64,000 bases of DNA from Mesorhizobium sp. (GTDB lineage Bacteria; Pseudomonadota; Alphaproteobacteria; Rhizobiales; Rhizobiaceae), in NCBI RefSeq assembly GCF_016793485.1, contig NZ_JAEULZ010000013.1, forward strand, positions 62,001 through 126,000. The letters are read 5' to 3'. Numbering within the stretch: position 1 is the first letter of the stretch; every line of letters starts with the position of its first letter. Both the position numbers and the translations under genes were made by a program. Positions 1-64,000 of the stretch are shown here, in pieces. The notes below the pieces were generated by a model that saw only the letters and a program-made list of their open reading frames with translations, did not search any database and was not told the origin of the DNA.

Positions 1-33
1 AGCGCCAACGCCTCCAATTTCGGAGCTTTCCCC

Positions 34-1593
34 ATGAGCGCCCCCGACCACATCATCGTCGGCAGCGGCATCAACGCGCTGGTCTGCGCCGCTATTCTCG
101 GCGGCAAGGGTCGCAAGGTGCTGCTGCTGGAGCGTAACGATCGTATCGGCGGCTGCATCCGCACGGAAGAGATCACCGCGCCGGGTTTTGTCCATGATGT
201 GATGGCCACGACCTTCGTGCTTTTCATCACCTCGCCGGCCTATGCCGCGCTTGCCTCAGACCTCGGCAGGCATGGGCTGGAGTTCTGTCACGCCAATGCC
301 CCCACCGGCGTGTTGCGGCCTGACGGCAGCCATTTGATCCAGCGGATGGACCGCGCGGCGAATGTCGCAGCGTTCGGCGAGGACGGCGCGCAATATGCTG
401 CCGACGTCGACGATATCGGCGCGAATGCCGGCCTTCTGTTCGGCCTGCTCGGCGGCGGGCTCTGGACATGGCCGACCTTCAAGCTGCTGTTCGCCGAGGC
501 GCGGCGGCGTGGCCCGCGCGGACTTGCAGCCTTCATGGGCGATGCGCTGACTTCATCGCGAAGCTGGCTGGAAAGTTCCTACAAGACGGACCGCGCGCGC
601 GCTCTCTGGGCGCCCTGGTCCCTGCATGCCGGCATCGGCCCGGAAGATGCGTTTTCCGGCCAGATCGCCAAGGTCATCGCCTTCGCACTGGAAGCGGCAG
701 GTGCGCCGATCGTCAAGGGCGGTGCGAAAAATATCCTCTCCGCCTTCGATGCCCTCATCAGGGAAAAGGGCGGAGAGATCCGCACCGGCGCGGACGTTGA
801 CTCCATTATCGTCGAAGGCGGCAAGACGACCGGCGTTCGCCTCGCCTCTGGTGAGACGGTTAAGGCGACGAAGGGCGTGATCTGCTCGGTGACGCCGACA
901 CAACTCTATGGCCGCCTGCTCGGCAATAACGCTCCAGCGGACGATATCGCCGCGACAAAAGCCTATCGCTACGGCAAGGGCAATTTCCAGATCCACTACG
1001 CGCTCGACCGACTGCCGGCATGGCGCAACAAGGCGCTTGGCGAAGTTGCGTTGCTGCACCTGACGCCGGGTCTGGATGGTGTGTCGAAGGCGTCGAACGA
1101 GGCGGTGCGCGGCATGCTGCCGGAGACGCCGACCATTTGCGTCGGCCAGCCGCATGCGCTGGACCCCTCGCGCTGCCCGCCGGGCAAGGCCATCCTCTGG
1201 CTGCAGCTTCCGGAATCCCCGCGCCACATCAAGGGCGACGCCGCCGGCAAGCTGAAGGCGCCCGCCGACGGGAAGTGGACCGACGAGTTGCGCGAAGCCT
1301 ATGCCGACCGCGTCGAGGACATTCTCGCATCGCACATCGATGCCTTCTCGGCGACGGTGCTCGGCCGTCGTTGTTATTCGCCTGCCGATCTGGAGGCGAT
1401 GAACATCAATCTGGTCGGCGGCGACCCCTATGGCGGTTCGTCAACGATCGACCAGTCGTTCCTGTGGCGTCCATTCAAGACCAGCCGCAACCACGCGACA
1501 TCAGTAAAAGGTCTCTACCACATCGGCGCATCCACCCATCCGGGCGCGGGTCTCGGCGGCGGTTCTGGCTTCCTTCTGGGGAGCAAGCTCTGA
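34..1593 (+). CDS. FAD-dependent oxidoreductase, phytoene desaturase-like
   Basis: This 519-residue protein opens with a dinucleotide-binding fold: IIVGSGINA near residues 7-15, a following acidic residue in LLLERND, and the RIGG motif of the amine oxidase/phytoene dehydrogenase superfamily. The C-terminus ends in a glycine-rich stretch (GAGLGGGSGF) that in this family closes over FAD. The ATG is preceded by CGGAG at good distance. The next gene starts on the last base of the stop codon, so it is probably co-transcribed with the MarR regulator and possibly iorAB. The substrate cannot be read from sequence; a carotenoid role is not implied because no crt genes are nearby. Confidence 0.85.
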   Translation: MSAPDHIIVGSGINALVCAAILGGKGRKVLLLERNDRIGGCIRTEEITAPGFVHDVMATTFVLFITSPAYAALASDLGRHGLEFCHANAPTGVLRPDGSHLIQRMDRAANVAAFGEDGAQYAADVDDIGANAGLLFGLLGGGLWTWPTFKLLFAEARRRGPRGLAAFMGDALTSSRSWLESSYKTDRARALWAPWSLHAGIGPEDAFSGQIAKVIAFALEAAGAPIVKGGAKNILSAFDALIREKGGEIRTGADVDSIIVEGGKTTGVRLASGETVKATKGVICSVTPTQLYGRLLGNNAPADDIAATKAYRYGKGNFQIHYALDRLPAWRNKALGEVALLHLTPGLDGVSKASNEAVRGMLPETPTICVGQPHALDPSRCPPGKAILWLQLPESPRHIKGDAAGKLKAPADGKWTDELREAYADRVEDILASHIDAFSATVLGRRCYSPADLEAMNINLVGGDPYGGSSTIDQSFLWRPFKTSRNHATSVKGLYHIGASTHPGAGLGGGSGFLLGSKL

Positions 1594-2075
1594 TGGACCA
1601 GAAGGTCGCGGAAAAGCGCGAACGCATCTCCACGCTGGGCCAGATCGGGCTGCAGCAGTTCGCGCCCTACCTGATGAACCGCATCATGGGGCGCTATAAC
1701 GCGACGCTCCGCGAGGCCTATGGCCGCGAGAATCGGACTGTCCCGCAGGTGCGCACGCTGGCAGTCCTGTCGGTGAGCGATGGCGTTACGGTCGGCGATC
1801 TCGCGGTCTACACGGTGATCGAGCAATCGACGCTGTCGCGCACGCTCGACGCGCTTGAAAGCCAAGGTCTGGTGCGCCGCGAAGCCGGCGAGAGCGACAA
1901 CCGCGTGAAGAAGGTTTTTCTCACCGACGAGGGACGCGCCGAATTCAACCGCGCGTGGCCTGCCATGCACGACGCCTTCGAGCTCATGTTCGATGGCATC
2001 GACGATGCGGAATATTCGTCCTTCGTGGTGACGCTTCAGAAGATGCTGAGGAACATCCGCAAGCACGACATCTAA
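1593..2075 (+). CDS. MarR-family transcriptional regulator
   Basis: This 160-residue protein has the MarR winged-helix arrangement. An N-terminal dimerisation helix is followed by a recognition region around residues 50-95 (VGDLAVYTVIEQSTLSRTLD) and a wing ending in DNRVKKVFLTDEG, the usual MarR wing signature. Its ATG shares the A of the preceding TGA, so it is translationally coupled to the FAD oxidoreductase. MarR proteins usually repress their own operon and are released by small aromatic ligands. With indolepyruvate oxidoreductase genes downstream, control of aromatic-acid metabolism is a reasonable but unproven inference. Confidence 0.9.
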   Translation: MDQKVAEKRERISTLGQIGLQQFAPYLMNRIMGRYNATLREAYGRENRTVPQVRTLAVLSVSDGVTVGDLAVYTVIEQSTLSRTLDALESQGLVRREAGESDNRVKKVFLTDEGRAEFNRAWPAMHDAFELMFDGIDDAEYSSFVVTLQKMLRNIRKHDI

Positions 2076-2079
2076 GACA

Positions 2080-2127
2080 GAGCATGATCCCGCAAAGTGG
2101 AGGCCGGTTTGTGGAAAAGATCATGCC
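2080..2127. repeat. Dispersed rhizobial palindromic repeat, GCATGATC type
   Basis: Just after the MarR stop codon lies an imperfect palindrome with outer arms GCATGATC (2082-2089) and GATCATGC (2119-2126) around a core reading CCGCAAAGTGG. This is the general form of a short interspersed element common in Mesorhizobium-like genomes. A truncated relative with the left arm and the core CCGAAAAGTGGGAACC occurs at 47353. It separates the MarR gene from iorA and may form a hairpin in the transcript. Confidence 0.65.
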
Positions 2128-2188
2128 AAGAAAATAGATCTACGCAGCGCCGTTGGGGGAGCGGCGGCAACGGAGCAGGACAAAAGAG

Positions 2189-4342
2189 ATGGCCGAGCGG
2201 TCGTTCGCCAAGGAAGTCGAGAAGCTGAGGCTGGGTGAAGGCGAGGAGTTCGCCGGCGAGGGCATCCTCGCCATCACCAAGGCGCTGCTGCAATGCGGCG
2301 TCGGCTATGTCGGCGGCTATCAGGGCGCGCCGATCAGCCACCTGATGGATGTGCTGGCGGACGCGCAGGACATTCTGGGCGAACTTGGCGTTCATTTCGA
2401 GGCGTCGGCCTCCGAGGCCACCGCAACCGCGATGCTTGCCGCGTCCGTGCATTATCCGATCCGGGGCGCCGCCACCTTCAAGTCGACAGTCGGCACCAAT
2501 GTTGCCTCCGATGCGCTCGCCAACCTTGCGTCTGGTGGCGTGACGGGAGGCGCTCTCATAATCGTGGGCGAGGACTACGGCGAAGGCTCCTCGATCATGC
2601 AGGAACGCAGCCACGCCTTCGCGATGAAGAGTCAGGTCTGGCTGCTCGATCCGCGCCCGAACCTGCCATCCATCGTGCAGGCAGTGGAACATGGATTCGA
2701 GCTCTCGGAGGTGTCTAACACGCCCGTCATGCTGCAGGTGCGCATCCGCTGTTGCCATGTGCATGGCAAGTTCATCGCCAAGAACAACAAGCGCCCGGCG
2801 ATGACGGTCGCCGATGCGCTGGAAAACCCGCGCCGCGACACCGGTCGCATCGTGCTGCCGCCAGCTTCCTTCCTGCACGAGAAGGAGAAGGTGGCGAAGC
2901 GCTGGCCGGCGGCGGTCGACTATATCCGCAAGAACGGGATCAACGAGTTCTTCGGACCCGATGCGGGCTCAGTCGGCATCGTCATGCAGGGCGGCATGTA
3001 CAATGCGGTCATCCGCGCGCTGCAGCGTCTTGGGCTGGCCGACGCCTATGGCGAGACCGACGTGCCGCTTTACGTGCTGAACGCGGTCTATCCGCTCATC
3101 GACGACGAGTTCCTCACCTTCTGCGAAGGCAAGGATTCCGTTCTCGTTGTCGAGGAAGGCCAGCCGAACTACATCGAGCAGGCCTTTGCCGCCATGCTGC
3201 ACAAGGCCGGCCGCGGCACGCGCCTCGTCGGCAAGGAATACCTGCCTGTCGCCGGGGAATATACAGGGCAGGTCATGCTGGACAGTCTGGGTGCCTTTCT
3301 GCGCGCCGAGGCGCCGCAGCTTCTGTCGGCAGAAATCCGCGCGCCGAACAAGATGGGCGGCGGCGAGGAAATTCCTGATCTCAGCAAAGTCGTGCCGGGC
3401 CGTCCACCGGGCTTCTGCGTCGGCTGCCCGGAGCGCCCGATCTTCGCCGCGACCAAGCTGGTCGAGCAGGAACTCGGCAAACACCACATCGCCTCCGACA
3501 TCGGCTGTCACCTCTTCTCGATCATGCCGCCCTTCGAACTCGGCGCGACGACGATGGGCTACGGCCTCGGGCCGGCCTCCGCGTCCGCCTTCAACGCGCC
3601 GGAAGCCAAACGCCGTTCCATCTCCTTCGTCGGCGACGGTGGCTTCTGGCACAACGGCCTGACGTCCTCGATCGGCAACGCGGTCTTCAACAAGAATGAC
3701 GGCGTCATTGTTGTCGTCGACAATTTCTACTCGGCGGCGACGGGCGGGCAGGACATCCTGTCGTCGCGCGCCAACAACCGGACGAAATCCACCCAGCACC
3801 CGATCACCAAGGCGATCGAGGGCATGGGCGTGAAATGGCTGCGCCATATCGACCGCACCTACGATGTCGGCAAGATGCAGGCCACGCTGAAGGAAGCGCT
3901 GACGACCGAGGAGAAGGGCCCGAAGGTCATCGTCGCCTCGTCGGAATGCATGCTGAACAAGCAGCGTCGCGAGAAGCCGCTGGTCAACCAGGCGATCAAG
4001 GACGGCGCGCGTGTCGTGAAGCCGAAATTCGGCGTCGACGAGGACATCTGCACGGGCGACCACGCCTGCATGCGACTGTCCGGCTGCCCCTCGCTGTCGG
4101 TGAAGTCGCTGGACGATCCGCTGCGCGATGATCCGGTGGCGAGCATCGACCAGAATTGCGTCGGCTGTGGCAATTGCGGCGAGGTGGCGGACGCGGCTGT
4201 GCTCTGCCCGTCCTTCTACCGCGCCGATGTCGTGCATAATCCGAGCGGCTGGGACCGTTTCCTCGACCGCATGCGCGGCGCCGTGATCGGCTTCCTCCAG
4301 CGCCGCCGCGAGCGCCGCCGGCTGGTCTTCGCCGATGCTTGA
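2189..4342 (+). CDS. iorA: Indolepyruvate ferredoxin oxidoreductase, alpha subunit
   Basis: This subunit (717 residues from the ATG at 2189, with AGGA about 8 bases upstream) would oxidatively decarboxylate aryl pyruvates such as indolepyruvate to acyl-CoA with ferredoxin as acceptor. An N-terminal pyrimidine domain precedes the TPP-binding motif GDGGFW...VVVDN around residues 495-520. The C-terminus carries a ferredoxin-like domain: one group is CVGCGNC plus a later CP, while the first reads CTGDHAC with Asp where the second Cys normally sits. A TTG at 2153 would add 12 residues but lacks a convincing ribosome site. The stop overlaps iorB by 8 bases. Confidence 0.9.
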   Translation: MAERSFAKEVEKLRLGEGEEFAGEGILAITKALLQCGVGYVGGYQGAPISHLMDVLADAQDILGELGVHFEASASEATATAMLAASVHYPIRGAATFKSTVGTNVASDALANLASGGVTGGALIIVGEDYGEGSSIMQERSHAFAMKSQVWLLDPRPNLPSIVQAVEHGFELSEVSNTPVMLQVRIRCCHVHGKFIAKNNKRPAMTVADALENPRRDTGRIVLPPASFLHEKEKVAKRWPAAVDYIRKNGINEFFGPDAGSVGIVMQGGMYNAVIRALQRLGLADAYGETDVPLYVLNAVYPLIDDEFLTFCEGKDSVLVVEEGQPNYIEQAFAAMLHKAGRGTRLVGKEYLPVAGEYTGQVMLDSLGAFLRAEAPQLLSAEIRAPNKMGGGEEIPDLSKVVPGRPPGFCVGCPERPIFAATKLVEQELGKHHIASDIGCHLFSIMPPFELGATTMGYGLGPASASAFNAPEAKRRSISFVGDGGFWHNGLTSSIGNAVFNKNDGVIVVVDNFYSAATGGQDILSSRANNRTKSTQHPITKAIEGMGVKWLRHIDRTYDVGKMQATLKEALTTEEKGPKVIVASSECMLNKQRREKPLVNQAIKDGARVVKPKFGVDEDICTGDHACMRLSGCPSLSVKSLDDPLRDDPVASIDQNCVGCGNCGEVADAAVLCPSFYRADVVHNPSGWDRFLDRMRGAVIGFLQRRRERRRLVFADA

Positions 4343-5960
4343 TATCGTATCCTCGATGCGCGACGTCCCGGCGCGCGGCGACGGCGGGGTGATCAAGATC
4401 GCCATCCTCGCCGTCGGCGGCCAGGGCGGCGGTGTGCTCTCCGACTGGATTGTCGATGTCGCCGAGCGCAACGGCTATCTGGCGCAGTCGACATCGGTCG
4501 CGGGCGTGGCGCAGCGCACGGGTGCGACGATCTACTATATCGAGATGTGTCCCGACAAAGGCCGCCTGCCGGTCTTCGCGCTGTCGCCATCGCAGGGCGA
4601 TGTGGACGTGCTTGTCGCAGCCGAGCTGATGGAAGCCGGGCGAGCCATCATGCGCGGTTTCGTCACGCCTGATAAGACGACGCTGATCGCCTCGTCGCAT
4701 CGCATCGCGGCGGTGTCGGAGAAGATCGAACCCGGCGACGGCCGCGCGTCCTCGGCGAAGGTACGCGAGACGGCCGAACTAGCCTCGAAGCGCTTCATCG
4801 CCTTCGACATGGAAAAGATCGCCGTGCAAAACGGCTCGGTCGTCTCCTCGAGCCTGTTCGGCGCGCTGGCCGGCTCCAGCGTATTGCCCTTCCCGCGCGA
4901 GACTTACGAGGCGACGATCAGCGCCTCAGGTCGTGGCGTGAAGGCCAGCCTCGCGGCCTTTGGCGGCGGCTACAACGGCGCGCGCGGCCGCGGTGTCGAG
5001 ATCACACATCCCGTTGTGCCGGGCGGTCCCGACGATCAGGCTGCCGCGCACAGCCCAGTCAGTTCCGCGACGGCCGCCGATGGAGCCGAGCCGGTCGAAA
5101 ACAATGGCCCTGATGTGGAAGGCCCGCGCCGGCTCGTTGCCGGCTGGCAGGAACTGACCGCCCGCATCGAGGAGATGCCGGTGCCGGTGCGCGACATGGC
5201 GCTGCGTGGCCTGCGCAAGGTGGTCGACTATCAGGACATGCGCTACGGCGAGGAATATCTCGACCGTCTCGACCGGGCGCTTATGCTGGACGCCGAAGAG
5301 CAGGGTTACGCGCTCTCCATCGCAGCGGCGAAACATCTCGCCAACGCGCTCTGCTACGACGACATGATCCGCGTCGCCGACCTGAAGACGCGCTCGACGC
5401 GTGGTGCGCGCGTCCGCCGCGAGGTTGGCGTCAAGGATGACGCTATCCTGCAGACGACGGAATATTTCCACCCGCGCGTCGAGGAATTCTGCGGCGCGAT
5501 GCCGGCGACCATCGGCAGCTACATCGAGAACCGCCCGAAGTTGTCGGCCTTCATAGATCGCCGCATCAACAAGGGCCGCCGCATCCGAACCGACAGCTTT
5601 ACCGGCTTCGCGATGCTCTGGATGATCGGCGGCATGCGTCGCTGGCGGCGCGGCCTGCTCCGGCACCGGGTCGAACAGGCGCATCTCGACCGGTGGTACG
5701 ATTTGGCGCTGGCGACAGTCCCGAAGGACTACGCGCTGGCGGTGGAAATCCTGAACACGCGCCGCCTGATCAAGGGTTACAGCGACACCCATGTCCGCGC
5801 GCGGTCCAAATTCGACCGCGTTCTCTCGGCCCTGCCAATGCTGAAAGGCCGCCCCGACGCCGCCGACTGGCTGCGTCGCCTGCGCGAGGCAGCGCTCAAG
5901 GACGAGAAGGGCGACATGCTCGACGGCGCGCTGAAGACGGTGGCGACGCTAGGCGACTGA
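4335..5960 (+). CDS. iorB: Indolepyruvate ferredoxin oxidoreductase, beta subunit with C-terminal extension
   Basis: The first ~200 residues form the gamma-type domain of 2-oxoacid:ferredoxin oxidoreductases (IAILAVGGQGGGVLSDWIV, then SVAGVAQRTGATIYYIE), which completes the IorA active site. A divergent tail of about 300 residues (DUF6537-like, with DMRYGEEYLDRLDR) follows; its function is unknown to me. At 541 residues the protein is much longer than archaeal IorB (~200). The ATG lies inside the end of iorA, giving an 8-base overlap and strong translational coupling. Confidence 0.88.
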   Translation: MLDIVSSMRDVPARGDGGVIKIAILAVGGQGGGVLSDWIVDVAERNGYLAQSTSVAGVAQRTGATIYYIEMCPDKGRLPVFALSPSQGDVDVLVAAELMEAGRAIMRGFVTPDKTTLIASSHRIAAVSEKIEPGDGRASSAKVRETAELASKRFIAFDMEKIAVQNGSVVSSSLFGALAGSSVLPFPRETYEATISASGRGVKASLAAFGGGYNGARGRGVEITHPVVPGGPDDQAAAHSPVSSATAADGAEPVENNGPDVEGPRRLVAGWQELTARIEEMPVPVRDMALRGLRKVVDYQDMRYGEEYLDRLDRALMLDAEEQGYALSIAAAKHLANALCYDDMIRVADLKTRSTRGARVRREVGVKDDAILQTTEYFHPRVEEFCGAMPATIGSYIENRPKLSAFIDRRINKGRRIRTDSFTGFAMLWMIGGMRRWRRGLLRHRVEQAHLDRWYDLALATVPKDYALAVEILNTRRLIKGYSDTHVRARSKFDRVLSALPMLKGRPDAADWLRRLREAALKDEKGDMLDGALKTVATLGD

Positions 5961-5965
5961 CCAAA

Positions 5966-5995
5966 TTGACTTTTGTCAGTGGTCGTGACTATTGT
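5966..5995 (+). promoter_or_regulatory. Candidate promoter of the SorC regulator gene
   Basis: TTGACT (5966-5971) and TATTGT (5990-5995) are separated by 18 bases, a plausible sigma-70 pair. TGAC-TTTT-GTCA (5967-5978) is a small inverted repeat overlapping the -35, and ATTGAC and ATTGTC hexamers here match those in the 13742-13770 palindrome. The -10 ends only five bases before the ATG at 6001, which would make the transcript nearly leaderless. Confidence 0.45.
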
Positions 5996-6000
5996 CGGGA

Positions 6001-6966
6001 ATGGCAATCCGACCGGCAGACCAGATCGTCCACAAGGCTGCGTGGCTCTATTATGCGCACGGCCTGAGGCAGGATCAGGTCGCGCAGCAGCTTAACATTT
6101 CGCGCGCCTCCGTCGCCATGTATCTGCGCAAGGCGCGCGAGACGGGCATCGTCAACATATCGACCTCGACGCAACTTTTCACCGACGATCTGATGGCGCG
6201 CGAGATCGAGGATGCTTATGGCCTCGACGCGGTCTGGATTGCGCCGCACGGCGACCATGTCGATCCGGCCGCCGAAGTGCCGGTGCTGGCGGCGGGCGTC
6301 TTTCTCGAACTGGTCGGCAAGGGCGACCGCATCGGCGTCGCCTGGGGACAGACGGTCTATGCGATCGCCGACGTCATGGCCTATGCCGATCTGCAGCACG
6401 TCACCGTCGTCCAGCTCTGCGGCAATCTGGGCGCGCCCTTCGCCTATCGCCCCGACCAGTGCACGATGGAGATCGCGCGCCGGCTTAACGCCAAGGGGCT
6501 CAATTTCTATGCGCCGCTCGTGCTTTCGACCGAGGAACTGGCGAAGCAGCTTCGCGACGAACCGGTGATCCGCGAACAGCTCGCGGGCATTTCCGACTGC
6601 GACCTCGCGCTCTATTCGGTCGGCACCGTCGATTCCGAAAGCCACGTCGTCAAATGCGGCGCGCTGACCGTGGCCGAGATGGACGCACTGCGCCGGGAGG
6701 GGGCCGCGGGCGTCATCGCCGGCCAGATCGTCGACGCCGAGGGCGCGCTGCTCGATTGCAGCTACAACCGCCGCGCCATCTCGGCTGACCTCGCCTCGCT
6801 GCGCGCCATTCCGAAGCGGCTTGTGGTCGTGCAGGAACCAAGCAAGTTCGAGCCCCTGCTTGCCGGGCTCGCCGGTGGGCTCTGCACCCACCTTGTCATC
6901 AACGCGGCGATGGCGTCGCGGCTCCTCGAACACGCGAAAGCGGCATCCCGGCGCAAGGCATCCTGA
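6001..6966 (+). CDS. SorC/DeoR-type sugar-binding transcriptional regulator
   Basis: An N-terminal helix-turn-helix (AWLYYAHGLRQDQVAQQLNI then SRASVAMYLRKARETGIV, residues ~13-50) is followed by a sugar-phosphate binding domain of the SorC family. Key stretches include RIGVAWGQTVYAIA and VVQLCGNLGAPFAYRP. Family members sense phosphorylated sugars or polyols and control adjacent catabolic operons. It sits directly upstream of the aldolase-dehydrogenase and near the ABC transporter and mtnKA, so it is the obvious local regulator. A TTG at 5992 is an alternative start; neither start has a good Shine-Dalgarno. A polyol regulator such as EryD is a related possibility. Confidence 0.85.
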   Translation: MAIRPADQIVHKAAWLYYAHGLRQDQVAQQLNISRASVAMYLRKARETGIVNISTSTQLFTDDLMAREIEDAYGLDAVWIAPHGDHVDPAAEVPVLAAGVFLELVGKGDRIGVAWGQTVYAIADVMAYADLQHVTVVQLCGNLGAPFAYRPDQCTMEIARRLNAKGLNFYAPLVLSTEELAKQLRDEPVIREQLAGISDCDLALYSVGTVDSESHVVKCGALTVAEMDALRREGAAGVIAGQIVDAEGALLDCSYNRRAISADLASLRAIPKRLVVVQEPSKFEPLLAGLAGGLCTHLVINAAMASRLLEHAKAASRRKAS

Positions 6967-7037
6967 GACCTGCGACCTGTCATCCGCCTGTCGCCAAAAC
7001 CAATCAAACGCAAACTTCGAAAACCTGGGAAGAAACG

Positions 7038-9092
7038 ATGAAGAACCTTTGGAACGACGCCGAAGCCGAGAAGCTGGTGGAGCAGTATGCCGCCAAGGGC
7101 GTCGGCCGCGAATTGGCGCTGCGTGTCTACACGACCCGGCTGCTCGGCGGCGATCCGCGCCTCGTGCTGCATGGCGGCGGCAACACCTCGGTGAAGTCGA
7201 AGGCCGTCGATCTCGTCGGCGACGAATGGGACGTGCTCTGCGTCAAGGGCAGCGGCTGGGACATGGGCGTGATCGAGCCGCAGGGTCTTCCCGCAGTCAA
7301 GCTCGGCGCGCTGCTGAAGGCGCGCAAGCTCGACCGGCTGTCCGACGAGGACATGGTCGCTTTGCAGCGCGCCAACCTCATCGACCCGTCCTCGCCCAAC
7401 CCGTCGGTCGAAACGCTGCTGCACGCCTTCCTGCCGCACAAGTTCGTCGACCACACGCATTCGACGGCGATCCTTGGCTTGGTCGACCAGGACAACAGCG
7501 AGGAGATCTGCCGCGAGGTCTACGGCAAGACCTTCGGCTTCGTGCCGTACATCATGCCGGGCTTCGATCTCGCCAAGGCAGCGGCTGAGGTGTTCGAGAA
7601 GGACACGTCGGTCATCGGCCTGATCCTCGACAAGCACGGCATCTTCACCTTCGGTGATACCGCCGAGGAAGCCTACACGCGCATGATCGATGCGGTGACC
7701 AAGGCCGAGGACTACATCGCCAAGGGCAAGAAGCCTGCCGCACCCAAGGCCGCGCTGCCGGCGAACGTCGCCAAGCCTGCCGAAATCGCATCGACGCTGC
7801 GCGGCGCAGTCGCGGTGGACAAGGGCGAGGGGCACTTCGACCGCATGATCAGCGACTTCCGTGTTTCGGACGCAATCCTCGATTTCCTCTCGTCCTCGAA
7901 GCTCGGTGAACTCGCGGCGAGCGGCGTCTCGACGCCCGACCTGTCGATCCGCATAAAGACTGGCCCGATGGCGCTGCCCGCGCCGGAGGCCGGAAAGCTC
8001 GGTGATTACACCAAGATCGTGAAAGAGCACGTCGCGCAGTTCGCCAGCGACTACCGTGCCTATTTCGAGACCAACGACGCGGCCGATGATGTCAAACGCA
8101 CCATGCTCGACCAGATGCCGCGCCTCAGCCTGGTGCCGGGAGTCGGCATGTTCGGCCACGGTCGCACGCTGAAGGATGCCAAGATCGCGTCCGATGTCGG
8201 CGAGATGTGGATCGAGGCCGTGAAGGGCGCAGAGGCGATCGGTACGTTCAAGCCGCTCTCCAAGGCCGACCTCTTCCCGCTGGAATACTGGTCGCTGGAA
8301 CAGGCCAAGCTCGCCTCCAACAAGCCGAAGCCGCTGACCGGTCAGGTGATGCTGGTTACAGGCGGCGCGGGCGCGATCGGTGCGGCGACGGCGAAGCTGT
8401 TCGCTGACTACGGCGCGCATGTCGTGGTCGTCGATCTCGACGCCGAAAAGGCGGCGGATTCGGCCAGAAAGGCCGGCAACAACTCTATCGGCGTCGGCGC
8501 TGATGTAACCGACCCCGCCTCGGTCCGCGCCGCCTTCGACAAGGCGGTGGCGGTCTATGGCGGCATCGACATCCTCGTCTCCAACGCCGGTGCTGCCTGG
8601 GAAGGCAAGATCGGCGAGATCGATGACGCGCTGCTGCGCAAGAGCTTCGAGCTCAACTTCTTCGCCCACCAGACGGCCGCTCAGAACGCGGTGCGCATCA
8701 TGCGCGAGCAGGGCACCGGCGGCGCACTCCTGTTCAACGCTTCCAAGCAGGCAGTGAACCCCGGCGCGAAGTTCGGCGCCTACGGCCTGCCAAAGGCTGC
8801 GACGCTCTTCCTGTCGCGCCAGTACGCGCTGGAATACGGCGCCGACGGCATCCGCTCCAACGCGGTCAACGCCGACCGCATCCGCTCCGGCCTGCTGACC
8901 GACTCGATGATCGCCAACCGCTCAGGCGCTCGCGGCGTTTCGGAGAAGGAATACATGTCCGGCAACCTGCTCGGGCAGGAGGTCACCGCCTTCGACGTGG
9001 CACAGGCCTTCCTGCACCACGCGCTGGCCGAACGCACCACCGCCGATGTCACCACGGTCGACGGCGGCAACATCGCGGCGGCGTTGAGGTAA
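7038..9092 (+). CDS. Bifunctional class II aldolase / short-chain dehydrogenase (RhaD-ADH type)
   Basis: Two enzymes are fused in 684 residues. The N-terminal class II aldolase has HGGGNTSVK near 45 and metal ligands DHTH (His139, His141) and DKHG (His200). The C-terminal Rossmann domain starts around 437 with VTGGAGAIG and has Tyr582 and Lys586 in the YxxxK arrangement. The family is named for rhamnulose-1-phosphate aldolase/lactaldehyde dehydrogenase, giving DHAP plus an aldehyde that is then redox-processed. No rhamnose genes are present here; mtnK and mtnA are, so 5-methylthioribulose-1-phosphate or 5-deoxyribulose-1-phosphate is the likelier substrate. The start has GGGAAGAAAC upstream. 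Confidence 0.88.
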   Translation: MKNLWNDAEAEKLVEQYAAKGVGRELALRVYTTRLLGGDPRLVLHGGGNTSVKSKAVDLVGDEWDVLCVKGSGWDMGVIEPQGLPAVKLGALLKARKLDRLSDEDMVALQRANLIDPSSPNPSVETLLHAFLPHKFVDHTHSTAILGLVDQDNSEEICREVYGKTFGFVPYIMPGFDLAKAAAEVFEKDTSVIGLILDKHGIFTFGDTAEEAYTRMIDAVTKAEDYIAKGKKPAAPKAALPANVAKPAEIASTLRGAVAVDKGEGHFDRMISDFRVSDAILDFLSSSKLGELAASGVSTPDLSIRIKTGPMALPAPEAGKLGDYTKIVKEHVAQFASDYRAYFETNDAADDVKRTMLDQMPRLSLVPGVGMFGHGRTLKDAKIASDVGEMWIEAVKGAEAIGTFKPLSKADLFPLEYWSLEQAKLASNKPKPLTGQVMLVTGGAGAIGAATAKLFADYGAHVVVVDLDAEKAADSARKAGNNSIGVGADVTDPASVRAAFDKAVAVYGGIDILVSNAGAAWEGKIGEIDDALLRKSFELNFFAHQTAAQNAVRIMREQGTGGALLFNASKQAVNPGAKFGAYGLPKAATLFLSRQYALEYGADGIRSNAVNADRIRSGLLTDSMIANRSGARGVSEKEYMSGNLLGQEVTAFDVAQAFLHHALAERTTADVTTVDGGNIAAALR

Positions 9093-9104
9093 GATGCCTT
9101 CTGG

Positions 9105-9170
9105 TTGAAAGTTCAACTGGTCCGATCTACATTGATGCGTGATGTTTGATGCGCATGCTGGGATCGGACC
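9105..9170 (+). promoter_or_regulatory. vapBC promoter with overlapping inverted repeats
   Basis: TTGAAA (9105-9110) and TACATT (9128-9133) are separated by 17 bases. GTTGAA-AG-TTCAAC (9104-9117) overlaps the -35. A second inverted repeat has arms GGTCCGATC (9119-9127), abutting the -10, and GATCGGACC (9162-9170), ending one base before the vapB ATG. Such sites fit autorepression by the VapBC complex. Confidence 0.6.
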
Positions 9171-9395
9171 ATGCGGACTACTCTGGCGATTGATGACGAT
9201 GTGCTCGTGGTGGCAAAAGCCATGGCCGAGCAGCAGAACCGTAGCCTCGGTGAAGTCATCTCGGAACTCGCGCGAAAGTCGCTCAAGCGGCCGCGTCAGC
9301 GCGCTGAACGCAATGGTGTTCCTCTGCTTGGCGTAAAGCCGGGTGCATTGGTCACACAGGATATAGTCAACGCCCTGCGTGACGAGCTTCCGTGA
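9171..9395 (+). CDS. vapB: VapB-type antitoxin
   Basis: This 74-residue protein begins MRTTLAIDDDVLVVAKAMA, the ribbon-helix-helix start seen in VapB antitoxins that bind DNA as dimers, followed by SLGEVISELARKSL. Its C-terminal half would neutralise the PIN toxin. The stop codon overlaps the GTG start of the toxin gene by four bases (GTGA), the usual coupled arrangement. It lies between the aldolase gene and the ABC transporter but does not share their function. Confidence 0.85.
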   Translation: MRTTLAIDDDVLVVAKAMAEQQNRSLGEVISELARKSLKRPRQRAERNGVPLLGVKPGALVTQDIVNALRDELP

Positions 9396-9826
9396 CCTAT
9401 CTTCTCGACGTCAATGTGCTGATAGCGCTGATCGATCCCGCTCATGTGGCCCATGATGCGGCACACGAATGGTTCGAGAGGGAAGGGCATCAGGATTGGG
9501 CGACATGCCCGATGACCGAGAATGGCGTGATGCGCATCGTCGGCCATCCCAAGTATCCGAACTCGCCGGGTTCACCTTCAGAAGTCGCTGCCATCGTTGC
9601 ACGTTTGCGCGCGCTGGCCGGGCATAGGTTCTGGGTGGATGACATCAGTCTCGTCGCTATTGATATCGTCCAGCCGGAACACGTTCTGACATCTGCGCAG
9701 GTGACCGACACCTACCTTCTTGCCTTGGCGAAAGCGCATGGTGGCAAGCTTGTGACATTCGACCGCCGTTTATCGGTCGCCGCGGTAAAGGGCGGAAAGT
9801 CGGCGCTTCATATTATCGGCAACTGA
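9392..9826 (+). CDS. vapC: VapC-type PIN-domain ribonuclease toxin
   Basis: This is a 144-residue PIN-domain protein. The first conserved acidic residue is in LLDVNVLIALID (Asp6), later acidic residues follow in the TDTYLLALAKAHGGKLVTFDRRL segment, and the order matches VapC toxins that cleave tRNA or rRNA. It starts with GTG overlapping the vapB stop. A strong bidirectional terminator follows directly, separating the module from the convergent transporter gene. Confidence 0.87.
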   Translation: MTYLLDVNVLIALIDPAHVAHDAAHEWFEREGHQDWATCPMTENGVMRIVGHPKYPNSPGSPSEVAAIVARLRALAGHRFWVDDISLVAIDIVQPEHVLTSAQVTDTYLLALAKAHGGKLVTFDRRLSVAAVKGGKSALHIIGN

Positions 9827-9836
9827 CCGTTCAAAC

Positions 9837-9868
9837 AAAAAAGGCGGGTCAAATGACCCGCCTTTTCC
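9837..9868. terminator. Bidirectional intrinsic terminator between vapC and the substrate-binding protein gene
   Basis: Arms GGCGGGTCA (9843-9851) and TGACCCGCC (9854-9862) are flanked by A-runs on the left and T-runs on the right, so it serves both converging transcripts. The hairpin is the strongest terminator in the window. Confidence 0.9.
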
Positions 9869-9889
9869 TTGGTCGAGACGGCCGAAAGA

Positions 9890-10942
9890 TCATTTGCCCG
9901 GCAGGGCGATCCACGGCGAGATGGCGACCTCGGCATGGGCGAACTGCGGCAGCTTGGCCGAGAGCTCTTCCATGTTCTTGATGTCGTTGTCGTTGAGGTC
10001 CTTCTGCGTGATCAGCGTCGGCGGGATGATGACCGACTGGCCGACTTCCTCGCCGGCGAGGAGCTGCGCCAGAGCGCGCACCGACACCTGGCCGACGACG
10101 GCCGGGTTGGTAGCGGCGGTGGCGACCCAGGCGCTGCCCGGCTCGCGCATCGCGGCGATGTCGGAGGTCGAGACGTCGGCGGAGTAGATCTTGATGTCCG
10201 ACGACAGACCGGCTTCGTCGACCGCGATCTTCACGCCCTTGGCGAATTCGTCATAGGGGGCGAACATCACCTGGATGCCGGGGTTGGCGGTCAGCACCGA
10301 ACGGGCCTGGTTGGCGACCGAGTTGGCGATCGGGTTGTCGAGCGTGCCGAACATGGCGACTTCCTCGATGCCCGGATACTTGGCCTTGAACTCCTTCCAC
10401 GTCTCGTCGCGACGGTCGAGCGGCGCGATGCCGGCGACGTAGACATAGCCGGCCTTCCAGGCCTCGCCATTGTCCTTCACGGCCTGCTCGAGAGCCAGCC
10501 TTGCGAGGTCGCGGTCGGACTGCTCGATCTGCGGGATCTTCGGGTTCTCGACGTTCACGTCAAAGGCCACCACCTTGATGCCGGCGTCGACCGCGCGCTG
10601 TGCGGCTTCCTTCATCGATTCCGTCAGGCCGTGCTGGATGATGATGCCATCAACGCCGAGCGCGATCGCCTGGTCGACCATGTCGGCCTGCAGCGCTGCG
10701 TCCTGACGGCTGTCGAAGACGCGCAGGTCGACGCCGAGCGCCTTTGCCTGTGCTTCCACGCCCGAGAGATAGGCCTGGAAGAAGTCGCCGGTCGAGAGAT
10801 AGCGCACCAGCGCGATCTTCACGTCGCCCGGCTTGTCGAAGGGTGCCGGCTTGTCCTGCGCCATCGCGGGCGCCGAGATCAGGCAGCTTGCGGCGGCAAG
10901 ACCGACTGCCAGCTTACCCAGGGTTCTACGCGTAAAGTTCAT
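9890..10942 (-). CDS. Ribose-type ABC transporter, periplasmic substrate-binding protein
   Basis: This 350-residue exported protein has a signal peptide ending near AMA-Q at residue 28. The start reads TRRTLGK, which resembles a twin-arginine motif, so Tat export is possible. The mature part is a Peripla_BP_4 (RbsB-like) pentose-binding fold: VALVR-type first strand, DGIIIQHG, VVAFDVNVENP and AAIREPGSAWV-like hinge segments. It is the last gene of an ATPase-permease-binding-protein operon read leftwards. The ligand is inferred from divergent mtnK/mtnA: a methylthioribose or 5-deoxyribose-like pentose. Ribose or another sugar is the alternative. Confidence 0.87.
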   Translation of the reverse strand: MNFTRRTLGKLAVGLAAASCLISAPAMAQDKPAPFDKPGDVKIALVRYLSTGDFFQAYLSGVEAQAKALGVDLRVFDSRQDAALQADMVDQAIALGVDGIIIQHGLTESMKEAAQRAVDAGIKVVAFDVNVENPKIPQIEQSDRDLARLALEQAVKDNGEAWKAGYVYVAGIAPLDRRDETWKEFKAKYPGIEEVAMFGTLDNPIANSVANQARSVLTANPGIQVMFAPYDEFAKGVKIAVDEAGLSSDIKIYSADVSTSDIAAMREPGSAWVATAATNPAVVGQVSVRALAQLLAGEEVGQSVIIPPTLITQKDLNDNDIKNMEELSAKLPQFAHAEVAISPWIALPGK

Positions 10943-10978
10943 TTAATCCTCCACTCGATGTTTGGTCGGTTGCGTTGT

Positions 10979-11974
10979 TTAGGTTCTGCCCTTGTTCGAA
11001 AGGGCAAAGGTGAAGACGAGGGCCACGACCAGGACCGCCCCCTTCACGAAATCCTGCGTGTAGTAGGGCGCGTTCATCATGGTCAGGCCTTGCAGAAGGA
11101 TGCCGACGAACAGCGCGCCCACTGCGGTGCCGAATGCGTTGGGCTTGGCAGCCCCCAGCACGGCAAAGCCGATGAGCGCCGCCGCAACTGAATCCAGCAG
11201 CAGATTGTTACCCGATGCGATGTCGCCGCGTCCAAGTCGCGCCGCGAGCAAAATGCCGCTGATTGAGGCGAAAACACCCGAAATCACATAGGCCCAGATT
11301 TTATATGCCTTGACAGGCGCGCCGGCGAGTTCGGCCGCCTTCGGATTGCTGCCGACGGCGTACATCATTCTCCCGAAGCGGGTGTATTCGAGGAAGAACC
11401 AGATCAGCACTGCCAGCACCACCAGCACCACCACCGACACCGGTATGAGGTTCGGCAGGATGAAGTCGAAGCGATGGCGGCCGAGCGCCAGGAACGCTCC
11501 GCTGAAGGTGCCGTTGGCCGTCGAGCCGTCCGGCATCGTCATGCCGGTCGCGATCGAACGACCTTCGGTGGGGATGCGCTGCAGGCCGACCAGCAGGAAC
11601 ATCATGCCGAGCGTCGCAAGCAGGTCCGGCACGCGCATGTAGACGATCAGGTAGCCGTTGATCAGGCCGACCACGACGCCGATGGCAAGACATACCACCA
11701 CCGCCACGAAGGCGTTCTGCTCCATGATGACCATGACATAGGCGGCAGCCATCATGGCCGTCGTCGCCACCGAGCCGATCGACAGGTCGAAGCCGCCGAC
11801 GACCAGCGTCGCGGTGACGCCGAGCGCCAGGATTCCGGTGATCGCGACCGACTGGAAGATGAAGACGGCAGCCTGCGGCGATGCGAATCCGTCGGTGGAC
11901 ACCGTGAAGAAGACCACCAGCCCGACGAGCAGGGCGATGAAGCCGTAGCGGATGGCGAAGTCGCGAAGGGTCAT
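10979..11974 (-). CDS. Ribose-type ABC transporter permease
   Basis: This RbsC-type permease (BPD_transp_2) has many hydrophobic segments and the family signature region AVGSNPKAAELAGAPVKAYKIWAYVISG. I place the start at the ATG at 11974 (MTLRDFAIRYGF, 331 residues). The reading frame stays open further upstream, but that extension would be translated from the palindromic repeat at 12019-12174 and looks spurious. It lies between the ATPase and binding-protein genes of the same operon. Confidence 0.87.
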   Translation of the reverse strand: MTLRDFAIRYGFIALLVGLVVFFTVSTDGFASPQAAVFIFQSVAITGILALGVTATLVVGGFDLSIGSVATTAMMAAAYVMVIMEQNAFVAVVVCLAIGVVVGLINGYLIVYMRVPDLLATLGMMFLLVGLQRIPTEGRSIATGMTMPDGSTANGTFSGAFLALGRHRFDFILPNLIPVSVVVLVVLAVLIWFFLEYTRFGRMMYAVGSNPKAAELAGAPVKAYKIWAYVISGVFASISGILLAARLGRGDIASGNNLLLDSVAAALIGFAVLGAAKPNAFGTAVGALFVGILLQGLTMMNAPYYTQDFVKGAVLVVALVFTFALSNKGRT

Positions 11975-12018
11975 GGATGCATCCGGAATATCGACTTGCG
12001 CAGTCCGCGCTTTGACAC

Positions 12019-12174
12019 GCCCCCCTCTGGCCTGCCGGCCATCTCCCCCACGAGGAGGGAGATTGGCAGCTTCGGCCACATCGCCTTTTTAGAGACGTGG
12101 GAGGTTGGCGAAAGACTTGATGATGGTTGATCTCCCCCCTTGTGGGGGAGATGGCCGGCAGGCCAGAGGGGGGC
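12019..12174. repeat. Inverted pair of palindromic elements between transporter genes
   Basis: Two copies of a ~46-bp unit face each other: left arm 12019-12064 (GCCCCCCTCTGG, CCTGCCGGCC, ATCTCCCCCAC) and right arm 12129-12174 as its near-perfect reverse complement, about 64 bp apart. Each unit contains its own small hairpin (ATCTCCC/GGGAGAT). This family is widespread in rhizobia and is often mistranslated as proline/glycine-rich peptides. It sits inside the ABC operon between the ATPase and permease genes. Confidence 0.85.
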
Positions 12175-12197
12175 GCGAAGGAACGCTACGCTTACCA

Positions 12198-13706
12198 TTA
12201 AGCCGCACCCTTCAGAGGCTGCCCGGCGATTTCGGCAAGCAGCCGGTCGATGTCGACCTCGGCGTTGCGGTGTTCGCCGACGATCGTGTGTTCGGACATG
12301 ACGAGGATGCGGTCGGCGGTTTCGAGCGCTTCGTCCAGTTCGGTGACGAACACCAGCGTGGCGCGTCCTTCGGCGCTCGCGCGCAGCTTGTTGGCGATGT
12401 CGCGCCGCGCCGCGATGTCGACGCCCTGGAACGGTTCGTCGAGGATGAAGAGGTTTGCATCCTGCGACATCCAGCGCGCCACCATCACCTTCTGCTGGTT
12501 GCCACCGGAAAGCGTCGCCATGTCGTCGCGCTCCGAGCGGCAGACGATCTTCAGGTCGCTGATCGCGTCGCGCGCCACCGCGCGTTCCGTCCGGCGCGGC
12601 ACGACCGACAGCCGTGAAATGCGGTCGAGGAAGGGCAGGCTCAGGTTCTCGTAAAGATTGAAGTCCTTGATGATCCCACTCTCGGCGCGGTCCTTGGCGA
12701 CGAGGAACACACCCGCCGTGATGGCGTCGGCCGTGGATCCTGGCGCATAGGCCTTGCCGTTCAGCATCATCGTTCCGCCGAGCGGCGGGCGCACGCCGAA
12801 CAGCGTTTCGGCCAGCGCCGTCTTGCCGACGCCGACAAGGCCGGTGATGGCGACGATCTCTCCATCTCCGAGTTTCAGCGAGAAGGGTTTTGCGTGTTCG
12901 GCGATGCGCAGACCTTCGGCCGAGAAGATCGTGTGGGCGCCGTCGCGCGCGGCAATCTCGGCGCGGTGCATGGTCCGGCCCAGCATGGCGTTGACCGCGC
13001 CCTCATAGTCGAGCGGCTTGGTGTCGAACGTGCCGGTAATGCGCCCGTCGCGCAGGCTGACGATGCGGTCGGCAAGCCGCCTGATGTCGGACATGCGGTG
13101 CGAGATGTAGAGGATGGCCACTCCGCGCTCGCGCAGCCGGTCGACCACCTCGAAAAGCCGGTTGGCTTCGGCGCTGGACAGCGAGGACGTCGGCTCGTCG
13201 AGGATCAGCACCTTGGGTTCGTGCGCCATGGCGCGGGCGATCGCCACCATCTGCCGGTCCGCCAGCGACAGGTCGCTGATCTCGGCGTTGAGGTCGACGT
13301 CGAGCCCCATGCGCGCGGCGACCTCGCGGGCCTGCCTGCGCACCGCGCGAGGATTGAAGAACAGTTTCGCGCCCTTGCCGTTCAGCCGGTCGAGGGTGAG
13401 GTTGGTGGCCACGTCGAGCGCCACCACGACGCCGTCATTGATGTTCTGGTGCACGGTGACCACGCCGGCGCGGATCGCATCGGCGGGGGAGGCGGGGGCG
13501 AAATCCTTGCCGTCCATCGTGATCGTGCCGCCGTCGCGGTCGTAGACGCCGGAGACAATGCGCACGAGGGTGGACTTGCCGGCCCCGTTCGCGCCCATGA
13601 GCACAGTCACCTCGCCGGCGTGAAGCTCAAGGCTCACGCCGCCAAGCACCTGCGTCGGACCGAACGACTTCTTCAGGTCCGCTATGCGGAACACGGGGTC
13701 TGCCAT
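12198..13706 (-). CDS. Ribose-type ABC transporter, double ATPase subunit
   Basis: RbsA-like protein of 502 residues with two nucleotide-binding domains. The first has Walker A GANGAGKST, signature LSLADRQ and Walker B LILDEPTSS. The second has GLVGVGKTA, signature LSGGNQQK and FILDEPFQG; its Walker A departs from consensus, as is usual for this family. The ATG at 13706 is chosen because GGGAGGAG sits just upstream; a GTG at 13718 would add four residues overlapping that site. It is the first gene of the leftward transporter operon, divergent from mtnK. Confidence 0.9.
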   Translation of the reverse strand: MADPVFRIADLKKSFGPTQVLGGVSLELHAGEVTVLMGANGAGKSTLVRIVSGVYDRDGGTITMDGKDFAPASPADAIRAGVVTVHQNINDGVVVALDVATNLTLDRLNGKGAKLFFNPRAVRRQAREVAARMGLDVDLNAEISDLSLADRQMVAIARAMAHEPKVLILDEPTSSLSSAEANRLFEVVDRLRERGVAILYISHRMSDIRRLADRIVSLRDGRITGTFDTKPLDYEGAVNAMLGRTMHRAEIAARDGAHTIFSAEGLRIAEHAKPFSLKLGDGEIVAITGLVGVGKTALAETLFGVRPPLGGTMMLNGKAYAPGSTADAITAGVFLVAKDRAESGIIKDFNLYENLSLPFLDRISRLSVVPRRTERAVARDAISDLKIVCRSERDDMATLSGGNQQKVMVARWMSQDANLFILDEPFQGVDIAARRDIANKLRASAEGRATLVFVTELDEALETADRILVMSEHTIVGEHRNAEVDIDRLLAEIAGQPLKGAA

Positions 13707-13741
13707 TACTCCTCCCACGCACGGACGCTATGGAGTTGTTC

Positions 13742-13770
13742 GGCAATTGTCAATACGATTGACAATTGCC
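13742..13770. promoter_or_regulatory. Perfect 29-bp palindromic operator between divergent transporter and mtnKA operons
   Basis: Arms GGCAATTGTCAAT (13742-13754) and ATTGACAATTGCC (13758-13770) flank ACG with no mismatch. The right arm contains TTGACA (13759-13764), 17 bases before TAGGTT (13782-13787) toward mtnK. The left arm contains the same hexamer on the minus strand, 17 bases before TAGCGT toward the ATPase gene. One bound dimer could therefore block both promoters. Confidence 0.75.
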
Positions 13771-13820
13771 AGAGTGGCTCATAGGTTTCGCGCCAAAAGG
13801 AAGGCCAAGGGAGGAATGGC

Positions 13821-15122
13821 ATGAGCAAAGCCGAGGCTTTTCAGGCTCTGACGATCGAGACGCTGCCAGCGCGACTCGGAAGCGTAGACGCCCTGACGTC
13901 GCGCATCGGAAAAGACTCCTCGCACTGGAAGGTGAAGGAAGTTGGTGACGGCAATTTGAACCTCGTCTTCATTGTCACAGGCGACAAGGGCGCGGCGATC
14001 GTCAAGCAGGCGCTCCCCTATGTCCGCCTCGTGGGCGAGAGCTGGCCGCTGCCGCTGAAGCGCTCCTTCTTCGAATATCATGCGCTGGTCCGTCAGGAAG
14101 CCCGCGCGGGCGTCGGCACCGTGCCTGCGATCTACCATTTCGACGAGGCGCAGGCGCTGATCGTCATGGAGTTCCTGACGCCGCACATCATTCTGCGCCG
14201 GGCGCTGATCGAAGGCCGTATGCCGCCGAAGATCGCGAACGACCTCGGCCTATTCGTAGCCCGCACATTGTTCCGCGGCTCCGATCTGTCGATGACGGCG
14301 CGGGGGCGGAAAGAAGACCTTGCGCTGTTTGCCGACAATGTCGAGCTCTGCGACATCAGCGAAAACCTCGTCTTCACTGACCCATATTACGAGGCCAAGC
14401 TTAATCGACATACCTCGCCCCAGCTCGACGCTTTGGTGGAGCAGATGAGGTCTCATACGGAACTGAAGGTCGAAGCTCAGCGCTTGAAACATCTCTTCGC
14501 TACGAAGGCCGAGACTCTGGTCCATGGGGATCTGCACACCGGCTCGATCATGGTGACCGATGACGACACGCGGGTCATAGATCCGGAGTTTGCGTTCTAC
14601 GGACCGATGGCATTCGACGTTGGCATGCTGATGGCAAATTTCTGGATGAGCTTTTTCTCCCAGAGAGGACATGAGCGGGAAGGCAGCCGGGCGGCGCAAA
14701 GAGATTGGCTACTCGGCGTCATCGTTGAAATCTGGGAGACCTTCCGCGTGGAGTTCGAACGGCTCTGGCACTCGGAGCGGAACGGAATGCTGTACTCCAG
14801 AAGCGTATTTGAGGATCAAGGTGACGATGCAGGATCGAGCGCTGCTCTGATCGGCCTGATCAGTCAGATGGAAGAGGATATGCTTGGCTTTGCCGGCGTA
14901 GAGATTCACCGCCGGATCCTCGGTCTGGCTCATAACGCGGACTTCGAAAACATCGAAGACACCGACTCTCGCGCTGCATGCGAGGCCAGAGCGCTGCAGT
15001 TCGCCACTTCCATAATAATAAATGCCAAGTTCTCCATGAGTTTGGAGGACGCTGTGACGCTTGCGCGAGATTGCGACGATGGGCGGTTGCCTCTCGACTC
15101 AGACGAAGGACACTCGCAATGA
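13821..15122 (+). CDS. mtnK: S-methyl-5-thioribose kinase
   Basis: This enzyme phosphorylates 5-methylthioribose at C1 using ATP in MTA salvage. The 433 residues show the aminoglycoside-phosphotransferase-like kinase fold with the MtnK signatures: [13 protein letters not shown] (40-52), the ATP-binding Lys62 in VKQALPYVR, catalytic HGDLHTGS (235-242) and [16 protein letters not shown] (from 253). The length matches the family. GGGAGGAA precedes the ATG. The stop overlaps mtnA by four bases (ATGA). Some MtnK enzymes also accept 5-deoxyribose. The gene starts 51 bases after the operator palindrome. Confidence 0.95.
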
Positions 15123-16225
15123 AAGTCGGAGATCGCCACTATCGCACCATCTGGCTGAACGAGGACGGCCGTTCGGTCGACATCATCGACCAGCGCTGGC
15201 TGCCGCACGAGTTCCGCATCGTGAAGGTTGAGACCGTCGAAGGCATTGCGATTGCGATCCGCGACATGTGGGTGCGCGGCGCGCCGCTGATCGGCGTTAC
15301 GGCCGCCTATGGCGTCGCGCTGCAGATGCGTGAGGATGCGTCCGACGCCGCACTTGAAAAGGTGTGGCACGAGCTAAACGAGACGCGGCCGACCGCGATC
15401 AACCTGCGCTGGGCGCTGAACGAGATGAAGCGCGTGCTGTCGCCGCTGCCGGTTTCCGAGCGCGCCGCCGCCGCCTACCGGCGTGCCGCCGAAATCGCCG
15501 ACGAGGACGTCGAGCTCAACCGCTCGATCGGCCGCCACGGCCTCGAGGTCATCAAGGCCATTGCCGCGAAGAAAAAGCCCGGCGAGCGCGTCAACATCCT
15601 GACCCATTGCAACGCGGGATGGCTTGCGACCGTCGACTACGGCACTGCGACAGCGCCGATCTACCTCGCCGTCGAGGCCGGCATTCCGGTCCACGTCTAT
15701 GTCGACGAGACGCGCCCGCGCAATCAGGGCGCACAGTTGACGGCGTGGGAGATGGCAGGCCACGGCGTGCCGCACACGCTGATCGTGGACAATGCCGGCG
15801 GCCATTTCATGCAGCACGGCATGGTCGATATGGTGATCGTCGGCACCGACCGCACCACCGCCAATGGCGACGTCTGCAACAAGATCGGCACCTATCTCAA
15901 GGCGCTCGCCGCCCACGACAACGGCGTGCCCTTCTATGTCGGCCTGCCGTCGCCCACCATCGACTGGACGGTGCATGACGGCGTGAAGGAAATCCCGATC
16001 GAGGAGCGTTCCGCCGACGAGGTATCCTACGTGCAGGGCAAGGCGGCATCCGGCGAAATCGCGCTGGTCCGCATTTCGCCTGAGAACTCTCCCGCCGCCA
16101 ATCCCGCCTTCGATGTCACGCCCGCGCGTCTCATCACCGGCCTCATCACCGAACGCGGCATCGCCAAAGCGTCGCCGGAAGGGTTGAAGGCGCTGTTCCC
16201 GGAACGCGTGAAGAGCGCGGCCTGA
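15119..16225 (+). CDS. mtnA: S-methyl-5-thioribose-1-phosphate isomerase
   Basis: This 368-residue eIF2B-like isomerase converts 5-methylthioribose-1-phosphate to 5-methylthioribulose-1-phosphate. The catalytic Cys164 is in LTHCNAG and the catalytic Asp244 is in [23 protein letters not shown] near residue 50 is also typical. The ATG at 15119 overlaps the mtnK stop and has GAAGGA upstream, so it is translationally coupled. None of the downstream Yang-cycle genes (mtnB, mtnC, mtnD) follow; the next genes are a toxin-antitoxin pair. The product therefore probably goes to the class II aldolase of this cluster. Confidence 0.95.
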
Positions 16226-16229
16226 TCGG

Positions 16230-16296
16230 AATTCCCAAATCGGGAATTTTGCTTGCGCGTTAAGGTGCAGGTCGCTATATTCCCGTCTTGGGAATA
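16230..16296 (+). promoter_or_regulatory. higBA promoter with two matched operators
   Basis: AATTCCC-AAATC-GGGAATT (16230-16248) and TATTCCC-GTCTT-GGGAATA (16278-16296) are two inverted repeats with 7-bp arms and 5-base spacers, centres 48 bp apart. TTGCGC (16253-16258) and TATATT (16276-16281), 17 apart, form the promoter between them, with the second operator covering the -10. Confidence 0.75.
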
Positions 16297-16303
16297 AGGC
16301 GGC

Positions 16304-16606
16304 ATGAGGGTCATCGCGCAGAGCAGGCTTGTTCGATACTGGCAGAAGCATCCGGCCGCGAAGCCATCCTTGGTTCACTGGTATCAGGTGACCACGGCTT
16401 CACGATGGGAGCAGACGCAGGACGTGTTGGCGGCTTTTTCAAAAGCCAAGGTACTCAACGCGGAGCGCGTCCGCTTCGAGATAAGCGGAGGAGACTATCG
16501 TCTGGTCGTCGCGTTCGATTTCAGGCGACAGATCGCCTTCGTCAAGTTTCTTGGAACGCATGCTGAATATGACCGCATCGACGCGCTGAAAGTTTCGCTT
16601 TTCTAG
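16304..16606 (+). CDS. higB: HigB-family mRNA interferase toxin
   Basis: This 100-residue protein matches the HigB_toxin family: an N-terminal QSRLVRYWQKHP helix, a central VLNAERVRFEISGGDYRLVVAFDF strand region, and the terminal VKFLGTHAEYDRID signature with His and Tyr. These toxins cleave mRNA at the ribosome. The toxin gene comes first, as is usual for higBA. The antitoxin gene begins 12 bases after its stop. Confidence 0.88.
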   Translation: MRVIAQSRLVRYWQKHPAAKPSLVHWYQVTTASRWEQTQDVLAAFSKAKVLNAERVRFEISGGDYRLVVAFDFRRQIAFVKFLGTHAEYDRIDALKVSLF

Positions 16607-16617
16607 GAAGCAGCAGA

Positions 16618-17022
16618 ATGGATATTCGCCCTATTCGGACCCTCTCGGATTACGAGAATGCGCTGCGTGAGATCGAACATCTTTGGGGCGCTGAAATCGG
16701 TACTCCCAAAGGTGACAAACTCGATGTGCTGGTGACTCTCGTGGAGGCCTACGAAAAAGTGCACTGGCCGATTGAAGCTGCCGACCCGATCGAGTTGATC
16801 AAATCACATATGGAAGCGTCGGGCCTTACTCAGGCCGACCTGGGCGCCGTGCTAAGATCTCCGCCGCGGGCCTCTGAAATTCTCAGTCGCAAGCGGGCCC
16901 TGTCGATGGATATGGTCTATCGCCTCAATCGCGAATGGCATTTGCCGGCGGATCAACTGATCCGCCCGTATCATCTTGCCGCGGAGCAGACTAGTCGGCG
17001 TTCGTCGGAGCGAGACAGGTAG
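16618..17022 (+). CDS. higA: HigA-type antitoxin with XRE helix-turn-helix
   Basis: This 134-residue antitoxin has a toxin-binding N-terminal part (IRTLSDYENALREIEHLW) and a C-terminal HTH domain near residues 60-115 (SGLTQADLGAVL, then SEILSRKRALSMDMV). It should bind and inhibit HigB and, with it, repress the promoter at 16230-16296 that carries two identical-looking operators. Confidence 0.88.
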   Translation: MDIRPIRTLSDYENALREIEHLWGAEIGTPKGDKLDVLVTLVEAYEKVHWPIEAADPIELIKSHMEASGLTQADLGAVLRSPPRASEILSRKRALSMDMVYRLNREWHLPADQLIRPYHLAAEQTSRRSSERDR

Positions 17023-17026
17023 GCAA

Positions 17027-17374
17027 ATGACAGTCACCATCTACGGCATCAAGACCTGCGACACCGTTCGCAAGGCGCGCAACTGGCTGGAAGCGAGTGG
17101 GGTCGACCACCGCTTCGTCGACTATCGCGTCGAGGCGCTCGAAGCGAAGAAACTGGCCGTCTGGGAAAAGGCCGTCGGCTGGGAAAAACTGCTCAACAAG
17201 ACAAGCGCAACCTTCAAGGACCTGCCCGAAGCCGACAAGGAAGGCATCGATCGCAAGAAGGCGCTTGCCCTGATGCAGGCGCACCCCACGCTGATAAAGC
17301 GCCCGGTGCTCGACATGGACGGCGCCATCACGGTCGGCTTCAAGCCTGAAATCTACGAGCAGGCCGTCCGCTGA
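17027..17374 (+). CDS. ArsC/Spx-family protein (YffB-like)
   Basis: This 115-residue thioredoxin-fold protein has a single cysteine near the N-terminus in IYGIKTCDTVRKARNWL, followed by LLNKTSATFKDLP and IKRPVLDMDGAITVGF. This is the arsenate-reductase-related YffB pattern rather than true ArsC, for which no arsenic genes are nearby. AGGTAGG precedes the ATG, which lies 5 bases after the higA stop, so it may be read through from the toxin-antitoxin operon. The substrate is unknown, possibly glutathione-dependent. Confidence 0.8.
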   Translation: MTVTIYGIKTCDTVRKARNWLEASGVDHRFVDYRVEALEAKKLAVWEKAVGWEKLLNKTSATFKDLPEADKEGIDRKKALALMQAHPTLIKRPVLDMDGAITVGFKPEIYEQAVR

Positions 17375-17538
17375 GCCTCGGATGAGGCTGGACAGCAGGC
17401 GTTTTCGCGATTTCCGCCATCATTTCGACACCTGCAACGCGCCACGCCTTTGCATAACACGGCAACATTCCTTCCCTTTCGCGGAGAACTGTGGATGATG
17501 CCATCCGATCTCCAGCGCCTCACCCAGGGAGCCGCCGC

Positions 17539-18816
17539 TTGTTCGTTTCCTTTTTCCCGCAACCGAAGATGTTTTTCCTCTCGGCGACCCTGTGGAGCCT
17601 TGCGGCCATCCTGTTCTGGTTCTTCGGCGGCGCGGAACTCGGCGGACTGATAGGCCTTCCGCCAGATGCCGCGGGCACGCCGCCCATCATCGGCATCTCC
17701 GTCTTCTGGTCTAAGCCGTTCCTGTGGTTCTATCTCTACTTCGCGGCCTGTGTAGGTATCTTCTACGCGTTCTGGAACTGGTATTCGCCGCATCCCTGGC
17801 AGCGCTGGTCGATCCTCGTTTCGGCGCTCATCCTGTTCCTGATCTATTTTTCAGTGCAGGTCTCGGTTGCCGTCAACAACTGGTACGGCCCCTTCTTCGA
17901 CTACATAAACGCGTTGATCAACAAAACTGTCCAATCCACGATTGGCGAATTTTACAGCAGGCTGGCACCCTTTGCATGGCTCGCGCTCATTGGCATGAAC
18001 GTCAGCGTCATCAACGCGTTCATCGTCAGCCACTGGATCTTCCGCTGGCGCACCGCCATGAACGACTATTTCATGGAGCAATGGTCGCGACTGCGCCACA
18101 TCGAGGGCGCCTCGCAGCGTATACAGGAAGACACCATGCGCTTTGCCCAGATCATGGAGGATCTTGGCACCAGCATGGTCGCCTCAATCATGACCCTGAT
18201 CGCGTTTCTGCCTGTGCTGATCGGCCTGGAGCAGTATGTGAAAGAGGTGCCGATTTTCGGAGAGATCAAGCATCCGCTCGTCGTCGCCGCCATTGCATGG
18301 TGTCTGTTCGGAACGGTAGCTGTCATGATCGCCGGCATCAAACTGCCTGGCCTGCAGTTCCGCAACCAGCGCGTCGAGGCGGCCTACCGTAAGGAACTCG
18401 TTTACGGCGAGGATCATGTCGACCGTGCCCAGCCTCCGCTAGTGAAGGAACTATTCGGCAACGTCAGGCGGAACTATTTCCGCCTCTATGGCCACTACGT
18501 CTATTTCAACGTCATCCGATACACCTATCTGCAGGCCGACAACATCGTCTCCTTCCTCGTTATGGGGCCTGCGCTTGTGGCTGGCACCATCACGCTCGGC
18601 TTGTTGAATCAGGTCAGCAACGCCTTTGGACGGGTGACCAGTTCGTTCCAGTTCCTCGTCTCCTCATGGTCCACCATCGTCGAACTGCTTTCCGTCCGTA
18701 AGCGTCTCAAGGCTTTCGAGGCGACGCTGCATGGCGAGGAACTGCCCGAGATCGATCGCCGCTATCTGGAGCGCGAGAAGGCCGGCATTCGCCCGGAGGA
18801 CCAGCCGGCAGCTTGA
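17539..18816 (+). CDS. bacA: BacA/SbmA-family peptide transporter
   Basis: This 425-residue inner-membrane protein has several membrane segments from residue ~10 and the SbmA/BacA family core ([20 protein letters not shown], then [36 protein letters not shown]). BacA imports antimicrobial and nodule-specific peptides and is needed for intracellular survival of Sinorhizobium and Brucella. I choose the TTG at 17539 because CAGGGAG lies 8 bases upstream and the N-terminus [12 protein letters not shown] then matches the family's usual length. It appears to be a single-gene unit. Confidence 0.9.
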
Positions 18817-18838
18817 TACAGGATAGTCGGCGGCGGGC

Positions 18839-19861
18839 TTACCCGCCCGTCGCCGGCGCATCCGCAGCCTGTGTCCGCTTCAGGTAGTCCGCGTAGCTGG
18901 TGCAGACCACGTCCGCCTTGGCGCAAACCTCTTGCGCGAACTGCTCCAGCGCATTCCAGTATGCGCCGTCATTCATCAGCGTGAAGTGGAAGCCGAGCTG
19001 AAGCGGGGCTCGTGAGCCGGAATATTCGCGCTCGAATGCCGCCGTGAAGGCGTCGTATGTCCGCGCCTGGAAGGCCGCCGCCTCGTCCGGCCGGTCGAGA
19101 CCGCCCGAATGACGGACGAACAGATTGTAGTCCATGGCGATGACCCGCCTGGCCTTCGGCCCCTCGGGAATCTGCGGCAGGGCGAAACGCTCGGTGCCGT
19201 TTTCCTTGTGCGGTTCCACCGGACCCCTGGAGATTGCGCTGGCGTCGTAGCGAAAGCCGGCTTCGTCGAGCGCCTCGTAAAGTGCTGCGCTCGCGCTGAG
19301 ATAAGGCGCTCGGAAACCGGAGATGGCGCTTTCAGCAAACCCGCGCCAGTCCGCAGGCTCGCCCTCGATACCGTTGATCGTGTAGGCGTCCCGCATGATG
19401 CGCTTGAAGGATGCGAACTCGTCCAGCCATTGGGCCTTTGTCCATTTGCCGCCGTCGAAGTGACCGCAGGCGTGGCTGGCGATCTCGTGGCCTTCCGCAG
19501 CCGCGCCCCTGATCTGGTCCAGCCGGTCGGCAACTTCCTGCCGCGTTTGCGCGAAGCCGACATTCGAGCCGCCGACCGCCTGTCGGGGCGGCTTGTATTC
19601 CTTGCGCATGTCTCGGGAGAGCAGGAACACGCAGGAGAGGAAATAGGTGAAGCGCGCGCCGGTCTTCTCCGCAAGGGCTCGGCTGCGCTTCCACTGCGCG
19701 ATGTCGTGCGCCCCGTCGAAGGAGATAATGACATATTGCGGCTTGGGGTCTTCCGTCGATGTTAAGTCCGACACTCCGATCCGAACGGCGCTCGCATGGG
19801 CCGGCGCGATGAGCGCGATGGAAAGGCATGCGGAAAGAACTACGCGACAGACAACAGGCAT
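18839..19861 (-). CDS. Secreted polysaccharide deacetylase-family protein
   Basis: The protein has a signal peptide ending around HASA and a NodB-homology domain. The first motif is ISFDGAHD with the metal/catalytic Asp, and the HxxxH metal pair is in IASHACGHFDG. Such enzymes remove N-acetyl groups from cell-wall or exopolysaccharide chains. The ATG at 19861 gives 340 residues; a GTG two codons earlier is equally possible. The C-terminus contains two Cys (EVCAKADVVCTSY). It is divergent from the TPR protein gene. Confidence 0.8.
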   Translation of the reverse strand: MPVVCRVVLSACLSIALIAPAHASAVRIGVSDLTSTEDPKPQYVIISFDGAHDIAQWKRSRALAEKTGARFTYFLSCVFLLSRDMRKEYKPPRQAVGGSNVGFAQTRQEVADRLDQIRGAAAEGHEIASHACGHFDGGKWTKAQWLDEFASFKRIMRDAYTINGIEGEPADWRGFAESAISGFRAPYLSASAALYEALDEAGFRYDASAISRGPVEPHKENGTERFALPQIPEGPKARRVIAMDYNLFVRHSGGLDRPDEAAAFQARTYDAFTAAFEREYSGSRAPLQLGFHFTLMNDGAYWNALEQFAQEVCAKADVVCTSYADYLKRTQAADAPATGG

Positions 19862-20042
19862 GGGCACTCAATTCTCGATGGCTGACCTTCGCCGGTAGCT
19901 GGCAAATGTGGCATGTCTGGGCTGCTGCGGCCTTTCGCAGCCCTGCAAATTTCGTTCGCCCCCTTCCATGCCGTCAAAATTCCGCTAAAACGCACGCTCA
20001 CAACGGGGGCCTGCCGATTGGGGCGGGCGGTTCAGGGAAAAA

Positions 20043-20708
20043 ATGTCGGACGACAGCTTCTTCCGCGAGGTCAACGAGGAAATCCGCCAGGACAAGGCGA
20101 AGCAGATCTGGGACCGCTATGGCCCTTGGGCGCTCGCGCTCGCGCTTCTGGTGGTGCTCGGCACTGCGGCCTTCGTCGCATGGGAATACTGGACGACCCA
20201 GCACGCCAACCGCTCTGGCGACGCTTTCTCTCAGGCGCTGACGCTCGCAAACGAAGGCAGGAACGACGAGGCGCTGGGCGCTTTGCAGCAGCTTGAAACG
20301 GACGGCTACGGCGCATATCCGCTGCTGGCGCGCATGCGCGCGGCCACCGTGCTCGCCGCCAAAGGCGATACGGCAGGAGCGGTCGCGAGTTTCGACCAGG
20401 TCGCCGCCGACGCATCCATTCCGGTCGCCATTCGCGACATGGCGCGGCTGCGCGCGGCGTTGATCCTCGTGGACAGCGGCACCTATGGGGACGTGTCTTC
20501 CCGTGCGGAAGCACTGACGGGAGACACCAACCCGCTACGCCACACGGCGCGCGAGGCGCTCGGCCTCGCAGCCTGGAAGGATGGGCGCTCGGCCGATGCG
20601 CTGGTCCTCTTCGAACAGATCGCGGCCGACAACGAGGCGCCTCAGAACAACCGCCAGCGCGCCACGGTGATGGCGGAACTGATCAAGGGCCAGGGCGCGG
20701 CGTCGTGA
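20043..20708 (+). CDS. YfgM-like membrane-anchored TPR protein
   Basis: This 221-residue protein has a cytoplasmic N-terminus ([22 protein letters not shown]), one membrane helix near residues 28-50, and a periplasmic domain of TPR-like helical pairs. It fits the YfgM/TPR_21 family, which in E. coli is an ancillary chaperone partner of PpiD at the Sec translocon. It is followed four bases later by der, a neighbour conserved in many proteobacteria. Confidence 0.8.
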
Positions 20709-20712
20709 GCGG

Positions 20713-22143
20713 ATGGCCTTCAAAGCGGCAATCATAGGTCGACCCAACGTCGGCAAGTCCACGCTTTTCAACCGATTGGCCGGCCGCAGGCTGGCCCTTG
20801 TCGACGACACGCCCGGCGTGACGCGCGACCGTCGTATCCATCCGGCGAAACTCTACGATCTTCACTTTGATGTTATCGACACGGCCGGCTTCGAGGTTGC
20901 TGCCGCCGGCACGCTGCAGGCGCGCATGCGCGAGCAGACGGAGATCGCCATCCGTGAGGCCGATCTCGTTTTTTTCATGATTGATGCCAAAGCCGGCCTG
21001 ACGCCTGACGACCGTACTTTTGCGGAAATCGTCAGGAAGTCCGGCAAGCCGGTGGTGCTCGTCGCCAACAAGTCGGAGGCGCGCGGTGCGCAGGCCGGAT
21101 TGCTCGAAGGCTACGAGCTTGGTCTCGGCGAGCCTGTCGCCATCTCCGCCGAACATGGGCAGGGCCTGCCCGATCTTCGCGATGCGGTCATCGATGCGAT
21201 CGGCGAGGAACGCGCCTTTGCGGACGACGAAGACGAGGATGATGTCATCGCCGTCAGCGATGCGCTGGTCGGCGAGGACATTGCCGATCCCGACGCCGAG
21301 CCGGCCTATGACGAGACGAAGCCGATGCGCATCGCCGTCATCGGTCGTCCAAATGCCGGCAAGTCGACGCTCATCAATGCGCTGATCGGCGAGGAGCGCC
21401 TGCTGACTGGCCCCGAAGCCGGCATCACCCGCGATTCCATCTCCGTCGACTGGGAATGGCGCGGCCGCGCCATGAAGCTCTTTGACACCGCCGGCATGCG
21501 TCGTAAGGCCAAGGTACAGGAAAAGCTGGAAAAGCTGTCCGTCGCCGATGGCCTGCGCGCGATCCGTTTCGCGGAAGTCGTTATCGTCGTGCTCGATTCG
21601 ACCATCCCCTTCGAGAAGCAGGATCTCCAGCTCGCCGACCTCATCATCCGCGAGGGCAGGGCGGCGGTCATCGCCTTCAACAAGTGGGACCTGATCGACA
21701 ATCCTCAGGAGGCGCTGGCGGAGCTTCGCGAAAAGACGACGCGGCTGCTGCCTCAGGTGCGCGGCATCCAGGCGGTGCCGGTGTCGGCCGAGACCGGACG
21801 CGGCCTCGACCGGTTGATGGACGCCGTCCTGAAGACCCATCGCACCTGGAACACCCGCATCTCGACGGCGCGTCTGAACCGCTGGCTGGAAAAGACGGTC
21901 GGCCACCATCCGCCCCCCGCCGTCTCTGGCCGCCGGCTGAAGATCAAGTACATCACGCAGGTCAAGACGCGCCCCCCGGGCTTCGTCCTGTCCTGCACGC
22001 GGCCAGACGAGGTGCCTGCCTCATACGTCCGTTATCTGGTTAACGGGTTGCGTGAAACTTTCGACATTCCGGGCGTGCCGGTGCGCGTGTCGATCAGTGC
22101 GTCGGACAATCCCTACGCCTCGCGCGCCAAAAAGAAGAAATAG
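20713..22143 (+). CDS. der: Ribosome biogenesis GTPase Der (EngA)
   Basis: This 476-residue protein contains the tandem GTPase domains unique to Der, needed for 50S subunit maturation. Domain 1 has GRPNVGKST near residue 8, DTAGFE and NKSE. Domain 2 has GRPNAGKST near 210, [11 protein letters not shown] and NKWD. A KH-like domain closes the protein and ends in a lysine-rich tail. An acidic linker (DDEDEDDV) joins the two domains. GGATG sits at the start and the gene is coupled to the upstream TPR gene. Confidence 0.96.
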
Positions 22144-22265
22144 TGCGGCGTCCTGCCGCAAGAAGCCGCCACATTAAGGCCGAAAGCCAGCCGTTAACCG
22201 TCCATCAAGGTTAATGCCGCAGTCTGCCCTCCAGTGGGTTAGTCGCGTCCCTGGAGAGTTGTTCT

Positions 22266-23438
22266 GTGCATCGACGAGTGATGCGGCGCGTTGCCGTCAC
22301 CAGCCGAGACAAGCGTTCCTTCCTGTCTCCGTTCATCATAGGTATCGGTATCTGGCTCGGCTTCCCGACGGTCGCCGCCTATCAGGATATGGCCAGCATG
22401 GTCTCGGGCATCGAAGCGCAGACCACGCGCTGGAACGCCGTTGTCGAGCGGGCTGCCGCCGGTTCGGTTCACGCCGCCGAGATGCCGTTCGTCGACGCCG
22501 ACATCAAGACGGCCTCGATCGCGGGTTCCGGCATCGCGGCGCCCGGTATCGGCACGGTGTCTCTGCGCGCGAAAATTGCCAATCCCGTTCCCGACGAAGC
22601 CCGTGTCAGCCGCACCGACAAGCGGCCGCGGCTCGTGCAGGTCGCGCCCGTCAGGCCGCCGAAAACCTTCGATGCTGGCTCCATGTTCAAGCGCACCAGC
22701 CTGCTCGTCGGACCGAAGGCCGGCGAGGTCAAGATGGCCTTCGCCATCCCCGACATCCGCGGCAAGGAAGTCGAGATCGCGACCGCCTTCTATATGAAGG
22801 CCGACAAGAAGCTGTCGCCTGGCGTGCCTGTCGCGCTCGCCGAGTTGGTCAACAACGACAAGCCCGACATCCTCGCGACCGCCTACGCGCCGGCACAGCC
22901 GGACTACGCCAGCGCCTCGCCGTTCGAGAGCTTGATGAAGGATCCGAACGACACCGGCCGTTTCATCCCCCCGACGGTCAAGGGCGACCATGCCTGGATG
23001 AACAAGCCGCTGCCGCCCGAGGTGTTTTCCGCCAAGGAGCAGAAATGCCTTGCCACCGCGATCTACTTCGAGGCGCGCGGCGAGAGCCTGCGCGGCCAGG
23101 CGGCCGTGGCGCAGGTGGTGCTGAACCGCGTCCGCAACCCCACCTATCCGAACACGATCTGCGGCGTCGTCTATCAAAACCAGCAGATGAAGAATCGGTG
23201 TCAGTTCTCCTTTGCCTGCGACGGCAAGAAGGACGTCATCAACAACCGTAAAAGCTACAAGACGGCCGAGGACATCGCCATGGCGGTCACTGCCGGCAAG
23301 ATCTTCCTTCCCGAGGTCGCATCCTCGACTCACTACTACGCGCAATATGTCAGCCCCGGCTGGGCGCGCTCCATGCAGAAGATGAAGAAGATCGGCCTGC
23401 ACATCTTCTATCGCACCTATGGCGGTGGCTGGAGCTGA
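22266..23438 (+). CDS. Cell wall hydrolase, SleB-like
   Basis: This 390-residue protein has an N-terminal membrane anchor or signal (FLSPFIIGIGIWLGFPTVAAY), a long linker region, and a C-terminal Hydrolase_2 (SleB) domain from ~255 with the catalytic Glu in AIYFEARGESLRGQAAVAQV and paired Cys in TICGVVY and FACDGK. It probably cleaves peptidoglycan during growth. The GTG at 22266 is chosen because GGAGAG lies nine bases upstream. Confidence 0.85.
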   Translation: MHRRVMRRVAVTSRDKRSFLSPFIIGIGIWLGFPTVAAYQDMASMVSGIEAQTTRWNAVVERAAAGSVHAAEMPFVDADIKTASIAGSGIAAPGIGTVSLRAKIANPVPDEARVSRTDKRPRLVQVAPVRPPKTFDAGSMFKRTSLLVGPKAGEVKMAFAIPDIRGKEVEIATAFYMKADKKLSPGVPVALAELVNNDKPDILATAYAPAQPDYASASPFESLMKDPNDTGRFIPPTVKGDHAWMNKPLPPEVFSAKEQKCLATAIYFEARGESLRGQAAVAQVVLNRVRNPTYPNTICGVVYQNQQMKNRCQFSFACDGKKDVINNRKSYKTAEDIAMAVTAGKIFLPEVASSTHYYAQYVSPGWARSMQKMKKIGLHIFYRTYGGGWS

Positions 23439-23484
23439 GGTCTGTTGCAGCGGACTCTGGCGGTCGCCTGCGGCGGGATTCGCC

Positions 23485-23511
23485 GCGCGCCCGAACCTGA
23501 AACGGGCGCGC
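23485..23511 (+). terminator. Hairpin downstream of the cell wall hydrolase gene
   Basis: GCGCGCCCG (23485-23493) and CGGGCGCGC (23503-23511) form a 9-bp GC stem with a 9-base loop. There is no T-run, so termination efficiency is uncertain. The rest of the 230-base gap before atpI shows nothing else I can identify. Confidence 0.45.
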
Positions 23512-23668
23512 ACTATGTCGCACTTCGTCAACTAACTGATTTATAAAGAAAATTTAGCCCAAAGATATGCTCTTTGCCCGGCTTGACGGGGCGGAGGGCC
23601 CTAACTATGTTGCGCGCGACTTGGAGCGGACGGGAAAGCAGCCCGCTGGCCGGGGCATGGAGGTTAGG

Positions 23669-24076
23669 ATGGCCGTCAATGGCGAGCCAGACGAAACCGG
23701 AAAAACCGGGCCATACGGACAGACGAAAGCGGACCCACGCGACGACGACCTCGACCGCCGCCGTCGAAATCTCGAAGCATCCCTTGCCACGAGACAGCCG
23801 GTTCGGCAGGAGAGGGAGGAAGGCGCCGGCGGCGCCACCGGCTACGGCCAGGCAATGAAGCTGTCCAGCGAGTTCATCGCTGGTGTCGGCGTCGGAGCAG
23901 GCCTTGGCTGGATGATCGACAGGTTTGCGGGCTCTTCGCCCTGGGGTCTGATCGTCTTCCTGCTGCTCGGCTTTGTCGCAGGCGTTTTGAACGTCCTGCG
24001 CTCAGTTGGAAAGGTCGCCGAGTTCGGCCAGGGTTCAAACCGCGGGTCAAGCCGTGGGCCGGACCAACGGCGCTAG
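23669..24076 (+). CDS. atpI: ATP synthase accessory protein AtpI
   Basis: This 135-residue protein assists assembly of the c-ring. A charged, low-complexity N-terminal half (residues 1-60) precedes two membrane helices with FIAGVGVGAGLGWMIDRFAG and LIVFLLLGFVAGVLNVLRS. I choose ATG 23669 because GGAGGTTAGG lies immediately before it; an in-frame ATG at 23567 would add 34 residues without a ribosome site. First gene of the F0 operon. Confidence 0.88.
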   Translation: MAVNGEPDETGKTGPYGQTKADPRDDDLDRRRRNLEASLATRQPVRQEREEGAGGATGYGQAMKLSSEFIAGVGVGAGLGWMIDRFAGSSPWGLIVFLLLGFVAGVLNVLRSVGKVAEFGQGSNRGSSRGPDQRR

Positions 24077-24146
24077 AGATTGAATGGTCCCGGTTCGCCG
24101 GGGTTTGGAACGAACGGAGGCCGGTTGCGGCCTCAGGGGACAGCAA

Positions 24147-24908
24147 GTGGCTTCACCGGACAAGGTCGATCCGATCCACCAGTTTGCGATCAACAAGATC
24201 GTCGATCTCAATATCGGCGGCTTTGATGTGTCCTTCACCAATTCGTCGCTTTTCATGGTGGTGACGGTCGTCCTCACCAGCGCCTTCCTTTATTTCGCGA
24301 CGTCGAGCCGCGCTGTGGTTCCCTCGCGGATGCAGTCCGTCGCCGAGATGTCCTACGAGTTCATCGCCAACATGCTGCGCGATGCCGCTGGCAAGCAGGG
24401 GATGCGTTTCTTCCCGCTCGTCTTCTCGCTCTTCATGTTCGTGCTGGTCGCCAACCTGCTGGGCATGTTCCCTTATTTCTTCACGGTCACCAGCCACATC
24501 ATCGTCACCTTCTGCCTGGCGATGATCGTAATCCTGACCGTCATTGGCTACGGCCTCTACAAGCACGGCCTGCATTTCTTCAACCTGTTCGTCCCGAGCG
24601 GCGTGCCCGCAATCCTGCTGCCTCTCGTCGTGGCGATCGAAGTGATTTCCTTCCTGTCGCGTCCGATCAGCCTTTCGGTTCGTCTGTTCGCCAACATGCT
24701 CGCCGGTCACATCACGCTCAAGGTCTTCTCGGGCTTCGTCGTGTCGCTGAGCGCTTTTGGCATCGGCGGCATGGCCGGCGCGGTCCTGCCGCTCGGCATG
24801 GCGGTCGCGCTCACCGGCCTCGAATTCCTGGTGTCCTTCCTCCAGGCATATGTCTTCGCGGTCCTGACCTGCATGTATCTCAACGACGCGATCCATCCGG
24901 GTCACTGA
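24147..24908 (+). CDS. atpB: ATP synthase F0 subunit a
   Basis: This 253-residue proton-channel subunit has five or six membrane helices. The essential Arg is in [16 protein letters not shown] near residue 180. The GTG at 24147 is chosen for its AGGGGA site and because the resulting length fits the family; the frame is open further upstream but reads into untypical sequence. It lies between atpI and atpE in the usual order. Confidence 0.95.
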
Positions 24909-24977
24909 GGAAACACCAGAAACGCCGGCACGGTGCCGGTTCAACGAAACTTTCCAGATCTACCAAGGAGTTGAAAA

Positions 24978-25202
24978 ATGGAAGCTGAAGCAGCACGGTA
25001 CATCGGCGCTGGTATTGCATGCCTGGGCATGGGCGGAGCCGGTATCGGCCTGGGCACCATCTTCGGAAACTATCTGGCGGGCGCGCTGCGCAACCCGTCG
25101 GCAGCCGACGGCCAGTTCGGCCGCCTGATCTTCGGCTTCGCCGTGACGGAAGCTCTGGGCATCTTCTCGCTGCTTATCGCGCTGCTCGCGCTGTTCGGCT
25201 GA
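24978..25202 (+). CDS. atpE: ATP synthase F0 subunit c
   Basis: This 74-residue hairpin of two membrane helices has a glycine-rich first helix ([17 protein letters not shown]), the polar loop RNPSA, and the proton-carrying Glu in [16 protein letters not shown] precedes the ATG. The length and the Glu are typical for alphaproteobacterial c-rings. Confidence 0.96.
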
Positions 25203-25263
25203 TACCTGCTGTCCGCTTTGAGCCCGGCCGCCTCCGCGGCGGGCTCCGGTTCGAGGACCTGAG

Positions 25264-25878
25264 ATGTTCGTGACGGAAGCCTACGGGCAAGAAACCGCGC
25301 CTGCCGCTGAAAGCGGTTATGGCGCAGAGGGTGGCGCAGCGCCTGCGGATGCCGCCTATGCCGGTACCGAAGTGCCGGGCGAGGGTGGCGGCGCGGCCTT
25401 TCCTCCCTTCGATACTTCCACTTTTCCGTCGCAGATTCTCTGGCTCGCTATCACCTTCGGGATTTTCTACATCTTCCTGAAGAAGGTCATCGTGCCGCGC
25501 CTCGGCGCTATCCTCGACGTGCGTGAGACACGCATCGCCCAGGACATCGAGCAGGCAACCAAGATGAAGGCCGACGCCGACGCCGCCGTTGCTGCGTATG
25601 AGCAGGAACTGGCCGAGGCACGTGGCAACGCAAACACCATCGGCCAGCAGGCACGCGACAACGCCAAGGCCGAGGCCGAGACGAAGCGCAAGTCGATCGA
25701 GGCCGACCTCGAGCAGAAGCTTGCCGACGCCGAGGCGCGCGTCGCCAAGATCAAGGAGGCCGCCATGCAGGACGTCGGCTCGATCGCCGAGGAGACTGCC
25801 TCGGCCATCGTCTCCGCGCTGGGTGGCAACTCTGCCAAGGGCGACGTCAGCGCCGCCGTAAAGTCGGTCAGGAGCTGA
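25264..25878 (+). CDS. atpG: ATP synthase F0 subunit b'
   Basis: This 204-residue peripheral-stalk subunit has an Ala/Gly/acid-rich N-terminal extension of about 50 residues, one membrane helix (ILWLAITFGIFYIFL), then a long charged coiled coil rich in KAEAETKRKS-type heptads. The b' form paired with a separate b is usual in photosynthetic and rhizobial alphaproteobacteria. The symbol is the one used for b' in this group (also called atpF2). Confidence 0.9.
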   Translation: MFVTEAYGQETAPAAESGYGAEGGAAPADAAYAGTEVPGEGGGAAFPPFDTSTFPSQILWLAITFGIFYIFLKKVIVPRLGAILDVRETRIAQDIEQATKMKADADAAVAAYEQELAEARGNANTIGQQARDNAKAEAETKRKSIEADLEQKLADAEARVAKIKEAAMQDVGSIAEETASAIVSALGGNSAKGDVSAAVKSVRS

Positions 25879-25882
25879 CGAC

Positions 25883-26374
25883 ATGACCGCGACATCCCTC
25901 GCATCGGTATGGACGACCGTTGCTCTCTTCATCTTCCTCGCTCTTCTGGTTTACCTGAAGGTGCCTGGCATGATCTCCAAGGCTCTCGATGCGCGAGCCG
26001 TGAAGATCAGGCATGACCTCGACGAAGCCCGCCGCCTGCGTGAAGAGGCTCAAGGCCTGCTGGCCGAGTTCCAGAAGAAGCGCAAGGAAGCCGAGAAAGA
26101 GGCAGCCGATATCTTGGCCGCCGCCAAGCGCGAAGCCGAGTTGCTCGTCGCCGACGCGCACAAGAAGTCCGAGGACTATGTGGCGCGTCGCACCGCCATG
26201 GCCGAGCAGAAGATCGCGCAGGCCGAGCGCGAGGCCGTTAACGAGGTGCGTTCCAGCGCCGTGGACATCGCGGTCGAGGCTGCACGCAAGCTGCTTGCCG
26301 ACAATCCCGAGATCAAGGCCGGCGAGGAACTGTTCAAGTCTTCACTCAAGGAATTGAAGTCGAAGCTCAACTGA
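25883..26374 (+). CDS. atpF: ATP synthase F0 subunit b
   Basis: This 163-residue protein has a membrane helix at residues ~6-25 (VWTTVALFIFLALLVYL) followed by a coiled coil (RRLREEAQGLLAEFQKKRKEAEKEA). It forms the second-stalk heterodimer with b'. It starts four bases after the b' stop and is the last gene of the F0 operon; the F1 genes are not in this window, as expected for Rhizobiales. Confidence 0.93.
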   Translation: MTATSLASVWTTVALFIFLALLVYLKVPGMISKALDARAVKIRHDLDEARRLREEAQGLLAEFQKKRKEAEKEAADILAAAKREAELLVADAHKKSEDYVARRTAMAEQKIAQAEREAVNEVRSSAVDIAVEAARKLLADNPEIKAGEELFKSSLKELKSKLN

Positions 26375-26394
26375 GGCCTGGCCGAGCATCGAAA

Positions 26395-26424
26395 GACAAA
26401 AGCCGCCGTTCAGGCGGCTTTTTC
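26395..26424. terminator. Shared terminator between atpF and rnhB
   Basis: AGCCGCC (26401-26407) and GGCGGCT (26413-26419) form a stem followed by TTTTT, with a matching A-run on the left. It serves the F0 operon rightwards and the converging rnhB transcript leftwards. The rnhB stop codon (26410-26412) lies in the loop. Confidence 0.85.
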
Positions 26425-27126
26425 GTTTCCGCTGTCCAGTTCGAGCAGGTCAAGTTCGATCTCCTGCGTCACCTCGACGAGGCGGAATGGCGCAAACGAC
26501 ATTCGGTGCAGTCGCGTAACCGGGCCGTGGATTTCTATCGCCGTGCGGTGCCGCTCGGTTGCATAACCCATGTGGACTTCAAGGCCGTAGCGACCGTCAG
26601 CCTGCCCGCAGCCCTGCATCATCCTGTCGCGTGTCACCTTGGCGACGATGGAAGCCGCAGCGATCGACTGCGAGCGCTGGTCGCCCTTGATCAGCGCCTT
26701 GCAATCGCAGGGCAGGCCCGGTGGAACGTCGCGGCCGTCCGCGAACGCCATCAGTGGCGTGACCGGCAGGGCAGCGAGCGCACGGCGCATCGCTTCGAGA
26801 CTGGCGCGCAGGATGTTGCTGCGGTCGATGCCCTCGGCGCAGACTGACGAGACGCCGACGCCGAGCGCCGACTTCAGGATCGCCTCGAACAACTCTTCGC
26901 GCTGCGCAGCGGTCAGCCGCTTCGAATCGTCCAGTCCCTTGGGGATGCGCTTCGGGTTGAGCACGACGGCCGCCGCCACGACCGGGCCGGCCAGCGGTCC
27001 GCGTCCGGCTTCGTCCAGCCCGGCGGCGGGCCATAGACCATCCTTGATCGCCTTCTTCTCGAAGGAGAAATCCGGCTTCTGGACCAGATCGAAGAGGGGC
27101 GGAGAATCGGGGCGTTGACGAGCCAT
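26410..27126 (-). CDS. rnhB: Ribonuclease HII
   Basis: This 238-residue enzyme removes ribonucleotides and RNA from RNA-DNA hybrids. The catalytic acidic pair is in [13 protein letters not shown], a third acidic residue is in MAFADGRD, and [14 protein letters not shown] is the family's substrate-binding segment. It carries ~35 extra N-terminal residues ([16 protein letters not shown]), common in Rhizobiales. Its 3' end is embedded in the terminator shared with atpF. Confidence 0.95.
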
Positions 27127-27249
27127 ATTGCGGCAATGCTCGCATCGCTCCCGATTCTCCGCAAGGCCTGCCGTCCGCCGGGGAAGCGGTTTGGCAAGCG
27201 ACCGTCCAAGGCCGGGGGCGGGGCCGGACGGATTTCGTTGCGCTTAAAA

Positions 27250-28455
27250 TCAGAGCAGCATGAGCTGCTCGTTCTTCTTCGGCGTCGTTTCAAAAAGATC
27301 GGTACGGAGCGACGTGCGCCGCGCGTTCAGCCCGAGCCGGCGCGCGGCGATCTCGAAGCGTCGGCCGATCTGCCAGGCATAGGGTCCGGTGCCGCGCATG
27401 CGCTTGCCCCATTCCGAATCGTAGTCCTTGCCATCACGCATCGAGCGGATGAGCGACATGACGTGCCGGTAGCGATCCGGATAATGCCTGAGCAGCCAGT
27501 CCTTGAAGATCGGGCTGACTTCCAGTGGCAGGCGCAGCAACACATAGCCTGCGTCCTGCGCGCCGGCGGCCTTCGCCGCATCGAGGATGCGCTCGATCTC
27601 GGAGTCGGTGAGCCCCGGCAGGATCGGCGCCACCATGACCGAGGTCGGGATGCCCGCATTGCTCAACTGCCTGATCGCTTCCAGCCGTTTCGTCGGCGTT
27701 GATGCGCGTGGCTCCATCGTCCGAGCCAGCATGCGGTCGAGCGTCGTCACCGACAGCGCCACCTTGGCGAGGCCGCGTTCGGCCATGCTGGACAGGATGT
27801 CGATGTCGCGCGTCACCAGCGCCGATTTGGTCACGATGCCGACCGGATGGTTGCGCGCGTCCAGCACCTCGAGGATCTCGCGCATGATGCGCCATTGCTT
27901 CTCGATCGGCTGGTAGGGATCGGTGTTGGTTCCGATCGCGATGGTGCGCGGCTGATAGCCTTCCTTCGACAGTTCCTTGTCGAGCAGTTTGGCGGCGTCG
28001 GGCTTGGCGAAGAGCTTCGCTTCGAAATCCAGCCCCGGCGACAGGCCCATGTAGCTGTGCGTCGGCCGCGCGAAACAATAAACGCAGCCATGCTCGCAGC
28101 CCCGATAGGGATTGATCGATCGGTCGAAGGAGATGTCGGGCGAATCGTTGCGCGTGATGATGGTGCGCGGCTTCTCCACCTGCACCTCGGTCTTGAACGG
28201 CGCCAGGTCTTCCAGCGATTCCCAGCCGTCGTCGAAGACATGGCGGGTCACGGGCTCGAAGCGGCCGGTCGGGTTGATGCCGGCTGACCGGCCCCGGTTG
28301 CGATCTGGCCTGACCCTGATGCCGCTTTCCTCGATCATGGCGTTCGCCATCTCGGCTCTCCCGCTGCTGAAAGCAGCAATGTCGGCGCGCACGATCTGTT
28401 CCATCTTGGCGCGTTCCCACGGGGTTTCGGAAGCAGGGCGAATCGTCGTTCTCAT
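27250..28455 (-). CDS. PA0069-family radical SAM protein
   Basis: This 401-residue protein has the radical SAM cluster motif CEHGCVYC (CxxxCxxC) near residue 115, preceded by INPYRGCEHG, with GTNTDPYQPIE and a partial TIM barrel after it. It belongs to the SPL-like branch often labelled PA0069; its reaction is unknown. The ATG at 28455 has AGGA eight bases upstream, so I do not use the open frame further upstream. Confidence 0.88.
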   Translation of the reverse strand: MRTTIRPASETPWERAKMEQIVRADIAAFSSGRAEMANAMIEESGIRVRPDRNRGRSAGINPTGRFEPVTRHVFDDGWESLEDLAPFKTEVQVEKPRTIITRNDSPDISFDRSINPYRGCEHGCVYCFARPTHSYMGLSPGLDFEAKLFAKPDAAKLLDKELSKEGYQPRTIAIGTNTDPYQPIEKQWRIMREILEVLDARNHPVGIVTKSALVTRDIDILSSMAERGLAKVALSVTTLDRMLARTMEPRASTPTKRLEAIRQLSNAGIPTSVMVAPILPGLTDSEIERILDAAKAAGAQDAGYVLLRLPLEVSPIFKDWLLRHYPDRYRHVMSLIRSMRDGKDYDSEWGKRMRGTGPYAWQIGRRFEIAARRLGLNARRTSLRTDLFETTPKKNEQLMLL

Positions 28456-28556
28456 GAAATTATTCCTATTTCTGAAATAAGAACAAATCAAGAACTTTCT
28501 GATTGCCGGCTGCCGAACTGGCATCTGCCGGGGCTTTCGGCTAATGCGGGTACGGG

Positions 28557-29066
28557 ATGCTGACCGTTCTGATCGAGACGAAGAACGACGAAGAGGGGCT
28601 TGCGCGAACTCTGGCTTCGCTGATCGGCGGGGCGGTGGAGGGTGTCGTGCGAGAGGTCATCGTCTGCGACCGTGGCTCGACCGACCAGACGCACTACGTC
28701 GCCGAGCACGCCGGCTGCACCTATCTCGCCACGGGCGGCATCGCAGCCGGCATAAGGCAGGCGAAGGGGGAGTGGCTGCTGCTGCTCGAGCCCGGCGCGC
28801 GCCTTTCGGAAGACTGGTCGGACTCGGTCGTCATGCATGTGGCGAAATCGACGATGCCGGCCCGCTTCTCCCGCGCCAAGGGCAGCCGCAGGCCGTTTTT
28901 CGCCCGCGCGTTCTCGCGGCCGAGAGCCTTGGCCGAAGGACTGGTGATCACCAAGCGCCAGGCCACGTCCCTGTCGCGGACGGCCACAAGCGCGGAAGCG
29001 ATTGCGCGGGGACTGGCGTCGCGCCGGCTAGAAGGCGAAATCGTCGTCGCGCCGAAAAAGACTTAG
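28557..29066 (+). CDS. Small family-2 glycosyltransferase-like protein
   Basis: This 169-residue protein begins LTVLIETKNDEEGLARTLASLIGG and continues EVIVCDRGSTDQT, the nucleotide-sugar binding start of GT2 enzymes. It stops shortly after the equivalent of the first half of the fold (GEWLLLLEPGARL), so the acceptor-side domain is missing. Short stand-alone versions occur in Rhizobiales; whether it is catalytic is unclear. Confidence 0.7.
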   Translation: MLTVLIETKNDEEGLARTLASLIGGAVEGVVREVIVCDRGSTDQTHYVAEHAGCTYLATGGIAAGIRQAKGEWLLLLEPGARLSEDWSDSVVMHVAKSTMPARFSRAKGSRRPFFARAFSRPRALAEGLVITKRQATSLSRTATSAEAIARGLASRRLEGEIVVAPKKT

Positions 29067-29069
29067 TCG

Positions 29070-29615
29070 TCAGCCCCTGCGCTTCAGGTGCTCGTCCAGT
29101 CGTGGCATGATTTCCACGAAGTTGCAGGGCATGTGCCGGTAGTCGAGCTGGGCTTTCAATATGCCGTCCCAGGCGTCCTTGCAGGCTCCGGGCGAGCCGG
29201 GTAGCACGAACACGAAGGTGGCGTTGACGACGCCGCCGGTCGCACGGCTCTGGATCGTCGAGACGCCGATCTTGTCGTAGGAGATACGGTGGAAGACGGC
29301 CGAAAAACCGTCCATGCGCTTCTCGAAGATGGGCTCCAGCGCCTCGGGCGTCACGTCGCGTCCTGTGAAGCCCGTGCCGCCGGTGGTGATGACGACGTCG
29401 ACGCGTTCGTCGCGCGACCATCCCAGCACCTTTTCGCGGATCAGCGTGGCGTCGTCCGTCACGATTGCGCGGTCGACCAGCGTGTGGCCAGCGTCTGAGA
29501 TGCGATCGGCAAGCGTCTGTCCGGACTTGTCCTCGGCGAGGCTGCGCGTATCCGAGACGGTGAGCACCGCGATGCCGAGCGGGATGAAGGCGCGGCTTTC
29601 GTCAATCCTGCTCAT
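29070..29615 (-). CDS. moaB: Molybdenum cofactor biosynthesis protein MoaB
   Basis: This 181-residue MogA/MoaB-family protein binds molybdopterin and can adenylylate it. VLTVSDTRSLAEDKSG opens the fold, TTGGTGFTGRDVTPEA carries the GGTG motif with catalytic Asp, and VFVLPGSPGACKDAWD completes the MPT site. ATG 29615 has GGAGGA upstream. It overlaps the end of ispE by 14 bases, so the two are probably co-transcribed. Confidence 0.9.
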   Translation of the reverse strand: MSRIDESRAFIPLGIAVLTVSDTRSLAEDKSGQTLADRISDAGHTLVDRAIVTDDATLIREKVLGWSRDERVDVVITTGGTGFTGRDVTPEALEPIFEKRMDGFSAVFHRISYDKIGVSTIQSRATGGVVNATFVFVLPGSPGACKDAWDGILKAQLDYRHMPCNFVEIMPRLDEHLKRRG

Positions 29616-30504
29616 GCGCGTCCTCCGAGGGCATCGTCCGTGTCGCCGCGACGAACCAGTCCGGATATCGCTTGCGGATGGCGGCCGCGGCGCGTTTGGC
29701 CACGTTGCCCGTCTCGAACAGCCCGAAGCATGTCGCACCGGAGCCGGACATGCGCACAAAACCTGCATCGGCCTTTTCGAGCGCCCGTCTTGCCGCACCG
29801 ATCGACGGCTCGATGGAAAGGGCTGCTTCCTCGAGGTCGTTACGGGTTAGCTCCAGCCAGTTGCGCAGCGTGTGAAAATCGATGCGCGACGGGAGGGGTG
29901 GCAAAGGTTCATTGTCGCGCCGCTCAAGCACCGAGAACACGGCAGGCGTCGACACCGCCACGCCCGGATTGACAAGCACCAGCCCCAGCGACGGAAAGCC
30001 TGCAACCGGCGAAAGCAACTCCCCGGTCCCGCGCGCAATAAGCGGTCTCGCTTCGATGCACATCGGCAGGTCGGCGCCGAGTTCGCCGCCGATTGCGCAC
30101 AATCGCTCGTTGCCGGCATCGAGCTCCCAGAGCTTCGCCAGCCCGCGCAAAGTCGCTGCCGCATCGCTGGAGCCGCCGCCGATCCCTGAGGAAGCGGGAA
30201 GGTTCTTCAGCAGCTTGATGGAGACGCGGGCGGAGGCGTGCGGCAAGGCGGCGCGCAGCGCGTCACGCGCCCTGACGACCAGGTTCGTGGCATCGGTCGG
30301 CACACCGTCCGCGAAGGGGCCGGAGACAACAAAGGAATCCTCGTCGGCTTCCTCGATCTCGATACGATCGCCGAAGCGCGTGAAGACGGCAAGGCTTTCG
30401 AGCAGGTGATAGCCGTCATCGCGACGGCCGACGACATGCAGCGCGAGGTTGATCTTCGCCGACGCGAATTCGACGCGCGGCGCCACTTCCTGCAAGACGT
30501 CCAA
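29602..30504 (-). CDS. ispE: 4-diphosphocytidyl-2-C-methyl-D-erythritol kinase
   Basis: This 300-residue GHMP kinase performs the fourth step of the MEP isoprenoid pathway. The N-terminal FASAKINLALHVVGRRDDGYH contains the catalytic Lys of the family, the ATP loop is NLPASSGIGGGSSDAAATLRG, and the third motif is MSGSGATCFGLF. It precedes moaB in a leftward run starting from the small membrane protein gene. Confidence 0.95.
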   Translation of the reverse strand: MDVLQEVAPRVEFASAKINLALHVVGRRDDGYHLLESLAVFTRFGDRIEIEEADEDSFVVSGPFADGVPTDATNLVVRARDALRAALPHASARVSIKLLKNLPASSGIGGGSSDAAATLRGLAKLWELDAGNERLCAIGGELGADLPMCIEARPLIARGTGELLSPVAGFPSLGLVLVNPGVAVSTPAVFSVLERRDNEPLPPLPSRIDFHTLRNWLELTRNDLEEAALSIEPSIGAARRALEKADAGFVRMSGSGATCFGLFETGNVAKRAAAAIRKRYPDWFVAATRTMPSEDAHEQD

Positions 30505-30515
30505 CTGGGTCAGTG

Positions 30516-30701
30516 TCAGTCTTTCGCCAGACGGTATTCGCCGGTCTTGGGATCCTTGACCAGGGTTCCGTTGGCCCCGGTGGAGGCCTGCTTCTCGGCC
30601 CGCCGCACCTTTGCGGTCACGCGCTCGGCCTCGCGGACGAACGAGCGGTAGCCGATATAGGCGGCAAGGCCGACCAATGCGAAGAAGATGATCTGCGGCA
30701 T
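30516..30701 (-). CDS. Small single-pass membrane protein
   Basis: A 61-residue protein with one hydrophobic helix at the N-terminus (IIFFALVGLAAYIGYRSFV), a basic stretch, and a C-terminal tail LVKDPKTGEYRLAKD that reads like a short zinc-less linker domain. It lies 11 bases upstream of ispE in the same direction. I recognise no function; the compact position and codon usage support a real gene. Confidence 0.65.
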   Translation of the reverse strand: MPQIIFFALVGLAAYIGYRSFVREAERVTAKVRRAEKQASTGANGTLVKDPKTGEYRLAKD

Positions 30702-30785
30702 ACGTCCAATCCTTCCCTCAAAGGCCGGCGTTTTTATGGCGGCGGGCAGGGGCTATCCATATAATAGCGGCCCCGCGCCCAAAAC

Positions 30786-31646
30786 TCAAAGTCCGAAACG
30801 CGACCACAGCGCGCGTTCCTCGGCAGCGTCCAAAACGCCATGCGTCGCCTCGGCCGCAAGGTCTGTGGCAGAGCGGCTGCCAAAGAAACCCAGCCTGCGG
30901 GCGAAAAACCCGCGCGGCGGCGACACCAGCGCCAGCCGCGTCTTCGGTCCGTAGCGGTCCTTGACCACCTGCCGCATGTCGCCGAGGCCGTCGACCAGGC
31001 CCAGTTCGAGACCCTTCTTGCCGGTCCAGAACAGGCCGGTGAAGAGGTCGGGATCGTCCTTCAGCCGCACCCCGCGCCGTTGCTTGACGAGGTCGATGAA
31101 GGTCTCGTGGACCTCGAGCTGCAACGCCTTCAGCCGCTCGATGTCTTCCTTCTTCTCGGGACGGAAGGGGTCCAGCACGGCCTTGTTCTTGCCGGCGGTG
31201 TGGACACGCCTTTCCACGCCGATCTTCTTCAGGAGCTCCGGAAAGCCGAAGGAGGCCGACACCACGCCGATGGACCCGACGATCGAGGACGGGTCGGCGA
31301 TGATCTCGTCGCCGGCCACCGCGATCATGTAGCCGCCCGAAGCCGCCACATCCTCCACGAAGACCAGCACCTTCTTGTTCTTCTCCGCCGCGAGGTCGCG
31401 GATGCGCTTGAAGATCAGCCGAGACTGGACGGGCGAGCCGCCCGGCGAGTTGACGGAGATCGCCACCGCCGGCGCGCCGGAATAGGCGAAGGCCTTTTCG
31501 ATGACGCCCGCCGTCGAGGCGAGAGACAGGCTCGGCCGCAACTGGCCGCCGCCGGCCATGATCGTGCCGTGGAGCCTGATGACGGGTATGGTGATCGCGT
31601 CGGAACGCATGGATTTCGGCAGCAGGCGGTTGAAAAATCGTCTCAC
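30786..31646 (-). CDS. S49-family serine peptidase (SppA/SohB-like)
   Basis: This 286-residue ClpP-fold peptidase has the nucleophile Ser in VAASGGYMIAVAGDEIIA, preceded by ISVNSPGGSPVQS, and the GSIGVVSA stretch that follows the active site in the family. There is no cleavable signal peptide. It is probably a membrane-associated signal-peptide or membrane-protein peptidase, as in short SohB-like forms. Confidence 0.87.
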   Translation of the reverse strand: MRRFFNRLLPKSMRSDAITIPVIRLHGTIMAGGGQLRPSLSLASTAGVIEKAFAYSGAPAVAISVNSPGGSPVQSRLIFKRIRDLAAEKNKKVLVFVEDVAASGGYMIAVAGDEIIADPSSIVGSIGVVSASFGFPELLKKIGVERRVHTAGKNKAVLDPFRPEKKEDIERLKALQLEVHETFIDLVKQRRGVRLKDDPDLFTGLFWTGKKGLELGLVDGLGDMRQVVKDRYGPKTRLALVSPPRGFFARRLGFFGSRSATDLAAEATHGVLDAAEERALWSRFGL

Positions 31647-31710
31647 CGAAAGGCGTCTCCGAATGGCGGGTCAAAACGCATGTAGGCATAAACCGGCCGT
31701 GAGCAATGCC

Positions 31711-32511
31711 TCAGTCGCCGAAAAGCGAGGCCCTGCCGTTGTTTATGGCGTCGGCTTCGGCGGTGAAGCGATCGCTGCCTTCGGCATGCAGGAAAAGCGG
31801 CGGCAGCATGGACAGCGGCCGGTTGCTTCCTCTGATAGCCCTGACGACGACGCGCGTGGCCGCCCGGTCCGAACGCGGATGCAGCGACTTCACCTCCTGC
31901 GCGCCGAAATAGGCATGCATCCCGGAAAGGATAGGTTGCAGCGATTCCGGCCGGGCGATGACCGCCACGCCGCCGCCGGGCTTGACGATCCAGCCGGCAG
32001 TCCTCAGCCAGCTCTCGAAGACATTGTGATTGTCCATGACATGGGCGTAGCGACGCAACGCATCGGGAGACGCGCGGTCGCCCGGTCGGTTGAACGGCGG
32101 GTTCATGATTGCCCAGTCGAAGGAGAAATCGGCGAGCCCGGCCTTTCTTCTGTCGCCCTCGGCAAGCTGTACATCCGCTTCCAGCACAAAGCCGCGCGAA
32201 GCCAGGCCGGCATTTTCCGGCAACGCCAGCGAGCGCCTGGCAAAATCGGCCATCTCAGGCGCGTTTTCGATCAGCACCACATCTACGCCTGGACACCGCG
32301 AGGCAACCGCTAGGCCAGCGGCGCCCGCACCGGCGCCAAGGTCGGCCAGTCTACCCCTGAAATTGCCGGGAACGGCCGCCGCGAGCATCATTGCGTCCGT
32401 GCCGGCCCTGTGACCCCGGCGGGCGGGCTGCACCAGATGGAAGTCGCCGCGATGGAAGGCGTCGACGGTGAAACCGTCGGCTTCTTCCCGCGTCTGTTCG
32501 GGGGCGGCCAT
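31711..32511 (-). CDS. TrmN6-like tRNA (adenine-N6) methyltransferase
   Basis: This 266-residue SAM-dependent methyltransferase contains the SAM motif LADLGAGAGAAGLAVA, an acidic residue in VVLIENAPEM, and the N6-adenine motif MNPPFN. The HRAGTDAMMLAAA stretch matches the YfiC/TrmN6 family, which modifies A37 of tRNA-Val. I use the ATG at 32511. The DUF2007 gene ends ten bases upstream and runs the same way. Confidence 0.82.
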   Translation of the reverse strand: MAAPEQTREEADGFTVDAFHRGDFHLVQPARRGHRAGTDAMMLAAAVPGNFRGRLADLGAGAGAAGLAVASRCPGVDVVLIENAPEMADFARRSLALPENAGLASRGFVLEADVQLAEGDRRKAGLADFSFDWAIMNPPFNRPGDRASPDALRRYAHVMDNHNVFESWLRTAGWIVKPGGGVAVIARPESLQPILSGMHAYFGAQEVKSLHPRSDRAATRVVVRAIRGSNRPLSMLPPLFLHAEGSDRFTAEADAINNGRASLFGD

Positions 32512-32521
32512 GGTGAACCGA

Positions 32522-32746
32522 CTAGCCTTCGCGGATTTCGTTGGCGATTCCGGCGTCGGCAAGGATGCGCCGAGCCTCTTCGAGATCGTCTTCCAGGACA
32601 AGGACGCGGCGCGGCAGGATGCCGATGGAGCCGTCGAGCACGCTCATGTTCTGGTCCGCCACGAGGCTTTCGATCCCGGCGTCTTTCAGCAGCGATTCCA
32701 CGAAGGAGATGACAACTGCGTCATTGGTCCGAATGAGTTCTTTCAT
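32522..32746 (-). CDS. DUF2007 family protein
   Basis: A 74-residue protein of the putative signal-transducing DUF2007 type: MKELIRTNDAVVISFVESLLKDAGI followed by RRVLVLEDDLEEARRILADAGI. The fold resembles a small ferredoxin-like domain. No ribosome site is obvious in front of the ATG. It is divergent from the polyprenyl synthase gene. Confidence 0.8.
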   Translation of the reverse strand: MKELIRTNDAVVISFVESLLKDAGIESLVADQNMSVLDGSIGILPRRVLVLEDDLEEARRILADAGIANEIREG

Positions 32747-32916
32747 GGGGGGAAAAATTGCAGGTTGTCGTCGCAATGTAAACGCGAGGACAGTGCGTCT
32801 GCGAAAACCGCGCCAATTCGCCCCTTGCCGTCGCGCCCCCGGTCGCCCTAGAATCAAGGGCCGGGGCATAGGTCGAAACCAATTCGACAGAGGACAGGCT
32901 AGGGACGGAGTTTCTG

Positions 32917-33933
32917 GTGGGCGTAGTAGTCAATCTCGAAGGCAGCAAGCGCGGGCAGGCGTCGATCGCCGATCTCATCGCGCTGACCTCGGCAGACATG
33001 GGTCGGGTCAACGAACTGATCCTGTCGAAGGCTGGTTCCGACGTCGAGATGATCCCCGAAGTCGCCAACCACCTGATCTCCTCGGGCGGCAAGCGCCTGC
33101 GACCCATGCTGACGCTGGCGGCCGCCCAGATGTTTGGTTACCGCGGCGAGGGCCACGTCAAGCTCGCGACATCGGTCGAGTTCATGCATACGGCGACGCT
33201 GCTCCATGACGACGTGGTCGACGAAAGCGACCTGCGCCGCGGCAAGAAGACTGCCCGCATGATCTGGGGCAACCAGGCGAGCGTGCTGGTCGGCGACTTC
33301 CTGCTCGGGCAGGCCTTCCGCATGATGGTCGAGGTCGGCTCGCTCGACGCTCTCGACATCCTCTCCGCCGCCGCCTCCATCATCGCCGAGGGCGAAGTGA
33401 TGCAGCTTGCCGCCGCCAAGAATCTCGAAACGACGGAAGACGAGTATTTCGCGGTCATCAAGGCCAAGACCGCAGCGCTGTTTTCGGCCGCTGCCGAGGT
33501 GGGCCCCGTCATCGCCGGCGCGTCACGTAACGACCGTTCGGCGCTGCGCTCCTACGGCATGAACCTTGGCCTGGCGTTCCAGCTCATCGATGATGCACTG
33601 GACTATGGCGGGTCCAGCAAGGACCTCGGCAAGAACGTCGGCGACGATTTCCGCGAGGGCAAGGTGACGCTGCCTGTCATTCTCGCCTACCGCAGGGGAA
33701 CCGCGGCTGAGCGGAAGTTCTGGAAGGCGGCGATCGAGGAGAATCAGACGGACGATGCCGCGCTGGAAAAAGCCATCGGGCTGATGAGGAAGCACAGCGC
33801 GATCTCCGACACGATCGGCCGAGCCGGTCACTTCGGCGGCATTGCTCGCGATGCGCTTGCTCCTCTGGACGAGACGCCGCAGAAGGCGGCGCTGTTGGAT
33901 GTCATCGATTTCTGCATCAGCCGCGTGGTGTAA
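32917..33933 (+). CDS. ispB: Polyprenyl diphosphate synthase (octaprenyl/decaprenyl type)
   Basis: This 338-residue trans-prenyltransferase makes the ubiquinone side chain. The first Asp-rich motif is LLHDDVVDESDLRRG (DDxxD), the second is LIDDALDYGG, with KxxLFSAAAEVG between them. The GTG at 32917 has GGGACGGAG six bases upstream. The divergent DUF2007 gene shares the 170-base intergenic region. UbiA, its pathway partner, is encoded at 44959-45942. Confidence 0.92.
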   Translation: MGVVVNLEGSKRGQASIADLIALTSADMGRVNELILSKAGSDVEMIPEVANHLISSGGKRLRPMLTLAAAQMFGYRGEGHVKLATSVEFMHTATLLHDDVVDESDLRRGKKTARMIWGNQASVLVGDFLLGQAFRMMVEVGSLDALDILSAAASIIAEGEVMQLAAAKNLETTEDEYFAVIKAKTAALFSAAAEVGPVIAGASRNDRSALRSYGMNLGLAFQLIDDALDYGGSSKDLGKNVGDDFREGKVTLPVILAYRRGTAAERKFWKAAIEENQTDDAALEKAIGLMRKHSAISDTIGRAGHFGGIARDALAPLDETPQKAALLDVIDFCISRVV

Positions 33934-34085
33934 CGGTGGGTTAGCATTTCGGGGCGAGAGTGACCGCTTTGTGAATGGCAGCGGATTGTAAGCCAACCCC
34001 AAAAAGGCCATGCTTTGCTGGCAGTTCCCGTTTAAATTCGTAGGTATGCCGCCGGACGGGCGGCCGGCGCTCGGAAAGGAAGACG

Positions 34086-36128
34086 ATGCGGCAGAAGGGC
34101 AGACGCTGGCTGTTGGGGCTGGCAGCGGCCACCGGGCTGATGGTTTCGGTGTCGGGTCAGGCCGCGCGAGCGGCGCAGTCGGCGGAGCCCATCGAAGTCA
34201 ATTCGTTCGCGGGGGCATATCTCGCCGGCCGTGTCGCCGAAGTGGACAACAAGCTGTCCGATGCGATCGTCTACTACAAGAAGGCGCTCTCCTTCGCGCC
34301 GGACAACGACGCCCTGCGGCAGAGCCTGATGCTGGCGCTGTTGTCTGAGGGGCGTTTCGACGAAGCCGTGCCCCAGGCCGAAAAACTGAGGTCCGTTCCC
34401 GAGGTCGAACGGCTGGCTGGGCTTACGCTTGCCATCGATTCGTTTCACAAGAAGAATTATCAGGCCGCCCAGACACAACTCACGTTTGCCGAGGAATCCG
34501 ATCTCGACTCCCTGATCTCCGGTATCGTGATTGCCTGGGCAAAGCTCGGGGCCGGTGACAAGGACGGGGCCATCGCCGCCATGGATGGGTTGTCCGGTCC
34601 CGACTGGTATGGTCTCTTCGTCTCCTACGCAAAGGCGCTGATCGCTGATCAGGCGGGCAAAAAGGACATTGCGGACCGGTCTTACCGTGCGGCGCTGGAC
34701 GATGTTGCCAACGGTGGCGCCGCGCCTGACGCTTGGCTGCGCGCCGCCGAATCCTATGCGGGCTTCCTGGCGCGGCAGGGCAAGAAGGACGAGGCGCTGG
34801 CGGTTCTGGAAAAGGCGGACGAGTTCGCGTCTGGCCGCCTGCCGATTCTCAGCCTGCGGGACAGGATCATGAAGGGCGACACGATTGCCCCGATAGTCGC
34901 CACGCCTTCGGAGGGCGCGAGCGAGCATCTGATGGTTCTGGCGAGCGCTCTCAATCGCGGCGGCGGCGAACCCTTCGTCCGGCTGTATCTCCAGTTGGCG
35001 CTCGCCTTGCGGCCGGACAGCGACCAGACGCTCATCCAGCTTGCCGGCGTGGCGGAGCAGCAGCAGGACTCCGAAGCCGCTATCGCACTTTATGAGCGCA
35101 TCCCGGCATCTTCGCCCCTCAAGCGGGTGTCGCAATTGCAACTCGGGCTCAACCTCGCCGACTTGGACCGTCGCGACGAGGCCATCGCGCAGTTGAAGAA
35201 GCTGGTTGATGAAAATCCGGAAGATATGCGCGGCTACCTGGCGCTCGGTGGCGTCTACGCCTCAAAGGAGGACTACGCGGAAGCCGCCAAGACCTACGAC
35301 CGTGCCGTGGAGCGTCTCGAGACGAAAAAAGGTTTCGTGATGCCCAAAGACCCTCGCGCCGCGTCCAACTGGAACATCTACTATCAGCGTGGCATCGCCT
35401 ACGAACGCCTGAAGCAATGGCCGAAGGCGGAACCGAATTTCCGCAAGGCGCTGGAGCTCTTCCCGAACCAGCCGCAGGTGATGAACTATCTCGGCTATTC
35501 CTGGATCGATATGAACATCAATCTCCAGGAAGGCATGGATATGATCGCCAAGGCCGTCGAGTTGCGTCCAAGCGACGGTTATATCGTCGATTCGCTCGGA
35601 TGGGCCCACTATCGCCTCGGCGACTACGACGCAGCCGTGCGTGAATTGGAGCGGGCCGTCTCGCTGATGCCGAACGATCCTGTGCTGAACGACCATCTCG
35701 GCGATGCCTACTGGCGTGTCGGTCGCAAGCTCGAGGCCACCTTCCAGTGGAGCCATGCCCGCGACATGAAGCCGGAACCTGCCGTTTTGGCCGAAGTCGA
35801 GAAGAAGCTGAAGGAAGGGCTGCCGCCCGTCGAGGCCCGGGCGGTTGCCGGGCAGACCGAGGTGACGCCCGCGCCGCCGGCGGTTGAGCCCGAACCCGCG
35901 AAGCCCGAGCAGCGTTCGGACGCCGGACCGGCGGTAGCGCCCTCCGCCATTGCCGAGCCCGCTGCCTACAAGGTGTCGCGCGGTCAGTCGCTCTGGTCGA
36001 TCGCCGCCGACGAACTCGGCAACGGCAGCCGCTACATCGAGATACTGAACCTGAACCCGCAGCTTCGCGGCGATCCTGGACGGCTCGTGCCCGGCCAAGA
36101 ACTGAAGCTGCCACCGGCAGGCAACTGA
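34086..36128 (+). CDS. TPR-repeat protein with C-terminal LysM domain
   Basis: This 680-residue secreted or lipoprotein-like protein has a signal peptide (LLGLAAATGLMVSVSGQAARA). Around ten TPR-like repeats cover residues 40-580. After a Pro-rich linker (residues ~590-630) comes a LysM domain, YKVSRGQSLWSIAADELG...LVPGQELKLP, which should bind peptidoglycan. TPR proteins of this kind sit in the envelope; the LysM end would anchor it to the wall. Confidence 0.83.
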   Translation: MRQKGRRWLLGLAAATGLMVSVSGQAARAAQSAEPIEVNSFAGAYLAGRVAEVDNKLSDAIVYYKKALSFAPDNDALRQSLMLALLSEGRFDEAVPQAEKLRSVPEVERLAGLTLAIDSFHKKNYQAAQTQLTFAEESDLDSLISGIVIAWAKLGAGDKDGAIAAMDGLSGPDWYGLFVSYAKALIADQAGKKDIADRSYRAALDDVANGGAAPDAWLRAAESYAGFLARQGKKDEALAVLEKADEFASGRLPILSLRDRIMKGDTIAPIVATPSEGASEHLMVLASALNRGGGEPFVRLYLQLALALRPDSDQTLIQLAGVAEQQQDSEAAIALYERIPASSPLKRVSQLQLGLNLADLDRRDEAIAQLKKLVDENPEDMRGYLALGGVYASKEDYAEAAKTYDRAVERLETKKGFVMPKDPRAASNWNIYYQRGIAYERLKQWPKAEPNFRKALELFPNQPQVMNYLGYSWIDMNINLQEGMDMIAKAVELRPSDGYIVDSLGWAHYRLGDYDAAVRELERAVSLMPNDPVLNDHLGDAYWRVGRKLEATFQWSHARDMKPEPAVLAEVEKKLKEGLPPVEARAVAGQTEVTPAPPAVEPEPAKPEQRSDAGPAVAPSAIAEPAAYKVSRGQSLWSIAADELGNGSRYIEILNLNPQLRGDPGRLVPGQELKLPPAGN

Positions 36129-36145
36129 GGCGTCTCTCCTCCGCT

Positions 36146-36182
36146 CGTCATTCCGGGGCCGCGACGCAGAACACGGAATCCG
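36146..36182. repeat. Candidate palindromic repeat, ATTCCGGGGCCGCG type
   Basis: A 37-base stretch reading CGTCATTCCGGGGCC and ending CACGGAATCC, with ATTCCG/CGGAAT arms, resembles a repeat found between rhizobial genes. Only one copy is seen here, so the family assignment rests on recall of the motif. Confidence 0.4.
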
Positions 36183-36281
36183 GTTCGCCGCGTTGGAGCG
36201 GCTGCATGGCCTGTCTTCTTGACCATCCCGCGTTGCGCAACTAGGACGGGCGCAATTCGTCCAGACCGTCCGAGGCCAGCC

Positions 36282-37280
36282 TTGTCCGCCGAACTTCCTG
36301 CCCATATGCGCCCCCAGAATTCGTTCCAGGGGCTGATCCTGACGCTCCACAACTACTGGGCGGAGCGCGGCTGCATCATCCTGCAGCCCTACGACATGGA
36401 GGTCGGGGCCGGCACCTTCCACCCGGCGACGACGCTGCGCGCTTTGGGGCCACGTCGGTGGAACGCCGCCTATGTGCAGCCGTCGCGCCGTCCGAAGGAT
36501 GGCCGCTACGGCGAAAATCCCAACCGGCTCCAACACTATTACCAGTATCAGGTCATCCTGAAGCCCAACCCGCCGAACCTGCAGGAGCTCTATCTCGGCT
36601 CGCTGGCGGCCATCGGCCTCGACCCGCTGGTGCACGACATCCGCTTCGTCGAGGACGACTGGGAAAGCCCGACGCTTGGCGCCTGGGGCCTCGGCTGGGA
36701 ATGCTGGTGCGACGGCATGGAAGTGTCGCAGTTTACCTATTTCCAGGCTGTTTGCGGCATCGATTGCTCGCCCGTGTCAGGCGAACTGACCTATGGCCTG
36801 GAGCGCCTCGCCATGTATGTGCAGGGCGTCGACAACGTCTACGACCTGAATTTCAACGGCCTCGTAGGTGCCGACAAGGTCACCTATGGCGACGTCTTCC
36901 TGCAGGCCGAGCAGGAATATTCGCGCCACAATTTCGAATATGCCGACACGGCGATCCTGCATCGCCATTTCGAGGATGCCGAGAAGGAGTGCAAGGCGCT
37001 GCTCGACGCAGGGGCGAAGGCGAGCGACGGCGGCGCCCACAAGATGGTGCTGCCGGCCTACGACCAGTGCATCAAGGCATCGCACGTCTTCAACCTGCTT
37101 GACGCGCGCGGCGTCATCTCGGTGACCGAGCGCGCCAGCTATATCCAGCGCGTCCGCACCTTGGCGAAAGCCTGCGGCGAGGCGTTCCTGTTGACCGAAG
37201 CGGGTGGGTTCGCTCACCTCCCCCTCGAGGGGGGAGGTCGCCGCGAAGCGGCGGGTGGGGGTGCAGGCGCTACGGCTTGA
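36282..37280 (+). CDS. glyQ: Glycyl-tRNA synthetase alpha subunit
   Basis: The class II catalytic subunit of the heterotetrameric synthetase: [56 protein letters not shown] and [15 protein letters not shown] are all family blocks. I favour the TTG at 36282 ([13 protein letters not shown]) over the ATG at 36306, which has no ribosome site. The last ~23 residues ([21 protein letters not shown]) are encoded by a palindromic repeat, replacing the native end. The DUF559 gene starts on the last base of the stop codon. Confidence 0.93.
37216..37265. repeat. Left palindromic element, overlapping the glyQ 3' end
   Basis: Two adjacent hairpins: ACCTCCCCCTC (37216-37226) against GAGGGGGGAGGT (27-38, one bulge), then CGCCGC-gaa-GCGGCG (37239-37253), followed by GGTGGGGGTG. 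The same module occurs in reverse orientation at 37660-37707, so the two bracket the DUF559 gene. Confidence 0.85.
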
Positions 37281-37657
37281 TGTCGAAACTCGACCGCTTC
37301 AAGCGACCAACTGGGCGCCGCGGACGAGCAGAAACCGACGCCGAACAGGTTCTATGGGACAACCTAAACCGCATTCCGCTGGACGGCACGCATTTCCGCC
37401 GACAGGTTGAAATCGGACCCTACCGCAGCGATTTCGGTTCGTTGCGCTTGAAGTTGCTTATCGAAATCGACGGACCGATTCATCAAGAGCCTGCGCAGAA
37501 GCGCCACGACCTTGTGCGGGACAAGTGGTTGGAAAACGAAGGATATCGGGTTCTTCGCTTCTCGAACCAACAAGTGACAACCGATATGAACTCCGTGCTT
37601 AACCTTATAGAGTTGGCGATTGAAAGTCAGAAGCGCGCGCTGGGTTCTAGGTCGTAA
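37280..37657 (+). CDS. DUF559 domain endonuclease (Vsr-like)
   Basis: This 125-residue protein has the DUF559 signatures: EQVLWDNLNR, THFRRQVEIGPYRSDFGSL, KLLIEIDGPIHQ and YRVLRFSNQQV. The Asp/Glu/Asp pattern is that of the restriction-endonuclease-like fold related to Vsr. The ATG overlaps the glyQ stop by one base. The gene is bracketed by inverted copies of a rhizobial palindromic element and sits in an insertion between glyQ and glyS. Its target is unknown. Confidence 0.85.
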   Translation: MSKLDRFKRPTGRRGRAETDAEQVLWDNLNRIPLDGTHFRRQVEIGPYRSDFGSLRLKLLIEIDGPIHQEPAQKRHDLVRDKWLENEGYRVLRFSNQQVTTDMNSVLNLIELAIESQKRALGSRS

Positions 37658-37659
37658 GA

Positions 37660-37707
37660 CACCCCACCCCGGCGCTATCGCGCCGACCCTCCCCATCAAG
37701 GGGAGGG
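37660..37707. repeat. Right palindromic element after the DUF559 gene
   Basis: CACCCCACCCC, then GGCGC-TATC-GCGCC (37671-37684), then CCCTCCCC-ATCAA-GGGGAGGG (37687-37707). Read on the minus strand this is the same two-hairpin module as at 37216-37265. It begins two bases after the DUF559 stop codon. Confidence 0.85.
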
Positions 37708-37716
37708 CAAATCCCG

Positions 37717-38082
37717 CTACAGCTTATAGGGCACGCGCACTCCCGGACTGTCTCTGCCGAAATCCCTGGTGTTGCGGGTGACCAGCAGCATTGCGTGGAC
37801 CTCTGCCGAGGCCCAGACGATGGCGTCCGGCAACCGCACGCCATGTTCGCGGCGAAGCGTCACGGCACGGTCTGCTACCTTGTCGTCGAGCGGTATGACG
37901 TCGAACGAGTCGACATAGGCACGGGTGCGCGCTTCCACATCGCCGCCGGCTCCGACCAGCACTTCCATCCATGTGATGATGCTGATCGACCTCTCGGCAT
38001 AGCGGCTGATCTCGTCGCGTGCCTGTGGAACCCCATTGAGGAAGTCGATCAGGATGTTGGTGTCGAAGAGCGCCTTCACCAT
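37717..38082 (-). CDS. vapC: VapC-type PIN toxin (second vapBC locus)
   Basis: A 121-residue PIN-domain ribonuclease. MVKALFDTNILIDFLNG gives the first Asp, ITWMEVLVG the conserved Glu, RLPDAIVWASA the third acidic position, and LVTRNTRDFGR the last. It overlaps the antitoxin gene by seven bases. It lies between the DUF559 element and glyS, in the accessory stretch separating glyQ from glyS. Confidence 0.88.
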   Translation of the reverse strand: MVKALFDTNILIDFLNGVPQARDEISRYAERSISIITWMEVLVGAGGDVEARTRAYVDSFDVIPLDDKVADRAVTLRREHGVRLPDAIVWASAEVHAMLLVTRNTRDFGRDSPGVRVPYKL

Positions 38083-38291
38083 TCGCTTCTGACGCGCTCC
38101 TGATACTCGAGACCGTCAACCGCGCGATCGCCCCAAAGTCCAAATGCCTCGTCGGCATTTTGGGCAGCGCTCGCGTCGATATACTCGCGCAATGCCTGGC
38201 GAATGACGGCCGCGCGCGATCGCTTCTGGCGACGCGCGAGTTCGTCCAGCCGCTGGATCTGGTTCTCATCGATGTCCACGAGCGCACGCAT
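38076..38291 (-). CDS. vapB: Ribbon-helix-helix antitoxin, VapB type
   Basis: The 71-residue antitoxin begins MRALVDIDENQIQRLDELARRQKRSRAAVIRQALREYID, a clear ribbon-helix-helix DNA-binding segment, followed by an acidic C-terminus that would block the PIN toxin. I choose ATG 38291 because GGAGAT sits six bases upstream; an ATG at 38303 would overlap that site. The AT-rich inverted repeat at 38306-38328 is probably its operator. Confidence 0.85.
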   Translation of the reverse strand: MRALVDIDENQIQRLDELARRQKRSRAAVIRQALREYIDASAAQNADEAFGLWGDRAVDGLEYQERVRSEW

Positions 38292-38305
38292 CGCGATCTC
38301 CATAT

Positions 38306-38328
38306 ATGATATCGGCAATATATATCAT
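38306..38328 (-). promoter_or_regulatory. Operator of the second vapBC locus
   Basis: ATGATAT (38306-38312) and ATATCAT (38322-38328) form an inverted repeat with a 9-base spacer, in a markedly AT-rich patch directly upstream of the antitoxin start. The AT content stands out from the GC-rich surroundings. Confidence 0.55.
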
Positions 38329-38376
38329 TTTGGATGGTCGGCTCAAGGCCAAGCGCGTTCAACGTGGATGGCACCA

Positions 38377-38559
38377 TTAAGGGAGTGTGGCTGAAGCCAG
38401 CATTTGCGCCGGCTTCTCAGGCGACTGGCCGGTAAAAACCTCCAGCGTCTGCATCGCCTTGCGCGAGCCCGGCATGCCCGTGACGCCCGCGGGATGGAAC
38501 TGCGCCGCAAAACAGAAAGCCAGCGCGGCGATCTGGACAGTGGTGGATATCGTTTTCAT
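38377..38559 (-). CDS. Small secreted protein, function unknown
   Basis: A 60-residue reading frame with a signal-peptide-like start (KTISTTVQIAALAFCFAAQFH) and a short mature part ending QSPEKPAQMLASATLP. GGAGAGG lies 11 bases before the ATG. I recognise no domain. It is in the glyQ-glyS accessory stretch and may be a real small gene or a chance frame. Confidence 0.4.
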   Translation of the reverse strand: MKTISTTVQIAALAFCFAAQFHPAGVTGMPGSRKAMQTLEVFTGQSPEKPAQMLASATLP

Positions 38560-38695
38560 GGCTGAAAGCCTCTCCTTTCGATACCGCTCTGTCGCGGCAC
38601 GCGCGCAAAAGGTTCATGCAAAGCCACAGGGCGGGTGACATGCACCGGCGGAGTTGCTATTCCGCGCCGTCCCTTGCCTCCCGCGAGACCGAGAA

Positions 38696-40993
38696 ATGCC
38701 CGACCTCCTACTTGAACTCCGCTCCGAGGAAATCCCCGCCCGCATGCAGCGCAAGGCGGCTGGCGATCTCAGGAAGATGGTGACGGACGGTCTGGTCGAG
38801 GCCGGCCTGACCTATGAGGCGGCGCGCGAATACTGGACGCCGCGCCGCCTGACGCTCGACCTGCGCGGCCTCGCCGCGCGCTCGAAGGATGTCCACGAGG
38901 AGATCAAGGGCCCGTCCACCAAGGCCCCGCCGCAGGCGATCGAGGGCTTCCTGCGCAAGGCCGGCCTGTCCGAGGTCAACCAGGCGCATGTGCATTCCGA
39001 CCCGAAGAAGGGCGATTTCTACGTCGCGCACATCTCGAAGCCGGGCAGGGCTGCCGAGGAGATCATCGCGGAACTCGTGCCGTCGGTCATCCGCGCCTTT
39101 CCCTGGCCGAAGTCGATGCGTTGGGGGCCGGCGTCGGCCAAGCCGGGCTCGCTGCGCTGGGTGCGCCCGCTGCAATCCATCGTCTGCACCTTCGGTCCTG
39201 AGACGGAAGAGCCGGTGGTGGTCGATTTCGAGATCGACGGCATCCGCTCGAGCAATGTCACCTACGGCCACCGTTTCCACGCTCCCGGCCCGATCACCGT
39301 AAGGCGTTTCGAAGACTACGCGTCGAAGCTGGAAGCAGCGAAGGTCGTTGTCGACGCTGACCGCCGCAAGGAAATCATCCTCTCGGACGCCCAGAACTTG
39401 GCCTTCGCCAACGGGCTGGACCTGGTCGAGGACGACGGGCTGCTTGAAGAGGTGTCCGGCCTCGTCGAATGGCCGGTCGTTCTGCTTGGCGCGTTCGAGG
39501 AAGATTTCCTGTCGATCCCGGCCGAGGTGATCCGTCTGACCATCCGCGCCAACCAGAAGTGCTTCGTCACGCGGCCCGGCGGCGCGACGGATTCGCTCTC
39601 CAATCGCTTCGTCGTCACCGCCAATATCGAGGCGAAGGACGGCGGCAAGGAAATCGCGCACGGCAACGGCAAGGTGGTGCGTGCACGCCTGTCCGACGCG
39701 CTCTATTTCTGGAAGACGGATCAGGCCGACCTGCCGGACCTCGAAACGCTGAAACCTTCGGCCGAGAAGTTCGGACTGGAACTCAAGAAGCCGCTCGACC
39801 AGCGCATGGCGCGGCTCGACAGGCTCGACGTCACCTTCCACGCCAAGCTGGGTACCCAAGGGCAACGCGTCGGCCGCATTGCCGACCTCGCCGAAGACCT
39901 CGCGCCGATCGTTGGTGCCGACCCGAAGCTCGCGCGCCGAGCGGCGGTGCTGGCCAAGGCCGACCTGCAGACAGAGGTGGTGGGCGAGTTTCCCGAGCTT
40001 CAGGGTGCAATGGGTCGCAAATACGCTCTCCTTCAGGGTGAGAACCCGTCCGTGGCCGCAGCTCTTGAGGAGCACTGGAAGCCGCAAGGCCCGTCCGACC
40101 GGGTGCCCACTGACCCGGTATCGGTCGCAGTCGCGCTCGCCGACAAGCTCGACACGCTGACAGGCTTCTGGGTGATCGACGAGAAGCCTACCGGCAGCAA
40201 GGACCCCTACGCACTGAGACGGGCGGCGCTCGGGGTTATCCGCATCGTCCTGGACAACAAGCTGAACTTCTCCATCGACCCGCTGAACGACATCCAGGTC
40301 CTGCGCCATCAGGTCGGAGCATCTCCCGCCGCGCCGGAGACGCTTCGCGCGATATTTTCGGAAGCTGCGAAGGGCGGCCTCTTCAGTGAGGCGACCCGCG
40401 CGCGCGTCGTCGCCGCCAAGGCCGAAGCGCCCTCATGGATGCCGCTGGTCGATGAGCATGATCCATCCGTCAGCGACGACCTGCGCGCCTTCCTTCAGGA
40501 TCGCCTGAAGGTCCATCTGCGCGACGGCGGTGTGCGCCACGATATCGTCGATGCGGTGATCACGCCAGAGAGCTGCAACCTCCTCACCATCGTGCGCCGC
40601 GTCGAGGCGCTGGGCTCTTTCCTGGATACCGAGGACGGCAAGAACCTGCTGGCTGGCACGAAGCGTGCGGCCAACATTTTGGGTGCCGAAGAGAAGAAGG
40701 GAACCGCCGTCGCCGAGGCCGTCGACCCCGCCCTTTTCCGCGAGGACGCCGAGAAAAACCTATCCGTCGCGGTGAATCGGGCTGAGAAGGAAGCCGCCCA
40801 AGCGATTCAGAATGAAGACTTTTCGGCCGCCATGCGCGCGCTTAGCGCGTTGCGTGAACCTGTTGATTCATTCTTTGAACGTGTTCTCGTGAATGATGAG
40901 GATCAGGCTGTGCGCGCCAATCGTCTGGCGCTGCTGTCCCGCATCCGGGCTGCGACCGGACAGGTCGCCGACTTCTCGAAGATATCGGGCTGA
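38696..40993 (+). CDS. glyS: Glycyl-tRNA synthetase beta subunit
   Basis: This subunit contributes tRNA recognition and editing-like HD domains to the GlyQ2GlyS2 enzyme. [17 protein letters not shown] is the conserved start, followed by [22 protein letters not shown] and the C-terminal DALR-like helices. At 765 residues it is longer than the E. coli form (~690), within the alphaproteobacterial range. Unusually, it is separated from glyQ by about 1.4 kb of accessory DNA. Confidence 0.95.
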
Positions 40994-41001
40994 ACCTGCG
41001 C

Positions 41002-41526
41002 TCAGCTGCCGGGTGCCGACGCCTGCGTGGTCGGATCGGGCTGCAGGGTGCCCTGCGCGGCGTTCGCCTTGTCCTGGGCCATCTTCTCGGCCTGCCGTCT
41101 CAACGCCTTTCGCTTGGCGGGTGTGCCCTTGTCGTTGGGATCGAGCTGTGCCGGCGTCGATGCCTGCGCGGGCGAGGCTGCGGGCTGCGGGTCGGCGTCG
41201 CCGACCTCGCCGCCGCGAATGACAATCGGCACGAGCCCACGTTGCGATGGCGACGCTGCGACAGCTTCGCCTGACGGCGCCGGGTCGCCGAGCGCGATAA
41301 TGGAGGAAGTGGATCCGCTTGGTGTATCCGCCAGCGTTACGATGGACGGGCTGGGGCCCGCCGTGGCAGGTGTCGCGGCGACGATCGAAGGATCGATCGC
41401 ACCCTCAGCACCAAGCGTGACGACCGACGGCCAGGCTGTGCTGTCGGCAAGCGTCACGATGGACGAGGCCGAAGCGTGCGAAGCGACAATCGCCGCCAGA
41501 ACAATCACTGTGCCACGGATACGCAT
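41002..41526 (-). CDS. Secreted protein with short degenerate SIVTLAD repeats
   Basis: A 174-residue protein with a signal peptide cleaved after about residue 20. Five imperfect seven-residue units follow: SIVTLAD (22-28), SVVTLGA (34-40), SIVAATP (47-53), SIVTLAD (61-67) and SIIALGD (75-81), at 11-14 residue spacing. The C-terminal half is Pro/Ala-rich, then charged and helical (AKRKALRRQAEKMAQDKA). GGAGTT precedes the ATG. I do not recognise the family. It converges on glyS. Confidence 0.65.
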   Translation of the reverse strand: MRIRGTVIVLAAIVASHASASSIVTLADSTAWPSVVTLGAEGAIDPSIVAATPATAGPSPSIVTLADTPSGSTSSIIALGDPAPSGEAVAASPSQRGLVPIVIRGGEVGDADPQPAASPAQASTPAQLDPNDKGTPAKRKALRRQAEKMAQDKANAAQGTLQPDPTTQASAPGS

Positions 41527-41698
41527 GACCGGTAACTCCGAGAAGCAGGTCCTGACCCCAACAAATCCTGCCACCTGGTTGTTTGTGGCGGCTTGCAAGA
41601 AACATTAGCATTTGAGCGATTAACAAATCGGTGATGCGGTTGTTGCGGCTGAAGTGGCGGCGCGGTAGCAACCGGGCAACGAAATCCGGGACGGGTCT

Positions 41699-42658
41699 TT
41701 GGCTGAAATCCTGAAAGCGGACGACGCGATGGAGCGGGCTCTGGCGCTGCTGGAGGACGGCCAGGTCGTCGCAATCCCGACCGAGACGGTCTACGGACTA
41801 GCCGGCGATGCCACCAATGGCGAGGCGGTGGCGCGGATTTTCGAGGCCAAGGGCCGCCCGCGTTTCAATCCGCTGATCGCCCATGTCTCCGGCATCGTCA
41901 TGGCATCGGGCATCGCCGTTTTCGATCCGCTCTCCGAGAAGCTGGCGCAGGCTTTCTGGCCGGGACCCCTGACGCTCGTGCTGCCGCTTGCCCCTGGCGC
42001 GACTATCCATCCGCTGGTAACGGCGGGCCTCGACACCGTGGCGCTGCGTATGCCGCAGGGCTTTGGTGCGCAACTGATTGCCCGGCTCGGCCGTCCGCTC
42101 GCAGCCCCCAGCGCCAATTCTTCGGGCCGCATCACGGCGACGACGGCCGAGGCCGTGGAGGTCGACCTTGGCCGGAAAATTCCGCTCATCGTCGACGGGG
42201 GGCAGACCGAGGTCGGTCTGGAATCGACCATAGTGAAGGTCGAGGGCGAGACGCTGAGGCTGCTGAGGCCGGGCGGGATCGCTGCCGAGGTCATCGAGGC
42301 GATCGCCGGGATTCCGCTGCTGCGAGGTGCGTCGGCGGGCGTCGAGGCGCCCGGCATGCTGGCCTCGCATTATGCGCCCGGCGCAGCAGTCCGCATCGGC
42401 GCGACGAGCGTCCTGCCCGGCGAGGCGCTGCTTGCCTTCGGAGCCTCCCGCATTGCGGATGCGGACAAGGCCATGGCGGTGCTGAACCTCTCCGCCGCGG
42501 GCAATCTGCGCGAGGCGGCCACCAACCTCTTTTCCTCGATGCAAACGCTGGACCGCAGCGGCGCGCCGACCATCGCCGTCGAGCCGATACCGGAAACCGG
42601 CCTCGGAGAAGCGATCAACGACCGGCTGCGCCGCGCCGCCGCGCCGCGCGACGCCTGA
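41699..42658 (+). CDS. L-threonylcarbamoyladenylate synthase (Sua5 type)
   Basis: This 319-residue protein makes the intermediate for t6A tRNA modification. The YrdC domain opens with VVAIPTETVYGLAGDA and FEAKGRPRFNPLIAHV, continues with PSANSSGRITAT, and is followed by a C-terminal Sua5 domain (MLASHYAPGA). The start is a TTG at 41699 preceded by GGGACGGG. It is followed closely by the GlcD-like gene. Confidence 0.93.
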   Translation: MAEILKADDAMERALALLEDGQVVAIPTETVYGLAGDATNGEAVARIFEAKGRPRFNPLIAHVSGIVMASGIAVFDPLSEKLAQAFWPGPLTLVLPLAPGATIHPLVTAGLDTVALRMPQGFGAQLIARLGRPLAAPSANSSGRITATTAEAVEVDLGRKIPLIVDGGQTEVGLESTIVKVEGETLRLLRPGGIAAEVIEAIAGIPLLRGASAGVEAPGMLASHYAPGAAVRIGATSVLPGEALLAFGASRIADADKAMAVLNLSAAGNLREAATNLFSSMQTLDRSGAPTIAVEPIPETGLGEAINDRLRRAAAPRDA

Positions 42659-42672
42659 AGGTCGTCCGGCTC

Positions 42673-44091
42673 GTGTCCGCCCTCGACCAATCCCTGCTCG
42701 ACCGGTTCGCGGATATCGTCGGACCGGCGCATGCGCTCCGCGACGCGAACGACATCGCGCCCTACCTCAGGGAAACGCGAGGGCTATGGCCGGCTCGCTC
42801 GTCGCTCGTGCTCAAACCCGGGAGCGTTGAGGAGGTCAGCCGTATCCTCAAGCTTGCCACCGAGACGAGAACGCCCGTCGTCCCGCAGGGCGGCAACACG
42901 GGTCTCGTCGGCGGGCAGGTGCCACATGCGGCCGGCAACGAGATCGTGGTGTCGCTGTCGCGGCTCAACCGCATCCGTGAGATCGACACGCTCTCCAACA
43001 CCGTCACCGCCGAGGCCGGCGTCGTGCTGGAAGCGCTGCATCGCGCGGTCGAGGCTGTCGACCGACTCTATCCGCTGTCGCTGGCCTCCCAGGGCTCCTG
43101 CGAGATCGGCGGCAACCTGTCGTCCAATGCCGGCGGCACGGCGGTCCTTTCCTACGGCAACACGCGCGAACTCTGCCTGGGCGTCGAGGTCGTGCTGCCG
43201 ACAGGCGAGGTCTTCGACGACCTGCGCAAGCTGAAGAAGGACAACACCGGCTACGACCTCAAGAACCTGTTCGTCGGCGCGGAAGGTACGCTCGGCATCA
43301 TCACGGCGGCCGTGCTGAAGATATTTCCCCGACCGCGCGGCCGCGAGGTTGGCTGGGCCGGCGTCTCTTCACCGGAAGCCGCGCTTTCGCTGTTCGGCCT
43401 GGCGAGCGAACGTGCCGGCGCGAACCTGACAGGCTTCGAGCTCATCGGCCGGACGCCGCTAGACTTTTCGCTGGCGCTGACCCCCGACGCCCGGCCGCCG
43501 CTGTCGGGCGACTGGCCGTGGCATGTGCTGGTCGACATCTCCTCCGGCCGCTCGCAGGAGGATGCACGCGCGCTGATGGAGACGATCCTTTCCGACGGGC
43601 TGGAAAAAGGTGTCGTCGGCGACGCCGCGATTTCGGAGAGCATCGCGCAAGGCAATGCCTTCTGGGCGCTTCGCGAAAACATTTCGGACGCGCAGAAACC
43701 GGAAGGCGGCTCGATCAAGCACGACATTTCCGTGCCCGTCGCCTCGATCTCGCAATTCATTACGCGCGCAGCCGTGGCGGTGGAAAGCGTGTGTCCCGGC
43801 GCGCGCGTGGTCTGCTTCGGCCATATGGGCGACGGCAACCTGCACTACAATGTCAGCCAGCCGCGCGGCATGGACAAGGACGCGTTCCTCGACCTGTACC
43901 GACCCATGAACAAGGCCGTCCACGATATCGTGCGCGACCTCAACGGTTCGATCTCCGCCGAGCACGGCATAGGCCAATTGAAGCGCGACGAGCTTCTTGC
44001 GACCGCGCCGCCGGTCGGCATAGACCTTATGCGCCGCGTCAAGGCCGCCTTCGATCCCGCCGGCATCATGAACCCCGGCAAAGTCATCTGA
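42673..44091 (+). CDS. GlcD-like FAD-linked oxidase (D-2-hydroxyacid dehydrogenase)
   Basis: This 472-residue PCMH-type flavoprotein has VVPQGGNTGLVGGQVP and SNAGGTAVLSYGNTRELCLG in its FAD domain and HMGDGNLHYNV and EHGIGQLKRDEL in its C-terminal domain. The family includes D-lactate, glycolate and D-2-hydroxyglutarate dehydrogenases; no glcE/glcF follow, so D-2-hydroxyglutarate or D-lactate is more likely. GTG start. Its stop codon lies inside the duplicated hairpin downstream. Confidence 0.87.
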   Translation: MSALDQSLLDRFADIVGPAHALRDANDIAPYLRETRGLWPARSSLVLKPGSVEEVSRILKLATETRTPVVPQGGNTGLVGGQVPHAAGNEIVVSLSRLNRIREIDTLSNTVTAEAGVVLEALHRAVEAVDRLYPLSLASQGSCEIGGNLSSNAGGTAVLSYGNTRELCLGVEVVLPTGEVFDDLRKLKKDNTGYDLKNLFVGAEGTLGIITAAVLKIFPRPRGREVGWAGVSSPEAALSLFGLASERAGANLTGFELIGRTPLDFSLALTPDARPPLSGDWPWHVLVDISSGRSQEDARALMETILSDGLEKGVVGDAAISESIAQGNAFWALRENISDAQKPEGGSIKHDISVPVASISQFITRAAVAVESVCPGARVVCFGHMGDGNLHYNVSQPRGMDKDAFLDLYRPMNKAVHDIVRDLNGSISAEHGIGQLKRDELLATAPPVGIDLMRRVKAAFDPAGIMNPGKVI

Positions 44092-44141
44092 CTTTTGCCC
44101 CCCCGGCAAGGTCATCTGACTTTTGCCGGCAAGGGTCATCC
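44073..44141 (+). terminator. Tandemly duplicated hairpin at the end of the GlcD-like gene
   Basis: A 28-base unit (CCCCGGCAAAGTCATCTGAC then TTTTGCCC) at 44073-44100 is repeated with two changes at 44101-44128, and a partial third copy follows to 44141. Each unit folds GGCAAAGTCA against TGACTTTTGCC with one bulge. The first copy contains the TGA of the gene. The remaining leader up to 44358 holds nothing I can name. Confidence 0.6.
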
Positions 44142-44358
44142 AGGCGCTGCCGGTAATGCGCTGTAAACAAAGCCTGATTGTTCGTTACACCCGGTTGGAT
44201 TCCGGTAACCACGCCTGAGATCAGCAAAATTTAACCGACTTTTTTAAGCGGGTGGGTAGGGGTACGCCGCTACTGTCAATCACACAAACGAGATCGGGAA
44301 AACCGGTCCGTGGGAAGTCGGGCAAACCGGCTCTCAGGAGAGACAGGAAGGCAAGAGC

Positions 44359-44925
44359 ATGAGCACCGGACTGAAGCCAGTCTGGGCGGGTCGCAACATG
44401 CGGCTCGACCCATTCCGTCTGCCGCAGGTCGTCAGCTACGCGACGCGTGACGATTTCGGCGACGTCACCTTCACCATCGACCAGCGCGGCGCCATCGTGA
44501 AGCGCATCCTCTTGATGAGCGGTCTGCCGGCTACCGTCGTGCTCCCTGCCAACGCGTTTCGCGGCGTCGCTGCACGCGCCATGGAGGATGCCGAAGGCAA
44601 CGTGACCGTGACGCTCGAACTGCTCCATGCCGACCCCATGCTGTCGGTACCGCTCCTCGTCGCCGACAATCTGGAAGACGTTGCGGCCGACTGGCGCGCC
44701 TGGGCCGACGCCTACCGTCTGCCTATGATGCTCATCGAATCCGATGGCATCGCCCGCACACTGGAAGAGTCGCTCGGCGAGGCCATCAAGGCGCTGCCGT
44801 CGCAGGATCGCCGCAAGCGCCGCGTCACGCCGGCCCGCCGCCCGCGTTTCCTCATGCGCCGCAAGCCCGGCAATCTCGGCCTGCGCCTCGTCGTCGACGG
44901 CGAAGAGATCATCGCGCCGGAGTGA
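44359..44925 (+). CDS. DUF6101 family protein
   Basis: A 188-residue protein of the Rhizobiales-restricted DUF6101 type: RLDPFRLPQVVSYATRD, an immunoglobulin-like FTIDQRGAIVKR stretch, and a basic C-terminus (RRKRRVTPARRPRFLMRRK). No function is known. GAAGGCAAGAGC lies before the ATG. A 217-base region between the duplicated hairpin and the start may be a long leader. Confidence 0.75.
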   Translation: MSTGLKPVWAGRNMRLDPFRLPQVVSYATRDDFGDVTFTIDQRGAIVKRILLMSGLPATVVLPANAFRGVAARAMEDAEGNVTVTLELLHADPMLSVPLLVADNLEDVAADWRAWADAYRLPMMLIESDGIARTLEESLGEAIKALPSQDRRKRRVTPARRPRFLMRRKPGNLGLRLVVDGEEIIAPE

Positions 44926-44958
44926 GGTCGTTTCCCTTCCCGCAAGCGGGGAGAGAAC

Positions 44959-45942
44959 TTAAAGCAGCGGCTTCAGAGCCACCCACGCCCCGCCGCCGAT
45001 CAGCCCGAGGAAGATCAGCCAGCCGACGGTATTGTTTGACTTGAACAGCCGCAGGCATTGATCCGGATCGTTGATGTCGAGCGCAATGATCTGGCGCGCC
45101 ATGTGGGCGCCAGCGGCAAGCAGCCCCGCCATCGCCGGCACGGGAACCTCGGCGGCGGTAAACGCGCTTGCCATCAGGATCAACGCGCCGCCATAAAGCC
45201 CGATCAGCCAAGATTTGGTGCTGTGGCCGAACAGCCTCGCCGTCGATTTCACGCCGACCAGCGCGTCATCTTCCTTGTCCTGGTGCGCGTAGATCGTGTC
45301 GTAGCCGACGACCCAGAAGATGGTGCCGAGGTAAAGCAGGATCGACGGCCGGTCGACATCGCCGAATTCCACTGCCCATCCCATCAGCGCGCCCCACGAG
45401 AAGGCGAGCCCGAGCACGAGCTGTGGCCAGTAGGTGAAGCGCTTCATGAACGGGTAGATCGCCACCACTGCCAGCGACGCGATGCCGAGCAGGATGGCGA
45501 AGCTGTTGAACTGCACCAGCACCAGAAGCCCAACCAGCGCCTGCAGCACGAGAAACGCCCAGGCTCGCTTTCGCGACACCTTGCCCGAGGGTAGCGGGCG
45601 CGAGCGCGTCCGCTCCACCTTCCCGTCGATGTCGGCGTCCACGATGTCGTTATAGGTGCAGCCGGCCCCACGCATGACCACCGCGCCGACGAAGAAAAGC
45701 ACGAGGTGCATGGGCTGCGGGATCAGCGATTCGAAGCTGTCTGTCGGCCGTGCGTAGGCGCTGGCCGCCATCGCCGCCGACCACCAGCACGGCCACATCA
45801 GGAGCTGCCATCCGATCGGTCGATCCCACCGCGCCAGTTGCGCATAAGGCCAAAGCCAGCGCGGCAGCGCGCGATAGACCCAGTGCCCGCTCGGCGCATC
45901 CGCAACCCGGCCCTGCGCTGCCTTCGTCTGTATCTCTTCCAT
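44959..45942 (-). CDS. ubiA: 4-hydroxybenzoate polyprenyltransferase
   Basis: This 327-residue membrane enzyme attaches the polyprenyl tail to 4-hydroxybenzoate in ubiquinone synthesis. The first Asp-rich motif is [20 protein letters not shown] and the second is [17 protein letters not shown]. About eight membrane helices are visible. It is divergent from purD. Confidence 0.95.
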
Positions 45943-46074
45943 GGTGGTGGAGTGGCAGGCGAGGGCCGGGGCGTCAAGGCTTGGGATAGTCGGTCCTCAA
46001 CCGACGCGGTGCTTGACCAGCCGTCCCCATGGCCATACCGGAAAGCGACGACTTCCAGCGATGGATTTGACCGC

Positions 46075-47352
46075 ATGAATGTTCTTCTCATCGGATCGGG
46101 TGGCCGCGAGCATGCGCTCGCCTGGAAACTTGCCGCCTCGCCGCTGCTGACCAAACTTTATGCCGCGCCCGGCAATCCCGGCATCGCGAAGGAAGCCGAA
46201 CTGGTCGCGCTCGACATCGCAGACCACAAGGCGGTTGTCGCGTTCTGCGCCGCCAGGAAGATCGACCTTGTCGTGGTCGGCCCTGAAGCTCCATTGGTCG
46301 CCGGCATCGCCGATGACCTGCGTGCGGCCGGCATCAAGGTCTTCGGCGCGTCAAAGGCGGCAGCGCAACTTGAGGGCTCCAAGGGCTTCACCAAGGATCT
46401 CTGCGCGCGTTTCGGCATCCCCACCGCCGCCTATGGCCGTTTCGCCGATGCCGAGGCCGCGAAAGCCTATGTCCGCCGGCAGGGCGCGCCGATCGTCGTC
46501 AAGGCCGACGGGCTGGCCGCTGGCAAGGGCGTCACCGTCGCCATGACCGAGGCCGAGGCGCTGGCAGCGATAGACGACTGCTTTTCCGGTTCCTTCGGCG
46601 CAGCCGGCGCGGAGGTCGTTGTCGAGGAGTTCATGACCGGCGAGGAAGCGAGCTTCTTCTGCCTGTGCGACGGAACGACCGCGCTTCCCTTCGGCACCGC
46701 GCAGGACCACAAGCAGGTTGGCGATGGCGATACCGGCCCCAACACCGGGGGCATGGGCGCCTATTCGCCGGCGCCTGTGATGACATCAGAAATAATCGAC
46801 CGCACGATGAATGAGATCATCGAGCCGACAATGCGTGGCATGGCCGAGATCGGCGCGCCCTTCTCCGGCGTGCTCTTCGCCGGTCTCATGATCACCACCT
46901 CAGGTCCCAAGCTCATCGAGTACAACGTCCGCTTCGGTGATCCGGAGTGCCAGGTGCTGATGATGCGCCTGAAGGACGATCTGCTCGTCCTCCTTGAAGC
47001 AGCGGCCGACAGCCAACTCGCGCATACATCCACCCGCTGGCGCGACGACGCGGCGCTGACGGTTGTCGTGGCCGCGAAGGGCTATCCCGGCACGCCGGAG
47101 AAGGGGACGATCATTCGCGGGCTCGATGAGGCGGTGTCAGGCGGAGCCGAGATATTTCACGCCGGCACCGCGCTAAGCGGCGGCGAGATTGTCGCCAATG
47201 GCGGCCGCGTGCTCAACGTCACCGCGATGGCGAAGACCGTCACCCAAGCGCAGAAGCTGGCCTATGAAGCGGTCGACCGCATCGACTGGCCGGGCGGCTT
47301 CTGCCGCCGCGACATCGGCTGGCGCGCGGTCGCCCGTGAGAACGCAGGCTAG
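46075..47352 (+). CDS. purD: Phosphoribosylamine-glycine ligase
   Basis: This 425-residue ATP-grasp enzyme is the second step of purine synthesis. [59 protein letters not shown] and [13 protein letters not shown] are all present. I use the ATG at 46075; longer in-frame starts extend into the ubiA coding region. A truncated palindromic repeat begins one base after its TAG. Confidence 0.95.
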
Positions 47353-47380
47353 GGCATGATCCCGAAAAGTGGGAACCATG
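47353..47380. repeat. Truncated copy of the GCATGATC palindromic repeat
   Basis: GGCATGATCCCG then AAAAGTGGGAACC matches the left arm and core of the element at 2080-2127. The right arm is missing, so it is a half copy in the 30 bases between purD and the convergent GH25 gene. Confidence 0.6.
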
Positions 47381-47382
47381 TT

Positions 47383-48870
47383 CTAGGGCTGCACTTCGTC
47401 GGGGCCGTCGAGTTTCCTCATCAGGAAGATCGGCAGGTCTTGACGCGAGAATTGTGTCGATGACAGAACCGGTCCCGGTTCGTCCAACGCCGCCGCCGAA
47501 ATCTCCCCGCTGGGAACATGGTTTGGTTTTGGCGCTGCCTTCGCTGATGCCCTGCGTGGCTGACGAGAGTAATCCACCGTCTGGGCGTATCCCGCCAGGA
47601 CGATCGGCGGGTTCGCCACGACCTGTTTCCCGAGCAGCGCCTGGAAGGGCGACGACGCCGCTGTGGCGCGCGCCACGAGTTCCTTCGTGACAACCTGCTC
47701 GACGGAGACGAACTTGAGGGTCACGTCGGCGCGCTTTTTGCGCGCGTCCTTCCGCCAGATCGGCAGCGGTATCTTTTCCCCGGTATCGACGACCTGCTCG
47801 GTGACCACGGCAGGCGTCTCGACCACAGCCTCGGCGGACGCCAATTGTTGGGTCGCTTGCTCGGCTGCCTGAACCTCGGCCGCGCGTGCTTCAACGGCCT
47901 CAGCTTCTGCGGCATCGTTTAGGTCGTCGCCCTTTGCGACGTTGACGAACTCGATGGTCACATCGTCACCCTTCAGCGCGTCGCGGCGCGCTACAGGCAC
48001 TGGCACGGTTTCCTCGTCCGGATAGTCGTTCTTGTCCATCAACTCGTCGAAGGGCCATTGCGCGCGCAACTCCTCGACGCTCATCGTCGCCACGTTCACA
48101 TCGATGTCGATCGGAGTACCCGGCGGACGATAGGGGCAGGATTTTGCATCGCAGTTGGCGCTGGCCGAGAACTGCCACAGGGCGTAGCTCTTCCAGTGCC
48201 CTTTCGGGAAATGCAGGCCTATCTCCGGCTTGTAGCGCGCGTACCAGAGCGGCAGGCGCGACAGTACCGTATACCGCTTGCGGTTCTCCGCGATGTAAAG
48301 CGCGGTGCTGCCGTTGGTGTAGAGTACGGGCCAGCGGCCCAGCCGCTTGTAGATATGCCGCGCGAATGTCTCCGCGTCCTCCAGCGACATCCATTTCGAG
48401 GGATCGTTGTCTTCGATGTCTAGCGCGATCAGGTCGTCGGGCGCGGGCTCGGCGAAATCGATAAAGTTGTTGGCCTGGTCGATCGGGTTGCCGGGTCGTC
48501 CCAGGTGATAGGCTCCCCATTTCAGGCCGAGCGCCTTGGCCACCGTCCGGCGCGTGTGGAAAAGCTCGCGCGCCACGGCATGTCGCTTCCATAACGCCTT
48601 GCAGAGCCGGATATCGGCCTCGCTGCCGGAGCACTTGTAGGGCGGCGACAGGCCGTCAGAGCCCTTGTTGATGAAGCCGGCGATCCGCTTGTCGCTGACC
48701 AGCTTCTGCCAGTTGATCGGATTATATTCGTAGGCGTCTATGATCAGCGCTCGGTCGGCCCGCTTCCATGGTTCCGAAAAATCCGACGCGTGGGAAATAG
48801 CCCCGGTAAGCACGGAGGCTCCGAAAGCGATCAGCAAGGCGCGGACGAAACGATCAAGCGATTTAAGCAA
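47383..48870 (-). CDS. Secreted GH25-family lysozyme
   Basis: This 495-residue protein has a signal peptide (ALLIAFGASVLTGAISHA) and an N-terminal GH25 muramidase domain: IIDAYEYNPINWQKL, FINKGSDG, WGAYHLGRPGNPIDQANNF and the acidic LIALDIEDNDPSKW, ending WQFSASANC with PIDIDVN. The C-terminal ~200 residues are a low-complexity Ala/Glu/Val-rich region of unknown role. It lies downstream of the small zinc-finger-like protein gene. Confidence 0.87.
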   Translation of the reverse strand: MLKSLDRFVRALLIAFGASVLTGAISHASDFSEPWKRADRALIIDAYEYNPINWQKLVSDKRIAGFINKGSDGLSPPYKCSGSEADIRLCKALWKRHAVARELFHTRRTVAKALGLKWGAYHLGRPGNPIDQANNFIDFAEPAPDDLIALDIEDNDPSKWMSLEDAETFARHIYKRLGRWPVLYTNGSTALYIAENRKRYTVLSRLPLWYARYKPEIGLHFPKGHWKSYALWQFSASANCDAKSCPYRPPGTPIDIDVNVATMSVEELRAQWPFDELMDKNDYPDEETVPVPVARRDALKGDDVTIEFVNVAKGDDLNDAAEAEAVEARAAEVQAAEQATQQLASAEAVVETPAVVTEQVVDTGEKIPLPIWRKDARKKRADVTLKFVSVEQVVTKELVARATAASSPFQALLGKQVVANPPIVLAGYAQTVDYSRQPRRASAKAAPKPNHVPSGEISAAALDEPGPVLSSTQFSRQDLPIFLMRKLDGPDEVQP

Positions 48871-48960
48871 TGATGCGGAATTCCCTTGCTGGCCCGTCTA
48901 TCCCGCCCTTTCGGGAAAGCCGCAGCTTGCTTGCAACACTATCCTCCGCCGTCCGCACGG

Positions 48961-49203
48961 TTATCGCCTGCGGAATGGCGATTGATCAAGCAGAAAAGGA
49001 TCGGGCGCCGGAACGGACGGCAACGATCCCTCGGCATCGCGGCGCTTCCAATGCGCCAGCGAGCATTTTGGCGAGCACAGGATTCCCCGATCCGACCAGT
49101 ATGCCGGACCCTGGTCTACATCGCCGTGATAGCACGAGAATCCGGCCGCGCCGTAAGGCAGGCCGCACTCGGTGCATCGCCGGGTTTCCGGTCTCGCAAG
49201 CAT
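48961..49203 (-). CDS. Small four-cysteine protein, possible zinc ribbon
   Basis: An 80-residue protein with Cys pairs in RRCTECGLP and ILCSPKC plus a Cys-His (CYHGD) between them, an arrangement fitting a zinc ribbon. GAGGGG precedes the ATG. It precedes the GH25 gene by 90 bases in the same direction and is divergent from the acyl-CoA dehydrogenase gene. Function unknown. Confidence 0.6.
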   Translation of the reverse strand: MLARPETRRCTECGLPYGAAGFSCYHGDVDQGPAYWSDRGILCSPKCSLAHWKRRDAEGSLPSVPAPDPFLLDQSPFRRR

Positions 49204-49270
49204 CTCGATTCCCCTCAGTGCGCGCGAAACTAGCCTTGTCAGGCAGTCGCATCAACCTCATGCACAAAAT

Positions 49271-49286
49271 TTGACGTTTACGTAAA
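49271..49286 (+). promoter_or_regulatory. LiuR-like inverted repeat upstream of the acyl-CoA dehydrogenase gene
   Basis: TTGACGTTTACGTAAA is an inverted repeat (TTGACGT / ACGTAAA, one mismatch) 65 bases before the ATG. It resembles the operator class bound by the MerR-family regulator LiuR at branched-chain acyl-CoA catabolism genes. No regulator gene is in this window. Confidence 0.45.
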
Positions 49287-49351
49287 AAGGCGCTAGCCGC
49301 ATTCTGCTTGGGCGTTTAGACCAAACTCGTGCGTTTGCCAGAGGGAAATTC

Positions 49352-51130
49352 ATGTACCGCGCGCCCGTCGAAGAGATCGCCTTCACGCTGAACGAGGTCG
49401 CCGGCCTTCGCGCCGGGCTTGAGGAAGGGCGTTTCGGGGACCTCACCGCCGATCTGGCTGCCGCAATTCTCTCCGAAGCCGGGCGTTTCGCGACCGAAGA
49501 GATCGCCCCGCTCTATCACGCCGGCGACGAGCATGGCGCGGTTCTGCAGGATGCGGCCGTCACGACTCCGCCCGGTTGGAAGGAACTCTACCGCCGCTGG
49601 ACGGCAGGCGGCTGGAATGCGCTGACCGGTCCCCAGGAATTCGGCGGACAGGGCCTGCCGAACATGCTTTCGGTCGCGGCGCTGGAAATGTGGAATTCCG
49701 GCGCGATGGCCTTCGCGCTCGGCCCCACTCTCACGATGGGGGCAGTCGAGGCGCTCGACAAACATGCCTCCGAGGACATCAAGCGCACCTATCTCGCTAA
49801 ACTCGTTTCGGGCGTGTGGATGGGCACCATGAACCTCACCGAGGCGCAGGCAGGCTCGGACCTCGCCGCGCTCCGCACCCGCGCCGAGCGCGCAGATGAT
49901 GGCAGCTATCGCATCTTCGGCGAGAAGATATTCATCACCTATGGCGAGCACGACTTCACCGACAACATCGTGCACATGGTGCTGGCGCGGCTGCCAGATG
50001 CGCCGGCCGGCACGCGCGGCATCTCGCTCTTCCTCGTGCCGAAGTTCCTCGTCAACGCCGACGGCTCGCTCGGCCGCCGCAACGATGTCTTCTGCGCCTC
50101 TCTGGAGCACAAGCTCGGCATCCATGGCTCGCCCACCTGCACCATGATCTATGGCGACGGCTTCGTCGCCGGCGAGGAAAAGGGCGCGGTCGCCTGGCTG
50201 ATCGGGGGGGAGAATCGCGGCCTCGCCTGCATGTTCACCATGATGAACAACGCCCGGCTCGCCATCGGCCTCGAAGGGGTGGCGATCGCCGAGACGGCGT
50301 TCCAAAAGGCGCTCGCCTTTGCCAACGAACGCCGCCAGGGCAAGGCGTCCGGCTGGACGGGCGAGGGCATGGCGCCGATCGTCCATCACCCCGACGTCCA
50401 GCGCATGCTCTTGACCATGCAGGCGCTGACCCGCGTCGCCCGCTCGATCGCCTATTCCTGCGCCCACGCGCTCGACATGGCGCGCGTCTCCGAGGGCGCG
50501 GAAAAGACGTTCTGGCAGGAGCGCGCCAACCTGCTGACGCCAGTCGCCAAGGCCTTCTCCACCGATATCGGCTCGGAAGTCGCTTCGCTTGGCATCCAGG
50601 TGCATGGCGGCATGGGCTATATCGAGGAGACAGGCGCGGCCGCGCTCTATCGCGACGCGCGCATCGCCTCGATCTATGAGGGCACAAACGGCATCCAGGC
50701 GATCGACCTCGTCACCCGCAAGCTCCCGCAATCCGACGGCGGCCATGTCCACGGCTACATCGCTGAGCTGGCCGGGACGGTCGCAGAGCTTGCCCACGCC
50801 GGCTTCGACGGCATGGAGCATGCGGTCGACTTCCTGCAGGACGCCGTCGACGATCTTTCCGCCGCCACCGAATATCTGCAGGAGAACCTTTCCGCTGGTG
50901 AGACCGATATCGCACTCGCCGGCGCGACGGCCTATCTGCGGCTGTTCGCGCTCGCGTCGGGCGGCGCGTATCTCGCCCGCGCCGCGCTTGCCGACAGCAC
51001 GCCGCAACGCGTAGCGCTGCTTCGCTTCTATGCCGAAAACCTCGCGCCGGAAGCCGAAGCGCTGCGCTCGAGCATCACCATTGGCGCGGAAGGGCTTCTG
51101 GCCGCTGGCAAGATCCTGATTTCAGGCTGA
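49352..51130 (+). CDS. Acyl-CoA dehydrogenase
   Basis: This 592-residue flavoenzyme is of the long, DmdC/AcdH-like subfamily. MNLTEAQAGSDLAALRT and FITYGEHDF are in the middle domain; GGMGYIEETGAAALYRDARIASIYEGTNGIQAID carries the catalytic Glu and FAD loop. It probably oxidises a short- or medium-chain acyl-CoA; DMSP-like methylthioacryloyl metabolism is possible but unsupported here. The enoyl-CoA hydratase follows ten bases later. Confidence 0.9.
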   Translation: MYRAPVEEIAFTLNEVAGLRAGLEEGRFGDLTADLAAAILSEAGRFATEEIAPLYHAGDEHGAVLQDAAVTTPPGWKELYRRWTAGGWNALTGPQEFGGQGLPNMLSVAALEMWNSGAMAFALGPTLTMGAVEALDKHASEDIKRTYLAKLVSGVWMGTMNLTEAQAGSDLAALRTRAERADDGSYRIFGEKIFITYGEHDFTDNIVHMVLARLPDAPAGTRGISLFLVPKFLVNADGSLGRRNDVFCASLEHKLGIHGSPTCTMIYGDGFVAGEEKGAVAWLIGGENRGLACMFTMMNNARLAIGLEGVAIAETAFQKALAFANERRQGKASGWTGEGMAPIVHHPDVQRMLLTMQALTRVARSIAYSCAHALDMARVSEGAEKTFWQERANLLTPVAKAFSTDIGSEVASLGIQVHGGMGYIEETGAAALYRDARIASIYEGTNGIQAIDLVTRKLPQSDGGHVHGYIAELAGTVAELAHAGFDGMEHAVDFLQDAVDDLSAATEYLQENLSAGETDIALAGATAYLRLFALASGGAYLARAALADSTPQRVALLRFYAENLAPEAEALRSSITIGAEGLLAAGKILISG

Positions 51131-51140
51131 GAGCGAACCG

Positions 51141-51890
51141 ATGTCCGACCACGTCATCATCGAGCGTCAGGGTCCCGTTCAGGTGATCCGCATGAACCGG
51201 CCGGACAAGAAGAACGCACTCACCCGCGCCATGTACCAGGCGATGGCCGAGGCGTTGCGGCAGGGCGACGCCGACCCGGCAATCCGCGTCCATGTCTTTC
51301 TCGGCGTACCCGGCGCGTTTTCGGCCGGCAACGACCTCAACGACTTCATGGCGATCGCCACGGGCGGCGAGGGCGGTCTGGAAGTATGGAACTTCCTCGA
51401 AGCGCTCGCCGGCGCGCAAATGCCTGTTGTGTCGGGCGTCGACGGCATCGCGGTCGGCATCGGCACGACGCTGAACCTCCACTGCGACCTGACCTTCGCC
51501 ACTCCGCGCACCGTCTTCCGCACGCCCTTCGTCGATCTCGGCCTGGTGCCCGAAGCGGGCTCCAGCCTGCTCGTCCCCTCCGTCATCGGCCGCCAGCAGG
51601 CTTTTGCCTTGCTCGGGCTCGGCGAAGGCTTTTCGGCCGATAAGGCGCTCGCGGCCGGGCTGATCTACGCCATCGTCGGCGAAGATGCGCTGGAAGCCGC
51701 CGTCATGGCTGCCGCCGCACTGGTCGCATCCAAGCCCCCGCAAGCCCTGAAGATCGCCCGAGATCTGATTCTCGGCTCGCGCGAACCGCTCCTCGCACGC
51801 ATCCGCGAAGAGGGCGAACACTTTCAGGAACGGCTGAAGTCGGACGAAGCACTAACCGCGCTGATGACCTTCATGACGCGGAAGAAGTAG
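51141..51890 (+). CDS. Enoyl-CoA hydratase/isomerase
   Basis: This 249-residue crotonase-fold enzyme has RPDKKNALTRAMYQAM at the start, the oxyanion segment AFSAGNDLNDFM, and DLGLVPEAGSS with the catalytic Glu. As partner of the upstream dehydrogenase it would hydrate the resulting enoyl-CoA. AGAGCG precedes the ATG. Confidence 0.93.
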   Translation: MSDHVIIERQGPVQVIRMNRPDKKNALTRAMYQAMAEALRQGDADPAIRVHVFLGVPGAFSAGNDLNDFMAIATGGEGGLEVWNFLEALAGAQMPVVSGVDGIAVGIGTTLNLHCDLTFATPRTVFRTPFVDLGLVPEAGSSLLVPSVIGRQQAFALLGLGEGFSADKALAAGLIYAIVGEDALEAAVMAAAALVASKPPQALKIARDLILGSREPLLARIREEGEHFQERLKSDEALTALMTFMTRKK

Positions 51891-51955
51891 CGCGCTGCTG
51901 GCAATCCTCGTGAGGGGTATTTCCGCCGGCGCAGAGACACGCGCGTTGCCTGTCC

Positions 51956-52189
51956 CTAGGACCTCCCGCGCTCGTGGGCGTCGTCGTCGCGTTCGAATTC
52001 GAGTATGTCTCCCGGCTGGCAGTCGAGGTAACGGCAGATTGCCTCCAGCGTGTCGAAGCGTATGCCTTTCACCTTGCCCTGCTTCAGCAGACTAAGATTG
52101 GCTTCGGTAATGCCGATGTATTCCGCCAGTTCCTTGGATTTCACGCTGCGTCGCGCCAGTACCATGGCAAGGCTCACCTTGATGGTCAT
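51956..52189 (-). CDS. Short XRE-type regulator (YozG-like)
   Basis: A 77-residue protein consisting of one helix-turn-helix: VSLAMVLARRSVKSKELAEYIGITEANLSLLKQGKVKGIRFDTLEAICRYLDCQPGDIL. It pairs with DUF2975 membrane proteins in many bacteria. A TTG at 52198 overlaps the DUF2975 stop and would add three residues with coupling; the ATG at 52189 is the simpler start. It probably acts on the two repeats at 52777-52837. Confidence 0.85.
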   Translation of the reverse strand: MTIKVSLAMVLARRSVKSKELAEYIGITEANLSLLKQGKVKGIRFDTLEAICRYLDCQPGDILEFERDDDAHERGRS

Positions 52190-52194
52190 GGCGG

Positions 52195-52737
52195 TCAAAC
52201 GAACTGACTGTTTTCTTCAGCCAGCAGGGCGGCTTTTTGCATTGCCCAGGCCAACGCTGCGATCACGCCAGCAAACAACGCCAGGATCATGACGTCCGAG
52301 CTAATTTCTATGACGATCTGCCTTGGTTCGCCATCCTGGCGCACGGCCAGCTTGAACAGCATGCCCGCCAATGGTTTTGCCACCGCGCTTAATGCGGTGC
52401 CCAGGGCGAAATCGCGCAATCCGGCAATGCCTCTGGCGTCAAACGGCCGACCGATCGCGAACTGCCGGAGACAGACCCGCAACCGCAGCAGGCCCCAGCC
52501 CAGCGGCAGCAGATGCAACATGGCCGTTCCGATTGCTACTGCCTGAATGCCTGTGCTTTGCGCCATGGGCATCGCGTCGCTCATCCAATAGATGATTGCC
52601 AGCGCCGGGAGGAGAACCGCCAGTCCCGCGGCGACTACGCTCAGCGCGTTGAAAGCCATCCGGGTCCTTGCCGGCAACGCCATGGTCGCCTCTGCTCCCA
52701 ACCGACGGGAAAACACCACGCTATCGGTCTCGCTCAT
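52195..52737 (-). CDS. DUF2975 membrane protein
   Basis: A 180-residue protein with four hydrophobic segments (FNALSVVAAGLAVLLPALAIIYW, GTAMLHLLPLGWGLLRL, LSAVAKPLAGMLFKLAV, DVMILALFAGVIAALAWAM). This is the DUF2975 architecture, nearly always next to a short XRE regulator, as here. GAGGTG precedes the ATG at six bases. It may sense membrane state and pass this to the regulator, but the mechanism is not established. Confidence 0.85.
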   Translation of the reverse strand: MSETDSVVFSRRLGAEATMALPARTRMAFNALSVVAAGLAVLLPALAIIYWMSDAMPMAQSTGIQAVAIGTAMLHLLPLGWGLLRLRVCLRQFAIGRPFDARGIAGLRDFALGTALSAVAKPLAGMLFKLAVRQDGEPRQIVIEISSDVMILALFAGVIAALAWAMQKAALLAEENSQFV

Positions 52738-52776
52738 CAATTCACCTCATTGGCTTTGCATAAATCTACATCCAAA

Positions 52777-52837
52777 AATTATTGTTTGACAATAATTAAA
52801 TTCCGATCGATAACCTAAAATTGTTGTTTTACGATAA
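52777..52837. promoter_or_regulatory. Two operator copies in the divergent HTH-DUF2975 promoter
   Basis: AATTATTGT-TTG-ACAATAATT (52777-52797) is a perfect inverted repeat. TTGTTGTTTTACGATAA (52821-52837) matches its 17-base core at 14 positions. Centres are 42 bp apart, about four helical turns. TTGACA inside the first and GATAAC 17 bases on form a candidate promoter for the small secreted protein gene. Confidence 0.6.
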
Positions 52838-52848
52838 CGGAGTTGAAA

Positions 52849-53223
52849 ATGACACTCAGACTTCCAGCATTTTTTGTCTCGATATCCCTGGGCCTCGCCT
52901 TTCCGTCGCAAGCAGTTCCGACCACCGGCAAGGGCGAAATCTCTGTCGCCCAGGTCATTGACCTGATCCAGCGCTCGTCCAGGGACAATGCCGCCCGTAA
53001 CGCAGCCATGGCCTATCTCGCAGGAGTCGGCGAAACCACGGGCCTGCTGGTGGCCGAGGCTGGACGGCGCGCGTCCGACAGCATCGCCTGCGCCAGACCA
53101 CTAGGCATCTCCAGCGATGCGGCGCTTGCCGCGCTTTCGCGCACACAGAAGGGTAAGCGGGACGAGACTGCCGCCACTCCCATACTTGTCGAGGATATGC
53201 TCAGCCGCGCCGGCTGCCGCTAG
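52849..53223 (+). CDS. Small secreted protein, possibly Rap1a/Tai-like
   Basis: A 124-residue protein with a signal peptide (FFVSISLGLAFPSQA), a helical middle (AAMAYLAGVGETTGLLVAEA), one internal Cys in SIACARPLG and a terminal Cys. The layout faintly resembles Rap1a/Tai-type immunity proteins; this is a weak call. CGGAG lies six bases before the ATG. It shares a divergent promoter with the DUF2975/HTH pair. Confidence 0.55.
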   Translation: MTLRLPAFFVSISLGLAFPSQAVPTTGKGEISVAQVIDLIQRSSRDNAARNAAMAYLAGVGETTGLLVAEAGRRASDSIACARPLGISSDAALAALSRTQKGKRDETAATPILVEDMLSRAGCR

Positions 53224-53281
53224 GCAGCCACTTTTGGAGGGCCGCGCTCCGGAAACGGTCGCGGCTCTCGCTTCTCCCGCC

Positions 53282-53899
53282 TCAGGGATAGAGCCTCGAT
53301 TTCTCCCACGCTCCATCCCCGGCCCGTGTAAACACCACCCGGTCATGCAATCGGAACGGCCGGTCGTGCCAGAACTCAATCTGTGACGGCACGATGCGAA
53401 ACCCCGACCAGTGCTTCGGCCTGGGAATCTCCCCGATCGCATAACGCGCCGTGTATTCGGCGACCGCCTTTTCCAGCGCAAAACGGCTTTCCAGGGGTCG
53501 CGACTGCTTCGAGGCCCATGCGCCGATGCGGCTGCCGCGCGGGCGCGTCGCATAATAGGCGTCGGCTTCCTCGTCGCTGACGATCTCCACCGGCCCGCGC
53601 ACGCGCACCTGCCGGCGCAGTGATTTCCAGTGAAAGCACATCGCCGCCTTCATCGAGCCGAGGATCTCGCGGCCCTTGGCGCTCTCGAAATTCGTGTAGA
53701 AAACGAAACCCTCTTCGTCGAAGCCCTTGAGCAGGACCATCCGCACATCGGGCAGGCCATCGCTATCCACCGTCGCCAGCGCCAGCGCGTTCGGGTCGTT
53801 CAATTCGCTCTTCGTGGCGTCCTCTAGCCACGTGGCAAAAAGCCGAAACGGCTCCGCCGCTTCGGTAAAGTCACCAGCCGTTAACCCCGTATCGCTCAT
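53282..53899 (-). CDS. pdxH: Pyridoxamine 5'-phosphate oxidase
   Basis: This 205-residue FMN enzyme makes pyridoxal 5'-phosphate. [40 protein letters not shown] contains the FMN/PLP residues, followed by [11 protein letters not shown] and [11 protein letters not shown]. It ends WEKSRLYP, the family C-terminus. Divergent from the lipoprotein gene. Confidence 0.95.
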
Positions 53900-53939
53900 A
53901 ATTTAGCTTTAGCCCTTTGGTTCGCGGGGAGAATGCCGA

Positions 53940-54425
53940 TTGCCGCGCGCTGCGCAAGCCGATCAGCGATCGATTTTTGATGGTCCTGCGCTGCGCGCCA
54001 TCCCGGGCGTGGCCTTGCTTTGTGCTGCGGCCATCCTGTCGGGCTGCGGCGCCGGGGGGTTCAGTCTGGAAAAGGCGGAGGTCGATCGCAGCCTCTACAC
54101 AAGCAGCGCTCCAGCCGCCACCAGAACATTTGACGCCGAGCGGTTCTCCGACGAGGGCACGATCCGCAACGCCGTGACTTCGGCCGACCTTGAGACGCTG
54201 GGCGCCGCGCCGCTGCCATGGGCCAATGCAGGCACGGGCGCGCGGGGGCAGATCATTCACATCGCGGAAAAGAAGGCCCCCGGCACGCTTTGCCGTCAGT
54301 TCAGTGCAACGCGCGAAAACTTCGACGGCGTGACCATGTTCCGGGGCGAGGCCTGCATGGTGGGAACGTCGGGCTCCTGGCGCATGACGAGTTTTGATCC
54401 CGTCGCCTCTGGAATTTCTTCCTAG
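53940..54425 (+). CDS. Lipoprotein, surface antigen-like
   Basis: A 161-residue protein with a lipobox (AAILSGCGAG near residue 36) and a C-terminal half (GARGQIIHIAEKKAPGTLCRQFSATRENFDGVTMFRGEACM) resembling rickettsial 17-kDa antigen-type domains. The start appears to be a TTG with GGGGAG at eight bases; no better ATG is present. Outer-membrane localisation is likely. Confidence 0.65.
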   Translation: MPRAAQADQRSIFDGPALRAIPGVALLCAAAILSGCGAGGFSLEKAEVDRSLYTSSAPAATRTFDAERFSDEGTIRNAVTSADLETLGAAPLPWANAGTGARGQIIHIAEKKAPGTLCRQFSATRENFDGVTMFRGEACMVGTSGSWRMTSFDPVASGISS

Positions 54426-54500
54426 CCAAGCGCATATATCAGGGCGAACAAACCCCCTATATTCACAGCGACAAAGCTGAAGAATCGCAGGCAATTGAAG

Positions 54501-55466
54501 ATGCGCGATCCCTATGAGGTGCTGGGCGTTGCCAGGAACGCCTCGGCCAAGGACATCAAGTCGGCATACCGCAAGCTCGCCAAGAAACATCACCCGGACC
54601 AGAACCCGGGCGATGCCAAGGCGAAGGACCGCTTCGCGGCCGCCAACCAGGCCTATGAGATCATCGGCGACGAGAAGCAGCGCGCCGCGTTCGACCGGGG
54701 CGAGATCGATGCCGATGGCAAGCCGAAATTCCAGGGATTTGACGGCTTCCAGGGCGCTCATGGCGCCGGCGGCGATCCATTCGCCGGTTTCCGCCGCCAG
54801 CAGGGCGGCCCGGGTGGACAGCATTTCGAGTTCCGCAGCGCCGGCGGCAGCCCGTTCGGCGGAGGCGGTGCCGACGACATCTTCTCGGACCTTTTCAGCC
54901 AGGCCTTCTCGCAGCGCGGCGGCGCGGGCCCAGGTGCTGGAATGGGAGCGGGAATGGGCGGCAGGCAGCGCGCCGCACCGGCCGGGAACGACATCAACGT
55001 CACCCTTGACGTGACCGTCGAGGAAGTCGCGACCGCGCCCAAGGTCACCGCGCAGTTTCCCGATGGCCGCAAGATAGCGGTCAAGCTGCCGACCTATGTC
55101 GAGGACGGCCAGACCATCAGGCTGAAAGGGCAGGGCGAGCAGGGCATGGGGCAGCCGGGTGACGCGCTGGTCAAGGTCCGCCTGCGCAAGCACCCGCTCT
55201 ACCGCGTCGAGGGCCGAGACCTGCATGTCGACCTTCCGGTGCCGCTGAAGGATGCGGTGCTCGGGGCGAAACAGGCCGTGGAGACGCCAACGGGCCGCAT
55301 CGCGGTCAACGTGCCCGCATGGTCCAGTTCCGACAAGGTTCTGCGGCTCAAGGGGCGCGGCCTGCCGGAAAAGACCGGTGGACATGGCGATTTCTACGTC
55401 CACGTCCGCATCATGCTGCCTGAGGGCGGCGATCCCGAACTGGAATCTTTGATGCGCAAGGGCTGA
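54501..55466 (+). CDS. CbpA-type DnaJ co-chaperone
   Basis: A 321-residue J-protein with the HPD motif in [12 protein letters not shown], a Gly/Phe-rich linker (residues ~80-150), and a DnaJ C-terminal substrate-binding domain, but without the zinc-finger repeats of true DnaJ. It matches CbpA, which recruits DnaK. fabI follows 134 bases later. Confidence 0.9.
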
Positions 55467-55600
55467 CGCCTGCGCGAAAAGACGCCGGCTGGTAATTTTC
55501 GGCCGGATTCTGACATAAAAGGTGCGATCTCTGACCGCTTGAAGCTGTCATGGGCCTGTGCGATAGGCATCTGCGCCAAATCGAGCACGGAGACTCCCAC

Positions 55601-56419
55601 ATGACGGTTGGTCAGGGCCTGATGGCCGGCAAGAAGGGCCTGATTCTCGGCGTGGCCAACAACCGCTCGATCGCCTGGGGCATCGCCAAGGCCTGCGCGC
55701 AGCACGGCGCGGAACTGGCCTTCACCTATCAGGGCGATGCGCTGAAGAAGCGCGTCGAGCCGCTGGCCGCCGAGATCGGCGCGACGGTCGCCGGTCATTG
55801 CGACGTCACCGACATGGCCAGCATCGACGCCGTTTTCGAGGGTCTGGAAAAGAAGTGGGGCAAGCTCGACTTCGTCGTCCACGCCATCGGTTTTTCCGAC
55901 AAGGAGGAACTGACCGGGCGCTATGTCGACACCAGCCATGCCAACTTCCTCAAGACCATGGACATCTCCGTCTATTCCTTCACGGCGATCGCCAAGCGCG
56001 CCGAGCGGCTGATGACGGACGGCGGCTCCCTGCTGACGATGACCTATTACGGCGCCGAGAAGGTCATGCCCAACTACAACGTCATGGGCGTCGCAAAGGC
56101 TGCCCTCGAGGCCAGCGTGAAATATCTCGCGGTCGATCTTGGTCCGAAGAACATCAGGGTCAACGCCATCTCCGCCGGCCCGATCAAGACGCTTGCCGCC
56201 TCCGGCATCGACGACTTCCGCTACATCCTCAAGTGGAACGAATACAACGCCCCGATGCGGCGCACCGTGTCGATCGAGGAGGTCGGCGATGCCGGCTTCT
56301 ATTTCCTGTCGGACCTGTCGCGCGCCGTCACCGGCGAGGTGCATCACGTCGATTCCGGCTATCATGTCGTCGGCATGAAGGCTGTCGACGCGCCTGATAT
56401 CTCGACCGTCAAGGATTGA
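55601..56419 (+). CDS. fabI: Enoyl-ACP reductase (NADH)
   Basis: This 272-residue SDR enzyme reduces enoyl-ACP in fatty-acid elongation. LILGVANNRSIAWGIAKA is the nucleotide site, and YNVMGVAK gives the Tyr-x6-Lys catalytic pair of FabI. ATG 55601 has GGAGA upstream. Another fabI paralogue elsewhere is common in Rhizobiales. Confidence 0.93.
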   Translation: MTVGQGLMAGKKGLILGVANNRSIAWGIAKACAQHGAELAFTYQGDALKKRVEPLAAEIGATVAGHCDVTDMASIDAVFEGLEKKWGKLDFVVHAIGFSDKEELTGRYVDTSHANFLKTMDISVYSFTAIAKRAERLMTDGGSLLTMTYYGAEKVMPNYNVMGVAKAALEASVKYLAVDLGPKNIRVNAISAGPIKTLAASGIDDFRYILKWNEYNAPMRRTVSIEEVGDAGFYFLSDLSRAVTGEVHHVDSGYHVVGMKAVDAPDISTVKD

Positions 56420-56450
56420 GCCGCGCGGTCGGTCGCGGGAAACGCCCGGC

Positions 56451-57032
56451 ATGCCGCCACTCTGTTACTTTGTCAGGCACGGGCAGACCGGCTGGAACGC
56501 GGAACTGCGTCTGCAGGGGCAGGCCGACACCGACATCACCGAACTCGGCCGCCGGCAGGCGGCGCGCAACGGCCAGCGTCTCGCCGAATTGGTTGATGAC
56601 GCGAGCGCCTTCGATTTCGTCGCGAGTCCTCTGAAACGCACCCGCGAGACGATGGAAATCGTCCGAACGGAGATGGGCCTGCAGCAGCGCGGCTATCGTG
56701 TCGACAGCCGCTTGATGGAGGTCCATTTCGGTGACTGGCAGGGCTATACCTATGCCGAACTGGAAACGATGCGGCCGGGCTCGACGGCAGCGCGTCTATC
56801 TGACAAATGGGGCTTCGTCGCGCCGGGCGGCGAAAGCTATCAGATGCTGCTCGACCGTGTGCGCCCCTGGTTCGAGGCGCTCGACCGCCAGACGATTTGC
56901 GTCACCCATGGCGGCGTCATCCGCACGCTGTTCAAGCTGGTCGATGACAAGCCGGTGGCGGATGTGGCGGCGATGGAGGTCCCACAGGATCGCGTCCTGC
57001 GGCTGAAGGATTCGCGGCTGGAGTGGCTGTAG
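56451..57032 (+). CDS. Histidine phosphatase superfamily protein
   Basis: This 193-residue phosphoglycerate-mutase-like enzyme has the catalytic His in FVRHGQTGWNAE and the second His in CVTHGGVIRTL. The family includes broad phosphatases and cobalamin CobC. Substrate unknown. It follows fabI by 31 bases in the same direction. Confidence 0.88.
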   Translation: MPPLCYFVRHGQTGWNAELRLQGQADTDITELGRRQAARNGQRLAELVDDASAFDFVASPLKRTRETMEIVRTEMGLQQRGYRVDSRLMEVHFGDWQGYTYAELETMRPGSTAARLSDKWGFVAPGGESYQMLLDRVRPWFEALDRQTICVTHGGVIRTLFKLVDDKPVADVAAMEVPQDRVLRLKDSRLEWL

Positions 57033-57047
57033 CCCCGAAGCGCCTAG

Positions 57048-57299
57048 CTATTCCGACAGTTCCATGTCGGTGATCATGTTCTGGTCGCCTACGGTATCGT
57101 AGGCGAGAAGCACGCTCATGCCTTCCTGGATGGAGTCGATGTCGACTTCGCCCGGCAGCTTGTAGGACTTACCGTTTTCCAGAGTGATGGTCAGGTTGTC
57201 GCGGTCAACCGATTTGATCTTGCCTTCCGCCTCGGCCGCGAAAGCGGCTGCGGAGAACATCAGGGCGGCGGCAAGGGCGCCGGCGAAAAGGCTACGCAT
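57048..57299 (-). CDS. DUF1344 small secreted protein
   Basis: An 83-residue protein with a signal peptide (SLFAGALAAALMFSAAAFA) and a single small beta-rich domain, GKIKSVDRDNLTITLENGKSYKLPGEV, typical of the DUF1344 family found mostly in Rhizobiales. Function unknown. It converges on the phosphatase gene. The 302 bases from here to aroC contain only a GCCGG-TTTTG-CCGGC hairpin near the aroC start and no gene I can support. Confidence 0.8.
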   Translation of the reverse strand: MRSLFAGALAAALMFSAAAFAAEAEGKIKSVDRDNLTITLENGKSYKLPGEVDIDSIQEGMSVLLAYDTVGDQNMITDMELSE

Positions 57300-57601
57300 G
57301 ATCGACCTCTCGTCATTTTTGCTTTCGTGCGGGACGGACGGGCGTCCGGCGCGAAGCAGAGCAGAAACATGGCGAATGTGTCAAAAGTTGAGCCCGGTTT
57401 TGCACCGCCTTATTTTCCGGGATCGTGCATTGGGAAGAAAGGCTAGCTGGCTCGTGTATCGGTTCGGTGGCGCGCGGGACGCAGATGACAGACAGTGCGT
57501 AACTCCGGAGAAGCTACCCCTCGTTTGACCGTCGCCGAAAAGGCCAATAGAAGGCAGCCGTCGCCGGTTTTGCCGGCAGCGCACAGCCGGTCGGGACTTT
57601 C

Positions 57602-58702
57602 ATGTCGCACAACACCTTCGGGCACCTTTTCCGGGTCACCACCTGGGGCGAGAGCCACGGGCCGGCGCTCGGCTGCGTGGTCGACGGCTGCCCGCCTGGC
57701 ATCCGCTTCACGCGCGAGGACGTCCAGCGCGAGCTCGATCGCCGCCGCCCGGGCCAGTCGCGCTTCGTCACCCAGCGCCGCGAGCCCGACGAGGTGAAAA
57801 TCCTTTCGGGAGTGCTGGACGAGGACGGCCAGCTCATCACCACCGGTACGCCGATCTCCATGCTGATCGAGAATGTCGACCAGCGCTCCAAGGATTACGG
57901 CGACATCGCCAAACAATACCGTCCCGGTCACGCCGACTACGCCTATGAGGCGAAGTACGGCATCCGCGACCATCGCGGCGGCGGGCGCTCCTCCGCGCGC
58001 GAGACCGCCGCGCGCGTCGCGGCCGGCGCCATCGCGCGCAGGATCGTGCCCGGCATGGTGGTGCGCGGCGCGCTCGTCTCGATGGGCGAGAAGTCGATCG
58101 ATCGCGCAAACTGGAACTGGAATTTCGTCGGCGACGCGGAAAACCCCTTCTTCACGCCGGACCCTGCCACCGTGCCGGTCTTCGCGGACTATCTCGACGG
58201 CATACGCAAGGCCGGCTCCTCGGTCGGCGCCGTCATCGAGATCGTCGCCGAAGGCGTACCCGCCGGTCTCGGCGCGCCGATCTATGCCAAGCTCGACCAG
58301 GACATCGCTTCGGGATTGATGTCGATCAACGCAGTGAAGGGCGTGGAGATCGGCAACGGCTTCGAGGCGGCGCGTATAACCGGCGAACAGAACGCCGACG
58401 AGATGCGCAGCGGCAACGACGGCAAGCCCGTCTTCCTGTCCAACAATGCCGGTGGCATCCTCGGCGGGATCTCGACCGGGCAGGACATCGTCGCCCGCTT
58501 CGCCGTCAAGCCGACCTCCTCCATCCTGACCCCGCGCCGCTCCATCGACCGGGACGGTAACGACGTCGACGTCATGACCAAAGGCCGCCACGACCCTTGC
58601 GTCGGCATCCGCGCCGTACCCATCGGCGAGGCGATGGTTGCCTGCGCCATTGCCGATCATTATCTGCGGCATCGTGGACAGGTGGGAGGCAGTAGTGAAT
58701 AG
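57602..58702 (+). CDS. aroC: Chorismate synthase
   Basis: This 366-residue enzyme makes chorismate from EPSP with reduced [48 protein letters not shown] and [17 protein letters not shown] are the family signatures, and [17 protein letters not shown] lies near the end. The last residues (GSSE) and the stop codon are encoded in a repeat. Confidence 0.95.
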
Positions 58703-58770
58703 GCAATAGTGAGTAGGGAATAGTGAAGCGCCGCTTGCCTTCACTATTCCCTACTCACTATTCCCTACTC
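58697..58770. repeat. Long inverted repeat of GGGAATAGTGA units after aroC
   Basis: Arms 58702-58728 and 58739-58765 are complementary over 27 bases with one mismatch, built from tandem GAATAGTGA/GGGAATAGTGAGTA units, with a 10-base GC loop. Pairing continues imperfectly to 58697 and 58770. It can act as a hairpin terminator between aroC and ribB. Confidence 0.8.
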
Positions 58771-58795
58771 CCCTAGCGAGTGAAACGAGCGTCCC

Positions 58796-59890
58796 ATGCC
58801 CTACGACCAGAAGAAAATCGTTGAAGCCATCCGTGCGTTCGAGCGTGGAGAGATCGTCGTCGTCATGGACGACGACGGACGCGAGAATGAGGGCGACCTG
58901 ATCGTTGCCGCGGTCCATTGCACGCCGGAGAAGATGGCCTTCATCGTGCGCCATACATCCGGCATCGTCTGCACGCCGATGACCCGCGAAGACGCCAAGC
59001 GTCTCAGCCTCGGGGCCATGGTGGCCGACAATGATTCCGCTCACACCACCGCTTTCACGGTCAGCGTCGATTTCAAGCATGGCACCACCACCGGCATCTC
59101 CGCCGAGGACCGGACGCTCACCGTTCGCAACCTCGCCAATGGCAATGTCGGCGCGTCCGATTTCACCCGGCCCGGCCATATCTTCCCGCTGATCGCGCGC
59201 GAGGGCGGCGTGCTGATGCGCTCCGGCCATACGGAAGCCGCCGTCGACCTCTGCAAGCTCGCCAACCTGCCGGCGGTCGGCGTCATCTGCGAACTCGTGA
59301 ACGATGATGGCACGGTCAAGCGTGGCCCTCAGGTCACATCCTTCGCCGAGGAGCATGGTCTGAAGCAGGTGTCAGTCGCCGACCTGATCGCCTATCGCCA
59401 GCGCAAGGAGACGCTGATTGAGCGCGTCGAGACCTTCGACGTCCAGACCGTCGGCGGTAAGGCGATAGCCCACGCCTACACGCTGCCCTGGGATCCGATG
59501 CAGCACCTTGCCGTCGTCTTCGGCGACATCCGCGACGGCGAGGACGTGCCGGTCCGCCTCCACCCTGAGGAAGTCGTGCGCGACGTTTTCGGATCCAGCC
59601 ATCGGCTGGACGACATCATGAAGACGATGGGCGAGAACAGGCGCGGCGTCATCGTCTATCTTCGCGAGGGGTCGGTCGGCGTCGGTCACCGCGACCGCAA
59701 CCGGCCGACGGCCAATGAGGGCCACGAGGAAGCGCTGAGGCGTGAAAGCGAGTGGCGCGAGATCGGCCTCGGCGCGCAGATACTGAAGGATCTCGGCATA
59801 TCCTCCATCAAGCTGCTGGCGTCGCGCGAACGCCACTATGTCGGCATAGAGGGATTCGGCATCAGGATCACCAGCACCGAGATTATCTGA
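58796..59890 (+). CDS. ribB: 3,4-dihydroxy-2-butanone 4-phosphate synthase with GCHII-like tail (RibBX type)
   Basis: The N-terminal ~200 residues are a complete RibB: VVMDDDGRENEGDLIVAA, HTTAFTVSVDFKHG and GVLMRSGHTEAAVDL. The C-terminal ~150 residues resemble GTP cyclohydrolase II, but the zinc site is gone: where Cys residues should follow, it reads VVRDVFGSSHRLDDIM. GCHII activity must come from another gene. This form is known in Brucella-like alphaproteobacteria. Confidence 0.9.
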   Translation: MPYDQKKIVEAIRAFERGEIVVVMDDDGRENEGDLIVAAVHCTPEKMAFIVRHTSGIVCTPMTREDAKRLSLGAMVADNDSAHTTAFTVSVDFKHGTTTGISAEDRTLTVRNLANGNVGASDFTRPGHIFPLIAREGGVLMRSGHTEAAVDLCKLANLPAVGVICELVNDDGTVKRGPQVTSFAEEHGLKQVSVADLIAYRQRKETLIERVETFDVQTVGGKAIAHAYTLPWDPMQHLAVVFGDIRDGEDVPVRLHPEEVVRDVFGSSHRLDDIMKTMGENRRGVIVYLREGSVGVGHRDRNRPTANEGHEEALRRESEWREIGLGAQILKDLGISSIKLLASRERHYVGIEGFGIRITSTEII

Positions 59891-59912
59891 CAGCGCGGCC
59901 GGAGGGGAATTC

Positions 59913-60980
59913 GTGACCGGGACATCGAAGAAGCTGCGCATCGCCGTCTTGTTCGGCGGGCGATCCTCCGAGCATGACGTCTCCGTGATGTCGGGCACCA
60001 ACGTCATGCGCGCGCTCGACCCGGCGAAATATGATGCCGTTCCAATCTTCGTCACCCGCGAGGGCCGTTGGCTGGCAAGCAGCTTTGATGATCGCGACCT
60101 GACGAAACCGACCGACGGCAACGAACTGGTGCTCGTGCCGGGCGGAGACGGGCGCTTGTTTGCGTTGCAAGCAAGTGGTGCGCAGGAATTGCCTAAAATC
60201 GACGCCCTGTTTCCCGTCCTTCACGGCCTGCATGGCGAGGACGGCTCCATCCAGGGTCTGGCGCGGGTCGCTGGCGTGCCGCTTGTCGGTTGCGATATCC
60301 TCGGTTCCGCGACCGCGCTCGACAAGGACATCGCCAAGCATCTGCTGAAGGAGGCCGGCGTGCCGGTCGCCCGCTCGCTGACGATCCGCCAGGACGCGCC
60401 TCCCGCCTTCGCCGAACTTGAGGCAGCGCTCGGCCTGCCGATCTTCATCAAGCCCGCCCGTCAAGGTTCCTCCGTCGGCGTCAGCAAGGTCACCGAGGAG
60501 GCCGGCTATGCCGACGCGCTGGCAGAGGGTTTCCGCCACGACGCCAAGCTGCTGGTCGAGGAATTCATTGACGGTCGCGAGATCGAACTGGCGGTGCTGG
60601 AAAATCCGGACGGCAGCCTGTTCGTATCGCGCCCCGGCGAGATCGCCCCGGCCGAAAGCCACGGCTTCTACACCTACGACGCCAAGTACATCGACGCCGA
60701 TGGCGCGGCGATCAAGGTTCCGGCCGAACTGCCGGCAGAGGTCGAGGCCGAGCTTCGCAAGGTGTCTGCGAAAGCGTTCCGTGCGGTCGGCTGCGACGCC
60801 ATGGCCCGCGTCGATTTCTTCGTCATGCGCGACATGCGTTTCGTGCTCAACGAACTGAACACCATCCCTGGCTTCACCAACATCTCCATGTACCCGAAGG
60901 CGATGGAGGCAAGCGGCGTCAGCTACCCGGAGATCATCGACCGGCTGATCGCGCACGGACTTGCCCGCAGCAAGGCGTGA
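59913..60980 (+). CDS. ddl: D-alanine-D-alanine ligase family protein
   Basis: This 355-residue ATP-grasp ligase contains IAVLFGGRSSEHDVSVMSG, VLHGLHGEDGSIQGLARVAG, FIKPARQGSSVGVSKV, and the magnesium-binding RVDFFVMRDMRFVLNELNTIPGFT. The GTG start has GGAGGGG upstream. It lies outside the division/cell-wall cluster, so it may be a second Ddl. It follows ribB by 22 bases. Confidence 0.9.
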   Translation: MTGTSKKLRIAVLFGGRSSEHDVSVMSGTNVMRALDPAKYDAVPIFVTREGRWLASSFDDRDLTKPTDGNELVLVPGGDGRLFALQASGAQELPKIDALFPVLHGLHGEDGSIQGLARVAGVPLVGCDILGSATALDKDIAKHLLKEAGVPVARSLTIRQDAPPAFAELEAALGLPIFIKPARQGSSVGVSKVTEEAGYADALAEGFRHDAKLLVEEFIDGREIELAVLENPDGSLFVSRPGEIAPAESHGFYTYDAKYIDADGAAIKVPAELPAEVEAELRKVSAKAFRAVGCDAMARVDFFVMRDMRFVLNELNTIPGFTNISMYPKAMEASGVSYPEIIDRLIAHGLARSKA

Positions 60981-61052
60981 ACTCCGCCGATTGGTCTGAC
61001 AAAGCCCGTTCAGGCTATACTTCCCCAACGGAAATGTGGGGCGATTCGCGCA

Positions 61053-62030
61053 ATGTGGGATTTCGAGATCGGCAGGACGCTCGGCATCGTCATCCGTACC
61101 TGGCCCTTCGTCATTCTGCGCATCATCGTCTATTTCGGAATAACGGTTGCCTACATCGTCGCGACCGGCGCTGGGGCAGGGGTAGGCTACGGCGTCGGCC
61201 ATATCTTTGACGACGGCGGCCCGCTGAGCTTTTCCGTCTGGGGCGGCATATTCGGCTTCGGCCTCGTCTCCATGCTGCTCTTCTGGCTACGCGAATACAT
61301 CCTCTACATGGTCAAGGCCGGCCATATAGCCGTCATGGTCCAACTGATCGACGGCCGCGATGTTCCCGGCGGCCAGAGCCAGATCGCCTATGCGCAGGGT
61401 GTCGTGCGCGAGCGCTTCGTCGAGGCCAATGTGCTTTTCGTGCTCGACCAGCTCATCAAGGGTGTCGTGCGCGTCATCACAGGCCTGATCGGGGGCTTTG
61501 CAGCCGTACTGCCCATCCCCGGTCTTCAGGGCATCGCGAAGTTCGTCAATTCGGTGATCCGGATGTCGCTTACCTATGTCGACGAGATCATCCTCGGCTA
61601 CAACATCCGCGTCGGCAGCACCGTTCCTTTCGAGACCGGCCGGCAAGGCGTTGTGCTCTATGCGCAGAACGGCACCACGATGCTGAAGAACGCCATCTGG
61701 CTCACCGTCATGACGTGGGTGCTCGGCGCTATCGTCTTCTTCCTGACGCTCGCTCCTGCCGCCGCCATCCTCTATGCCATGCCGGGCCAGCTTGCCGGCT
61801 GGGCCTTCGTTCTGGCCATCGTCTTCGCCTGGGCGTTCATCTCGGCCTTCGTCGAGCCGTTTGTCATTGCCGCGCTGATGCAGGTCTATTTCCGCGTCAT
61901 CGAGGGGCAGGTGCCGGACCCCGAGTGGGACACCCGTCTGGCCGAGAGCTCGAAGCATTTTCGCGAACTGAAGGACAAGGCTCTGGCTTCGGTCGGCGGA
62001 TCGCGCTGGGATCGCAGCCCGACAGCCTAA
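61053..62030 (+). CDS. Polytopic membrane protein, function unknown
   Basis: A 325-residue protein with several membrane helices (PFVILRIIVYFGITVAYIV, GIFGFGLVSMLLFWLREYI, VMTWVLGAIVFFLTLAPAAAI, GWAFVLAIVFAWAFISAFV). Charged loops separate them; the C-terminus is cytoplasmic-like (SKHFRELKDKA). I do not recognise a transporter motif. It is followed by the deacetylase gene. Confidence 0.7.
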   Translation: MWDFEIGRTLGIVIRTWPFVILRIIVYFGITVAYIVATGAGAGVGYGVGHIFDDGGPLSFSVWGGIFGFGLVSMLLFWLREYILYMVKAGHIAVMVQLIDGRDVPGGQSQIAYAQGVVRERFVEANVLFVLDQLIKGVVRVITGLIGGFAAVLPIPGLQGIAKFVNSVIRMSLTYVDEIILGYNIRVGSTVPFETGRQGVVLYAQNGTTMLKNAIWLTVMTWVLGAIVFFLTLAPAAAILYAMPGQLAGWAFVLAIVFAWAFISAFVEPFVIAALMQVYFRVIEGQVPDPEWDTRLAESSKHFRELKDKALASVGGSRWDRSPTA

Positions 62031-62098
62031 GCTGTGAACATCGGGCGCGCCGGGGCGCAAGGCGTGGAAACGGCGCGCGGACGGCCCTATATCGGGGC

Positions 62099-63025
62099 AT
62101 GGTCACCCGACTTTATTCCCATCCGATCTATCTGGAGCACCTGACGCCTTCAGGTCATCCCGAACGTCCGGATCGCCTGCGCGCCATCGAGCGGGTACTG
62201 GATGATGAGAAATTCACTGATCTCGACCGTGTCCAGGCTCCCGAAGGCGACCCGGCGACCATTCTCTACGCCCATCCGCAATCGTTCGTGGACAAGGTAC
62301 GTGCCGCCATCCCAGTGGAGGGTATCGTCAAGGTCGATGCCGACACCTCCGTCAGCCCGAAAAGCTGGCAGGCAGCGCTCACCGCCGTCGGCGCGGCCAA
62401 TGCGGCGGTCGATGACGTATTTTCCGGCGCGGCGGACAATGTCTTCGTCGCCTCGCGCCCTCCCGGCCATCACGCCGAGAAGACGACCGCCATGGGCTTC
62501 TGCCTGTTCAACAACGCGGCCATCGCCGCCCGCCACGCCCAGAAGGCGCATGGCGCCGAGCGCGTCGCCATCGTCGACTGGGACGTGCATCACGGCAACG
62601 GCACGCAGGACATCTTCTGGGACGATCCGAGCGTGCTCTATTGCTCTACCCACCAGATGCCGCTCTATCCCGGCACTGGCGCACTGGGCGAAACCGGCGT
62701 CGGCAACATCGTCAACGCGCCGCTTGCGCCCCGGACGGGCAGCGACCTCTTCCGCGAGGCTTTTCGCACCCGCATCCTGCCGGCCATCGAAAACTTTGCG
62801 CCCGATCTGATTGTCATTTCCGCCGGCTTCGACGCCCATCACCGCGATCCGCTGGCCGAGATCAATCTGGTCGAGGACGATTTCGACTGGGCGACGGGAC
62901 AATTGATGGAAAGTGCCGCGCGCGATGCAAACAGCAGGCTCGTCAGCCTGCTCGAAGGCGGCTACGATCTGCAGGGGCTGGCCTTTTCGGTCGCCGCGCA
63001 TGTCGGCCGCATGATGAGAGGATAA
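62099..63025 (+). CDS. Histone deacetylase-family protein (AcuC/AphA-like)
   Basis: This 308-residue zinc hydrolase has [20 protein letters not shown] with the catalytic His pair, [15 protein letters not shown] with the zinc ligands, and [18 protein letters not shown]. In bacteria such enzymes deacetylate acetyl-CoA synthetase or polyamines. The ATG at 62099 gives family length. It lies directly before xseB, a neighbour pair seen across Rhizobiales. Confidence 0.92.
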
Positions 63026-63027
63026 GC

Positions 63028-63279
63028 ATGTCCGGCGAAGCCAATGAAGACATCAAGGCCTTTAGCTTCGAGAAGGCGCTGGAAGCGCTTGAGAAGATCG
63101 TGGACGACCTGGAACGCGGCGATGTGCCGCTCGACCAGTCGATTCGTATCTACGAGCGCGGCGAGGCGCTTAAGGCCCATTGCGACCGGCTGCTGAAGGC
63201 GGCCGAGGACCGCGTCGAGAAAATCCGGCTGTCGCGCGAAGGCAAGCCTGTCGGAACCGAGCCGCTCGACCCTGAGTAA
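63028..63279 (+). CDS. xseB: Exodeoxyribonuclease VII small subunit
   Basis: An 83-residue protein with [50 protein letters not shown], the conserved XseB helical hairpin. It forms the nuclease with XseA (not in this window). Only two bases separate it from the deacetylase gene, so they are probably co-transcribed. Confidence 0.95.
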
Positions 63280-63350
63280 GCGAATCCGCTTGCGCCGATA
63301 CCCCGTCGGCGTCCATTCTTGACCGAAGGGAAATACAAGAAGGGCAGGGA

Positions 63351-64000
63351 ATGCGGCTTCGGTTTGGTAAACGCTACGAGGGCTTGGCGCACGGTTTCGG
63401 CTGCGCCTGTCACACACCCGCCGTCCTTGAACTCAATCGCCGGATCTCCGCCGGTCTTGATCGCCGTTCGGTTCTGAAGGGCATCGCGGCGAGCTTTGCA
63501 GCCGTTTCGCTGGGTCAGAACGGGGCTTTTGCACAGACCGCAGGAAACCAGACGGCCGGCAAGCCGCTGCTTTTCTCGAATGTTCGCATTTTCGATGGCC
63601 GGCTGGGTTCGCTGGTCGAAGGGTCCGGCGTTCTGGTCGCCGGCGACAAGATCGAGGCGCTGGTTCCCGCCTCCCAAACCGTCACCGATGCCGATGTGAT
63701 CGACTGCGGCGGTCGTGTCCTCATGCCCGGCCTGATCGATTCGCACTGGCACGCCATGCTCGCCGCCATTCCCGAACTGGTCGCCATGACGGCCGACATA
63801 CCCTACGTGCATCTCGTCGCCGCCCAACAGGCCGAGGCGACGCTCCTGCGCGGCTTCACCACGGTGCGCGATGTCGGAGGTCCTACTTTTCCGCTCAAGC
63901 GCGCCATCGACGAAGGGCGCTTCCCGGGGCCGCGCATCTTCCCGGCTGGCGCCATGATCTCGCAGACCTCCGGCCACGGCGATTTCCGCTTCCGCTATGA
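63351..64000 (+). CDS. Tat-exported amidohydrolase, partial at the window edge
   Basis: The reading frame from ATG 63351 (GGGCAGGGA upstream) is open to the end of the window. A twin-arginine motif DRRSVLKG is followed by a hydrophobic stretch and an Ala-x-Ala region, indicating folded export. The mature part begins KPLLFSNVRIFDG and reaches GLIDSHWHAML, the HxH metal motif of amidohydrolases, then LRGFTTVRDVGGP. This resembles imidazolonepropionase/prolidase-like members. The remainder lies outside the window. Confidence 0.85.
   Translation, partial: MRLRFGKRYEGLAHGFGCACHTPAVLELNRRISAGLDRRSVLKGIAASFAAVSLGQNGAFAQTAGNQTAGKPLLFSNVRIFDGRLGSLVEGSGVLVAGDKIEALVPASQTVTDADVIDCGGRVLMPGLIDSHWHAMLAAIPELVAMTADIPYVHLVAAQQAEATLLRGFTTVRDVGGPTFPLKRAIDEGRFPGPRIFPAGAMISQTSGHGDFRFRY

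Follow-up and report, generated by a model that had tools for sequence, protein, structure and literature searches.

Does a Mesorhizobium strain take up 5-methylthioribose (MTR) from outside and degrade it by the DHAP shunt? This question is raised by a gene cluster (Table 1) in the window, which here means the whole stretch of 64,000 nucleotides that was analysed. The sequence-only reading had proposed an uptake and DHAP-shunt system fed by extracellular sugars rather than by salvage of internal MTA, and all the genes it named were recovered as open frames in their places with matches to curated families. In our estimate the probability is about 0.78 that the cluster encodes co-regulated uptake and breakdown of MTR, and probably of 5-deoxyribose, by a DHAP shunt that ends in an oxidation; the match of the binding protein to structure 4RY8, the gene neighbourhoods and a conserved palindrome together make such a system the most likely interpretation.

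Table 1. Features of the cluster and their positions in the window
Feature	Position	Strand	Evidence or remark
Whole cluster	5992-16225		SorC-type regulator, aldolase/SDR fusion, ABC importer, overlapping mtnK-mtnA
Conserved element TTGACTTTTGTC, 5' of regulator gene, possible autoregulatory site	5966..5977	+	One copy in window
SorC-type sugar-binding transcriptional regulator	5992..6966, likely start 6001	+	PF04198 165.1 bits, cut-off 27
Class II aldolase + NAD-type short-chain dehydrogenase (SDR) fusion, proposed 5-methylthioribulose-1-phosphate aldolase/aldehyde dehydrogenase	7038..9092	+	NF006192, PF00596, PF00106
Small 74-residue frame, possible antitoxin	9171..9395	+	Overlaps VapC frame; DUF6364 23.7 bits, below 27.3
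VapC-type PIN-domain toxin	9392..9826	+	TIGR00028 103.4 bits, cut-off 73.6
Periplasmic binding protein, proposed MTR binder	9890..10942	-	PF13407; 4RY8 match
ABC importer permease	10979..12079	-	PF02653 142.1 bits
ABC importer ATPase, double ATPase domain	12198..13718	-	PF00005, two stretches
Palindrome GGCAATTGTCAA-5-TTGACAATTGCC, proposed operator	13742..13770	.	Importer/mtnK gap
mtnK, S-methyl-5-thioribose kinase	13821..15122	+	TIGR01767 477.6 bits, cut-off 275
mtnA, S-methyl-5-thioribose-1-phosphate isomerase	15119..16225	+	TIGR00512 439.1 bits, cut-off 279

Gene content and the surrounding genome

By family match both the kinase and the isomerase of a DHAP shunt appear to be present. MtnK gave 256.6 bits with the methylthioribose kinase structure 2OLC and MtnA 270.4 bits with 1T9K, and the two frames share 4 bases. 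The lack of mtnB, mtnC and mtnD noted for the locus extends to the whole assembly as far as it was searched, where none exceeded its cut-off: ARD (MtnD) had no match in the genome, the best MtnC (acireductone synthase) match had 24.6 bits where 128.1 are required, and the genome search found no MtnB-MtnC-MtnD route that would take the flux. The set needed for classical methionine salvage, MtnB, MtnC (or MtnW/MtnX) and MtnD, was not found in the genome, nor was the RuBisCO-like isomerase of the MTA-isoprenoid shunt (PF00016, 0 matches in the genome). The genome has three class II aldolases, namely the fusion of the window, a 3-oxo-tetronate 4-phosphate decarboxylase that is over cut-off and adjoins its kinase, and a third protein over the cut-off of another aldolase model, PRK06486. 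An MTA/SAH nucleosidase is present too (TIGR01705, 338.1 bits; cut-off 152.2), so that internally made MTR can feed MtnK as well.

Between the fusion and the importer lie a VapC-type gene and its small partner, absent from the earlier description. A VapC relative occurs in only 1 (L205) of the best 80 of at least 583 fusion loci, neither gene matched PADLOC-DB, and both are probably passengers. A search of positions 5800-16800 against Rfam returned zero families at threshold.

The importer and its binding protein

The importer proteins fall clearly into their Pfam families, while all NCBIfam sugar equivalogs remained below their own cut-offs, the RbsB equivalog giving 53 bits with the binding protein against a cut-off of 337. 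Among solved structures the binding protein matched 4RY8 first (225.2 bits) and 5ULB second (142.8 bits), and the proteins named ribose-binding reached only 45-65 bits. The predicted model (mean pLDDT 87.6) also placed 4RY8 at Foldseek rank 1 with an E-value of 3.2e-33. This structure is Tlet_1677 of Thermotoga lettingae, 38% identical to the binding protein over about 315 columns; its host belongs to a different phylum, its ligand is named by the structure title alone, "5-methylthioribose transporter solute binding protein", and a literature search found no paper on it. In the alignments DR and NDEMALG of ribose-binding proteins correspond to D-V/L and (Y/W)DEFAKG in both the binding protein and 4RY8, at positions which we take to be ligand contacts. 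A preference for ribose or another sugar had been named among the findings that would overturn the proposal; by sequence the protein resembles 4RY8 and not the ribose-binding proteins, and the assignment of MTR as the probable substrate of the importer is supported by comparison.

Binding proteins 57-63% identical to this one stand without mtnK in the fetched stretch at 6 of 18 places in the phylum, which was counted against the MTR reading. For more distant binding proteins a sulfur link was drawn by hand, of which the profile check covered 3 of 6 loci; at one locus listed for this link, L218, no such gene was seen by eye.

The aldolase-dehydrogenase fusion

The fusion scored 1116.8 bits against NF006192 (cut-off 639) and 481.6 bits, below the cut-off of 567.75, against TIGR02632, the rhamnulose-1-phosphate aldolase/SDR equivalog. 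In the tree it stands apart from the rhamnose-locus enzymes with full support. At the active site E125 is present in 27 of 27 sequences, whereas each of the 3 rhamnose rows has Asp there, and N540 of the fusion corresponds to Leu in the latter. A strict rhamnulose-1-phosphate aldolase, another named threat to the proposal, is therefore not what tree and active-site positions suggest. The C4 configuration handled by rhamnulose-1-phosphate aldolases is not that of the MTR product, and whether the fusion has the right C4 stereospecificity is beyond what sequence can show. Its predicted model has a mean pLDDT of 82.8 with stretches below 50 at 37-48, 73-82, 519-527, 572-582, and 677-684, and since these lie near active-site positions the model geometry was left unused; Foldseek returned just the two expected domain folds. 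Asp466 presumably fits NAD(H).

Related fusions about 50% identical (L044, L208, L209) have no mtnK nearby and, where annotated, are surrounded by glycerol-phosphate genes. Together with 5 loci without MtnK among the 80 described below, they indicate that MTR specificity is not a property of the wider fusion family.

Neighbourhoods in related genomes

The gene neighbourhoods of mtnK, proposed earlier as a check, were compared in 81 of the 111 places found (the window and 80 fetched stretches), picked by hand; the 30 omitted were mostly more members of covered genera or second, distant copies. Relatives' genes were called with a purpose-made codon-pair scorer. The importer was found in 48 of the 81 places, and each of the 48 also has a set of genes predicted to process the product of MtnA. 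Alongside mtnK and this importer family, four distinct downstream gene sets were seen, and in relatives the slot of the fusion, which supplies a PF00596 class II aldolase domain in place of a FucA-type aldolase, is taken by the latter, by MtnB/MtnD, or by a RuBisCO-like protein together with a split transketolase. Among the 48 places the fusion occurs in 18, a FucA-type aldolase in 18, and both together in 0 (hypergeometric 1.2e-5, phylogeny ignored). "FucA-type" is a clustering label with 22 members, of which the 4 that were profile-checked all matched L-fuculose-phosphate aldolase best, below cut-off. The table of places had no MtnC column, and L120 and L121 were entered as "none" though they bear an MtnC-like gene, that of L120 being profile-checked. 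In S. meliloti the importer, mtnK and mtnA are present with no aldolase in the locus, which was counted against the preferred explanation.

Chance cannot reasonably account for this arrangement. Of the best 80 of at least 583 confirmed fusion matches, 71 have MtnK and 69 the complete core, although the MtnK count is biased, the 13 queries having all been taken from mtnK loci. Among the 11 with an incomplete core, 4 are truncated by contig ends (L159, L163, L168, L188), 2 lack the importer only (L145, L147), and 5 have no MtnK in reach (L181, L196, L200, L204, L206). The fusion with mtnK-mtnA and no importer was also seen in L123, L124, and Gemmatirosa, a member of another phylum.

Regulator and proposed operator

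Matches of the SorC-type regulator to the DeoR/LsrR equivalogs were below cut-off. Of the 73 regions 5' of the regulator gene in relatives and window, 71 contain the element TTGACTTTTGTC. A single exact copy of the palindrome core lies in every one of the 67 importer/mtnK gaps (relatives and window), these being gaps of less than 400 bases between an ATPase and an MtnK both above 60% identity; the core was derived from 19 of the 67, and the hosts are mostly Mesorhizobium and close kin. In all, 1,702,934 bases contain 69 exact sites, and the window contains one site, with 0.04 expected at up to one mismatch.

Proposed pathway and alternative explanations

The binding protein would capture MTR, by analogy with 4RY8, and the permease and ATPase would import it. 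Going by family knowledge, MtnK would phosphorylate MTR and MtnA isomerise the product to 5-methylthioribulose 1-phosphate, which the aldolase domain of the fusion may split into DHAP and an aldehyde, namely (methylthio)acetaldehyde or, when 5-deoxyribose is the source, acetaldehyde; the cleavage is suggested by the neighbourhoods and by mutual exclusion with the FucA-type aldolase. The SDR domain would then remove the aldehyde, more probably by oxidising it with NAD to (methylthio)acetate or acetate than by reducing it; this is the least certain step and leans on the precedent of characterised RhaEW enzymes. Likely sites of action of the SorC-type regulator are the importer/mtnK palindrome and the element of its own gene. 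As a side entry, MTR from the internal MTA/SAH nucleosidase would join at MtnK.

The direction of the last step leaves a smaller but real chance to the same pathway with a reductive end, in which the SDR domain forms 2-methylthioethanol or ethanol, the known DHAP-shunt products. E. coli and R. palustris form 2-methylthioethanol according to the accessible parts of PMC10986504 and PMC5893883; the characterised fusions of the same architecture, only about 32-37% identical, oxidise with NAD, and NADH activity was not seen in what is available of PMC3870299. The source of the substrate is a separate matter. It is unlikely that the enzymes chiefly clear MTR or 5-deoxyribose made in the cell while the importer just recaptures leakage: the nucleosidase and the five importer-free occurrences (L145, L147, L123, L124, Gemmatirosa) fit this, but the importer is retained in 69 of the best 80 of at least 583 fusion loci and has a common promoter gap and operator with mtnK, and an inducible importer is better suited to an outside source. 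SDR enzymes work in both directions, and the fit of Asp466 to NAD(H) is likewise compatible with the reductive end considered above.

The two remaining alternatives concern the substrate. We regard it as very improbable that the fusion represents RhaEW, a rhamnulose-1-phosphate aldolase/lactaldehyde dehydrogenase, standing beside mtnK-mtnA by chance. It shares the domain architecture, 32-37% identity with rhamnose-locus fusions and the TIGR02632 match, but the model over its cut-off is NF006192 and not the rhamnose equivalog, the tree and the replaced E125 and N540 separate the two groups, MtnK recurs in 71 of the best 80 loci, and rhamnose isomerase (TIGR02635, the family searched for in the genome) reached 31.5 bits against 531.35. 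Its neighbours are the importer, mtnK and mtnA and not a rha locus, and the rhamnose enzyme was rejected. Hardly credible is an importer for plain ribose or another common sugar, with mtnK-mtnA acting on that or on something unrelated. The proteins do belong to the ribose-type ABC superfamily, but scores (RbsB far below cut-off), the 4RY8-like motifs and the fold match all favour 4RY8, and the family keeps company with mtnK across four downstream gene sets; this candidate was also rejected.

The preferred reading is thus uptake plus DHAP shunt, whose predicted importer, MtnK, MtnA and fusion-filled aldolase slot bear out that part of the sequence-only reading. An exclusively external source could not be upheld, given the nucleosidase and the importer-free loci, and the system is probably dual-use, serving outside and internal MTR.

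Meaning of the cluster and comparison with known systems

MTR contains reduced sulfur as well as carbon. Should this interpretation be right, many rhizobia and relatives possess dedicated, regulated MTR uptake, a generically annotated protein family gains a substrate, and methylthioacetate, not methylthioethanol, becomes a testable product prediction. With somewhat better than even confidence we propose a modular MTR-acquisition platform, in which an importer-MtnK-MtnA core is combined with swappable enzymes for 5-methylthioribulose 1-phosphate: here a new bifunctional aldolase/(methylthio)acetaldehyde dehydrogenase would replace Ald2 and give methylthioacetate, and in relatives the RuBisCO-like protein and its split transketolase would give this intermediate a further fate, not yet described. 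That module offers a tangible starting point for finding what another group of RuBisCO-like proteins does. The literature search turned up neither a paper on the fusion in an MTR or DHAP-shunt role nor one on the RuBisCO-like/split-transketolase module. MTR is excreted by some bacteria, e.g., E. coli, according to the accessible part of PMC6302742.

The DHAP shunt and transporter-linked versions of it are already in print. The shunt of E. coli ATCC 25922 comprises mtnK, mtnA, ald2, and a putative transporter gene within the operon, and supports growth on external 5-deoxy sugars and nucleosides (PMC10986504, PMC12632272, as far as available); as proposed for the window, MtnK and MtnA act before an aldolase that yields DHAP and (methylthio)acetaldehyde or acetaldehyde. 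Unlike it, the window has a 4RY8-type ABC importer, a SorC-type regulator, and a dehydrogenase-fused aldolase instead of an Ald2-type enzyme. In the drdK-drdI-drdA clusters kinase, isomerase, and class II aldolase are grouped, in some with sugar transporters, and salvage of external 5-deoxyribose was already proposed for them; the aldolase there belongs to the fuculose-1-phosphate aldolase type, and the accessible part of PMC6079011 does not mention a dehydrogenase fusion. Rhodopseudomonas palustris runs parallel MTA pathways with Ald2 and RuBisCO-like branches from MTR-derived intermediates in one organism (accessible part of PMC5893883), and several relatives of the cluster likewise combine an aldolase with a RuBisCO-like branch, whereas the window genome has no RuBisCO-family protein and the relatives' version comes with a split transketolase. 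RhaEW has the aldolase-SDR domain order of the window fusion and is, in the part of PMC3870299 available, reported always in rha loci, whereas the window fusion adjoins mtnK-mtnA and differs at E125 and N540.

Cluster organization

The cluster is likely an uptake and DHAP-shunt system, as the sequence-only reading had it, and the genes named in that reading are all open frames with curated-family matches at the expected positions. The regulator, the aldolase/SDR fusion and mtnK-mtnA read rightward, and the binding protein, permease and ATPase leftward, with a 102-base gap separating the ATPase from the divergent mtnK-mtnA. The VapC-type toxin gene and its small partner frame look like a passenger. 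A VapC relative was found in one of 80 related loci (best 80 of 583 matches), L205 of Mesorhizobium sp. YM1C-6-2, and in Pararhizobium (L038) the annotation places a VapB antitoxin at the equivalent position. Two indolepyruvate-oxidoreductase-like enzyme genes lie directly upstream of the cluster, with no sign of a link to it; the second exceeds the PRK08312 cut-off (696.6 versus 348) and the first is below that of IOR_alpha.

Coordinates of features in the window and in related loci
Feature	Source	Position	Strand	Remark
Indolepyruvate-oxidoreductase-like genes	window	2153-5960		upstream of cluster
SorC-type regulator	window	5992-6966	+	
Aldolase/SDR fusion	window	7038-9092	+	
VapC-type toxin gene, small upstream frame	window	9171-9826		between fusion and binding protein
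Binding protein	window	9890-10942	-	
Permease	window	10979-12079	-	
Double ATPase	window	12198-13718	-	
Palindrome GGCAATTGTCAA-5-TTGACAATTGCC	window	13742-13770		ATPase/mtnK gap
mtnK	window	13821-15122	+	
mtnA	window	15119-16225	+	
Protein with C-terminal nucleoside-phosphorylase-type match	L006	208-1989		own genome
Split transketolase, RuBisCO-like protein	L038	14369-17432		after mtnK-mtnA
Class II aldolase	L045	10001-11251		S. meliloti pSymB

Importer and binding protein

The predicted model of the binding protein (mean pLDDT 87.6) has as its top fold match 4RY8 (E 3.2e-33, 38% identity), an entry with the title "Crystal structure of 5-methylthioribose transporter solute binding protein TLET_1677 from Thermotoga lettingae TMO". 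Among PDB sequences 4RY8 scored 225.2 bits, followed by 5ULB with 142.8, and named ribose-binding proteins scored 45-65. The ribose, rhamnose, allose and other sugar-binding NCBIfam equivalogs were all far below cut-off.

The search of 398 genomes of the phylum with this protein gave 18 places. Binding proteins of at least 79% identity adjoin mtnK in 12/12 cases (own window, ten mtnK loci and genome G600), while mtnK was found in none of the six stretches fetched for those of 57-63%, and the genomes G023 and G187, which belong to these six, have no MtnK match genome-wide. Because SfnB-like sulfur-acquisition genes adjoin three of the six (L216, L220, L221), the wider ligand class of the family may contain sulfur, which is a hint; the gene of L216 exceeds the SfnB cut-off (652.2 versus 430.9), those of L220 and L221 are below it, and L221 additionally encodes an NtaA/DmoA-family monooxygenase that exceeds its cut-off.

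mtnK neighbourhoods in the order

The neighbourhood comparison proposed with the sequence-only reading supports its uptake and shunt part: mtnK was found at 111 places in 103 of 397 genomes, the importer is present in 48 of the 81 places examined, and the fusion in 18 of these 48. Each of the 48 has one or more sets of genes that would be expected to process the MtnA product: the fusion alone (12) or together with a RuBisCO-like protein and split transketolase (6), a FucA-type aldolase (a class defined by clustering) alone (16) or with RuBisCO-like protein and transketolase (2), RuBisCO-like protein and transketolase (6), a pair of transketolase genes where the contig ends (1), MtnB and MtnD (4), and MtnD (1). 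The 33 places without importer hold the fusion in 2, FucA-type aldolase in 4, MtnB and MtnD in 1, and none of these in 26.

The fusion and the FucA-type aldolase (18/48 each) never share a locus (hypergeometric 1.2e-5, phylogeny ignored), and the fusion occupies the aldolase slot of mtnK loci. The importer is constant and the downstream enzymes vary, which suggests that it carries the MtnK substrate. A counter-example is S. meliloti pSymB, where regulator, importer, mtnK and mtnA stand with no aldolase in the locus. Four loci (L114, L116, L118, L119) contain two importer-type binding-protein copies, mtnK, mtnB and mtnD, and L114 additionally an MTA/SAH-deaminase-like and a nucleoside-hydrolase-like gene.

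In many relatives, among them L038, L039, L041 and L042, mtnK-mtnA are followed by the two genes of a split transketolase and by a RuBisCO-like protein. RuBisCO-like protein and transketolase occur together with the importer in 14 of the 81 mtnK places; of the 80 fusion loci (best 80 of 583 matches), 14 have the RuBisCO-like protein. This protein is far below the MtnW cut-off (157.1 versus 513.6) and may isomerise the MtnA product for transketolase.

Fusion enzyme

Among the fusion loci (one genome per species, best 80 of 583 matches, all queries from mtnK loci) 71 have MtnK and 69 the full core. Of the others, four run into contig ends, two (L145, L147) miss only the importer and retain regulator, fusion, mtnK and mtnA, and five (L181, L196, L200, L204, L206) have no MtnK in reach. 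Gemmatirosa (Gemmatimonadota) has adjoining mtnK, mtnA and fusion genes, with the kinase over the MtnK cut-off and no importer match within 20 kb.

A maximum-likelihood tree with 35 rows sets three rhamnose-locus enzymes (with rhaI, rhaM and rhaS as neighbours) and Persicobacter apart from the other 31 by a long, fully supported branch. L044, L208 and L209, with no mtnK nearby, fall among the 31; therefore the wider fusion family is not confined to 5-methylthioribose (MTR). In L044 and L209 the fusion, about 50% identical, has a sugar ABC importer and glycerol-phosphate dehydrogenases annotated around it.

Position 125 is Glu in 27/27 MTR-linked, orphan and Gemmatirosa rows versus Asp in 3/3 rhamnose rows, and position 540 is Asn versus Leu in the same groups, which have in common His139, His141, His200 and the SDR residues Ser569-Tyr582-Lys586; the functional roles of all these positions are those we presume. 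The aldolase of L045 lacks the SDR domain, is about 44% identical to the aldolase part of the fusion and sits after the genes of an annotated AI-2 (lsr) importer.

Regulation

The palindrome core TGTCAA-5-TTGACA is exact and single-copy in 67/67 ATPase/mtnK gaps (both proteins above 60% identity, less than 400 bases apart, mostly Mesorhizobium and kin), and 1,702,934 bases contain 69 exact sites in total. TTGACTTTTGTC lies upstream of the regulator gene in 71 of 73 cases (exceptions L177, L193). This conservation supports a single putative regulon; the protein binding the predicted operator we infer to be the regulator. In more distant loci the core has a mismatch, the second element stands alone, or both are missing.

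Salvage genes elsewhere in the genome

Profile searches of the own assembly (5.2 Mb, 52 contigs) upheld the claimed lack of mtnB, mtnC and mtnD: ARD/MtnD and the RuBisCO family had no match, and the best for MtnC was 24.6 bits (cut-off 128.1). Besides the fusion, the two class II aldolases of the genome, both over cut-off, are a 3-oxo-tetronate 4-phosphate decarboxylase with adjoining kinase, scoring 59 against MtnB (cut-off 137.05), and a PRK06486-type aldolase, which the MtnB profile did not report.

The classical route for salvage of MTR from internal MTA was not found in this assembly. The further claim, that the cluster serves external sugars rather than internal MTA, is not supported in its exclusive part, because the genome encodes an MTA/SAH nucleosidase (L007; TIGR01705, 338.1 bits, cut-off 152.2) and internal MTA can therefore become MTR. 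In a 593-residue protein of the same genome (L006) just the C-terminal part has a nucleoside-phosphorylase-type match.

Comparison with known systems

Published work describes the DHAP shunt and E. coli growth on external 5-deoxy sugars and nucleosides, with a putative transporter in the operon (PMC10986504, PMC12632272). Clusters of kinase, isomerase and aldolase genes, some of them accompanied by sugar transporters, are known from Beaudoin et al., who proposed external 5-deoxyribose salvage (PMC6079011); R. palustris has a RuBisCO-like branch beside an aldolase (PMC5893883), and a work on 5-deoxyadenosine salvage mentions transketolase (PMC8102628). In the literature searched, which covered few subscription papers, no description was found of the fusion in an MTR role or of the RuBisCO-like/split-transketolase module. 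Aldehyde oxidation by the SDR domain of the fusion is a prediction by analogy with RhaEW, the bifunctional rhamnulose-1-phosphate aldolase/lactaldehyde dehydrogenase, which oxidises with NAD and showed no activity with NADH (PMC3870299); this observation should be transferred to the fusion with caution. RhaEW orthologues are reported always in rha loci (PMC3870299), whereas the fusion here lies with the importer and mtnK-mtnA.
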